Below, one piece after another: positions 1 to 37,724 of a stretch of DNA of 37,724 nucleotides. The stretch is from a virus, in the IMG/VR virus record IMGVR_UViG_3300006805_000070, positions 1 to 37,724 of that record; one strand, written 5' to 3'. The position numbers and the translations under genes were made by a program. Under the pieces are notes generated by a model. It did no database searches. It was not told the origin of the DNA and worked only from the letters and a program-made list of their open reading frames with translations. Numbering within the stretch: position 1 is the first letter of the stretch; each line of letters starts with the position of its first letter.

Positions 1-390
1 ATTAAAGTGGCCGTCGTAGCTGCCCTTGTCGTTGTTCTCCATCAGAGTCTGGATGACGAAGCGGATGTCGATAAAGGTCAGGTTTGTCCTGACGGTACGA
101 CGGACAACCGGAGTTCCCTTCTGCAACTGCACATTCACAGTGGTCGATGAGGCCAGCCCGCCAAGAAACGGCTTGATGATCTCACCTGTGCCATAACCGG
201 GCCAGATCTTGAGGTAGGCTCCCTTGAAATTGAGAGCCCCCGTCGAGTTCATCAGGGGCGTGTCGCCCAAATAGAAGGATTGGAGTCCATTTTCGAGACC
301 CCAGATTGGTCCCTCACCTACTCCAAGAAGAACTTCAAGGGTGTCAGCAGAGCGCAGATTATCATTTTTGTTGTCATAAAGAACACCCAT
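1..390 (-). CDS. Tail tip attachment protein, lambda J-like (N-terminal 130 residues, partial)
   Basis: The frame is open from an ATG at 390 to the window edge, giving the first 130 residues of a larger protein. The early segment SADTLEVLLGVGEGPIWGL, followed by a block on a named side product and 'NSTGALNFKGAYLKIWPG', resembles the start of lambda J, where ISEGPIEG and the 'NSTPVLDTEGNTNISG' block occupy the same place. J forms the central tail tip and contacts the host receptor. The ATG overlaps the stop of the upstream I-like gene (TGATG), and gene order I then J also matches lambda. The receptor-binding C-terminus is outside the window, so host specificity cannot be read. Confidence 0.8.
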   Translation of the reverse strand, partial: MGVLYDNKNDNLRSADTLEVLLGVGEGPIWGLENGLQSFYLGDTPLMNSTGALNFKGAYLKIWPGYGTGEIIKPFLGGLASSTTVNVQLQKGTPVVRRTVRTNLTFIDIRFVIQTLMENNDKGSYDGHFN

Positions 391-1004
391 CAGACACTCA
401 CATCCACAGCCCGGACATCGTAGGAGAGGATGTGACCACCGACTTTGGCCTTCCCGTAAATGATCGGGATCCTGGTTCCAATGGCGATGGTGTTCCCCGG
501 TGCCCCAAAATACTTGGAGGCTTCAGAGTTCTGGCTGTTCGGGTCATCGGCCTTTGGTGCGGGAGACAGGAGCTGGGCGACGCCTCCCAACATCAGACCA
601 GCACCGGTAGAAAGGAGAAGGGCCGCGATTAGGCCGCCACCTGGGATTAGAAGAGCCGCCACAACAAGGACAGCGCCTACAGCAATCATGCCCCATGACA
701 TACCGCTCCCCTTCCCCTGGCCTTGCTGTGAGGCTGCACCAGCGAAGAGGGGGTAGATGTGGAGCTCGTTGCCGGTAATGGGCTTCAGGAGATCAAGATC
801 AGTGTCACAGCCCTCGATCGATACCTTATACGGCTTCCGACCCAACCGCGCCTTGAAGCACGGGATCTGCGTCGTAAGCGCGCGCAAGGCTTCCAAGGGC
901 GTTGATACCTGGAACTGGATCGTCTGATCGTATAAGTTCTTCAGGTAGCCGTGTAGTATGATCGTGATCAATGACTTCACCGTTGAGTATCTGATAAGCA
1001 GCAA
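390..1004 (-). CDS. Tail tip assembly protein, lambda I-like
   Basis: About 204 residues or slightly fewer. The ubiquitin-like N-terminus contains STPLEALRALTTQIPCFK, close to lambda I (GAEAIRALATQLPAFRQ). A glycine- and alanine-rich hydrophobic middle (roughly residues 100-145, ending in LMLGGVAQLLSP) matches lambda's MVLGGVAQMLAP. The C-terminus has NTIAIGTRIPIIYGKAKVGGHILS, also an I-family pattern. In lambda, I is needed for tail tip assembly and is not retained in the virion. The start is uncertain: TTG at 1004, GTG at 980 and TTG at 971 are all in frame and there is no ATG. All choices leave a long out-of-frame overlap with the upstream JAMM gene. Confidence 0.82.
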   Translation of the reverse strand: MLLIRYSTVKSLITIILHGYLKNLYDQTIQFQVSTPLEALRALTTQIPCFKARLGRKPYKVSIEGCDTDLDLLKPITGNELHIYPLFAGAASQQGQGKGSGMSWGMIAVGAVLVVAALLIPGGGLIAALLLSTGAGLMLGGVAQLLSPAPKADDPNSQNSEASKYFGAPGNTIAIGTRIPIIYGKAKVGGHILSYDVRAVDVSV

Positions 1005-1245
1005 GACCGTTATTACCTAGTATATAGTGTAGAAGGTGCGGCCATGCCAGGAAAGCTTCTTTATCTTCTTCGCTTGGAGTATTATCGGAGCGCGGATGCG
1101 TGTGCCAAGTAGCGACGGTTTCGGGATGATCTAAATGAACGTAGTCTTGTGACGCAGGAAGGAAGGTCGTCTCTGGTTCTAGTGCGATGTTTGCGAGCTC
1201 GAATACCGATCCATGTTGTATGATCCCCCACCTCTCTCTAATCAC
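826..1245 (-). CDS. JAMM/MPN-type tail assembly metallopeptidase (N-terminal half of lambda K as a separate gene)
   Basis: 139 residues from a GTG start that overlaps the upstream stop (GTGA). The zinc-binding JAMM motif is visible: WHTHPRSDNTPSEED, that is H-x-H-P, then S and D at the expected spacing, with an upstream glutamate in FELANIALEPE. In lambda K this domain is fused to an NlpC/P60 domain. Here it is a free-standing gene located after the NlpC/P60 gene. The last 50 or so residues are encoded in the overlap with the I-like gene and look low in conservation. The likely role is tail-tip assembly or peptide processing; the exact substrate is unknown. Confidence 0.8.
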   Translation of the reverse strand: MIRERWGIIQHGSVFELANIALEPETTFLPASQDYVHLDHPETVATWHTHPRSDNTPSEEDKEAFLAWPHLLHYILGNNGLAAYQILNGEVIDHDHTTRLPEELIRSDDPVPGINALGSLARAYDADPVLQGAVGSEAV

Positions 1246-1685
1246 ATCATTCCCTTTCGAAGATCGAGGATGTTCAGAACCTGGAAATCGTCGGGCACTG
1301 ATACATCCTTGTGGCGGATCACACCAACCGTGCTGTTATACCAGAGACCTTTGTAGAGCTCGACATTTGAGAGACGCCCATAGAAGTGGTGTAGGATATT
1401 GCCATCGCCCAAGTAGATGGCACAGTGATTGGCGACGGGAGACCGTAGGGCCATGAGGATCACGTCTGCCTTCTTCAGTTCCCAGCGAGGACTATCAACA
1501 AGACTAAAGCCCTCCTTCCTGAAGTTCTCCACATAGAGGTTCTGACCTTTGTCCCACCAACCATCCTGGCGAGCGTAATCCCCCAACGTGATGTTGAAGT
1601 TATCTTGGTAGAACTGACGCAAGATTGTGTAACAATCCTGAACCCCGTGCTCAAAGACCAAACCCTTGAGATGTTCGTATCTCAT
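1242..1685 (-). CDS. NlpC/P60-type tail peptidase (C-terminal half of lambda K as a separate gene)
   Basis: 147 residues. The catalytic cysteine is in HGVQDCYTILRQFY near residue 18. The catalytic histidine is in ANHCAIYLGDG near residue 87, followed by another polar histidine in NILHHF. This is the Cys-His-polar arrangement of NlpC/P60 cysteine peptidases, which cleave peptidoglycan stem peptides and in phage tails help cell-wall passage at infection. The ATG overlaps the stop of the L-like gene (ATGA), and the stop overlaps the GTG of the JAMM gene, so the three are translationally coupled. Confidence 0.85.
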   Translation of the reverse strand: MRYEHLKGLVFEHGVQDCYTILRQFYQDNFNITLGDYARQDGWWDKGQNLYVENFRKEGFSLVDSPRWELKKADVILMALRSPVANHCAIYLGDGNILHHFYGRLSNVELYKGLWYNSTVGVIRHKDVSVPDDFQVLNILDLRKGMM

Positions 1686-2197
1686 GTCAAGCTCACAGTC
1701 GGAAACTCAGGCGGCATATACATACGGGCAGGAACCTGGAACATGGTTCCTTCGGTCGGTGAACGAAGCTCCAGGGTCAGAGTCTGCTCATCCATATTGG
1801 CAATTCGAATGGCGATCCAACGACGGGTCTGACAGATGTTCAGGTCAGCATCGAGGTGTGGACGAAGCAACCTACGACGATAAATGGTGGCGCCATCTAG
1901 GGCACCGGACTCGATAAAGGGAGAGAACAGGCTGTTGATATTGAAGGTGCCATCCTGTGGATCATTGCCGGCGTTGGCGATGATCAGTGTCGGACGACCT
2001 TCCTGCTCATCGGCATTGGTCTCCACTCCCGAGAGCTGTCCGGCCCAACCCTCGTAGGTCTTACCTTGCCAATCTACTCGATCATTGTTCTTGAAGTAGA
2101 AGCGAGCGCCAGACAGCATGTGGATCTCAAAGAGGTCCACAATTCCATCCGACTCCATCTTCTGTGCGTCAATTGCATGCTCGGCGGGTATTGCCAC
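1682..2197 (-). CDS. Minor tail protein, lambda L-like, without the C-terminal iron-sulfur domain
   Basis: 171 residues from GTG at 2197, with GGGA upstream at a suitable distance. The N-terminus (DGIVDLFEIHMLSGARFYF, then WQGKTYEGWAGQLSGVE) and the RPTLIIANAGN segment match lambda L (VVLWEIDL..., WQGRQYQPYPIQGSGFE, RPTLTVSNLYG). Lambda L is 232 residues and ends in a cysteine-rich domain that carries an iron-sulfur cluster. This protein stops shortly after the conserved LELRSPTEGTMFQVPARMY segment and has none of those cysteines. It is part of the baseplate-like tail tip. Confidence 0.8.
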   Translation of the reverse strand: MAIPAEHAIDAQKMESDGIVDLFEIHMLSGARFYFKNNDRVDWQGKTYEGWAGQLSGVETNADEQEGRPTLIIANAGNDPQDGTFNINSLFSPFIESGALDGATIYRRRLLRPHLDADLNICQTRRWIAIRIANMDEQTLTLELRSPTEGTMFQVPARMYMPPEFPTVSLT

Positions 2198-2200
2198 AGA

Positions 2201-3115
2201 TTATTCCCAAATCAGAAAGACTCCATCCTCGTTCACTATATAATCACCATCTTCGGTAATGATAGCATTGGACGGCCCGGAACTAGTATTTCCATCATCA
2301 TTCAGTACGAAACACTGGGCGCTATAGACATCGAGGTAACAATTAATGGCGTCGGATAGAGAGACACGAAGACTCTCGGAACGCTCTTTGACGACGTCAC
2401 CCTTGACTACGATGGAAACGGTCTTCGTATCCTCGCCACTATCGAAGTACAGATCTCCAGTTAGAGGTTGATCTACAACGAAGTCATCTGCACTGATGGT
2501 GCCTGTTACAGCCCATGTAACCTGACAGGTGCTATCCAAGTTACGGGTACGTGAGACGGTGAAATCGAAGCTCTTGGTGGCTCCAGTGTTGCCCTCATAG
2601 GCATTATCGGGCGGTGACACCGACACATAACTGTAGGCCCCTGAGAAGCTGGCGACCGCCGAGGTGAGAATGTAAAGGGCGGCTGGGACAGGGGGTGGAA
2701 TGCTCTCAGGATATTCCAAGCCCACGAGACCAGGGACTTCCTTGAGTTGGATCTGAAGCTCCTGAACGACACCTCCGCCACCCTCGTGAACGTCGGGGAT
2801 ATCAATCGGTGTCTGAAATCTTACCTTGAGGAAACCCCAGACGGGATGCTCATACCAGAAGCTCTTGTGGGTCTGGTGCCGGAGGTAGAAATCCTCCAGG
2901 CGCTTCATGTTCAACCCTGGCCACGTATAGTCATCGATGGTTTTGCCATCAGACTCGACGAAGTAGGTCATACCTTTGAAGGTAAGGTTAAACTCCCTTG
3001 AAGGAGGCGCCTCTGGAACAGCAGCGAAGACCCACCCACGACCGAACTGGACCTTGGCTCCGGTCTCAGGATACTTGGTCCGGCACTTATGGAAGGGAAA
3101 GTTGAAGACTTCCAT
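2201..3115 (-). CDS. Minor tail (distal tail) protein, lambda M-like N-terminus plus Calx-beta domain
   Basis: 304 residues. Residues 1-135 match the phage minor tail M family: KVQFGRGW, a long central strand region and FYLRHQTHKSFWYEHP, compared with lambda KVRFGDGY and FLEEHGGWKSFLWTPP. Residues about 155-270 form a Calx-beta-like domain (EGNTGATKSFDFTVSR, ADDFV, FDSGEDTKTVSIVV, ERSESLRVSL, CFVLNDDG), a beta-sandwich that often binds calcium. The tail end has the ITEDGDYIVNEDGVFLIWE motif that is common at the ends of phage tail proteins. The ATG directly abuts the tape-measure stop. The extra domain is probably exposed on the tail tip and could bind host surface sugars (inference). Confidence 0.82.
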   Translation of the reverse strand: MEVFNFPFHKCRTKYPETGAKVQFGRGWVFAAVPEAPPSREFNLTFKGMTYFVESDGKTIDDYTWPGLNMKRLEDFYLRHQTHKSFWYEHPVWGFLKVRFQTPIDIPDVHEGGGGVVQELQIQLKEVPGLVGLEYPESIPPPVPAALYILTSAVASFSGAYSYVSVSPPDNAYEGNTGATKSFDFTVSRTRNLDSTCQVTWAVTGTISADDFVVDQPLTGDLYFDSGEDTKTVSIVVKGDVVKERSESLRVSLSDAINCYLDVYSAQCFVLNDDGNTSSGPSNAIITEDGDYIVNEDGVFLIWE

Positions 3116-6100
3116 TTAGCGAACCGCCTGATGAATGAGTTTCTTGGTGACGCCGCCACGAGCGATGTCATTGCCGATGATTGCGATGATGTCGTTGGCA
3201 CTCGGCGGCGGCACCTGATCCTGCCCTACCGCGTAGACGTTGACGGGTGCTGGAGCGGGAGGGACTACGATGGCCGGGATGGGGTTATTGCTCAGGGCGG
3301 CAGCGCCTTTCTGATTGATCTCTCCCATCTTCTTGTCACCGATGGACTTCGCTGCCGAGGAGTTGACCACCCACTCATCAGGAGCGAGGTAGGCATTCAC
3401 GTTGTCACGGGTCTTCAGGCTGCCGGGGACTTTACCCCCGCCGGCCATTCGGATCTTGCCGCCATTCCAACGAGGCTGGCCGTTCTGCAGGATGGCGGTA
3501 GCTGCTTGGGTAGTTCCACCACCTCCCCCACCGATTGAGCCGATGAGGAGACCTATCAAGGCATTGGCAGCCTGCTGTGCAGCGATCTGGATCAAAGTAT
3601 CGATGACGTTCTTACCGAAATCCTTGAACGCCTCGCCCATGGACTTGGTACCGGTGACCACATCAGTGAATGCACCAGCGAGGTTATCCCTGACCGATCC
3701 AGCGATGGTAACCATCGTCTTCTCAATCTTGACGGCAGCACTATCGAAGAGACCTTCCTGACGAGCGAACTCATCGAGGCCACCCTTGATCGCCTGCCCA
3801 GCGGTCAGTTCCTTGGTCTCAGCTAGGCGGGCGTTATACTCAGACTGAGCATCGGTGGTCTTTTGAATAGCCTCAGTGACCTGCTCCTGAGACTTCTCGA
3901 TGGTGGTGTTTAATGCCTCGGCTTCACGACCCGCCTTGTCCCGCAGGGCCAGAAGCTCGTCGCCCTTTTCCTTGGTGCCGTTGAAGCTTTGAGCTTCTGC
4001 GTTGAGTTGATTGAACTCTGCCAGCTTCTTCTCGTACTCAAGCTGTGCTTCCGCACGAACCTTCGTGAGGGCAAGCAGTCGCTCATTCTCAATTTGTGCT
4101 ACCTCCTTCAGTCGCTGGGTTTCAATCAGTTCCTGTTGCTTGGCTGCCTCAGTCCTCTGACTATCGGTGATCTTCCCCTGGTTGCGGAGCAGATCGTAGG
4201 AACCGATACGAAACTGGTTCTGCTGCGAAGGTTGGCCGGCGCGGAAGAGTTCTCGATCCTTGGCCTGATTGACCTGATCAAGAGCGTCCTTCGTGGCTCT
4301 GTTTTCGTTATCACGGAAAGACTTGAACTCGTACTTGGCGCGAGTAGGACGGTTAGCCGCTTGAGTGTCACGATGATTGACCTCATCGATCGCTGCCTGG
4401 GTCTGCGCCCGAATGTTGGCCTTGGCCCTCTCCTGTAGATTGGTCGGGGCGTCCAAAAGATCCTTGTTGGTCTTCAGCGCCTCTAGCTCAAGCTCTTCCT
4501 TGCGCTTGATTCTGGCGATGATGTCCTTCTTCAGGGCCTCACGCTTCTTTCCATCCTTGGTGCTCGACAGGATCTTCTCGCGAATGGCGATCTCGTCGTT
4601 GAGGGTCTGGATGTCCAGGTCGTTGACCTTCTCGCGGGCGTCCTGGTTCTCCTTGATGACGGCTTCATACTTGGCGGTCATCTGAACACGGGCTGACTTC
4701 AACCGGTTGTCGTAGACCGTGTGGAAGTCTTTGAGCTCATCAGGATTCAGATCGTCGACGATGCCCTTGATCACACCAGCGAGTACCCTGCCCGCCTGTT
4801 CCTTGATCTCCTTGGCAATCTGGTCACGCTGGGTGCTGTCCTTCACACCCTTGAGGCGCTTCTCCGTCTCCGTCTGGGTGAAGGTCTCGCTGTACGCGAA
4901 GGCAGATTCGACCTGGGGCCCGACCTTCTTGATGAGGTTCTGCTGGCTCTGCTGTGCCGTCAGTCTACCTACGGTGAGCTCGTTGGCCTTCTGCTGCGAC
5001 AGAGCACCACGGAGCTGATCGAGAACCTTGACCAGATCCTCGCGGACCTTGCGATCTTCCTCAGTACCGCCTTGCTCGTTGGTGACATCACGGATGGCAG
5101 CCGTGACCTCTTCCAGGCTCTTGGAGTCCAGGGCGACGAGACCCTTTTGAACCGCAGGTGACTGAGGCTTGATCCCAACTTCATCCTGCACACCAGGAAG
5201 GTCCGGGTTGGGGGCGTACTGACGGAGGTTATGATCGGTGATGAACTTCTCACGACCCGGAGATGAGAACTTCTGGTTAATGACGGCGTTCTGGGCGTCG
5301 ATCGCCTGTTTGGTCTGATCGATCAGATCACCAAGGTGGGTAACAATCGGGGTCTGCAAGGTAGTGAGTAGGTTCAGATACGCTTGCTGAAGACCTTCAA
5401 AGGTCGCCGGCAATCCCTCCATCGTAAACCCGAGATCCCCGAAGCGCTGCTGCGCCGTTGCGATCTCGGTGTTCAGTTCCCCCTGGTCACGACGGAGGAA
5501 ATTGGCTCGCTCAGTGACCTGCGTCAGACCATCCTTGACCGAGCTCATCGCCTGACGGGCGCTGTCGAACTTACCCCTGGCCTCGTTCAGTCGGGTGGAG
5601 ACCTTAGCCAGATTGGATTCTGCACCCTGGGTCTCATCACCCAGCAACCCGAATGCACCAGTCAGAAGGGTGACTGCTGCCACCAGAGCGCCTACAGCGA
5701 CCGCTACGATGCCTCCGGTAGAGAGCGTGGCGAACAGTGCGGAGATCCCGCCCCCGGCAGCCACGACGCCCCGTAGGCCCGTAATGAGGCTGCCAATCGC
5801 AGTCGAGAGCCCAAGCATACGAACAAGGGCGGCTGCAGCCCCCCCAGCAACCACGGAGAGGAGCACGGTGCCCAAGAGCTTACCAGCGGTGCTCAAATCG
5901 CCGAAGCTGCTGATCAGGCTCGTAGAGCCATCCAGGGCCTTCTTCAGAGCGATGACGAGACCAGAGGTGATCTCGCTCGATGCAATCCCGGCCGCGTTGG
6001 CAAACTTACCGAACTTGACGGACAAGCTTTCCATCTGGACCGCGTTGGCGGCAGTGGCTGCACTGGTGTACAGGAGTTCCTGCTGCAAGGAGTCGATGTC

Positions 6101-8023
6101 GGAAGTGCCCTTGGATACGGCAGCGAAAAAAGCGGCGGCTCGAACGTCGAGGGCCTGCATCGCATCAGCGGTGCTGAACCCAATCGCGTTGAGGTTTTTC
6201 AAAACACCGTTGAAGCCGTTGGCCTTCACATCGATCGTATCGAGGCCGGCGCCGAGGTGCTTCAACTGCGCCTGAAGCTTCTCAGATGGGTTCTCGAACT
6301 CAGTGAGGAGCTGACGGAAGCCGGTGCCTAGTGTGGAGCCCGAACGGATACCAGCATCCGAAGCCTGACCAAGAACGGCGGTCAGTTCGGTGAAGGTCAC
6401 CCCAGCATCAGCAGCGATGTTACCGGCGTACTGGACACCGAGGGCCAGCTTGTCGACGGACAGCTTGGTTAGGTTCAGCGCGCCAGTCGTGATATCAGCG
6501 ACGTTGCCCATCTCCTGGGCACGAAGATTGAAGACGGTGACAACGGACGATGCGAGGTCGACCGACTCAGCCAGGGTGGATCCCGAGGCCGTGGCCAGCA
6601 GAGTGACTGCCCCGATCGAGTCCTGGATGTCTTTGACGGAGAAGCCAGCCTGCGACAGGGTCACCGCTGCGTCAGCGATCTCAACCGCACTGAACTTCGT
6701 CGACTTCGAGACTTCGATGATGGTCCCGGAGAGGGACTTCATCTCCTCATCGGTGGCGGCAGAAATCGCCTGGAGCTGAGTGAAGCTCTTATCCAAATCG
6801 ACGATGAAAGCACCTAGGCCACGGAGCCCGTTGAACAGTGCACCGATTACCTGATACTGTGCCAGCAGTCTGGTCTGGAGCTTGAAGAGAGCAGCCCCAC
6901 CGTCGCCTACGGCGATGTCGTAGCGACGAGCACGGGCCTTGTCGTCAGCTTCCTTCAACCCCTTCGGTGAGGCAGCGTACGCTTTGGCTGCAGCTCGACC
7001 CTCAGCCTTTACTCGATCTTCCTCGATCTTGATGCTGTTGAGCTGAAGTCTGATCTTATTGCGAAGACGTTTCTCGTCGGCCGCTTCCAGGGCCTTGGCA
7101 TCAGCCAGTTCCTTCTTGAGACGACGCTCCTCGATCTTCAGGCTCTCAAGCTGGTAGCGGATCTTCTTCTGGAATGCAGCGTCTTCAGCAGCAGCCAGGA
7201 TCTTCTGGTTCTTGAAGTCGTCGAGAGCAGAGCGGACCTTCAAGCGATCCAAGTAGTTCTGGTTCTTGATAGCCTGATTGGCGCGCTCATTCTCGGCGTT
7301 GATGCCATCTTTGCCGTCAGTGAGAGCGGACTTGACCTGCAGACGGTTGAGGTAACTCTGGTTGGCGTTGACCAACTTCTCACGGGCGACATGCTCCGCG
7401 AAGCCGGACCTACCCTCAGCCAGGGCAGAGCGAGCTCGAACGCCTTCAAGGTACTTGGCATTGACCACAGCCTGTTTCTGGTTCGCATTCATGCGCTCCA
7501 GAATGGCGTTGGAGTTGGTCAGGCGCTCATTGGCCTTGGCTACCGCAGAGGTATACTCACCGCCACTCTGCTGAAGAGCCTTGGTGAGATTGAGCTCACG
7601 CTGCGTGATAATCGCACGCTGTTGCGCGAGACGATTGCCCTTGTTGACCTCGCTCGTCTGTAGGGCCAGGATGTTGAGAACATCCTTACCACCCTTGATC
7701 TGATCACGAATGAAGGCCGACTGCTGCTTCGCGATTTGAGCGAACTGACCCTCAGGCGTTGCCTTGGCCTGAGCACCCTGCCCCCGGATCCGGGCGTTGA
7801 TGGCAGAGGCATCCTGCCCACCTGAGGACAGGGAACGGATGGCCTGTTGGAAAGCCTTGCCGTTCTGGGGGATCTTACCGAAGGCCCCTGAGATCGCAGC
7901 GCCCAGCTTCTCAGCGTCAGTAGTCGCAGCACGAATGGTGTCTGCGAACTTCTTCATGTCTCGGAGTGCGTTACCGAGATCTACGCCAACTGGGACGTCG
8001 ATTTCACCGGCGTTGTTAGCCAT
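3116..8023 (-). CDS. Tail tape measure protein
   Basis: 1635 residues, nearly twice lambda H. Residues 188-345 are charged coiled coil built from about five imperfect repeats of roughly 30 residues (YLxxLxVxSAL, later LxSLKIEExR). Residues about 375-650 carry the TP901-like tape-measure core (ISAATDEEMKSLSG, TVFNLRAQEM, VRAAAFFAAVSKG). Hydrophobic glycine/alanine segments follow at about 690-790, suited to membrane passage at DNA ejection. The end has the RDNVNAYLAPDEWVVNSSA motif typical of lambda-type tape measures. If length scales as in lambda, the tail would be about 240 nm (inference). The ATG overlaps the stop of the chaperone T frame (ATGGCTAA). Confidence 0.93.
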   Translation of the reverse strand: MANNAGEIDVPVGVDLGNALRDMKKFADTIRAATTDAEKLGAAISGAFGKIPQNGKAFQQAIRSLSSGGQDASAINARIRGQGAQAKATPEGQFAQIAKQQSAFIRDQIKGGKDVLNILALQTSEVNKGNRLAQQRAIITQRELNLTKALQQSGGEYTSAVAKANERLTNSNAILERMNANQKQAVVNAKYLEGVRARSALAEGRSGFAEHVAREKLVNANQSYLNRLQVKSALTDGKDGINAENERANQAIKNQNYLDRLKVRSALDDFKNQKILAAAEDAAFQKKIRYQLESLKIEERRLKKELADAKALEAADEKRLRNKIRLQLNSIKIEEDRVKAEGRAAAKAYAASPKGLKEADDKARARRYDIAVGDGGAALFKLQTRLLAQYQVIGALFNGLRGLGAFIVDLDKSFTQLQAISAATDEEMKSLSGTIIEVSKSTKFSAVEIADAAVTLSQAGFSVKDIQDSIGAVTLLATASGSTLAESVDLASSVVTVFNLRAQEMGNVADITTGALNLTKLSVDKLALGVQYAGNIAADAGVTFTELTAVLGQASDAGIRSGSTLGTGFRQLLTEFENPSEKLQAQLKHLGAGLDTIDVKANGFNGVLKNLNAIGFSTADAMQALDVRAAAFFAAVSKGTSDIDSLQQELLYTSAATAANAVQMESLSVKFGKFANAAGIASSEITSGLVIALKKALDGSTSLISSFGDLSTAGKLLGTVLLSVVAGGAAAALVRMLGLSTAIGSLITGLRGVVAAGGGISALFATLSTGGIVAVAVGALVAAVTLLTGAFGLLGDETQGAESNLAKVSTRLNEARGKFDSARQAMSSVKDGLTQVTERANFLRRDQGELNTEIATAQQRFGDLGFTMEGLPATFEGLQQAYLNLLTTLQTPIVTHLGDLIDQTKQAIDAQNAVINQKFSSPGREKFITDHNLRQYAPNPDLPGVQDEVGIKPQSPAVQKGLVALDSKSLEEVTAAIRDVTNEQGGTEEDRKVREDLVKVLDQLRGALSQQKANELTVGRLTAQQSQQNLIKKVGPQVESAFAYSETFTQTETEKRLKGVKDSTQRDQIAKEIKEQAGRVLAGVIKGIVDDLNPDELKDFHTVYDNRLKSARVQMTAKYEAVIKENQDAREKVNDLDIQTLNDEIAIREKILSSTKDGKKREALKKDIIARIKRKEELELEALKTNKDLLDAPTNLQERAKANIRAQTQAAIDEVNHRDTQAANRPTRAKYEFKSFRDNENRATKDALDQVNQAKDRELFRAGQPSQQNQFRIGSYDLLRNQGKITDSQRTEAAKQQELIETQRLKEVAQIENERLLALTKVRAEAQLEYEKKLAEFNQLNAEAQSFNGTKEKGDELLALRDKAGREAEALNTTIEKSQEQVTEAIQKTTDAQSEYNARLAETKELTAGQAIKGGLDEFARQEGLFDSAAVKIEKTMVTIAGSVRDNLAGAFTDVVTGTKSMGEAFKDFGKNVIDTLIQIAAQQAANALIGLLIGSIGGGGGGTTQAATAILQNGQPRWNGGKIRMAGGGKVPGSLKTRDNVNAYLAPDEWVVNSSAAKSIGDKKMGEINQKGAAALSNNPIPAIVVPPAPAPVNVYAVGQDQVPPPSANDIIAIIGNDIARGGVTKKLIHQAVR

Positions 8024-8408
8024 TTATGATCTTAGTCTGTGCCGGAAACATGACGGACTGCAGCATTGATTTTGCTTCTTTTGCATTCTTGGGCTGTAAC
8101 ACCGTTGATGGATCAGGAGAGTTATTCTTGGGCTTCCCTCCTAGTGCCTGACTGACGACGAGGATCAGGTTCTCGTAATCCTGTACCGCTCTGACTTGTT
8201 CTTCCTGAAACCTCATCTTGGTTTTGAACCGTAGGTCCTCCAGACTATAGGACCATTTGAGCTCGTTGAGTCTGGAGGGTACGGTGTCAAATGCCCAACA
8301 CCATGCGTCAGGCTGGGAGAGGCTTCTTAGCCAGGAGTTGAGGGTGTCAGGGCCTTGAGAACTTTTTCGTTCTTCTGATTGATCTTGTGCAGTCTGGTCG
8401 CCTGAGAT
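8016..8408 (-). CDS. Tail assembly chaperone, T-like extension made by -1 frameshift (GT protein)
   Basis: The frame is open from 8417 (just after a TGA at 8418-8420) down to a TAA at 8016-8018. It has no ATG until 8216, so it is best read as the -1 extension of the upstream gene. Ribosomes slipping at 8408-8414 would add 130 residues, giving a GT protein of about 229 residues. The extension contains PDAWCWAFDTVPSRLNELKW and EEQVRAVQDYENLILVVSQALGG, the usual look of T domains that recruit tail tube subunits to the tape measure. It lies between the tail tube and tape measure genes and overlaps the tape-measure ATG by 8 nt, as in lambda. Confidence 0.85.
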   Translation of the reverse strand: MSGDQTAQDQSEERKSSQGPDTLNSWLRSLSQPDAWCWAFDTVPSRLNELKWSYSLEDLRFKTKMRFQEEQVRAVQDYENLILVVSQALGGKPKNNSPDPSTVLQPKNAKEAKSMLQSVMFPAQTKIING

Positions 8409-8704
8409 AAAAAAAATTCAAGTACGTGCTCTTCCGCCCAAGCGAGAAGGTCCACGATTACCGCAGGTGCAACCTGCATGTTCTCCAGCTTGTTCCGCTC
8501 GTCGCTCAGGAGCATGCCGGTCTTGCTGCGGACCTGCACCAAGGCGTCCAGAAACTCGTCGCGGATATCGTGGAGGAAAGGAAGTTGCACAATGACGTCA
8601 GGGTCCTTGACGATCCTGACCAGGGTGTTGAGCAAACCGAAGGACATGAAGACCTCGATCGTGGATCCGTCAAGAGTCTTCAGAGTATAGTTGGCGTCGG
8701 CCAT
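8327..8704 (-). CDS. Tail assembly chaperone, G-like
   Basis: 125 residues from ATG at 8704 (MADANYTLKTLDGSTIEVFM); a TTG at 8716 is possible but less likely. The unshifted product ends in KALTPSTPG. Position between the major tail tube and the tape measure, size, and an overlapping -1 frame with a slippery heptamer identify it as the equivalent of lambda G. G coats the tape measure in the assembling tail and is absent from the mature virion. A hairpin terminator lies upstream at 8726-8762, so expression is probably much lower than that of the tail tube gene. Confidence 0.85.
   Translation of the reverse strand: MADANYTLKTLDGSTIEVFMSFGLLNTLVRIVKDPDVIVQLPFLHDIRDEFLDALVQVRSKTGMLLSDERNKLENMQVAPAVIVDLLAWAEEHVLEFFLSQATRLHKINQKNEKVLKALTPSTPG
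8408..8414 (-). other. Programmed -1 ribosomal frameshift site T TTT TTA
   Basis: In the G frame the codons read GAA TTT TTT TTA TCT (minus strand), so T TTT TTA sits with the correct phase for simultaneous slippage of both tRNAs. It is the same heptamer used by HIV-1 gag-pol. A shift here enters the open T frame at ATC (8408-8406). The heptamer is part of a run of eight T residues, so transcriptional slippage is also possible. Confidence 0.85.
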
Positions 8705-8725
8705 GAAATAGTCCAATAGACGTGG

Positions 8726-8762
8726 AAAGGCATCCTCGTAATATGATCACGAGGATGCCTTT
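8726..8762 (-). terminator. Hairpin terminator between tail tube and chaperone genes
   Basis: A perfect 14-bp inverted repeat (8726-8739 with 8749-8762, loop of 9 nt) lies between the tail tube stop (8790) and the G start (8704). On the minus strand the stem ends in GCCTTT, a short U-run. It probably terminates most transcripts after the abundant tail tube message and lets some through to the chaperone and tape-measure genes. Confidence 0.7.
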
Positions 8763-8789
8763 GTGCAAGTAGAGATTGTAGTTTAGATT

Positions 8790-9593
8790 TTAGAAGTCAC
8801 TAAAGAGCGCGACGGAGCCCTTACCCTGGAACAGGGAGTAGAAGGTGTCAGTAGACACGAGATCGTATGGGACCATCTCATATGGCATGTTTCCATACTG
8901 GTCAGTAGTCGAACCCACAGTGAAGCCCTTCGTGATTCTTACCTTGGGAAGGAGCAGAATGATCGGCTGACCACCTTCAGGAAGAGGACACACAATCTTC
9001 GCCGCAAAATACGGCTGAGCTTGCTTGGCCCCGACGTCGATACGATTAACCTTAGTCACACGGTCACCGACCGAGAAATCATTATCCGTATCAACGGCAG
9101 TAGCAGCCGTAAAAGTACCGGTCACCTGGTTCGTTGCAAATACACCATCTGAAGCGAGCTGCCCAACGTGCACGAGATCACCAGCGTTGCCCCGCTGAAC
9201 TATAATCCAGTCACCTGTGTTCCAGTCAGGATCAACAGCAGCGTCGGCTACAACAGTCGTTCCACCAGACGTAAGTGCTGTCTTAAGCGTCAGCGCTGTG
9301 TAGTCGTTGGTAGTCGGAGCCTCAAGACCCAATGCATAAGACAAGGTCTTAGAATTATATTCATACACTTCGCAACTTGCACGGATGGGGTTGCCGGTAA
9401 GAGTTGAATAAACAATGGTATTCTGCACACCCTGTGTAAGCTCAGTGTAGGTAGGCTCAGCCGTAATCTGAAAATTCTTCACCAGACCAATCGAATGATC
9501 AGTTGGATTTAGATTGAACAGATCCGCAACCGGACCAATCATCACAGTAGCAGATGCTAGCATAAAGGCAGACGTCTTGGCTTCACCGGCCAT
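8790..9593 (-). CDS. Major tail tube protein
   Basis: 267 residues from ATG at 9593. The upstream AAGGAAG at nine bases is the best Shine-Dalgarno in the area and decides this start over the longer frame. The sequence is rich in small and beta-forming residues, starts with a segment ending in SATVMIGPVADLFNLNPTDHSIGLVKNF, then has EPTYTELTQGV and PIRASCEVYEYNSKTLSYALGLE. This is the pattern of tail tube proteins with a central variable beta insert (about residues 100-190). It lies between the tail terminator and the chaperone genes and is followed by a terminator, consistent with a highly expressed virion protein. Confidence 0.82.
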   Translation of the reverse strand: MAGEAKTSAFMLASATVMIGPVADLFNLNPTDHSIGLVKNFQITAEPTYTELTQGVQNTIVYSTLTGNPIRASCEVYEYNSKTLSYALGLEAPTTNDYTALTLKTALTSGGTTVVADAAVDPDWNTGDWIIVQRGNAGDLVHVGQLASDGVFATNQVTGTFTAATAVDTDNDFSVGDRVTKVNRIDVGAKQAQPYFAAKIVCPLPEGGQPIILLLPKVRITKGFTVGSTTDQYGNMPYEMVPYDLVSTDTFYSLFQGKGSVALFSDF

Positions 9594-9646
9594 CTTATTA
9601 TTCTTCCTTAAATATTGGCGTAATGGTAGTTGATATGTGGCCAATA

Positions 9647-9670
9647 ATGCACTATATTAAAGAGGTGCAT
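9647..9670. promoter_or_regulatory. Inverted repeat ATGCAC-N12-GTGCAT between the RHH gene and the tail tube gene
   Basis: A perfect 6-bp inverted repeat lies in the divergent gap between the tail tube start (9593, minus) and the regulator start (9693, plus). The position suits an operator for the ribbon-helix-helix protein, which would control itself and the tail tube gene. No convincing -35/-10 pair was found. A related pair, ATGCA-N11-TGCAT on the minus strand, lies near 16765-16793. Confidence 0.45.
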
Positions 9671-9692
9671 AATACCGTATTGTGAAGCGAAA

Positions 9693-9893
9693 ATGAAGAA
9701 AAGAGACGATAAATTTCGCCAGACTATTTACCTGAGTCCTGAGCTCAAACAGATGGTAGCTCAGCGGGCTCGTGTGAATCGTAGATCATTCTCAAGCGAG
9801 GCAGTAGCACTTATTGAGGAAGGGATAGACAGCTCGACCAGAATGGACCTAGCTGTCATTGAAGCCATGCGATTAGGAACTATTAAAATTTAG
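9693..9893 (+). CDS. Arc-type ribbon-helix-helix DNA-binding protein
   Basis: 66 residues. The start KFRQTIYLSPELKQMVAQRARVNRRSFSSEAVALIEEGI has the strand-helix-helix layout of Arc/MetJ repressors: an alternating polar/hydrophobic strand (FRQTIYL), then helix 1, then the N-x-R-S-x-x-S-E-A turn typical of Arc (ENGRSVNSEI). It binds DNA as a dimer of dimers. It is the only plus-strand gene inside the minus-strand virion block and is convergent with the HNH gene, sharing four bases at their stops. The start region has only weak Shine-Dalgarno character. Its target is unknown; the inverted repeat at 9647-9670 is the obvious candidate. Confidence 0.82.
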   Translation: MKKRDDKFRQTIYLSPELKQMVAQRARVNRRSFSSEAVALIEEGIDSSTRMDLAVIEAMRLGTIKI

Positions 9894-10627
9894 GGGTATA
9901 CATGAGCGTAGACATCGGGATCGAACTTATTCTTCTTCCTAAGATTCTCGATCGCTGGAAGATATTGAAGGTTCCATATAACGTGGAGCCCACTGACAAT
10001 CTTTCCGCGTAACGGAATAATGTGGTCAACGTGATAACCAACCGGGCAATTTCGATAGAATTCTAGTATAGGGGCACGATCTGCCCAAGTTGGACATTGG
10101 TTTAGCTTAGCGGCTCTGTGTGCAGCCGAATACTCACGAATCTTCCCACGATTGTTATCTACCCACTCTTTCTGCTTCTGTAAGCTTTGTTCCTTGTTAT
10201 TCTCGTACCAAATCTTCGACTGTTCTTTGTAGCGGGCCTCGTTTTCTCGATATCGACGCTTACAGTCGGCCTTATGCTTCTCTCTATACTCTAGTGATTT
10301 GTTGGCCGCCCGCTGTGCTAGTTTTTCTGGATTAGCCAGTCTCCAAGCCTTACGACGTGCAGCATAAGCTTCTGGGTCTTTATCTCTACTTCTTTTGCCG
10401 TATACTCTCTTTTTATCTAGATTGTTACGAGACCATTCTTTAGATCTATCGTTGATAACCTCCTTGTTCTCCTGATAATACTTGTGCGTACGGCCAGAAG
10501 CGCATTGAACACACGTACTACGACCAACATATCTTTCACAGTCATGTCCATTCTTACAAGGCACGCCTGTATAGAACTTCTTCAGTCCTTTCTCCCGAGC
10601 CTCTTCCCTACTAATCAGATCCATCAT
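9890..10627 (-). CDS. HNH endonuclease, free-standing homing type
   Basis: About 245 residues from ATG at 10627 (or 10624). The N-terminus has a zinc-site pattern: YTGVPCKNGHDCERY then STCVQC (C-x3-H ... C-x2-C). A long lysine/arginine-rich helical linker follows. The C-terminal nuclease contains YHVDHIIPLRGKIVSGLHV and WNLQYLPAIENLRKKNKF, the DH...H...N core of HNH enzymes. It sits between the tail terminator and tail tube genes, a typical landing site for selfish homing genes. It is related in layout to the second HNH gene at 31876-32544 (C-x3-H/C-x2-C head, same nuclease pattern), so one may descend from the other or both from a common family. Confidence 0.88.
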   Translation of the reverse strand: MMDLISREEAREKGLKKFYTGVPCKNGHDCERYVGRSTCVQCASGRTHKYYQENKEVINDRSKEWSRNNLDKKRVYGKRSRDKDPEAYAARRKAWRLANPEKLAQRAANKSLEYREKHKADCKRRYRENEARYKEQSKIWYENNKEQSLQKQKEWVDNNRGKIREYSAAHRAAKLNQCPTWADRAPILEFYRNCPVGYHVDHIIPLRGKIVSGLHVIWNLQYLPAIENLRKKNKFDPDVYAHVYP

Positions 10628-10701
10628 CAATCCAACGGTTGGTTCAAATCCAACTCTTCAGTTAGTTCCTAATCTCAATCAAACAACTATTCATTATACC
10701 A

Positions 10702-11148
10702 TCACGAACCAGAATTCGGGTTCAAAAGCATCGTAACGCTAATCATCTGGAAGGCTCTGAGTTCGTCGCGCGACATCGGGGTGAGGTATGTCCCATCTGT
10801 GATCCCCATCCAGGATAGCGCCTCAGCAGTCTCGGCATCGTAGTATACGAGCTTCTTTTCAGGCTGCAGTTCCTCGTACATCCGAGCCATCACCTCCATG
10901 TGCCGCAGCAGGTTGGCATCCTCTGCCAAAGTCACTGTGAAGCCTAGGTTGATGGTATGGATCTTGTCCTCGACGGTGACAGAGAGACCATTGATCCCGA
11001 GGTAGTCAACCAACTGCAGTTCGTGGATATTGGAATGTGCATCCAAATTCAGGAAGGTCATGTTCGAGCTCAATCCCAGTCCACGATATTCCGTGATCCT
11101 CTGCTGAGCAAACTTAACCACACTACCGAATATGTTCTTAATGATCAC
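10702..11148 (-). CDS. Putative tail terminator protein
   Basis: 148 residues from GTG at 11148, with GGAGAAG upstream; the GTG shares one base with the preceding stop. The alpha/beta sequence (INLGFTVTLAEDANLLRHMEVMARMYEELQ, then YDAETAEALSWMGI) gives no motif I can name with confidence. The assignment rests on position: after the gp10-like neck protein and just before the tail tube, where lambda U-type terminators lie. These cap the tail tube and set where growth stops. An alternative is another neck protein. Confidence 0.55.
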   Translation of the reverse strand: MIIKNIFGSVVKFAQQRITEYRGLGLSSNMTFLNLDAHSNIHELQLVDYLGINGLSVTVEDKIHTINLGFTVTLAEDANLLRHMEVMARMYEELQPEKKLVYYDAETAEALSWMGITDGTYLTPMSRDELRAFQMISVTMLLNPNSGS

Positions 11149-11933
11149 TAACTTCTCCGCGCCGAGATCTTCGTCCGGCGTTCTATTTCTCTACCAATAG
11201 CGTTCGGGATTACCTGCCCAACCATGTAGGCGATGGCGGGCTGCACCAACGGGCGATGATGGCTCTTATTATACTGGAATCCAGCGAGCTTCTTGCCTAC
11301 CTCGGATCCAAACGCAACCTTCTCAAGCTTGGCATCAGGGTCGAATTTCCCCTCCAACGCCGCTTGGAGATACGGTGCGATCCGCTTGAAGATCGAGAAC
11401 CTGAGCACTCCCAACAGCTTCCTGAAATCAGTCTTGCTGCTGGCAGCGTTCGGCGCTACCTTCTCAAAGTAGTTGACCTGGGTATTGCCGAGGGTGCTTC
11501 TATAATCAGCCGTCTTGAAGAAGTCACGAAGCTCACCAGTCTGGACAAAGAACCGACTGATGTTATCGATGTCAATCTTACCCTTCTTGGCGAGCTCGGC
11601 TTTCCTGGCAATCGTCTCCTTGCTCAGAGGGAGCCACGTAACACCATGGAACTTCGTCTTCGCGTTCCCAGGCCGCAGTTGTTGAGCAACCAGGGCCTGA
11701 CCAGAACTTAGGTTCTTGATGTTGAGCACATAGGGGTTGCCAGTCGATTTGCCGCCCATGAGAGATACGATCAATGGGAACAACCGAGCTGCCTGCTTAC
11801 CGATAATTATGTCCATATCGGTAGCAAACTTCTTCAGGTAGCCAGCTCGGACCTGAACAGCCCCCTTCTTGACGACCTGATCGAGAACCTGCTGGATGAA
11901 CTTATTGGCGCTGAATGTAGATTTACGGGCCAT
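11148..11933 (-). CDS. Putative neck / tail completion protein (HK97 gp10- or lambda Z-like)
   Basis: 261 residues from ATG at 11933, which overlaps the upstream gene by 11 nt; a GTG at 11951 would add six residues. Basic and helical, with FFVQTGELRDFF in the middle (the T-G-x-L-R pattern common in HK97 gp10-type proteins) and a basic C-terminus ending in AIGREIERRTKISARRS. Proteins of this kind join head and tail. The assignment is from position and this motif; the protein is longer than typical gp10 members (about 140 residues). Confidence 0.6.
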   Translation of the reverse strand: MARKSTFSANKFIQQVLDQVVKKGAVQVRAGYLKKFATDMDIIIGKQAARLFPLIVSLMGGKSTGNPYVLNIKNLSSGQALVAQQLRPGNAKTKFHGVTWLPLSKETIARKAELAKKGKIDIDNISRFFVQTGELRDFFKTADYRSTLGNTQVNYFEKVAPNAASSKTDFRKLLGVLRFSIFKRIAPYLQAALEGKFDPDAKLEKVAFGSEVGKKLAGFQYNKSHHRPLVQPAIAYMVGQVIPNAIGREIERRTKISARRS

Positions 11934-12153
11934 AGATAACCATTGGTCCACTTCGGAACGCAGCTTTCACACCCGAGAAACCATGCTCTTCAAGCCTTGC
12001 ATTTATACAGTTCGGGCAGAGTAGTCCATTACCTTCACCGTCAGGAGAGATCGTCTTCCAAGCATCCCACTCTATAAGCAAGTCAGGGAACCTAGGTGAA
12101 CCGTAGGGTTCTTCGCAATCATAGCACTCCGGATTAAGAACGGATTCTTCCAT
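11923..12153 (-). CDS. Small protein with two CxxC pairs, unknown function
   Basis: 76 residues from ATG at 12153, overlapping the previous stop (TGATG) with GAGG upstream. It contains PECYDCEEP and LLCPNCINARLEEHGF, a zinc-ribbon-like pair of CxxC motifs about 35 residues apart. It is tightly coupled to the head closure and neck genes, so it may be a structural or assembly factor. No family is recognised. Confidence 0.65.
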   Translation of the reverse strand: MEESVLNPECYDCEEPYGSPRFPDLLIEWDAWKTISPDGEGNGLLCPNCINARLEEHGFSGVKAAFRSGPMVIYGP

Positions 12154-12701
12154 CACCTCAACTCAGCTACGGTCAACCCAAGCTGGACATTGCTGCGGAT
12201 GACCTCGCGATTGTCAATGCGATCACCCTCCTGGAGCTCAGAGGCAGAGATGCAGACAACGCGCTCTTGCCACACGTGGGACGCACGTCCAACGTCTTCC
12301 CTGTTGGTGTACTCCATAGCCACCCAGACCGTCCCAAGATCGTTGGTCGAGGACTCCTTCTCCAGGCCCGTCAGAGTGTCCGTCGTTTTGTACTGGCGGC
12401 TCCAGGCAACCTGGGTGTTCATCTCGAACAGGCGGTGGGTCCGATACAAAATACTGGCCCCATACTCTGCGTAGGTGGAGGCCCCTACCGCGTAGATCTC
12501 CCCTGCCCTGGAAGTGATCACATCGCGGAGCTGGACGATGCAGTCACGCTTGACCGTAAGGAGCCGGCGGTTCTCTACCCACAGGAACGCAGGTGGCTCG
12601 CGATCGAGTGGAGTTTCCAGCACCCCCTTGAACGTTCGATCGTTCGAGAGGATGGTGAAGACAGAGTCGAAGCGGGCACCACACGATTCTAGGCTGGGCA
12701 T
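12153..12701 (-). CDS. Putative head-tail joining (head closure) protein
   Basis: 182 residues; the ATG overlaps the stop of the adaptor gene by one base (TGATG). The sequence is beta-rich, with VKRDCIVQLRDVITSRAGEIYAVGA, the kind of segment seen in stopper/head-closure proteins (SPP1 gp16, lambda FII type). Its place immediately after the adaptor supports this role: closing the portal channel and making the tail docking surface. No decisive motif. Confidence 0.55.
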   Translation of the reverse strand: MPSLESCGARFDSVFTILSNDRTFKGVLETPLDREPPAFLWVENRRLLTVKRDCIVQLRDVITSRAGEIYAVGASTYAEYGASILYRTHRLFEMNTQVAWSRQYKTTDTLTGLEKESSTNDLGTVWVAMEYTNREDVGRASHVWQERVVCISASELQEGDRIDNREVIRSNVQLGLTVAELR

Positions 12702-13417
12702 CAGACCCCCGTAATCGGATCGGCCTGAGTGCTGAGTACAAGGAGTACCGGTGCCACAGTCTCTACGCTACCGATAACACCCAACAGATCACTATACATT
12801 CCGCTAATGTAGGTATAGAGCCGATCAAGGTTGAGTTTGGTTAGACGGGCGTAGGTCTTCGTGCCGTTGCTCTCTGACTGGGCGATGCGGAGCTCCAGAG
12901 ACGGGAAGACATTCAATGCGGCCCGACACATCACGAGATCGTTGGCCTTGATCGCATCCGTGGTAGTGGAACTGAATGCGGTCGCAAGGGCTTCCGCTCC
13001 CACAGCGTCCTGGGCTTCCATGTAGGCCCGATGGAGATCGATGTCGGAGTCAGGGAGCTCGCTGGCGTTGACCCCAAGGAAGGCTCGAACGTCATCAGGA
13101 GTGAGCCAGTGTCGGGGGAACTGCACCAGTCGCACGATCTGAGTGAGCGTCCTGGTGATTGCCGCCTTCTGATAACTGACTACGATGGTACGTGTCTCGA
13201 CCTGACCGTCGATTGCAGTGTCGGCTAGGACGATGTTGGTGTAGGTATCCGTAACACCCAGATCAATCGCAACGTCAGTATAGTCAGGGTCCAGGGTACC
13301 ATCGTTTAGACGGATCGAGTAAGTCGCAGTGTTGGCATCCGGGATGGTGGGATTGCCACTGGAATCCGGGAAGACGAAGTTGACGGTGACGCTGGTGCCC
13401 TGGATCCCGTAGATCAC
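12701..13417 (-). CDS. Head-tail adaptor with N-terminal beta domain (gp6-like connector)
   Basis: 238 residues from GTG at 13417 (GTGA overlap with the upstream gene). Residues 1-95 form an immunoglobulin-like beta domain (VTVNFVFPDSSGNPTIPDA..., TRTIVVSYQKAAITRTL). Residues about 105-215 are helical and have LTPDDVRAFLGVNASELPDSDIDLHRAY, the first helix pair of gp6/gp15-type connectors that bind the portal ring. The fused beta domain is extra compared with the usual adaptor of about 110 residues. Confidence 0.7.
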   Translation of the reverse strand: MIYGIQGTSVTVNFVFPDSSGNPTIPDANTATYSIRLNDGTLDPDYTDVAIDLGVTDTYTNIVLADTAIDGQVETRTIVVSYQKAAITRTLTQIVRLVQFPRHWLTPDDVRAFLGVNASELPDSDIDLHRAYMEAQDAVGAEALATAFSSTTTDAIKANDLVMCRAALNVFPSLELRIAQSESNGTKTYARLTKLNLDRLYTYISGMYSDLLGVIGSVETVAPVLLVLSTQADPITGV

Positions 13418-13695
13418 TTAGCGGACTTCCTACGGGGCGTAGGGACTAGGAAGCTGGCTTTGAAGGACTCGATGGCCAACTCTTTATCCTTGCCACTCTC
13501 GATCCAGAAAGCGACGAATTCCTTGTCGGTAGCTTCATCTGGCAGATCAGTGGCTAGGATCCTGATTTGTCCGATAGCAGTCTGATGCTGGACAAACTGA
13601 GTATTGTCTACGACCGTTGGACGCAAACGATGAATAGGACCGGCATGGTTAGGTTGAAGGAGTGACCATGGGCCGGTTGTTTCGACGATCATCAT
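13414..13695 (-). CDS. Hypothetical protein between capsid and adaptor genes
   Basis: 93 residues from the ATG at 13695, which overlaps the upstream stop (TAATG); a second ATG follows directly. Hydrophilic, with TDLPDEATDKEFVAFWIESGKDKELAIESF in the middle and a basic end (PTPRRKSAK). No recognised family. Coupling to its neighbours suggests a head or connector function. Confidence 0.65.
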   Translation of the reverse strand: MMIVETTGPWSLLQPNHAGPIHRLRPTVVDNTQFVQHQTAIGQIRILATDLPDEATDKEFVAFWIESGKDKELAIESFKASFLVPTPRRKSAK

Positions 13696-13880
13696 TAGAC
13701 GTATCTCACCCAACCATCAATGTCTTCGTCATAGAACCAACCAAGTTCGTCTAAACGCAACTTATCTTCATTAGACACTTGGGTGTTGTGGCCAGACCAA
13801 ATCTCGTCATGCTCAGCACAGACACAGTCAGCACCATAACTTTGCAGGATCTGCAGACCCTTAATCACGTTGTCAATCAT
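13695..13880 (-). CDS. Small acidic hypothetical protein
   Basis: 61 residues, starting MIDNVIKGLQILQSYGADCV and ending DEDIDGWVRYV. It is the first gene after the capsid terminator and is coupled to the next gene by TAATG. No family recognised. The surrounding gap (13881-13993) must hold the promoter for the connector genes if the terminator at 13935-13962 is efficient. Confidence 0.6.
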   Translation of the reverse strand: MIDNVIKGLQILQSYGADCVCAEHDEIWSGHNTQVSNEDKLRLDELGWFYDEDIDGWVRYV

Positions 13881-13934
13881 TTCGACTCCAGAGGAATTAC
13901 AGTCAGTATATGGTTATTACGCCAGAAATAAAAA

Positions 13935-13962
13935 GACCCCCGAGCGCGCAGTCTCGGGGGTC
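13935..13962 (-). terminator. Rho-independent terminator after the major capsid gene
   Basis: A perfect 10-bp stem (GACCCCCGAG with CTCGGGGGTC, 8-nt loop) is followed on the minus strand by TTTTTATTT. It lies 30 nt after the capsid stop. It should separate the abundant capsid message from the connector genes. Confidence 0.9.
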
Positions 13963-13993
13963 AAGTTAGATCGCATTTTTCTTATTGGTTATC

Positions 13994-15187
13994 TCAGTGA
14001 TTGTAGTCGAACACTTGGCGCGTATTCGGCCACACGATGCGGAAGCCAGAGTTGACGGTGTTCACGTAGGTAATCGTCTGATTCTGAATCGAACGCTCAT
14101 TCTCGCTGATGCTCGAATTTGCCTCAATCAACTCCTCCAGCGTCTCGCCCTTGGTCATTCCCAAGATCTTACCGGCGGTCATGCTCGACGAAAGAGCGAA
14201 GTTTATCGAGCCCGAGAGAAGGGTCGGCTGACCAATTGAAAAGCCAGAGCCAGCCAGATTGTCGGCCTCGCTGCGGTTGGCAGTCGTCGAAGGGGTAAAG
14301 AGGAGAAGCCACTGGAGATATGCGTCCCAGTCACCCACAACCACGTCGATTGGGTAGCCAGCCTTGGCACGACTAACGAACCACATTAACAGCGCTGTAC
14401 GATTTAGCGTACCTGCCGTAGCGCCCGTGACAAAAGAGGTCTGCTCAACCTCGGTAGCCGCGCTGTTGACGCCATCTCCATTAATCAATAGATCCGTAGC
14501 GACACCAACCTTGCTCATCTCGATCTCACGAGCAACACGCTTAGCATACGGAGTGAGGAGATCAAGGCCAGTACGCCGGGCGAATTCATATGTGGTACGA
14601 ATGCCCGAACCGTGCTTCCAGATCTTGACCGACTGCTCGCTCATGCGGATCGAGCGCACAGGAACACGAGAACCCTCAGCGACCTTCTGTGCATGAGTGT
14701 AATCAGTCTGAGCATCATCAACGACGGTGCTGATCATCTGCACACCCGAAATGACGCGGCTAGAACCAATCAGGGGCTCAACGCGCTCCAACTGATCCTG
14801 CTTATAATTCCACTTGATCAGATCATCGATGACGTCAGGAAAGAGAGCCCGCGAGCCAGGGAAGGTCTGAAACGTCTCAGACGCAGCCTCCATGACAATG
14901 CCACGCTCGAAGTCATTACGAAAAGGTAGATTCAGGTAGGCAAGCGAAGCCTCATAACCGTTGACAAACTTACCGGCATCGTCAACATACTTAAGCTTCT
15001 CATCGGAAGCCTGCGGCTCAATAGCTAGGGTAAGAAAATCACGGAGACCCAGACCATATTCTGCGGCCTGAGCAAGAAGGTTCTCACCAGCTTCTCGGGA
15101 AGTCCCAGGGCTGGCATTGAGAATTCCGCTGAGGAGGGCCTCAGGCGACTTGCGATTACGGGCGAGTTCGAGGAGAGAGCGAGTCAT
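13994..15187 (-). CDS. Major capsid protein (HK97-like fold)
   Basis: 397 residues. The N-terminal third is helical. The middle and C-terminus carry capsid features: GIVMEAASETFQTFPGSRALFPDVIDDLI, VPVRSIRMSEQSVKIWKHGSGIRTTYE (E-loop/P-domain type) and REIEMSKVGVATDLLINGDG (the long spine helix with DLLINGD). There is no obvious Lys-Asn crosslink pair. It lies after the decoration protein and protease-scaffold genes and is followed by a strong terminator. Short N-terminal removal by the protease is possible but not visible. Confidence 0.85.
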   Translation of the reverse strand: MTRSLLELARNRKSPEALLSGILNASPGTSREAGENLLAQAAEYGLGLRDFLTLAIEPQASDEKLKYVDDAGKFVNGYEASLAYLNLPFRNDFERGIVMEAASETFQTFPGSRALFPDVIDDLIKWNYKQDQLERVEPLIGSSRVISGVQMISTVVDDAQTDYTHAQKVAEGSRVPVRSIRMSEQSVKIWKHGSGIRTTYEFARRTGLDLLTPYAKRVAREIEMSKVGVATDLLINGDGVNSAATEVEQTSFVTGATAGTLNRTALLMWFVSRAKAGYPIDVVVGDWDAYLQWLLLFTPSTTANRSEADNLAGSGFSIGQPTLLSGSINFALSSSMTAGKILGMTKGETLEELIEANSSISENERSIQNQTITYVNTVNSGFRIVWPNTRQVFDYNH

Positions 15188-15194
15188 TGTATTA

Positions 15195-15620
15195 TTAAAC
15201 CTTCACGACAACAGCATAACCCGAGCCAACCTCGGTCACAATATTCATCGAATAGGCAGGCGTAGCAGCCGCCGAAACCACACGGGCCTTCACTTCACCC
15301 GACCCAGCGCCTACAACCGTAGAACCAAGAACGACTGCCTCGGCACCAGTCAGGCCCGACTTAACAGGAACTCGGTTGGCAAATTTCAATGCCACGGTGC
15401 CGATCTTGACCCCCTCCTGGAGACGGTCTTCAACTACCTCAAGACGCCCAATGATTTCGTCGCCGTCGCCGGCCAACTTGACCCGAGTGTTCCCTGCGGT
15501 ATCCAAGGCAACAGCCTTGCCCACATCACCAATCACAATCGCAGAGTTCAGCGTGAAACTGAACTGCCAGTCCTCGAAAAAATAACCCTCCATCGAGGGG
15601 GCGTTGCCAATACCAGCCAT
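15195..15620 (-). CDS. Putative head decoration protein
   Basis: 141 residues, beta- and valine/glycine-rich (AIVIGDVGKAVALDTAGNTRVKLAGDGDEIIGRLEVVEDR). Proteins with this look, placed between the protease-scaffold and the capsid gene, trim and stabilise expanded heads (lambda D place in the operon). It starts four bases after the protease-scaffold stop. Sequence similarity to lambda D itself is not evident to me. Confidence 0.65.
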   Translation of the reverse strand: MAGIGNAPSMEGYFFEDWQFSFTLNSAIVIGDVGKAVALDTAGNTRVKLAGDGDEIIGRLEVVEDRLQEGVKIGTVALKFANRVPVKSGLTGAEAVVLGSTVVGAGSGEVKARVVSAAATPAYSMNIVTEVGSGYAVVVKV

Positions 15621-15624
15621 TTAA

Positions 15625-16734
15625 TTACTTGCCCTTTTTAGAACTGAAAGCGCCGGCGTTCCCGGTCATCTTGGTTACAACGGTCTCAACATTAGCACTC
15701 TGGGAAATACCCCCCAGCGGGATAGCAACACGGAGCTTGTCCCGACCACCCGTGATAAAGGTCACGATCTTGGTGACGTCCGTCTCAGCTTCGTCAAAGG
15801 TTGCCCCGATCATGGGAGCGAGCATCTTGGCCTCAGCGACCAGATGGGCCATCGCCGGATCGAGCTGTGCCTGCAACGCGACGGTATCGGCGGGGACCTC
15901 AACGATCTTGCTCTCGGCTTCAGCGAGGTCTGCCTCGGCAGTGACCAACTTGGCCTCAAGTTCTGCGACCTTAGCATCTGCCAGAGCCAGCTTCGTGACC
16001 GTATCGGTCAGCTTATCAACGAGTTCTTTAAGATCCATCGGATCAATCTTACCCAGTTCGGAAGTGGAAAGGTTAGCGAGTAGGAAATTAGGATCGACAC
16101 CAGAGGCAGCGAGACGATGATCTTGAGCGAATACACTGGTTTTACCGGACTGGATCCGGGCCTTCTGCGCACCGCCCGTGTTGACTAGGCTGAGTTCGAA
16201 CCACCGGTCCAAGCCGATCAACTTAGCGTGGGTATTGCCCTCACCGAGGATGTGCCCTTGATCACAAACGCCGCCGTAAATATTATCGAGGGTGGCGTCT
16301 GTACCTAGGAAGTCAAAGCCGCAGTCACTACAAAGAATCTTGTTGGAAACAAACGATACGCTTACTTGATCAACTGTGCCGGTATCAATTAGATCGATAG
16401 CTTGGGCTGCGGACCTCGGTAGAAAGAACAAAGCTCGGAGCTCTGGGGCTCCATTGATATTCACCACTGAACCGGTGAAGACACGACCAATATTCAAACC
16501 ATCAGCAGAGTGCATGACGTGGAGGGGAACACTCTCTCCGTTGACCTGACTGGCCATGGAGTGGAGGATATCCTCCGAAGCTACCGCTTTGTTGTACAGA
16601 GGATGCCTCTTACGAAGAGGCAGGGTATTAAATGCGGAGGCTTCGTAGACAACCAACTCATCAGTGGAGACGTCGGGTCCAACTGCTTTCTGTAGCTTGG
16701 CAAGAATTTCCGGCGTCTTAGTGATTTGTTTCAT
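15625..16734 (-). CDS. Prohead protease fused to scaffold, with a zinc-type insertion
   Basis: 369 residues. Residues 30-130 show the herpes/HK97-type protease pattern: VPLHVMHSADG (catalytic histidine, H72 or H75) and QVSVSFVSN (catalytic serine, S125 or S127). Directly after the serine strand comes CSDCGFDFLG ... VCDQGH (C135, C138, C157, H161), a metal-finger-like insertion. Residues 225-290 are the scaffold coiled coil (ELVDKLTDTVTKLALADAK, ELEAKLVTAEADLAEAE). The protein would template head assembly, then digest itself. Its ATG has no strong Shine-Dalgarno, and a 64-nt leader separates it from the small peptide gene. Confidence 0.82.
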   Translation of the reverse strand: MKQITKTPEILAKLQKAVGPDVSTDELVVYEASAFNTLPLRKRHPLYNKAVASEDILHSMASQVNGESVPLHVMHSADGLNIGRVFTGSVVNINGAPELRALFFLPRSAAQAIDLIDTGTVDQVSVSFVSNKILCSDCGFDFLGTDATLDNIYGGVCDQGHILGEGNTHAKLIGLDRWFELSLVNTGGAQKARIQSGKTSVFAQDHRLAASGVDPNFLLANLSTSELGKIDPMDLKELVDKLTDTVTKLALADAKVAELEAKLVTAEADLAEAESKIVEVPADTVALQAQLDPAMAHLVAEAKMLAPMIGATFDEAETDVTKIVTFITGGRDKLRVAIPLGGISQSANVETVVTKMTGNAGAFSSKKGK

Positions 16735-16797
16735 CTAGTAAAGGATGTAATATTCCTACTTGAATAATGCAAGAGTTAGGTGTGCATCATTATGCAG

Positions 16798-16851
16798 TCA
16801 CTTGGCGAATTTGGCAAACCAAGCCTTGATCTTCTCGAACAGCTTCTTCAT
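16798..16851 (-). CDS. 17-residue cationic amphipathic peptide (possible mini-gene)
   Basis: ATG at 16851, one base after the stop of the previous gene, encodes MKKLFEKIKAWFAKFAK and then TGA. Six lysines, one acid, and hydrophobic residues at 4, 5, 8, 11, 12 and 15 give a clean amphipathic helix. Its placement immediately after a stop suggests reinitiation or coupling. Too short for statistical support as a gene; it could act at the membrane or bind RNA or DNA. Confidence 0.5.
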   Translation of the reverse strand: MKKLFEKIKAWFAKFAK

Positions 16852-16852
16852 G

Positions 16853-17230
16853 TTACGGCCTCAGCACAAGATAGGAGATCTGGGCATCATTACCCGTGTT
16901 GGCGGCAGACAACTCGAAGGTGATCGTGTTGGTAGACGGGACTGCACGAACGAGATACGCAGCCTGGGTGGGCTTCACGCGGATGGTAGCAATAACGATA
17001 TCAGTAGCAGCAACGCCCGTCACCGTCAGAGCAGCAGTTGCCCCCGAGCCGAGCCAAGTATACGTTCCCGAAAACGGGAACATCACATTGTGGAGCTCGT
17101 TGGCAGTGGTGTCCTTACTGAAATAACCAGTGCCCCGAGTAGGAGAGACCCCCGAGAGAACGAGATCCGCAGGGATGTCATCCCATAGACCCCCACCCTG
17201 CTCAACAGTAAGCGCCGTAAGGTTCGTCAT
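16853..17230 (-). CDS. Beta-rich hypothetical virion protein
   Basis: 125 residues, rich in threonine, valine and alanine, with TYTWLGSGATAALTVTGVAATDIVIATI. It looks like an all-beta decoration or fibre-base protein. It lies between portal and protease genes next to another beta-rich protein. No family recognised. Confidence 0.6.
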   Translation of the reverse strand: MTNLTALTVEQGGGLWDDIPADLVLSGVSPTRGTGYFSKDTTANELHNVMFPFSGTYTWLGSGATAALTVTGVAATDIVIATIRVKPTQAAYLVRAVPSTNTITFELSAANTGNDAQISYLVLRP

Positions 17231-17234
17231 TCAA

Positions 17235-17585
17235 TCAATCCACAATGAGTTTAAAGGTGCGGGCTGCGGCTTCATTGCCGGCGGTGCCGGTGTTGGTGGA
17301 ACAAGTACGAATCTGAAAATAACGACAAGAGCGGAAGTTATCGATGCCAAGTTCGAGACTACGTGATGCGGCAACAGGTGGAACGATCAACGCACCAGCC
17401 TTGTCGTAGCTGAGGACCATCGTGTCGTCAGCCTCTCCCTGGAGAAAGACGAGGTAGGTGGCGGTCAGCGCGGCAGGAGTAATAATTCGAACGGCCTGAT
17501 AGCCCTGGAGATCGACAATGTTACTAACACTGGCGCCACTGGCTACAACTAGATCAAAGCTGGAAACTGGTTTATGTCTGGCCAT
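17235..17585 (-). CDS. Beta-rich hypothetical virion protein
   Basis: 116 residues from ATG at 17585 with AGGAG five bases upstream. The sequence FDLVVASGASVSNIVDLQGYQAVRI and YLVFLQGEADDTMVL suggests a small beta-sandwich, such as a head decoration or head-fibre-like subunit. No recognised family; the role is inferred only from its place after the portal gene. Confidence 0.6.
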   Translation of the reverse strand: MARHKPVSSFDLVVASGASVSNIVDLQGYQAVRIITPAALTATYLVFLQGEADDTMVLSYDKAGALIVPPVAASRSLELGIDNFRSCRYFQIRTCSTNTGTAGNEAAARTFKLIVD

Positions 17586-17628
17586 TACAACTCCTAGATG
17601 GTGGTGTACGGTATATTAGGCAACCGCA

Positions 17629-19116
17629 TTATTTTGCTTTAGGTTTTGGCTTCTTGACCGTCTTGCTCTTGGCGGATTTGGAATCAGGGGCAGTCAGAGA
17701 TCTACCAAGGGGGTCAGAGTTCGGGCTCACAGAGCTTGTGTCGACACCCGCTGTCTGAGGAGCCATGAAACCGGTGCCTGAAAGCTCAGGGGCATCATCA
17801 GGACGGATGTGTCCGAACATCAGGAGATGGTAGGTGTCATCATCGATCGTGCCCAGGCTGAGCTCGGTCTGGAGTCTCGACTGGCGCATAATCAACTGCG
17901 GTTCGAGCTCCAACTCCTGGCGCATCTCAACCGGCCGGAACTTGAACTCGACGGTGCCCTGGAAGCCCGACATCACCATGTAGAAGGTGAAGATGTTGCC
18001 CAACATCTCCTCGATCGGGTCGTTGATCTCGTCCGCATTCATGGCGGCGATACGAGCTTCAACGCTGGCGGTGTTGACACCAGAGGTACCACGACCCAGG
18101 ATGGTGGCCATGGTCTTCATAGCTGCCTGACACTGGGCGTTCAGCGTGTCGATAACCGAGGTGATATCGATGGCCAGACCAGGGTTCTCACTGTTGAGCG
18201 TGCCGGCCTCGACACTATCCCAGTGAACGAATACCTGATCAGGGCGCAGGGTCGAGAAGCTGGAAGCGAGCTCCTGGAGTCTGGAGTTCATCCACTCGCG
18301 GATCTTGTTCGGATCCTGCTTGATGCTCTCAGGGACCGCCTTGGCCATCACCTCTTCAAGGACCTTAAGCTCAAGGCGAGGCACACCGGTCACATTCATG
18401 ATCCGGTAGAGGGTTTGAATCACGTTCTGACGGGCAGCCACAATGTTGAGGCAGCTCACGAAGGGAGACTGGGTGTACATCGTCGTGACATTACGACGGT
18501 ACGTCGAATAGAAGATTGCGGGGCTGTCCAGAGCGACCTTGTCGTTCTTACCCTTCTGGTCCTGCCAGGGCTTGTAGTTACCCGCCTGCCCCTGCTCCCG
18601 CCATTCGATGGTGATCGGATCGATTAGACGGATCTCGCTCGGGATGCCAGTCTTGTCTAGAACCGCTTCTGCCATGATCGAGCCACGGAGGAGGAGCATG
18701 GTGCGGAGGTCGGCACAGATCGCCTTCAGGTCTGGCTTCCACTGGAACCCCAGGGTCATATCCACTCGGGTGCCGAGGAGCTTGATCAACTGGTAGACGC
18801 TCTTGGTGGCGTCGCGATCAATCACTCCATCAACGTCACGAGCCACGATCATAGGCTCGGTATTGGCCAGCGTCAGATAGGCACTTACTGCGGCGGAAAG
18901 ATCGGGATCATATTGGAAGAAGTATTCGATCAGAGCCCGAGTGTCGTTAGCCAGTCTGGTGGCGTAGACGTCGGTTAGATGGGTCTGGAAATTCGGGAGA
19001 GTCAGTACACCAGTCGCGCTGGTTGGATCAAAGGTTGGGGTAACCCCCGCCCCACCAGCTTTTGTTTTCCCCTTGGGCGCAATGAAGTTTAAAACCGAGT
19101 CAAACGAAAGGGCCAT
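17629..19116 (-). CDS. Portal protein
   Basis: 495 residues from ATG at 19116 (MALSFDSVLNFIAPKGKTK), 13 nt after the terminase stop; a longer frame overlaps the terminase end. Size, place directly after the terminase, and the helical middle (RLELKVLEEVMAKAVPESIK, then the wing-like HWDSVEAGTLN) fit a 12-subunit portal. The segment GRGTSGVNTASVEARIAAMNADEI resembles the long-helix region lining the channel. The C-terminus is a basic lysine-rich tail (SKTVKKPKPKAK). The portal is the DNA entry channel and terminase docking ring. Confidence 0.85.
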   Translation of the reverse strand: MALSFDSVLNFIAPKGKTKAGGAGVTPTFDPTSATGVLTLPNFQTHLTDVYATRLANDTRALIEYFFQYDPDLSAAVSAYLTLANTEPMIVARDVDGVIDRDATKSVYQLIKLLGTRVDMTLGFQWKPDLKAICADLRTMLLLRGSIMAEAVLDKTGIPSEIRLIDPITIEWREQGQAGNYKPWQDQKGKNDKVALDSPAIFYSTYRRNVTTMYTQSPFVSCLNIVAARQNVIQTLYRIMNVTGVPRLELKVLEEVMAKAVPESIKQDPNKIREWMNSRLQELASSFSTLRPDQVFVHWDSVEAGTLNSENPGLAIDITSVIDTLNAQCQAAMKTMATILGRGTSGVNTASVEARIAAMNADEINDPIEEMLGNIFTFYMVMSGFQGTVEFKFRPVEMRQELELEPQLIMRQSRLQTELSLGTIDDDTYHLLMFGHIRPDDAPELSGTGFMAPQTAGVDTSSVSPNSDPLGRSLTAPDSKSAKSKTVKKPKPKAK

Positions 19117-19129
19117 CAATAAATCCGGG

Positions 19130-20875
19130 TTATCTAAATCCCATATGGTTACTGTACATCGGCCGTGCAATACTAGGTCTGCCGTATAATGATTGGTTTA
19201 CTGGCTTCACGTCGACGTTCACTGCAGCGATCATCGTTCTGATCTCGTCGTTGAACATCTCGTCGTAGGCACCCCTCAAACGAATGCCCAGCAGATAGTA
19301 GTTCAGAGAGTGGAACCAATGATCTGCCCCGGTTAGTTTTACCCATACTGCCGGTTTATCAGGCTGTTCGTCTCGTACCATGTCACGAAGATGGGATATA
19401 ACGGCCTGTTTCTGCTCGCGGTAGCCATTCAAGCTGAGGGTTCGACGTCTAACGGCCTTTGCAACCTGATCGAGTGCCAACGTTCGGTGACACATAGCGT
19501 GTGTTACGTTATCGTACTCATCCTTCTCAAATTTGACTGGTAATGTTCCGCGGTACATAATGGGCATTACCTTACCACGGGTTATGTCTCTAATCGAGAA
19601 TGACAATGTCATCTCTGGTTGGATATCTATCGCTCCCCCAACGATATTATATCGACCCATTAACGCTTTGACATAATCTTCAAGCTCCCGGTTCTGGACC
19701 GTTTCCATCAGGAAGATTCTTTGATCGTGAGTGCCAAGTACCACGTGGCAGGTATTACCAACGTCGATTCCGACGAACACGGGTATATCTGAACTGACTT
19801 CAGGAATAGATGGGAGGCCCATACATGCCAAAATGTCCTCCTCCGTAAGTCTGATGTTAGAGTCAGCATACGACTCCCCCAACACCGTGTTGGCCCAGCC
19901 CTTAAGATAATCCTGGTCCTTGGCCTTGAGTAATCTACCGACAATGTAAGAGATCGGCAGTCGGGAGGTTGAGAACGGACGGACCCGGTAGCCACGTTTC
20001 AGAACTCTAGAGGGGTAGGCAGCGACCCACTCACGCAGGTCCGGGTTGGCAAGATCAAGACGTGCCCCACACTTGTGACATTTCACATATGCGTTTAGTA
20101 AATCTAAGCTTGCTGCTAACTCATGATCGATCAAGGAGAGATCGGTCATATCACCAGGGAGGCCCTCAATATGAACAAACTTATGATTGAACTCAGGGAC
20201 CTGCCATTCGTTGCAAGCCTCACATTTACAGTAATATTCATGTTGATCCGAGTTGGTATACTCTCGATCAATTCCCATTCCTGTGAACGTTGGAGTAGAG
20301 AATGCCTGCGTCATTTTCAAGTCAGAGTTCTGTAGGCGCGACTGGAACAAACCAATCATCTTTGGGTCTGAGAGATCGAGCTCGTCATGGAACAGAGCGT
20401 CGAGGTCGAGCGACGTCGCGTCCTTTTCCGTACAACCAGTCACATACAGATACGATTTACCGATCTGAATGAGCGCCATTGAACGAATTGACTTGTCGTC
20501 GTCTTCAAGATTGAAGCAACGATCACCATCTACAATAGGCTTGATACGAACTTGACTTACACGCTTAAACATTTCCTCGGTAGGAAACGAAATCAAAGCT
20601 TTGATAGCCGTGGTGCGTTTAAGATACCCTAGGATCTTACGAATTTGGGTCTCAGTTAGACCCACCTGGGAACATTTAATTACCACAAGGTCCGGGTGTA
20701 AATCATCCACAATCTGTTTCTGGAATTCGTATCCCTTGAAGGAGAATGGACGACCTTTGAGAGTTGTGTTCTCGATCACCCAGTCGCTCATCGAGAGGTG
20801 GGAGTGGTCGTCGAGGTACCGGGCCTCCATCTGAGCCACCAAATCTCGAAGAAGATCGTTTCCTGAACTGGTCAT
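19130..20875 (-). CDS. Terminase large subunit, GpA family
   Basis: 581 residues from ATG at 20875; the upstream extension to 20932 is unlikely. The ATPase has an unusual Walker A, KCSQVGLTE (residues 67-75), where lambda has KSARVGYSK, and a Walker B-like LDLDALFHDELD (157-167). Residues 216-269 hold CKCEACNEW ... CHKCGARLD, the cysteine-rich segment of the GpA family. The nuclease starts with VFVGIDVGNTCHVVL (D371), then GGAIDIQPE, and ends near DHWFHSLNYYLLG. The enzyme cuts concatemers and pumps DNA through the portal. The GpA type suggests cohesive ends, though no cos site was identified. Confidence 0.93.
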   Translation of the reverse strand: MTSSGNDLLRDLVAQMEARYLDDHSHLSMSDWVIENTTLKGRPFSFKGYEFQKQIVDDLHPDLVVIKCSQVGLTETQIRKILGYLKRTTAIKALISFPTEEMFKRVSQVRIKPIVDGDRCFNLEDDDKSIRSMALIQIGKSYLYVTGCTEKDATSLDLDALFHDELDLSDPKMIGLFQSRLQNSDLKMTQAFSTPTFTGMGIDREYTNSDQHEYYCKCEACNEWQVPEFNHKFVHIEGLPGDMTDLSLIDHELAASLDLLNAYVKCHKCGARLDLANPDLREWVAAYPSRVLKRGYRVRPFSTSRLPISYIVGRLLKAKDQDYLKGWANTVLGESYADSNIRLTEEDILACMGLPSIPEVSSDIPVFVGIDVGNTCHVVLGTHDQRIFLMETVQNRELEDYVKALMGRYNIVGGAIDIQPEMTLSFSIRDITRGKVMPIMYRGTLPVKFEKDEYDNVTHAMCHRTLALDQVAKAVRRRTLSLNGYREQKQAVISHLRDMVRDEQPDKPAVWVKLTGADHWFHSLNYYLLGIRLRGAYDEMFNDEIRTMIAAVNVDVKPVNQSLYGRPSIARPMYSNHMGFR

Positions 20876-20945
20876 GAATAAGATTGGTCCCTTTAAAATC
20901 CGCTGGCAGCCCACAGGTGTAAAGCCCAGCAACGAGGAGCATTGA
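20876..20945. promoter_or_regulatory. Divergent gap between terminase and the plus-strand arm
   Basis: This 70-nt gap is where transcription switches strand, so it probably holds promoters for both directions or part of a packaging region. No consensus -35/-10 pair is clear. An AGGAG precedes the GTG at 20946 and AAAGGGA precedes the terminase ATG. Confidence 0.4.
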
Positions 20946-21437
20946 GTGGCAGACGCTTACTACTATCCCGAGGAAGATCACCTGCCGACGCTCATGGTCG
21001 TGCTGAACTCAATTCGAGAATATCCCGACTACCTCGGGAAGAATTGCCCTTACAGCCCCGAAATGCAGGCCGAGTTGTTGAGGGTATTGAAGAATCCCTC
21101 CACAACAGAAGATGGTGTGTCCGAGGAGCCTTATCTAGGGCATTACACGGACAAATGGACCGCTGTAGATCGAGAAAGAATGGCTCTCTACGGTGAATTA
21201 CAGGAATTGAGGAACAATTTCGACGCTGAAGACACTACGGAACAGCTCCAGACTATCAAAACGATGGCCACGCTACTAGATAAGCTTACAGAGGTAGGTG
21301 ATCGGTCGAAATGGATGCGTCAACTTGCTGATTTTCGCCGTGGTGTGCTTGAAGTGATGGAAAATACACTGACGCCTGATCAAAGGACTGAAGTTATGAC
21401 CAAGTTGCGGGCTCTTATGGTGCTGGAGGCGGCATGA
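20946..21437 (+). CDS. Hypothetical protein, possible terminase small subunit
   Basis: 163 residues from GTG at 20946 with AGGAG six bases upstream. Acidic and helical, with YPDYLGKNCPYSPEMQAELLRVLKN near the start, a coiled stretch at about 75-110 and LTPDQRTEVMTKLRALM near the end. It lies back to back with the large terminase and no other small-subunit candidate is visible, so a small terminase role is possible but rests on position only. The stop overlaps the next ATG (ATGA). Confidence 0.6.
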   Translation: MADAYYYPEEDHLPTLMVVLNSIREYPDYLGKNCPYSPEMQAELLRVLKNPSTTEDGVSEEPYLGHYTDKWTAVDRERMALYGELQELRNNFDAEDTTEQLQTIKTMATLLDKLTEVGDRSKWMRQLADFRRGVLEVMENTLTPDQRTEVMTKLRALMVLEAA

Positions 21438-21730
21438 CTAGGTATTATGTGTATGATGGGATCGGATCCTTCTACGTCGATAACTTCGAAGAAGCCCGCA
21501 TGTGTCTAGTTGATGCCGTTGGGTTTGCTTGCGAGGATGGTGAGTGGTCGGATTGGATCGAAGATGTCTACGTCGCTGAGGGTGATGAGGACGGAAAGGT
21601 TGTTGTCCAAGTGAAGCAGACCAATCTTCGGTACCGTCCTGAGAATTTGGGTGAAGATGGTTATGATGAAGACGGCGTCTTTTGGAGTGATCATCATTCA
21701 ATGTGTGATTACGAAGTGGAGGTTCTGTGA
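21434..21730 (+). CDS. Acidic hypothetical protein
   Basis: 98 residues, strongly acidic (DGEWSDWIEDVYVAEGDEDG), with many tyrosine and tryptophan residues. Highly acidic small phage proteins sometimes mimic DNA, but nothing specific supports this here. It overlaps both neighbours (ATGA upstream, TGATG downstream). Confidence 0.65.
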   Translation: MTRYYVYDGIGSFYVDNFEEARMCLVDAVGFACEDGEWSDWIEDVYVAEGDEDGKVVVQVKQTNLRYRPENLGEDGYDEDGVFWSDHHSMCDYEVEVL

Positions 21731-22041
21731 TGTTTGATTGGTGGAAGAAGGAGGAGACGGTGAAGCCAGCGATTGAGGTCCGTTTGCCGGAACCTAATCC
21801 AGAGCACGAGAGGATCACACGGGCTGCTGAACTCCTGACAAAACGTAAGAGGCTTAAGGACTATATCTCAGATGCCAAGGATGATGATACCTATTGCGTT
21901 ACAGTTAGAAACGACGAGATGTTTCCCCATGCGTCAGTCCCCGTAATCCGCCTTACGACGAATGCCTATGTTAAGTTCCTTAATATATGTCTCAAGGATA
22001 TTGAGACAGAGCTGACAGACCTCGGAGTCCCCCTCTCTTGA
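21730..22041 (+). CDS. Hypothetical protein upstream of the replication gene
   Basis: 103 residues from ATG at 21730, with GGAGG seven bases upstream. Starts MFDWWKKEETVKPAIEVRLPE and ends with a leucine-rich helix (YVKFLNICLKDIETELTDLG). No family recognised. Its TGA overlaps the TTG start of the Prim-Pol/helicase gene. Confidence 0.65.
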   Translation: MFDWWKKEETVKPAIEVRLPEPNPEHERITRAAELLTKRKRLKDYISDAKDDDTYCVTVRNDEMFPHASVPVIRLTTNAYVKFLNICLKDIETELTDLGVPLS

Positions 22042-24503
22042 GTACCCCTTTTAAGAATTACGCTCCTTCCTATTGGGCCGTTGGTCTTCCCGTCATTCCG
22101 CTCACACGCCCGATGGAGGGTGACAAGAATCTAGGTAAGCGCCCGATCCATAATTCGTGGTCCCGCTGGTGTGTCGAGATGCCGGATCGAGAGACCCAGC
22201 AGGATTGGTTGTACGACAAGCGCGCGTACAACATTGGTCTTCCTTGCGGTCCTCAGTCCAACATCGTCATTGTCGACATCGACACGATGGACCCGCATCT
22301 GCAGCAGATCATCGAAGGCTGCCTGCCTCGCTCACCCTGGCAGAGGATTGGGCGGAAGGGTGCCGTCTATGCCTTCCGCTATCAGGGGGAGAAGACCTTC
22401 CAGATCAAGGGAGAGGGCGGTCAGGTCATCGTGGAGCTCCTGAGCCAGGGTCGACAGGTTGTCCTGCCCCCTTCGGTGCATCCCGAGACAGGCATGCCCT
22501 ACACGTCTGATAGGCTCCTCTACGAGTGCCTGGGTGAGCTGACCAACCTGCCCCCCAACATCGAGGACATCTTCCGTACTGCTCTTATTGAGCAGGGTGG
22601 GCTTCGTCTGTCCAACTCAGGCTTCTCCTCCATCATTGAGTTTGTCCCTAAGGGTACCAGGGACAATCGGATGATTCAGGAGGCTGGGCTCTATGCCGTA
22701 GGGATCCAGAGGGGGCACTTCACGTTGAAGGAAGCCCTTGGGTTTATGGACCATTGGTGTGCGGAGTATTGTGAGGAGAACAAGACCGATCCGATTGACC
22801 CTGAGAAGGGAAAGCTGCGGATCGTCCAGTTCCTTACCCGTGATGTCAATGATAAGACCAAGCGCCCGCTGAAGCCCGGTTGGGATGCGGGTCTGACTGA
22901 GCAGGACAAGTTCGAGCTCGGTTTGAACTTCACTGAGACTGATGAGGATTGGACCTTCGACCGCTTGCAGAAGTGGTTGTATCATAACTTCACGGTCAAT
23001 GCGGAGAACGACCCTGCAAGGATGGAGGCAATCTCGCAATCGCTGGAGTTCATGGCTCGCTCGGAGTCCATGACACAGGTCGAGCGAGAGGCCCTTATGG
23101 GCTGGATCGCCGCCAATAGTCGTATCCGGGTTACCGCTGCCGTCCTGCGTCGCATGTATATGAGCATGACCGAAGGGGCGGACTTCAAGGGGAACAACCA
23201 CTCCGAGGTTGCCCGATCGGTGCGGGAGTATATGGAGCTCGGAATGAATGCCCCGCTGCAGTGGCACGGTGGCCAGTTCTACCATTGGGAGGGCTCTCAC
23301 TGGGAGATCTATGAGGAGTGGCGACTGAAGAAGCTGATCGCCCAGGAGTTCGGTCATTTCGAGTCCTCGGTACGGAATTCCGATCACCGGGGCATTCTCC
23401 AGGTTCTGCAGACGATCTGCAACGAGGGCAGCCTTCGGAGTGACAGCGAAGCCGGGATCAACTTTGCCAACGGATATCTCACCGATCAGATGGTGCTGAA
23501 ACCCCACAAGAAGGAGTATGGCTGCACCTACCGCCTGACATACCCATACCGTCCCGAGTTGGCCGATGAGGCCAACTGCCCCATGTTCATGGGCTTCCTT
23601 CGGGATATCTGGGGTGATGATACCGACTTCGAGCAGAAGAAGCAGGCTCTGAGGGAGGCTATCGCCATCACGCTGTTCGGTCAGGGTCCGAAGTATAGTA
23701 GGGCGATCGTGCTCTATAACGCCGCTCATGGTGGGAAATCCACCATGTTGGATATCATTGCAGGTCTGATGCCGGAGGGTTGCTCGTCACACATTCCACC
23801 AAGCGATTGGAATGATAAGTTCAAGCCGGCGAATATGGTGGGTAAACTACTGAATGTTGGTAACGATCTGAGTGAGACTGCCTATATTAACGGTGAGATG
23901 TTCAAGATCATCGTGGAGGGTGGCGTTATTCAAGGTCAGCATAAGGGAACACCTATCTTCGAGTTCCGTCCGATTGCCACACATTGGTTCGCTACCAATC
24001 ACCTGCCGCAGTCGAAGGATAGCTCGGGTGGGTTCTTGAGGCGGTGGCTCATCTTCAAGTTCGACAAGAAGATCCCGCCAGAGAAGAAGATCCTTCACTT
24101 TGCTACCAAGGTGTTGGCCGCAGAGAGGGAGGCCATCGCAGCCTGGGCTATCCCGGCTATCAAAACGATCTCTGAGCGTAACGATTTCGACTGTCCACAC
24201 TCGCATTTCGATCTGATTGGCGAGATTGCCAATAGGTCCAACTCGGTGCGGCATTTCATTACGTGCAGCGAGAAGATCAAGATCAACAAGGGGATCCACG
24301 AGGTGGGCAAGCCGATGAAGGCTGTCTCTTCTGGTGACCTCTACAAGGAGTACATGACGTTTTGCTTGATGACCGCGCATAAGACCCCGATTAATTTGAA
24401 GATGTTCGATTTCAAGTTGAGGGAGCTCGCTCCCGAGATCGGGTTCAAGGTTCTGATTAACGAGACTGGTGTGGAATATGAGGGATTGAGGATTGTGGCA
24501 TGA
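22038..24503 (+). CDS. Replication protein: primase-polymerase (Prim-Pol) fused to SF3 (D5-like) helicase
   Basis: 821 residues from a TTG start. TTG is preferred because the Prim-Pol N-terminus (YAPSYWAVGLPVIPL) begins ahead of the first internal ATG, and TTGA couples it to the upstream stop. The Prim-Pol catalytic pair is in NIVIVDID (D80, D82), then VIVEL and PPSVHPETG (S146, H148). After a helical linker the helicase has Walker A NAAHGGKST (about residue 564), Walker B-like KLLNVGNDLSE, the sensor HWFATNHLPQSKD and the arginine finger FLRRWLIF, with a D5-like helical C-terminus. It can unwind and prime DNA in one polypeptide. The gene for a replicative polymerase is not in the window. Confidence 0.92.
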   Translation: MSTPFKNYAPSYWAVGLPVIPLTRPMEGDKNLGKRPIHNSWSRWCVEMPDRETQQDWLYDKRAYNIGLPCGPQSNIVIVDIDTMDPHLQQIIEGCLPRSPWQRIGRKGAVYAFRYQGEKTFQIKGEGGQVIVELLSQGRQVVLPPSVHPETGMPYTSDRLLYECLGELTNLPPNIEDIFRTALIEQGGLRLSNSGFSSIIEFVPKGTRDNRMIQEAGLYAVGIQRGHFTLKEALGFMDHWCAEYCEENKTDPIDPEKGKLRIVQFLTRDVNDKTKRPLKPGWDAGLTEQDKFELGLNFTETDEDWTFDRLQKWLYHNFTVNAENDPARMEAISQSLEFMARSESMTQVEREALMGWIAANSRIRVTAAVLRRMYMSMTEGADFKGNNHSEVARSVREYMELGMNAPLQWHGGQFYHWEGSHWEIYEEWRLKKLIAQEFGHFESSVRNSDHRGILQVLQTICNEGSLRSDSEAGINFANGYLTDQMVLKPHKKEYGCTYRLTYPYRPELADEANCPMFMGFLRDIWGDDTDFEQKKQALREAIAITLFGQGPKYSRAIVLYNAAHGGKSTMLDIIAGLMPEGCSSHIPPSDWNDKFKPANMVGKLLNVGNDLSETAYINGEMFKIIVEGGVIQGQHKGTPIFEFRPIATHWFATNHLPQSKDSSGGFLRRWLIFKFDKKIPPEKKILHFATKVLAAEREAIAAWAIPAIKTISERNDFDCPHSHFDLIGEIANRSNSVRHFITCSEKIKINKGIHEVGKPMKAVSSGDLYKEYMTFCLMTAHKTPINLKMFDFKLRELAPEIGFKVLINETGVEYEGLRIVA

Positions 24504-24802
24504 CTATCTGTAATTGCGTTGGACCTAGCCCAGGACATGCTCTTTGTCCGTGTATGGAAGCTCTGCACTCACACGGAAGGACGACCATACATAAGTCGTC
24601 CGTATACCCAAACTTGGAAGCCTGCCTCCGACATGGAGAGTATCATAAGAGTATAAGCGAGACTCATCGTAAGGAAATCACCAATCTGAACAAAGCCATT
24701 TTGCGGAAGAACCACAGCATCAAAAGTCTGAAGGCAAGGGTAAGAGAGTTGGAGTCACGATTGAAACAATATGAGTCACTAGGTGACGATTGGACATTCT
24801 GA
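24500..24802 (+). CDS. Small cysteine/histidine-rich protein with C-terminal coiled coil
   Basis: 100 residues, ATGA-coupled to the helicase gene. The start MTICNCVGPSPGHALCPCMEALHSHG has four cysteines and nearby histidines (possible metal site). Residues 55-95 are a basic then charged coiled coil (LNKAILRKNHSIKSLKARVRELESRLKQYE). No family recognised; a helicase or primase partner is possible from position. Confidence 0.6.
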   Translation: MTICNCVGPSPGHALCPCMEALHSHGRTTIHKSSVYPNLEACLRHGEYHKSISETHRKEITNLNKAILRKNHSIKSLKARVRELESRLKQYESLGDDWTF

Positions 24803-25074
24803 TGCTCGATGAACCCGAAATAGATAGTGAATACGTTGAGGTGATGTCCCAGATTGACGGGGAGCTCGTCCAAATTTGGGCTTACCTAGAGAGGAAGTAT
24901 GAGGTCCCATCGGAGTTCCTGGTGACCGCGTTTCTGGACCATGCGTTCGATCAGGCTATTCTCGATTGTGGGAGCGGCCTTGGTGCCGTAGTAGGCTTCC
25001 AGCACGCGGTGGGCGAGCTCGCTGAGGATAGCATGGCTCGTGAAATGAGAATCTTTAGACATAAGGTGAATTGA
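24802..25074 (+). CDS. Acidic hypothetical protein
   Basis: 90 residues from ATG at 24802, which overlaps the previous stop (TGATG). Helical and acidic, with YVEVMSQIDGELVQIWAYLERKY then FLVTAFLDHAFDQAILDCGSG. No recognised family. Confidence 0.6.
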   Translation: MLDEPEIDSEYVEVMSQIDGELVQIWAYLERKYEVPSEFLVTAFLDHAFDQAILDCGSGLGAVVGFQHAVGELAEDSMAREMRIFRHKVN

Positions 25075-25075
25075 G

Positions 25076-25240
25076 ATGGAAAATGACCGTCTTGTTGAAG
25101 TTGAGCGCCGTCTCGCCGTGTTGGAGGGGATGCTGAAGGTGAAGAAGTTGAAGGAGTGTAAGGTATGTGGCTTCGATATGAACAGGCCCTGGGCTTGCGA
25201 GACCAAAGGCTGCCCCAAGATGGTGGTGTTGGGATCATGA
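25076..25240 (+). CDS. 54-residue zinc-finger-like protein
   Basis: ATG at 25076 follows the previous stop by one base, and the stop overlaps the next ATG (ATGA). A charged helix (VEVERRLAVLEGMLKVKKLK) leads into ECKVCGFDMNRPWACETKGCP, giving C-x2-C ... C-x4-C, a small zinc-ribbon-like fold. Coupling on both sides and the cysteine pattern support it as a real gene. Confidence 0.7.
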   Translation: MENDRLVEVERRLAVLEGMLKVKKLKECKVCGFDMNRPWACETKGCPKMVVLGS

Positions 25241-25617
25241 GGGACTATAACAAGGAGGCAGAGGCTGTTTGCAAGTTGCTTGGTGGGTATAAGTGGGATA
25301 TTGAAGTGAGGCTATCGAACCCACTTCAGTATTTAGTTAGGATACACTTCAAATTCTGTTCGCCGAATGATTATGATATGCAATCTGGTATGTGGAGAGC
25401 TTTGGTAGAGGATACAGAGAATAGGGTGAAGGGGACCAAGATGACCGATGAAGAGTTGGACAAGATGCTGGAAGACCTCTTCGAAAATGAAGAGTACCTT
25501 AGTCGACTAGCTGATCAGCTTGCAGACCTGGAGGATAGTAAAATTCACATTCTCACTAAGATTGATCACGTGACGGGTCTTATTAGACAGACACGCGATC
25601 GTCTTCGGAGTGCTTAG
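25237..25617 (+). CDS. Hypothetical protein with acidic coiled coil
   Basis: 126 residues from ATG at 25237, chosen because it overlaps the upstream stop (ATGA); the longer frame from 25165 would run antiparallel in frame through the zinc-finger gene. The first half is mixed (YKWDIEVRLSNPLQYLVRIHFKF), the second half acidic and coiled (DEELDKMLEDLFENEEYLSRLADQLADLEDSK). Last gene before the strong terminator, so it ends the replication operon. Confidence 0.65.
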   Translation: MRDYNKEAEAVCKLLGGYKWDIEVRLSNPLQYLVRIHFKFCSPNDYDMQSGMWRALVEDTENRVKGTKMTDEELDKMLEDLFENEEYLSRLADQLADLEDSKIHILTKIDHVTGLIRQTRDRLRSA

Positions 25618-25650
25618 AACCCACGAGAAGAGGAGTGGAAGTGAGTATGG

Positions 25651-25670
25651 AAGGCCCCGCAAGGGGCCTT
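25651..25670 (+). terminator. Strong rho-independent terminator ending the replication operon
   Basis: Perfect 8-bp stem AAGGCCCC / GGGGCCTT with a GCAA tetraloop, followed by TTCTTT. It ends the plus-strand operon and can also act in the other direction because an A-run precedes it. Confidence 0.92.
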
Positions 25671-25773
25671 TTCTTTGACATCGGTTTACATTATTTGCTT
25701 GATATTACAGATATAGTGTTTACTTAACATAGTATCCTACCAAGGTCAACCTTTATTTCGATGGACTGATACT

Positions 25774-26664
25774 ATGATTGAACTAGACCCCAATATTAAG
25801 TATGGACGACTGACTATCATTGAACGAGTAGATAAGACCCACTACAAATTTCGATGTGACTGTGGCTCGGAAGTTGTCAAACTCACTAACTCAGTAAAAA
25901 CTGGTAACACGAGAAGCTGCGGGTGTCTGATGAAAGACTCCTGTCGTGTGGACCTATCAGGACGTGTTTACGGTAGCTTTACTGTACTGGCTCATGTTAC
26001 AGGTAGAAAATGGTCTTGCCGGTGTAAGTGCGGGGAAGTGTTGATCATTGATAAGAGAAGGCTATTTAAAGGCTGGAGCCTCAGTTGCGGCTGCGGCAGA
26101 GAGGAACTGATTGGAAAGGATGCCTTCTACAGAGGTAATGGTAAAAAGACGACACGGACTCGGGTAAACCACGATTGGCATGTAATTCGGGGCACTGAGA
26201 GGATAAAGATGAAGTCGTCTTACGAGGTCATATACGCACAATATCTAATACGTAATCACGTCTCGTTTTCGTATGAACCAAAAAGGTTTGTGTTAGTAGG
26301 AGGTGATTATGTACCAGATTTTTATCTTCCCGAGGAAGATCTATATGTCGAATGCAAAGGTGTGATGACCAAGGAAAGTGCATCACGGATTGAGCGATTT
26401 GAACGTCAGACAGGTAATAAGATCCACGTTATTGGTGAGGAGGAAATAGAGGGTTACTTGCCGCGTGGCATGTCTTACTTCAAATTTATGAAGGATTGGA
26501 AGAAGACTACGTCCTTATATACTAACGACAAGGTCTTAGATGATATGACTAAACTTCCTGTGTTTCAGAAGGTGAAATATAATCAACCTATTGATTTTGC
26601 TGACATAAGTGAGCTCGTGGCATTTATGCAACACTCAAATTTCCTAAATTTATCTGCGGTATAA
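25774..26664 (+). CDS. PD-(D/E)XK homing-type endonuclease with two N-terminal zinc modules
   Basis: 296 residues. Two repeats of a small cysteine module open the protein: YKFRCDCG ... RSCGCL (C28, C30, C49, C51) and WSCRCKCG ... LSCGCG (C82-C86, C105, C107), each preceded by a G-x-x-T/F-V/I segment; these are common DNA-binding heads of phage mobile endonucleases. The nuclease shows SYEVIYAQYL (E151), YVPDFYLPEEDLYVECKG (D182, E193, K195) and HVIGEEE, the PD-(D/E)XK core. It stands alone after a terminator and is flanked by non-coding DNA, as expected of an inserted homing gene. Base composition is more A/T-rich than in its neighbours. Confidence 0.85.
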   Translation: MIELDPNIKYGRLTIIERVDKTHYKFRCDCGSEVVKLTNSVKTGNTRSCGCLMKDSCRVDLSGRVYGSFTVLAHVTGRKWSCRCKCGEVLIIDKRRLFKGWSLSCGCGREELIGKDAFYRGNGKKTTRTRVNHDWHVIRGTERIKMKSSYEVIYAQYLIRNHVSFSYEPKRFVLVGGDYVPDFYLPEEDLYVECKGVMTKESASRIERFERQTGNKIHVIGEEEIEGYLPRGMSYFKFMKDWKKTTSLYTNDKVLDDMTKLPVFQKVKYNQPIDFADISELVAFMQHSNFLNLSAV

Positions 26665-26911
26665 AATCCTAATGATAGGGATGGTGTGGCATTCCTGCCA
26701 CTAGATTATCGTGGGTGGCTTCTACGTTTCTTAAAGTCAAGTTGTATCTTTATCACACTACATTGTCCAACACCTCGCTCTATCCCGGCCCTACACTCAC
26801 AACATCAAGAAGAGAGGAACACACCACTCGCACCACCTACCCCGCTACCTACCCCCGCACTCCCGACACTATAGCTGCGTCCTCATCCCTCCCACTTATC
26901 GGTAAGCAAAC
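26665..26911 (+). other. Gene-poor region upstream of the ribozyme mini-gene
   Basis: About 250 nt with no convincing gene. Two overlapping open frames here (26686-26874 and 26715-26915) lack Shine-Dalgarno sequences and have biased serine/threonine/proline composition from a pyrimidine-rich strand, so they are discounted. It may hold a promoter and leader for the accessory arm. Confidence 0.5.
26895..26907 (+). promoter_or_regulatory. Leader hairpin repeat, copy 1
   Basis: CTTA-TCGG-TAAG, a 4-bp stem with TCGG loop, five bases before the ATG at 26912. It belongs to the recurring hairpin family seen at 27875, 28121, 28375, 29755 and 33473. Confidence 0.5.
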
Positions 26912-26992
26912 ATGATCACATACGGGTTGCTGGCATGGTTCGCCATCATCATAGGCACATGCTACTTGTTCAAAGGTTCATCCGCTCCCTGA
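26912..26992 (+). CDS. 26-residue membrane mini-protein ending inside the hammerhead ribozyme
   Basis: ATG at 26912 follows a leader hairpin. The peptide starts MITYGLLAWFAIIIGTCYLF and ends KGSSAP: one hydrophobic membrane-spanning helix of about 18 residues with a short polar tail. The TGA stop (26990-26992) is part of the conserved CTGACGA core of the ribozyme. Too short for statistical certainty; the hairpin leader, the clean membrane segment and the exact stop placement support it. A holin-like or regulatory role is possible. Confidence 0.5.
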   Translation: MITYGLLAWFAIIIGTCYLFKGSSAP

Positions 26993-27043
26993 CGAGTCCA
27001 TAAGGACGAAACGCTGTGCCAGTCCACAGCGTCGGGGCGTACC
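26975..27043 (+). ncRNA. Type I hammerhead ribozyme
   Basis: All conserved parts are present. Core CTGACGA (26989-26995), stem II GTCC/GGAC with ATAA loop (26996-27007), GAAA (27008-27011), stem III of 7 bp CGCTGTG/CACAGCG with a 6-nt loop (27012-27031), then TC at 27032-27033. A27011 pairs with T27032. Stem I, CGCTCC (26983-26988) with GGGGCG (27034-27039), is open at its end, which makes it type I; outer GGT/ACC pairing (26975-26977 with 27041-27043 region) leaves an internal loop that could contact the stem II loop. Cleavage is predicted after C27033. Hammerheads are known in phages and all domains of life; the context here is unusual. Confidence 0.92.
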
Positions 27044-27061
27044 AATCACCACGCTCGCTAA

Positions 27062-27074
27062 CCCATAGGGTTTA
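27062..27074 (+). repeat. 13-nt repeat CCCATAGGGTTTA, copy 1
   Basis: Identical 13 bases occur at 30147-30159, both times directly before a start codon (27080 and 30159). The first copy is flanked so that AACCC-ATA-GGGTT can form a small hairpin. Possible translation or promoter element. Confidence 0.5.
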
Positions 27075-27079
27075 CTCCG

Positions 27080-27697
27080 ATGACCGTTGGTATCTTGAAC
27101 CACGTCGCACTAGAGAAACAGCTTATGGCTTATGCCACGCAACAGGGGAACGCCATGCTGGGCGTCGTCAGCAAGGCGACAGCGTACACACTGAGCGCCC
27201 CTACTCCCAAGGCTATCAGCATCCTGCGCAAGCGGATGGAAGAGAAAGGCTGTCCTAAGGGCACGATCGACGTCGCTTTCGCTATCGCCAAGCTGATTGC
27301 GCCTCGCATCGAGGATAGTGTGAAGGCTACCACCTCCCATGACGATGCCATGGTGGAGGTGAGCGAGCGGATCCTGGCCCTTAAGGGCGATCTTAGCTGG
27401 AAGGATCTCAAGGACACATTGAAGCCTGCGCCGCAAGGTGCCCCGGCCGTTGTGCCCGGTCCTGTGACTGAGGTTCCGGTGGTCGAAGGTGAGATGGGCG
27501 AGGTCGTGCCGCTGTCGTCTGTAGAACAGACACTCTTTGATCGGTGCATGCTGGCCCTGCCCAATTGGAGCGCCGAGCAGCGTGGGGCTATCTTCCAGGT
27601 GCTGTTGCAGATGTCTGATGTCGAGACGCTGGCGGCTATGGGCGAGGCTATCGTGGCCGAGACTGAGATCGCAGCGGCGGAGGCTCTTGCGGCTTAA
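27080..27697 (+). CDS. Hypothetical protein downstream of the hammerhead ribozyme
   Basis: 205 residues from ATG at 27080. The N-terminal half is helical and basic to neutral (ALEKQLMAYATQQGNAMLG, IDVAFAIAKLIAPRIED). A proline/valine linker (PAPQGAPAVVPGPVTEVP, about 117-140) joins an acidic alanine-rich C-terminal helix region. No family recognised. Its start is 47 nt after the predicted ribozyme cleavage point, so its mRNA would begin with a 5'-hydroxyl GGGGCG end if cleavage occurs. Shine-Dalgarno is weak (TAGGG at about ten bases). Confidence 0.75.
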   Translation: MTVGILNHVALEKQLMAYATQQGNAMLGVVSKATAYTLSAPTPKAISILRKRMEEKGCPKGTIDVAFAIAKLIAPRIEDSVKATTSHDDAMVEVSERILALKGDLSWKDLKDTLKPAPQGAPAVVPGPVTEVPVVEGEMGEVVPLSSVEQTLFDRCMLALPNWSAEQRGAIFQVLLQMSDVETLAAMGEAIVAETEIAAAEALAA

Positions 27698-27818
27698 TGA
27701 TTGAGGCTAGGTCCTAGGGCGGTTAAGCTGGGGCCTAGTTTCAATGGCAAGGCTTGGGGCCGGGCGTGACATAAAGATCACAGTTGACAGGCTGGAGAAT
27801 GGGTGTTCGTGCATCAAG

Positions 27819-27871
27819 ATGCGGATAGTCGCAGAAAGCTGCAAGAGATAGCTTTCTGCGACTATCCGCAT
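27819..27871. repeat. Perfect 22-bp inverted repeat with 9-nt loop
   Basis: Arm 1 (27819-27840, starts ATGCGGATAG) and arm 2 (27850-27871, ends CTATCCGCAT) are exact reverse complements; the loop is GCAAGAGAT. There is no T-run after either arm, so it is not a standard terminator. In RNA it would be a very stable hairpin three bases before leader hairpin copy 2. Confidence 0.9.
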
Positions 27872-27874
27872 AAA

Positions 27875-27890
27875 CGCTTATCGGTAAGCG
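27875..27890 (+). promoter_or_regulatory. Leader hairpin repeat, copy 2
   Basis: CGCTTA-TCGG-TAAGCG, a perfect 6-bp stem, eight bases before ATG 27899, followed by AGG as Shine-Dalgarno. Confidence 0.65.
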
Positions 27891-27898
27891 AGGACGCT

Positions 27899-28057
27899 AT
27901 GACCTTAGATGAGGCACGTAATATAATCAACAATGCTAACAGTCATACTTGCGAAGAAATTCGTCAAGCTTCTAAAATCATCTTAATGTCAAGCTCTAAG
28001 GTTTCAAAGAAAGAAGTTGGAAAAGCAACCCATCTTAGTAGCGTTGTAGGGTGGTGA
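27899..28057 (+). CDS. Small hypothetical protein
   Basis: 52 residues from ATG at 27899, chosen because it follows a leader hairpin with AGG, in the same arrangement as its neighbours. Helical and polar (TLDEARNIINNANSHTCEEIRQASKIIL), with a serine/lysine-rich end. Possibly a small DNA- or protein-binding helix pair. No family recognised. Confidence 0.6.
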   Translation: MTLDEARNIINNANSHTCEEIRQASKIILMSSSKVSKKEVGKATHLSSVVGW

Positions 28058-28073
28058 ATAGCTCACTCTCTGA

Positions 28074-28096
28074 GTGCCCTACACATGCTAGGGCAC
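28074..28096 (+). terminator. Hairpin after the 52-residue gene
   Basis: Perfect 8-bp stem GTGCCCTA / TAGGGCAC with a 7-nt loop, 16 nt after the stop. No U-run follows, so it could be a processing or stability element instead of a terminator. Confidence 0.4.
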
Positions 28097-28120
28097 GATT
28101 GAGCGTGACTAGAGTTTAGG

Positions 28121-28136
28121 TGCTTACTGGTAAGTG
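28121..28136 (+). promoter_or_regulatory. Leader hairpin repeat, copy 3
   Basis: TGCTTA-CTGG-TAAGTG, with two G.U wobbles at the stem base, followed by AGGA and ATG at 28148. The flanking AGGTGCTTA ... GGTAAGTGAG is shared with copy 4. Confidence 0.6.
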
Positions 28137-28147
28137 AGGAACGGACA

Positions 28148-28303
28148 ATGGATAGTTTGCAAACTGCTGAAGAAATCATCAAAGAGTTAATGATGGTGCT
28201 TAAAGCGTGCATTAACGATGGATTTCTAGCTGGTGATGTACTGGAGCAAGCCTGTGAAGCTGTGGATAACGCAGACTACTTTCTTAATCATGAGGTAGAG
28301 TGA
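28148..28303 (+). CDS. Small acidic hypothetical protein
   Basis: 51 residues from ATG at 28148 after a leader hairpin and AGGA. Acidic, helical: MDSLQTAEEIIKELMMVLKA near the start and LEQACEAVDNADYFLNHEVE at the end. No family recognised. Confidence 0.65.
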   Translation: MDSLQTAEEIIKELMMVLKACINDGFLAGDVLEQACEAVDNADYFLNHEVE

Positions 28304-28374
28304 CACAGGCTTAGTATCCGCGACCCTCAGAAATCCAGACGATCCTGACAGATGAACCATGCCTAGTTTCCAGG

Positions 28375-28391
28375 TGCTTATCGGGTAAGTG
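28375..28391 (+). promoter_or_regulatory. Leader hairpin repeat, copy 4
   Basis: TGCTTA-TCGGG-TAAGTG directly before AG-ATG at 28394. Stem has two G.U wobbles and four Watson-Crick pairs; the 3' arm itself supplies the Shine-Dalgarno-like GTGAG. Confidence 0.65.
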
Positions 28392-28393
28392 AG

Positions 28394-29011
28394 ATGATGA
28401 ACATTAAGAAGCTGATTGGAATCGCTGAGGCTTGGCATGGCGGGCAAGATAGCGGTCTCTATTCACTGCTCAGCACGGGTAAGCTCTGGGACAAGGAACA
28501 CGTATCCAGATGCTGGTCGGAGTTGCATCAGGCAAGGCTTACCGTTCAGAAGAAACCATCGGATTACGACGTTGGTGAGGCTGACGAGCTGAACGATGCC
28601 TTGAATTATCTCGCTGACCAGGAGGAGAATTTTCCATATCAGGTAGCAGATGAATTCATGGAAGCATACGTTGCCTGCGCCCTATGGAGCACAAACGATA
28701 ACAGCGATCCAGAGACAGGCGGGGATCCTCTCGATGATAACTATGGTCCCGAGGACATAGCACCTGAGACTCTGGCCAAAATGGGACAGGACTGCGCTAG
28801 CTTCAGGGAAGATAATGAAGATCTTATCCTTGAACATGGAACGATGTCACAAGCTGGCCATGATTTCTGGCTCACGAGGAACGGCCACGGTGCTGGGTTC
28901 TGGGATGGTGATTGGCCGGATGATGTAGGTGAGACACTAACCAAGGCGTCAAAAGCCTTTGGAGAGTTCGATCTCTACGTCGGTGACGACGGTAAGATTT
29001 ATGGGAGCTAA
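28394..29011 (+). CDS. Conserved phage hypothetical protein (AGHDFWLTRNGHGAGFWD family)
   Basis: 205 residues. The C-terminal part, from about residue 85, carries a pattern I recognise from many unrelated phages: EAYVACALWSTND, a predicted helix with CASF, AGHDFWLTRNGHGAGFWD and FDLYVGDDGKIYG. Its function is unknown. The N-terminal 70 residues (IGIAEAWHGGQDSGLYSLLS ... WSELHQARLTV) look like a separate helical module, so this may be a fusion. Preceded by leader hairpin copy 4. Confidence 0.8.
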   Translation: MMNIKKLIGIAEAWHGGQDSGLYSLLSTGKLWDKEHVSRCWSELHQARLTVQKKPSDYDVGEADELNDALNYLADQEENFPYQVADEFMEAYVACALWSTNDNSDPETGGDPLDDNYGPEDIAPETLAKMGQDCASFREDNEDLILEHGTMSQAGHDFWLTRNGHGAGFWDGDWPDDVGETLTKASKAFGEFDLYVGDDGKIYGS

Positions 29012-29076
29012 TGCCATGCCCATAGCTGACCTAACCACCCTTGGTGCGTGTGATATCGAGTTTATGGGAGATTGAG

Positions 29077-29460
29077 ATGAAATACGAATCTGAACTATCC
29101 AACTACGTTGAATCCCTCAATCTCACACCTGAGATCAAAACACTCATCCGTCAGGCCAATTTCGACATTTACAGTGGTCCACTCTTTCTCGACAAGGATG
29201 GAGAAGCCTGCTCCTTGTTCAACGAGGGCGCCACTCAGTTCGATTTCAGTGCTGCATGTGACAAGATTTCGGCTGCATTGGGCGACGTGTCGGATTTATG
29301 GATCGATACGTTCGCTGGAGGTTGGCAGGAAAGTGAGCCCGAACCGTTCCACGAGGGAGATGAGTTTTTCAATGTGAACTGGGAGGACTGGTATCACATG
29401 GATCGCAGCGAGGTTCTGGCCTACATTGTGGGCAAGGAGTTGGTGAGTTACGTGTCATGA
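29077..29460 (+). CDS. Acidic hypothetical protein
   Basis: 127 residues from ATG at 29077 with GGGAG six bases upstream; the longer frame from 29041 starts with TTG and is less likely. Contains LTPEIKTLIRQANFDIYSG, DLWIDTFAGGWQESEPEP and FFNVNWEDWYHMDRSEVLAYIVGKEL. No family recognised. A possible 19-codon frame (29016-29075) precedes it. ATGA overlap with the next gene. Confidence 0.65.
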   Translation: MKYESELSNYVESLNLTPEIKTLIRQANFDIYSGPLFLDKDGEACSLFNEGATQFDFSAACDKISAALGDVSDLWIDTFAGGWQESEPEPFHEGDEFFNVNWEDWYHMDRSEVLAYIVGKELVSYVS

Positions 29461-29753
29461 TCACCCTCGCAATGTGGGAGATCCAGCGTCGCCACTCTGA
29501 CTGCTGGTTTGAGCCGAAATCGAACAGTTTCTTCAAGACGCGCTTGTGTCAGGATGGATATGCCAAGCGCGAGGGCTCAGATGCATTCTTCGTGAGCTCA
29601 GAGAAACTGTCTGGGCATCGAAGGGCCTACAGCGTCCGTAGGCTGAATTGGGAGACGGGCGCCATATCAACCGTCGGTGCTGGATTCCAAGGGTATGATA
29701 ACATCAGGGCTGCCAAGAAAGCGGCTCAGGGGCTAGCTGCGTCTGATGCGTAA
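29457..29753 (+). CDS. Small hypothetical protein, basic
   Basis: 98 residues, coupled by ATGA. Starts MITLAMWEIQRRHSDCWFEP and ends in RRAYSVRRLNWETGAISTVG then YDNIRAAKKAAQGLAASDA. A beta-hairpin plus basic helix; may bind nucleic acid. No family recognised. Confidence 0.65.
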   Translation: MITLAMWEIQRRHSDCWFEPKSNSFFKTRLCQDGYAKREGSDAFFVSSEKLSGHRRAYSVRRLNWETGAISTVGAGFQGYDNIRAAKKAAQGLAASDA

Positions 29754-29754
29754 C

Positions 29755-29771
29755 CACTTATTGGGTAAGTG
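29755..29771 (+). promoter_or_regulatory. Leader hairpin repeat, copy 5
   Basis: CACTTA-TTGGG-TAAGTG, a perfect 6-bp stem two bases before ATG 29774. The middle base pair is A-U where copy 2 has G-C, a compensatory change. Confidence 0.65.
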
Positions 29772-29773
29772 AA

Positions 29774-30085
29774 ATGACCACCTTCCGCGATTGGTTCAAA
29801 GCCAATCTATCCGAGTATGCGTCCGATATCGTGAACCACGGGGCAGCCGGCGGTTTCCCCTACATCACCTACACTAACGACACGGTTGAACTCTTCGATA
29901 AGTTCGGGGAAGAAATCTGGGAGATGGCCGTTCAAGATGCAGAGGACATGGGCTGCAAGAACGTGGCTGAGATGATCAGTGGGTTTGGTCGGGCCGACAT
30001 GCTGGGAGATTGGAACACATTCAAGAATCTCATGGTATGGTACGCATGTGAAACTGTAGCTAGAGAATTTGTGGAGGATGAGTAA
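29774..30085 (+). CDS. Conserved phage hypothetical protein
   Basis: 103 residues. FRDWFKANLSEYASDIVNHGAAGGFPYITYTNDTVELFDKF then EEIWEMAVQDAEDMG and a C-terminal helix (NTFKNLMVWYACETVAREF) resemble a phage-borne family of unknown function in which the histidine-glycine segment and the EIW helix are kept. Preceded directly by leader hairpin copy 5. Last in its group before a 73-nt gap with a 12-bp palindrome (TAGCCTAGGCTA, 30108-30119). Confidence 0.75.
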   Translation: MTTFRDWFKANLSEYASDIVNHGAAGGFPYITYTNDTVELFDKFGEEIWEMAVQDAEDMGCKNVAEMISGFGRADMLGDWNTFKNLMVWYACETVAREFVEDE

Positions 30086-30146
30086 TCGTCACACAACTGT
30101 CACAGTGTAGCCTAGGCTAAAATCCAAAAGCTTCCCCCGCGCGCAC

Positions 30147-30159
30147 CCCATAGGGTTTA
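30147..30159 (+). repeat. 13-nt repeat CCCATAGGGTTTA, copy 2
   Basis: Identical to 27062-27074; here its last base is the A of the ATG at 30159. Position suggests a shared expression signal. Confidence 0.5.
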
Positions 30160-30323
30160 TGATCATGATCTACCTAATCCCAATCGCATTCCACCATCTC
30201 GCTCGTGAGCTCAAAGCCAAGTTTCGAGCTCGACTGGCCTACGAGGAGGCTCGCGCTTCTGGGGCACTGGATGGGGAGGCTCAGTTGATGGCGACAGAGG
30301 CTTATGAGAGGGAGTTGAATTGA
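30159..30323 (+). CDS. 54-residue basic helical protein
   Basis: ATG at 30159 follows TAGGG. The N-terminus is hydrophobic (MIMIYLIPIAFHHLA), then charged (RELKAKFRARLAYEEARASG). The stop overlaps the next ATG (TGATG), which supports it as a gene. Could be a short membrane anchor with cytoplasmic helix. Confidence 0.6.
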   Translation: MIMIYLIPIAFHHLARELKAKFRARLAYEEARASGALDGEAQLMATEAYERELN

Positions 30324-30559
30324 TGACATTAACTGTTTCTAAGGCTATAGAGTTCCTTGAACAGCATGGATACTCAGTTCGGTCACATTCCGAAGGGGAT
30401 AGTATATGGTGTGTACCTCCTAATGACCCCGAAGGTTATGTCGTCACGGACAGGGTTGAAGGTCTTGAATTGGGGGACGAGGTCTTTATCAAACACGAAC
30501 GTTACGTTGTTGAGGACGTACACATAAGCAAGATGCTCGTGAAGAAGTCCCCGAGATAA
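30323..30559 (+). CDS. Small hypothetical protein
   Basis: 78 residues from ATG at 30323 (TGATG overlap). MTLTVSKAIEFLEQHGYSVR followed by beta-rich DPEGYVVTDRVEGLELGDEVFIKHERYVVEDVHISKML. The start resembles the MTVAELI-type helix found three more times downstream. No family recognised. Confidence 0.6.
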   Translation: MTLTVSKAIEFLEQHGYSVRSHSEGDSIWCVPPNDPEGYVVTDRVEGLELGDEVFIKHERYVVEDVHISKMLVKKSPR

Positions 30560-30589
30560 TTCCCTTAAGCTTACAAAGGAGTTGAGTTG

Positions 30590-30913
30590 ATGCCAGGACA
30601 TACACCAGGGTTGTGGGTTGCCCCCATTCCATCGGGCCTAGTCCGAGGCCCAAGCAAAGTCCATCCCGGCACAGAAAGCTCCGTAGCTCAAGCTCAAGCT
30701 CATGGTAACGGTAGCCAGGAGTTAGCAGCCAATACCAAGCTCATCACTGCTGCACCCGATATGCTCAAAGACCTGAAACAAGCTAAGCAGAATATCGAAC
30801 AACTCTGTGATACGACGAACTGTCTCTCAAAGAAACTTGGTCTCGGTCGCAAGGTTCGATTTGAGGACTTCGCTGACAAGGTTCTAGCTGCTATTGCCAA
30901 GGTAGAAGACTGA
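30590..30913 (+). CDS. Hypothetical phage protein with NTKLITAAPDML motif
   Basis: 107 residues from ATG at 30590, with AAAGGAG upstream; TTG at 30587 is possible. The motif ELAANTKLITAAPDMLKDLKQAK matches a pattern common in small phage proteins of unknown function (ANxxLIxAAPELLxxL), which end in a helix. The first 45 residues are proline/serine-rich. Confidence 0.7.
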   Translation: MPGHTPGLWVAPIPSGLVRGPSKVHPGTESSVAQAQAHGNGSQELAANTKLITAAPDMLKDLKQAKQNIEQLCDTTNCLSKKLGLGRKVRFEDFADKVLAAIAKVED

Positions 30914-30914
30914 C

Positions 30915-31067
30915 ATGACCGTAGCTGAACTAATCGCTGAGCTTCAGAAACTCGACCTTCAGACCGAGGTGGTAGTAGACACGCTTGGTGAAGCGGAACC
31001 TTGTTTTGTTGAACCAAAGATGCAGTTGGTTCCCACCTTAACCAAGCTCGTGCTTCAAATTTACTAG
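30915..31067 (+). CDS. MTVAELI-family protein, copy 1
   Basis: 50 residues; starts MTVAELIAELQKLDLQTEVV and then beta-strand VVDTLGEAEPC. The helix-strand start is nearly identical to that of the next gene (MTVAELITELSKLDPN), indicating duplication. Proteins with this helix (xxELIxxLxxLPxxxxV) are common and functionally unknown in phages. Lies one base after the previous stop. Confidence 0.7.
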   Translation: MTVAELIAELQKLDLQTEVVVDTLGEAEPCFVEPKMQLVPTLTKLVLQIY

Positions 31068-31078
31068 GAAAAGATGAC

Positions 31079-31276
31079 ATGACTGTAGCTGAACTGATTA
31101 CCGAACTCTCGAAGTTGGACCCAAACCTGAAGACCTTCACGTTTGGGTCCTATCAATGGCATGAGACTGAGGAACTGAAGGTGGTTAAATTTCGAAAATC
31201 TGAAATAAGTGGCTACAACGTGGTATCACCTATGCAGAAGCCGGAAGACACCGATATTGAAGGTGTAATGATTTGA
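31079..31276 (+). CDS. MTVAELI-family protein, copy 2
   Basis: 65 residues, MTVAELITELSKLDPNLKTF then beta-rich TFGSYQWHETEELKVVKF. Shares its first 14 residues, apart from three changes, with copy 1. TTGA overlap with the next gene. Confidence 0.7.
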   Translation: MTVAELITELSKLDPNLKTFTFGSYQWHETEELKVVKFRKSEISGYNVVSPMQKPEDTDIEGVMI

Positions 31277-31614
31277 ACCCCAACCTCCACGACCTCCCCC
31301 TCGCCGACGCTCTCGCCTCATACCATGGTTGGGATGACCATACCCGGACAGCATATCTCACGTCGACTCCTAGGCATGATGTGCTCGCGGATCACTACTT
31401 CCACAAGCGTACAAGGAAGCCACCGATGCCCTTGGTCAAACCACGATCAATCCACGTCAACCGCCTTCACTGGGACCCGGTTCCAGGCTTCTCGGACGTC
31501 TATGCCGTAGGTGTGGGGGTTGAGGTGCTGTTCAGGTTTCGATGCCACGATGTGACGTTGGCACGGGTGGTTGCGGCTTGTGACCAGTATGGTTTGGAGG
31601 TGAGGTACGTGTGA
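31273..31614 (+). CDS. Hypothetical protein with TTG start
   Basis: 113 residues. TTG at 31273 overlaps the preceding TGA (TTGA), the same arrangement as the helicase gene, and no early ATG exists. Histidine-rich in the first half (ASYHGWDDHTRTAYL, TPRHDVLADHYFHKRT), then beta-rich (FSDVYAVGVGVEVLFRFRC). No family recognised. Confidence 0.6.
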   Translation: MNPNLHDLPLADALASYHGWDDHTRTAYLTSTPRHDVLADHYFHKRTRKPPMPLVKPRSIHVNRLHWDPVPGFSDVYAVGVGVEVLFRFRCHDVTLARVVAACDQYGLEVRYV

Positions 31615-31682
31615 TGACGATTGAACAACTGATCAAGCTTCTAGGCTACGTGCCGGATGAGTTCAGGGAGATCGAGGAATGA
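31614..31682 (+). CDS. MTVAELI-family protein, copy 3 (22-residue remnant)
   Basis: ATG at 31614 overlaps the previous stop (TGATG) and the TGA overlaps the next ATG (ATGA). MTIEQLIKLLGYVPDEFREI is the family helix without the following strands. It is either a truncated duplicate or a coupling leader. Confidence 0.5.
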   Translation: MTIEQLIKLLGYVPDEFREIEE

Positions 31683-31870
31683 CCATCTCCGACCTAATCA
31701 ACAGGCTCAAGCACCTCCCTCCGAGTATGCTGGTCTATGTTCCGGATAAAAAGGACGGATTGGCGGTCCTGAGCCGTGTTGAGGTGCAGGCCCTGGTTGG
31801 TGACAAGGACCGCGTTTCTAGGGCCTGGGACACGTTTCGATATGACATTCAAGCCGTGGTGGTGGGGTAG
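31679..31870 (+). CDS. MTVAELI-family protein, copy 4
   Basis: 63 residues: MTISDLINRLKHLPPSMLVY, then PDKKDGLAVLSRVEVQALVG and YDIQAVVVG. The helix, LPP turn and strand are the family pattern. ATGA overlap with copy 3. Convergent with the HNH gene that ends five bases away. Confidence 0.7.
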   Translation: MTISDLINRLKHLPPSMLVYVPDKKDGLAVLSRVEVQALVGDKDRVSRAWDTFRYDIQAVVVG

Positions 31871-31875
31871 ATGCT

Positions 31876-32544
31876 CTAATCTTCGTCATAATCGGGAGCG
31901 GAGGGAAGTATCGTTCGAACAAATCTACTCTCTGCTTCTGAGTACGACCACTCATCAGGATCGAAGTGATTATATTTTGCTCGGTTTTTATTAGCAGGAA
32001 CTAAATCAAGGTTACACGGAACGTGAAGTCCGCATACAAGGTCATGAGCTAATGGAATGCCGTGGTCGAGCTGCTGATCCTCAGTCTTTGAAAGGTGAAG
32101 CCTAATAATATCGTCAACATTAACCCATTTTGGTGTCGCAAGAGCTATACGATATGTTCGAATAATTGTTGCAGTAAGTAGTCTCTCTGCATTGCTATCA
32201 CGCCACTCTTTGTTCTTATCACGAACTCTAGCTTTGTTATTTTGTCGCCACTCTTTCTGTTTCTTCTTACAATTAAGTAGTCTCTGTTCACCCGTTGTGG
32301 GGGTGTTGTTTGAATCCTTAGTTTTCTGCTTCGTCCGATATTCTTTAGCGTAATCAGGGTTCAGGTCTCTGAATTTCTTGCCCGCTTCCTGAAAGTAACC
32401 GTTCTCTTTCTTATGACTGTGGCAACTGAGGCAGATGCCCCCAACTACCCGACGAAGTGACAAGTGGCCGTGTTTGCACGGTTTCCCGGTGTAGTAATGG
32501 GCCAAACCCAATCTTATCGCTTCGCTGCGCGTCGTAATGTCCAT
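31876..32544 (-). CDS. HNH endonuclease, second free-standing copy
   Basis: 222 residues on the opposite strand to its neighbours. The head YYTGKPCKHGHLSL ... GGICLSCHSHKK (C23, H27, C38, C41) matches that of the 9890 gene (FYTGVPCKNGHDCERY ... STCVQC). The nuclease has QLDHGIPLAHDLVCGLHVPCNLDLVPANKNRAKYNHFD, the DH...GLHV...NL...N.....F core. Its first histidine region reads DHGIPL where the other has DHIIPL. It borders the repeat-rich region to the right. Orientation, lack of coupling and A/T-rich composition indicate transfer. Confidence 0.85.
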   Translation of the reverse strand: MDITTRSEAIRLGLAHYYTGKPCKHGHLSLRRVVGGICLSCHSHKKENGYFQEAGKKFRDLNPDYAKEYRTKQKTKDSNNTPTTGEQRLLNCKKKQKEWRQNNKARVRDKNKEWRDSNAERLLTATIIRTYRIALATPKWVNVDDIIRLHLSKTEDQQLDHGIPLAHDLVCGLHVPCNLDLVPANKNRAKYNHFDPDEWSYSEAESRFVRTILPSAPDYDED

Positions 32545-32662
32545 GGAGAGTTCTCTAATAATACGTGTTGTATAAACCTAATATAGTAATAATCTTTCTA
32601 CAAACAAGGTTCTTTATTACAAAATACGGTCTCTGGGGCCGCAAGGGTTGACTGGGACGTAA

Positions 32663-32999
32663 AAAAGCCCCAAAAAAGAACCCCCATTCAATACTCTAAG
32701 AATTTTAATCCTTATTAGATAATGAATAACTTATCTTTCTTCTTTCTTCTTTCTTCTTTCTTCTTTCTTCTTTCTTCTTTCTTCCTCCCCTCCTTTAGAT
32801 CCGCTTAGAGAAAAAAGAATACTTATACTTAATACTTACCTATCCCAACGGTAAAATCCAAAACGGCAAACCTACCTCGCGCCCCTCCAAAAAGGCCCCA
32901 AAAAAGTACCCCAACCGGAACCCCCCTGTAAATCATTCATTATCCAATAACAATCAAAATCCTTAGTATATTGAATGACCCTTCTTTTTTGGGGCTTTT
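32663..32999. repeat. Element bounded by 67-nt imperfect inverted repeats
   Basis: The ends read AAAAGCCCCAAAAAAGAA inward on each strand, identical over 18 bases, and similarity continues for 67 nt (55 of 67 matches) through CATTCAATA and GATAATGAAT blocks. The enclosed 203 nt include the TTTCTTC tract. No transposase frame lies inside. Confidence 0.75.
32736..32784. repeat. Seven tandem TTTCTTC repeats in a 63-nt pyrimidine tract
   Basis: Seven exact copies of the 7-mer; the all-pyrimidine run extends from 32734 to 32796. Such tracts can form triplex DNA and change copy number by slippage. Confidence 0.95.
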
Positions 33000-33069
33000 C
33001 TCCCCAATCTCATTTGTTATCCAATAACGATCTCTCGACACCCCCCATCCTCCCTGCCATCTAACTCGC

Positions 33070-33522
33070 ATGGCAAACACCCCCTCTTCCATCCTCCGAT
33101 ATGTAACCACCACCCCGGACCAACACTGGCTCTGGCACGGTCCCCTATCCTGTCCTGCCCCCCGCTCCGGTAAATCCGGTAGATACCATATCACCTACAA
33201 ACCACGGCCCACCATCCGGCTCGGCAATCAGAAGACCACCCCCCAACGGGTCTTCTTCACCGAGCTCTACGGCATACCACCTCCCAAGCGCCTCCAGAGG
33301 CTCAAGGAGGTGTGTGACCTGGATCTGTGTGTGAACCCCCATCACTTCCATCCCCCCCTTCCTACGGCCTTCCTAGACCCCCTGACGCACGACCACATAG
33401 AACTCATGGCGATGCTCTCCTTGGATGAACCGTTCAACAAGGAACGGTTCCGAGGATTCGAGGAAGAGCTACTGCTTATCGGTAAGCACCACCCGCACAT
33501 TGCAGAATGGATGAACCAATGA
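33070..33522 (+). CDS. Degenerate HNH-like zinc protein
   Basis: 150 residues. WLWHGPLSCPAPRSG, then TPQRVFFTELYGIPPPKRLQRLKEVCDLDLCVNPHHFHP resemble the fold of phage HNH-type zinc proteins in which C-x4-C-V-N-P-x-H-L closes the metal site. The first catalytic histidine is not evident, so activity is doubtful. Leader hairpin copy 6 lies inside the end of this gene, before the next start. Confidence 0.6.
   Translation: MANTPSSILRYVTTTPDQHWLWHGPLSCPAPRSGKSGRYHITYKPRPTIRLGNQKTTPQRVFFTELYGIPPPKRLQRLKEVCDLDLCVNPHHFHPPLPTAFLDPLTHDHIELMAMLSLDEPFNKERFRGFEEELLLIGKHHPHIAEWMNQ
33473..33488 (+). promoter_or_regulatory. Leader hairpin repeat, copy 6 (inside a gene)
   Basis: GCTTA-TCGG-TAAGC with a further T-A pair at the base, identical in core to copy 2. 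It is inside the end of the upstream coding sequence, 30 nt before the next ATG (33519). Confidence 0.5.
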
Positions 33523-33839
33523 CTCTCCAAGACTACTTCACCAAAGCCTACCATGGTCTGGCCTCTCAAGGCTTCGTGAAATCCTCTGAGGGCGGTCGTT
33601 GTCTCTACCGAGGACCAAACGGTCTCAAGTGTGCCATCGGTCACTGTATCCCTGATGATGAATATCGTTCCTCTTTCGAAGGTGGCTCTGCCAGTCACGT
33701 TTTGAACATCGATAATGCCTTCGGTTGGAAGCTTAACCGTCTTCAAATATGCCATGACGACGCACAGTCGTCAGAGGACATGAAGTCTCGCCTACTAGCC
33801 TTCGCCAAACACTATGGCCTGGAGGTCCCTCAGTCATGA
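33519..33839 (+). CDS. GLKCAIGHC-family protein, tandem copy 1
   Basis: 106 residues from ATG at 33519 (ATGA overlap; an in-frame ATG at 33507 would add four residues). FTKAYHGLASQGFVKS, then CLYRGPNGLKCAIGHCIPDDEY and QICHDDAQSSEDMKSRLLAFAKHYGLEVP. The next gene is a clear duplicate. Proteins with the C-x-YR-x-x-NGLKCAxGxxIxDxxY block occur widely in phages and bacteria; role unknown. The paired cysteines suggest a metal or disulfide site. Confidence 0.75.
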   Translation: MTLQDYFTKAYHGLASQGFVKSSEGGRCLYRGPNGLKCAIGHCIPDDEYRSSFEGGSASHVLNIDNAFGWKLNRLQICHDDAQSSEDMKSRLLAFAKHYGLEVPQS

Positions 33840-34198
33840 ACCGCCAAGAAATCTTCACCAAAGCCTACCTTGGCCTCGCCTCTCAAGGCTTTATCCGTGC
33901 CGTCGACGAAGACGAGCAGGTCTGTGCATATCGAACCGAGAATGGCCTCAAGTGTGCCATCGGCCACTGCATCTCAGATGAGCTCTACTCATCTGATCTT
34001 GAGGGCGAGACCCCCTGCCCCTCTTATGAGAAGCAGTTCCGCCACGCGCTGGGTCTGACTACACAACTAACGGGCGAAGACCTCTTCTTTCTCTCATCTC
34101 TTCAGGATTGCCACGACTCCGTAGACAATCCTGAAGAGATGAAGTTGAACTTGGAAGAGTTCGCTCGTGGTCATAGCTTGGAGGTTCCCCATGTCTGA
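33836..34198 (+). CDS. GLKCAIGHC-family protein, tandem copy 2
   Basis: 120 residues, ATGA-coupled. FTKAYLGLASQGFIRA, CAYRTENGLKCAIGHCISDELY and LQDCHDSVDNPEEMKLNLEEFARGHSLEVP align with copy 1 along the whole length, with an acidic insertion (DEDEQV) and a longer middle. Overlaps the next gene by eight bases. Confidence 0.75.
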   Translation: MNRQEIFTKAYLGLASQGFIRAVDEDEQVCAYRTENGLKCAIGHCISDELYSSDLEGETPCPSYEKQFRHALGLTTQLTGEDLFFLSSLQDCHDSVDNPEEMKLNLEEFARGHSLEVPHV

Positions 34199-34592
34199 AT
34201 TCAAGTACAATGCAGAGGCCGCTCGATGTGTATCAGATTCACTTAACTACGGCTTCGGATGGGATAAAACGAAGCATAAGCGAGCTTTCTGGAAGAATGT
34301 GAGAAACGCCTTCAATCACTTGGCAGAGGACGACGTTCTGGAGTTCGAGGAGAGTATCGCCACCGCAGTGTCTCTCGCCGGCACGTCCGCCTTCCCTGAT
34401 TATGGTTTGGGCTTCCACATGCCCATTTACATTCGAACTCTTTATAGATCTATCGACGAGGTATTCGCTTGGAGTGACACCATGCACCCCCAATTCTGGA
34501 TGAATCTACATGAAGCATTTGTTTCTCTGGAAGACAACGATATCGAATCCTTCAATCACCGCGTAGATCGTGCAGTGGAGTCCTACAAATGA
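34191..34592 (+). CDS. Protein with two xFWxxxxxAF repeats
   Basis: 133 residues from ATG at 34191, with GGAGG six bases upstream, preferred over the longer frame. Two copies of a roughly 29-residue helical repeat: AFWKNVRNAFNHLAEDDVLEFEESIATAV and, near the C-terminus, QFWMNLHEAFVSLEDNDIESFNHRVDRAV. The same unit occurs once in the gene at 36746. No family recognised; repeats of this type often serve as binding scaffolds. Confidence 0.7.
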   Translation: MSEFKYNAEAARCVSDSLNYGFGWDKTKHKRAFWKNVRNAFNHLAEDDVLEFEESIATAVSLAGTSAFPDYGLGFHMPIYIRTLYRSIDEVFAWSDTMHPQFWMNLHEAFVSLEDNDIESFNHRVDRAVESYK

Positions 34593-35920
34593 CCTACGAT
34601 CTCAGCAACCCACCCGATTGGTTCGAGCGCGAGCACAGCCGCTTCGACTTGGGTGAGTACCAGCCTGTCCCTTGGCCTGAGAACCTGACCCAGTATCCGG
34701 GGCATTTCCTTCATCTATCCGAAACCACACCCGGGAACGTCGCGTTCACCCAGTCCTCAGCTCACGGAGAGCGAGACCGTCAGACCACCATCAAACCCGG
34801 CAAGTACCTCACGAAGTATTTCCCGGATCTTCCCCCGCCCGAGGTGGCCCGCCTCGCCGGTCTCATCTCAGCGACCACCAAGTCTTCAGAACTGTTCATC
34901 GCTCGCACTCGTGAGGAGATCGCCCACGTCTACAAGAACGGTCCCAACTCGTGCATGTCTGAGAGGTTCAGTTCCCTTGAGTGCCACCCCTCCGAGGTCT
35001 ACGCTGGCCCCGACACCGCCGTGGCTTACATCAAGGGAGCCGGGGATCGGATCGTAGGTCGCGCCGTCATCCGTACCTCCGAACCTCGCGGCTACATGCG
35101 CCTCTACGGCGACGATGTTCGTCTCCTAGCCTCTCTCACTGCCGAAGGTTACGGTAAGGCTGTCTCCTTTAAGGGCTGTCGTCTCCTCCGCATCAACCGG
35201 GAAAACAGTGACTACATCATCGCCCCTTATGTAGATGGAGGGGATTCTGCATGTGCTCGCTACTCCCCCATGGAGGCCATTCTCTGTGATCAGTACCTGA
35301 CACTCTCCGATGATGGAGATGTCGAGCTCACCACCACCGCTGGCTATGTTGACTGCAGAACCTACGAGTGCTCCGAGTGTCAGTGTTCCGTCGATCCTGA
35401 TGAATGCTGTCACCACAACGATGAGAGGTATTGCGAGTCCTGTTACAACGAGTGTTTCGTCACTGACTACGAAGGTGAGGCTATCCCTCGTGATGAGGCT
35501 ACTGAAGTCCTCTATCGTTACGGCACAACCTACGTCCATGACAATGAGCTGAACGACACCACGGCCCGTTGTTTCCTGACCGACGGGCTCTGGCTCTCCG
35601 GCGAACTCGTGGTCATCGCCCCGGATGGTGAGCTCGCATCACCTGACGCTCTGAACGATGATGAGAACTACCAGTTCTGCGATCTCACCCGCCAGTGGTA
35701 TCATGTCGACAACATGGTTCAGTTTGATGGAATCTGGATCCACAAGAGTAAGGAAGATGAAGTATGTCGTCCGGATCGTCCGCTAATCAAAATCTTCCCC
35801 GATCAACGTTCCTCAATCTCGTACCTCGAAGCGAACCAAATCTCATGGACAGATTATCGGTATCGGGTAACTTCAAGAGGTCAGTACGTTTTGACGTTCC
35901 AGTATGCGACAGCAGCATGA
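34589..35920 (+). CDS. Large hypothetical protein with a cysteine-rich zinc region
   Basis: 443 residues, ATGA-coupled on both sides. The N-terminal half includes ETTIKPGKYLTKYFPDLPPPEVARL and KNGPNSCMSERF ... HPSEVYAGPDTAVAYIKG, a pattern found in other phage hypothetical proteins (GPxSCM). Residues about 253-300 contain CRTYECSECQCSVDPDECCHHNDERYCESCYNECF, a LIM-like arrangement of nine or more cysteines and two histidines. Function unknown; a nucleic-acid- or protein-binding role is an inference from the zinc region. Confidence 0.72.
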   Translation: MTYDLSNPPDWFEREHSRFDLGEYQPVPWPENLTQYPGHFLHLSETTPGNVAFTQSSAHGERDRQTTIKPGKYLTKYFPDLPPPEVARLAGLISATTKSSELFIARTREEIAHVYKNGPNSCMSERFSSLECHPSEVYAGPDTAVAYIKGAGDRIVGRAVIRTSEPRGYMRLYGDDVRLLASLTAEGYGKAVSFKGCRLLRINRENSDYIIAPYVDGGDSACARYSPMEAILCDQYLTLSDDGDVELTTTAGYVDCRTYECSECQCSVDPDECCHHNDERYCESCYNECFVTDYEGEAIPRDEATEVLYRYGTTYVHDNELNDTTARCFLTDGLWLSGELVVIAPDGELASPDALNDDENYQFCDLTRQWYHVDNMVQFDGIWIHKSKEDEVCRPDRPLIKIFPDQRSSISYLEANQISWTDYRYRVTSRGQYVLTFQYATAA

Positions 35921-36762
35921 AGCTTTTCCTTGAGATGCTTCACTATAAGCGGCCCCACCTCTCTACCTTCGAGGAGATCTTCATCGACGCCTACCTCCGA
36001 CCTCTCCCTGGTTTCTATCAGGATGAGTTCGGGAACGGGATTGTCCGTGTTGGAGACAGCCCCATCATGTGGAGTTGTCATACCGACACTGTTCACAGCA
36101 CCGACGGTCTCCAGGTCGTTACCTTGGACAAGAAGGGAAACGTGACCTCGGACTCCAACTGTCTGGGGGGTGACAACACAGTCGGTGTATTCCTGATGCA
36201 CCAGATGATCACCAGATCTGTCCCTGGTCTCTACATCTTCCACCGTGGTGAGGAGTGCGGACGACTGGGATCGGAATGGATCGCCCATCATTCCCCCGAG
36301 CTTATCTCAGGCATAGAGTTCTCCATCGCGTTCGATCGCCGTGGTTACAAGAGCATTATCACGCATCAGTGCATGCAACGCACTGCCAGTGAACTGTTCG
36401 CCGCTCAGATGAGCTCACTCCTGGGTATGGACCATGAGGCTGACGACGGAGGACTGTACACCGACACTTACAGCTACGCCGACTTAATTCCCGAATGCAC
36501 CAACATCTCAGCGGGCTTCTCCAGTGAGCACACCTCGAATGAGTACGTCCATCTACCCTACGTCGCTCTCCTTCTCGAAAAGTTACTGACAACGGACTTC
36601 TCGGTTCTTGTCTCGCACCGGGATCCCTCACCAGCCTATTACATGACGGACTACGACAACCTCGCCGACTACATCTACCGATACCCAGATGAAACCGCTG
36701 AGTATCTTCGTTGCCTCGGTATCACCATTGATGAGATTAGGGACTATGACAAACACCGCTGA
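35917..36762 (+). CDS. Zinc metallopeptidase/hydrolase of the M20/M28 type
   Basis: 281 residues from ATG at 35917 (ATGA overlap with the previous gene). The co-catalytic metal residues are in the expected order: SCHTDTVH (H55, D57), GGDNTVG (bridging D86), HRGEECG (E112, E113), IAFDRRG (D140) and a late histidine in SSEHTSNEYVH (H205 or H212). The pattern, with G-x-N-C-L-G-G-D and F-x-x-G-E-E-x-G, is that of aminopeptidase/carboxypeptidase-like enzymes. No signal peptide is seen, so it would act in the cytoplasm, for example on a small amide or peptide. Such an enzyme is rare in phages. Confidence 0.85.
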   Translation: MKLFLEMLHYKRPHLSTFEEIFIDAYLRPLPGFYQDEFGNGIVRVGDSPIMWSCHTDTVHSTDGLQVVTLDKKGNVTSDSNCLGGDNTVGVFLMHQMITRSVPGLYIFHRGEECGRLGSEWIAHHSPELISGIEFSIAFDRRGYKSIITHQCMQRTASELFAAQMSSLLGMDHEADDGGLYTDTYSYADLIPECTNISAGFSSEHTSNEYVHLPYVALLLEKLLTTDFSVLVSHRDPSPAYYMTDYDNLADYIYRYPDETAEYLRCLGITIDEIRDYDKHR

Positions 36763-37027
36763 ACTTCTCACTCGCGCCAAGGCCCTCATCGAGGAACTTG
36801 CAGCGGCCATCCCGGCCACGCCTGAGGTTACGGGGTTCTCGAAAGAGGACACTAAACTTCGTGCAGAGGGGATCGCCAATAATCTGATTACGTTTGCCAA
36901 TTGGGAACGCACACCTCAAGGAAAGGACTTCTGGAATAAGTTCGATGATGCTTTCAGGGCTCTCTCCAGGGGCGACGAAGCCGAGTTCAACAGACTGGTA
37001 GCGGAAGCTGTGAGAGTACATCCATGA
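36746..37027 (+). CDS. Small protein with one xFWxxxxxAF repeat
   Basis: 93 residues from ATG at 36746, overlapping the peptidase end by 17 nt. Starts MTNTAELLTRAKALIEELAA and later GKDFWNKFDDAFRALSRGDEAEFNRLVAEAV, one copy of the repeat found twice in the 34191 gene. The shared unit links two genes 2.2 kb apart. Confidence 0.68.
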   Translation: MTNTAELLTRAKALIEELAAAIPATPEVTGFSKEDTKLRAEGIANNLITFANWERTPQGKDFWNKFDDAFRALSRGDEAEFNRLVAEAVRVHP

Positions 37028-37232
37028 ACACTGTTGGACAAGGTATCTCTCATGTTATTACCTGATCTAGCGCCCGTCACCTAGAAGCTAGCCGGCGTGC
37101 TCTCGGTCGAGCTCGACTGGAAATCCCTCCCTCTACCCTATGACTTTTGGTTCATCCTAGCGGCTGGCTTACAGGCGCTAGGCGACTACTCCAGGAACCG
37201 AATAGACACCTACAGCGACGAGGCCCTGCATC
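37028..37232 (+). other. Structured gene-free stretch, possible non-coding RNA
   Basis: 205 nt without a convincing gene. The main structure is GGTTC (37149-37153) with GAACC (37195-37199), enclosing CCTAGCG (37156-37162) with CGCTAGG (37176-37182), topped by CTG/CAG and a 5-nt loop. Other palindromes (TCGAGCTCGA, GCTAGC) lie just upstream. Read as tRNA it fails: no acceptor, D or anticodon arms. Confidence 0.45.
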
Positions 37233-37649
37233 ATGTTCAAAGACAATGACGTTTACATTTACTACCCAACCGGGCATTGTAAATCCGGTATTGCCATCTG
37301 CCAAGATGGTGCTCTTTGGGATACCTACTGGGATAGGGACCGAAGCCAAGTCAACACGGCTGAGGTCACCTTGACCCTCCTCGGGAATTTGGACGATTTC
37401 CACGTTCTCACCAACGACAACCCAGACTATTATCTTTCTTCAGATATTCTTGATCTGAACCATCGAAACAGCAGTTCAGGGAATCTATATCGGCGCAATG
37501 GTGCGCAGAGAAACAAGGACAGAATGTTGGATGCCATGCTGATTAAGTACAGTGATCTGGTATCACAACGTCGAAGCTTGGACGATAAGATGTTGGATCT
37601 CAGACAAAACATCGAGAAGGTTAAGAACGGAGATTTGGATATTGTATAA
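37233..37649 (+). CDS. Hypothetical protein with C-terminal coiled coil
   Basis: 138 residues from ATG at 37233, with GAGG ten bases upstream. The first half is beta-rich (NDVYIYYPTGHCKSGIAIC, TAEVTLTLLGNLDDFHVL), the second basic and helical (RMLDAMLIKYSDLVSQRRSL, then DDKMLDLRQNIEKVKNG). No family recognised. A hairpin follows its stop at 37650-37698. Confidence 0.65.
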   Translation: MFKDNDVYIYYPTGHCKSGIAICQDGALWDTYWDRDRSQVNTAEVTLTLLGNLDDFHVLTNDNPDYYLSSDILDLNHRNSSSGNLYRRNGAQRNKDRMLDAMLIKYSDLVSQRRSLDDKMLDLRQNIEKVKNGDLDIV

Positions 37650-37698
37650 GGTTGGTGGGGTGAAGACCCTCTACACCTCATCCTTCACCCACCGAACC
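37650..37698 (+). terminator. Imperfect hairpin after the last gene
   Basis: GGTTGGTGGGGTGAAG (37650-37665) pairs with CTTCACCCACCGAACC (37683-37698), with one bulge and one mismatch and a 17-nt loop. No T-run follows, so termination is uncertain; it could protect the transcript end. Confidence 0.4.
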
Positions 37699-37724
37699 AT
37701 CACCTTCATGATCCATCGACACGA

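Follow-up and report, generated by a model that had tools for sequence, protein, structure and literature searches.

What might a self-cutting RNA do between two genes of a phage? Since 2011 the question has stood of what role hammerhead ribozymes play in the genomes of phages and bacteria, and a review describes the role of the prokaryotic hammerheads as open and ties many of them to phages (PMC6155905). Perreault et al. 2011 (PMC3088659) described prophage hammerheads that flank genes, saw three clusters cleave in vitro and a single one in E. coli, and proposed that long phage transcripts are processed in this way to mRNAs of one gene or one operon. The window considered here, that is, the whole stretch of DNA analysed, spans the 37,724 bases of an IMG/VR virus record. 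The portal, terminase and tape-measure genes lie on its minus strand, and the plus strand carries a primase gene (22038–24503), an HNH endonuclease-like gene (25774–26664) and a series of small genes. In our judgement it is quite probable that a competent type I hammerhead between co-directional genes of this arm cleaves itself and splits a polycistronic phage mRNA.

Read directly, positions 26983–27039 of the plus strand form a complete type I hammerhead with all core bases present: CGCTCC CTGACGA GTCC ATAA GGAC GAA ACGCTGTG CCAGTC CACAGCGT C GGGGCG. The features of the locus, with the evidence for each in brackets, are as follows.

26912–26992, plus strand: mini-gene of 26 aa, presumably expressed, with one predicted hydrophobic segment, MITYGLLAWFAIIIGTCYLFKGSSAP (translation)
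26983–27039, plus strand: type I hammerhead ribozyme (direct reading, motif finder, Rfam, R1 covariance model, MFE fold)
26983–26988, plus strand: 5' strand of stem I, CGCTCC, partner of 27034–27039 (motif finder, R1 model)
26989–26995, plus strand: conserved core CUGACGA, C3 to A9 (direct reading, R1 model)
26996–27007, plus strand: stem II with loop AUAA, in which A27003 is the predicted tertiary-contact base (direct reading, R1, covariation)
27008–27010, plus strand: conserved core GAA, G12 to A14 (direct reading, R1 model)
27011–27032, plus strand: stem III hairpin, A15.1 to U16.1 (motif finder, MFE fold)
27033–27034, plus strand: predicted cleavage site, C17 (27033) / G1.1 (27034) (position by homology to the hammerhead family)
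27034–27039, plus strand: 3' strand of stem I, GGGGCG, which would be the 5'-OH end of the downstream mRNA (motif finder, R1)
27034–27079, plus strand: leader of 46 nt that would be left on the downstream mRNA after the predicted cleavage (direct reading)
27040, plus strand: U1.7, the seventh base past the cut and predicted partner of A27003 (covariation in viral hammerheads; PMC2553840 and a passage of PMC9217987)
27080–27697, plus strand: gene for a 205-aa protein, function unassigned (ortholog in a related phage)

The core required of a hammerhead, CUGANGA...GAA(A)...UH with the A15.1–U16.1 pair and stem II closed by 10.1–11.1, is present throughout, H17 being C27033. Stem I has 6 bp, including one U-G pair. 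Stem II has 4 bp (GTCC 26996–26999 with GGAC 27004–27007, loop ATAA 27000–27003), and stem III pairs ACGCTGTG (27011–27018) with CACAGCGT (27025–27032) over the loop CCAGTC, giving 8 bp, that is, 7 and A15.1–U16.1. Since stems II and III are closed by loops in the fold and stem I is open, the hammerhead belongs to type I. The three stems around the core (6, 4 and 8 bp) constitute the minimum free energy structure of the isolated 57 nt, at −24.4 kcal/mol. The sequence-only reading had claimed a complete type I hammerhead between the mini-gene and the 205-aa gene, cut after 27033; direct reading, folding, the motif finder and R1 all bear out the ribozyme, its location is confirmed, and the site predicted by homology to the hammerhead family is the same.

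When the transcript is extended, alternative folds come within about 0–2 kcal/mol of the hammerhead, and the full hammerhead fold accounts for about 2–13% at equilibrium, a share calculated from secondary structure alone, leaving aside tertiary contacts and co-transcriptional folding. The long-context folding z-score of −0.88 is uninformative. A protective 5' hairpin GGGCGU/ACGCUC in the cut product was considered and rejected, as 37% of shuffles match it and the family shows no enrichment.

For comparison we surveyed viral type I hammerheads with two exact patterns, CTGANGAGTCC N5 or N4 GGACGAAAC, which fix stem II as GTCC/GGAC and which each returned at least 120 IMG/VR stretches; the sequences were left unweighted for relatedness, and ORF calls were mechanical. 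The fetched loci hold 244 non-redundant type I hammerheads among the matches listed, and stem I is exactly 6 bp long in 206. As the survey finder demands pairing, the stem I test was repeated blind to stem I. Among the matches listed, 146 of 231 non-redundant pattern matches have stem III, and all 146 form a stem I of at least 4 bp, which is exactly 6 bp, as in the window, in 116. Some pattern matches that lack the type I stem III (L092, L225, L226, L227 and others) look type III-like by eye and lie just before phage genes.

A covariance model, R1, was built from 58 viral hammerheads of the survey set with the window excluded. In it, 10 of 13 pairs have changed on both sides, a count inflated because the sequences were chosen by requiring pairing. 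In the window, R1 has the hammerhead as its sole match (44.5 bits, E 1.3e-12). A strict motif finder run on both strands likewise gives one match, and none in 200 dinucleotide shuffles. With Rfam Hammerhead_1 (RF00163), a 1-kb cmscan scores the element at 23.2 bits (E 0.0065), and a search of the whole record gives 30 bits (E 3.3e-7). Both values stay under the 34-bit gathering score; an Rfam scan at default gathering scores therefore passes over the element, and it reported nothing for the window. We count the Rfam and R1 scores together in favour of the ribozyme. The core can also be read as type III (RF00008, 20.8 bits); a separate type III finder found no match in the window, and the score is accordingly taken as shared-core resemblance.

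The sequence-only reading had also seen features of fast natural ribozymes, namely an internal loop in stem I facing loop II. One part of this has gained support. In the window the last base of loop II (A27003) and the first base past the 6-bp stem I (U27040) are complementary, and these two positions, which played no part in the searches, are Watson-Crick partners in 94% of 213 viral hammerheads among the matches listed (T-A 128, A-T 56, G-C 16, other 13). Within the NNAA loop class, to which the AUAA loop of the window belongs, base 1.7 is T in 37 of 38 cases among the matches listed, and U27040 fits. The association has a z-score of 87, which is unusable as a probability because the surveyed sequences are related to one another; the weight lies in the three alternative pair types. 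In the fast hammerheads of sTRSV and Schistosoma, an A of loop II forms a trans-Hoogsteen pair with a U from stem I, outside its helical part (PMC2553840), and this U is placed 7 nt past the cleavage site in a passage of PMC9217987 citing O'Rourke 2015. To judge from the letters, the contact predicted in the window is this same trans-Hoogsteen contact.

The closed internal loop is the weaker part of the claim. An outer 3-bp helix, GGT/ACC (26975–26977/27041–27043), is present around the internal loop of stem I in the window, and outer helices in the viral family occur at chance level, being no commoner than with re-paired flanks. A second association links the first base of loop II with the base 5' of stem I (T-A 149, G-T 26, A-T 12 and G-C 8 in the 213 hammerheads, among the matches listed) and suggests a second contact between loop II and stem I in viral hammerheads; the window, with A and C at these positions, does not share it.

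The position of the ribozyme relative to the genes is the second regular feature of the survey. The 244 viral type I hammerheads among the matches listed sit exactly between co-directional genes: the upstream gene has its stop codon within or next to stem I or the core, and the downstream ATG is typically 20–40 nt past the cut. Counted over 209 of them among the matches listed, an upstream ORF of 40 aa or more has its stop within −30 to +10 of the core in 79% (random 13%, antisense 20%), an ATG of an ORF of at least 40 aa lies 5–70 nt past the cut in 80% (random 35%, antisense 17%), and both hold in 66% versus 6% for random and 4% for antisense positions. The commonest stop positions among the matches listed abut C3 on its 5' side (35) or use the UGA of the core (25). 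Neighbouring hammerheads of one locus are on the same strand in 93 of 93 cases among the matches listed, with a median spacing of 611 nt, about one gene. There is no special downstream gene: PHROG matches of 70 downstream proteins, among the matches listed, are scattered, and with downstream genes this diverse the element shows no link to a particular gene family.

The window fits this placement and shares the 6-bp stem I, as well as the complementarity between the base just after that stem and the last base of loop II. The two genes are co-directional; the stop TGA of the mini-gene (26990–26992) coincides with U4-G5-A6 of the hammerhead core, and the ATG at 27080 lies 46 nt past the cut, the upstream gene having only 26 aa. 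The 205-aa gene is counted as real because it is conserved in a related record, L237, where the ortholog (L237:13291–13926) likewise stands behind the primase gene (37% identity, E 3e-27). No sigma-70-like consensus promoter was seen on the plus strand at 26500–26912, so that a single transcript across both genes is an assumption.

Hammerhead cleavage leaves a 2',3'-cyclic phosphate and a 5'-OH. Transcription would run through the ribozyme, and the transcript of this arm would fold and self-cleave at the 27033/27034 junction. Of the two products, the upstream one, with the mini-gene, would retain the ribozyme body as a structured, hairpin-rich 3' end carrying a 2',3'-cyclic phosphate; the downstream one, with the 205-aa gene, would begin with a 5'-OH and the 46-nt leader. 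The polycistronic mRNA would thus be divided into gene-sized units that can differ in how they decay and are translated; the two mRNAs would probably meet separate fates, and cleavage may affect mRNA stability or translation. This reading is based on the sequence, the fold, the covariation of the tertiary contact and the gene-boundary placement, from which we infer cleavage of the window ribozyme in vivo. That the mini-gene would be separated from the 205-aa gene, as had been suggested earlier, is supported by the gene-boundary placement of the 244 viral type I hammerheads among the matches listed. The points that we count against mRNA splitting are the Rfam score below the cut-off, the 2–13% share of the fold in long context, the negative promoter search at 26500–26912 and the related phages that have no ribozyme.

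The stop codon itself opens another reading, which we regard as doubtful. A ribosome ending the mini-gene would cover stem I and the core and block their folding, so that the RNA would be cut only when the mini-gene is untranslated and the cut would report its translation. The mini-gene stop at U4-G5-A6 agrees with this, as do the viral cases, most of which have a stop only a few bases from the core (35 abut C3 and 25 use the core UGA, among the matches listed). With the upstream stop built into stem I or the core, cleavage and the release of a 5'-OH mRNA would depend on upstream translation. However, the consensus CUGANGA carries UGA regardless, compact phage genomes place stops near any intergenic element, and a gene of 26 codons offers little ribosome cover. 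That phage hammerheads of this kind are in general translation-gated mRNA cutters, kept unfolded by the terminating ribosome, seems to us similarly questionable. It is unlikely that the ribozyme is a decayed or silent relic, a passenger from mobile DNA with no present effect: related phages do without it, and the HNH endonuclease-like gene (25774–26664) directly upstream indicates that the stretch has exchanged DNA, but the core bases, the stems and the variable tertiary-contact base are all intact, and decay would soon lose them.

In viroids and eukaryotic retrozymes, hammerheads are also known to yield RNAs of unit length that are ligated and spread, as passages of PMC4918200 and PMC7761336 describe, and a circular-RNA or retrozyme-like element would act in the same way here. 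We find this very improbable, since the window has a single copy, no direct repeats of the ribozyme flank it among the largest repeat families at 24000–37724, and the copies in other viral loci bracket different protein genes. A chance resemblance, to which the score under the Rfam gathering score might point, is scarcely credible given 0 matches in 200 shuffles and an E value of 1.3e-12 with R1; U27040 and the gene-boundary position agree independently.

The terminase of the window is 37–47% and its primase 30–41% identical to those of Caulobacter phage Seuss, Achromobacter phages JWF and 2-1, Xylophilus phage Lumi and Acinetobacter phage EAb13. As these genomes measure 81–85 kb, the window is probably about half a genome, and the long terminal repeats beyond the primase in Seuss and EAb13 suggest that the ribozyme is possibly located near one end of the genome. 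Single-sequence queries with the 205-aa protein, primase and portal in viral contigs and with the primase in genome contigs gave no relatives; these were found with a primase profile only. Rfam Hammerhead_1 has no match over the whole records of six named phages, and R1 gives no convincing copy on 47 related viral records, with five marginal matches at 15.7–21.8 bits, one of which, L317, lacks a hammerhead core in the portion inspected. L237, with its orthologous 205-aa gene, has no hammerhead either. The ribozyme is therefore particular to the lineage of the window, and covariation was tested across unrelated viral hammerheads, not at an orthologous locus.

Several other elements were seen in this arm. 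The short palindromic CTTATCGGTAAG and its variants occur at 26895, where the element precedes the mini-gene, and at 27877, 28123, 28377, 29757 and 33475, mostly 5–20 nt before the starts of small genes; it may be an operator, a promoter part or a leader hairpin, and elements resembling CTTAAG/CTTAACTTAAG stand in comparable places of L237. Just past the 205-aa gene, at 27819–27871, the arms of an inverted repeat pair perfectly over 22 bp around a 9-nt loop (ATGCGGATAGTCGCAGAAAGCT / AGCTTTCTGCGACTATCCGCAT). In an A-rich stretch, two 71-nt inverted repeat arms (32663–32733 / 32929–32999) are 82% complementary and 195 nt apart. Two adjacent genes at 33507–34198 share repeated stretches (84–85% over 41–56 nt) and represent a tandem gene duplication. 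The protein encoded at 25774–26664 matches HNH endonuclease families in its N-terminal part and a Holliday junction resolvase/endonuclease family in its C-terminal part, and in the related loci it has no more than weak partial matches; it is possibly a two-nuclease fusion, encoded between primase and ribozyme.

A single case adds little alone, and the survey yields two testable regularities: the ribozyme stands exactly where one gene stops and the next starts, the stop codon falling within or next to stem I or the core, and covariation links the final base of loop II to the seventh base past the cut. If these hold true, phages split polycistronic mRNAs by a self-cutting RNA instead of a nuclease site. 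We make no claim of priority; no description of the stop/start placement or of the three-way covariation in phage hammerheads was found in the open literature, a scope that excludes most subscription journals. The ribozyme type and its placement in phages are already known, and mRNA splitting was proposed in Perreault 2011. The impression that the element is very unusual finds no support, phage hammerheads between genes having been published since that year (PMC3088659).

Among known families, RAGATH-1 (RF03152) matches the same 55 nt weakly, at 20.3 bits and far under its cut-off of 56.3 bits, because the core is common to both. Like the fast natural hammerheads, the window has a loop II tetraloop, AUAA, that ends in A and a U at position 7 after the cut; unlike in them, the contact is derived from sequence and covariation only, and other viral hammerheads put U-A or G-C at those two positions. 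In contrast to the prophage clusters of Perreault 2011, the window fragment carries a single copy, and its phage belongs to a Seuss/JWF-like siphovirus lineage whose other members have no ribozyme. It further differs from the Perreault 2011/RF00163 hammerheads in scoring below the Rfam cut-off and in having the upstream stop inside the core. With the bacterial and prophage hammerheads of Perreault 2011 (RF00163) it shares the same core, the type I permutation, a phage genome and a position between genes.
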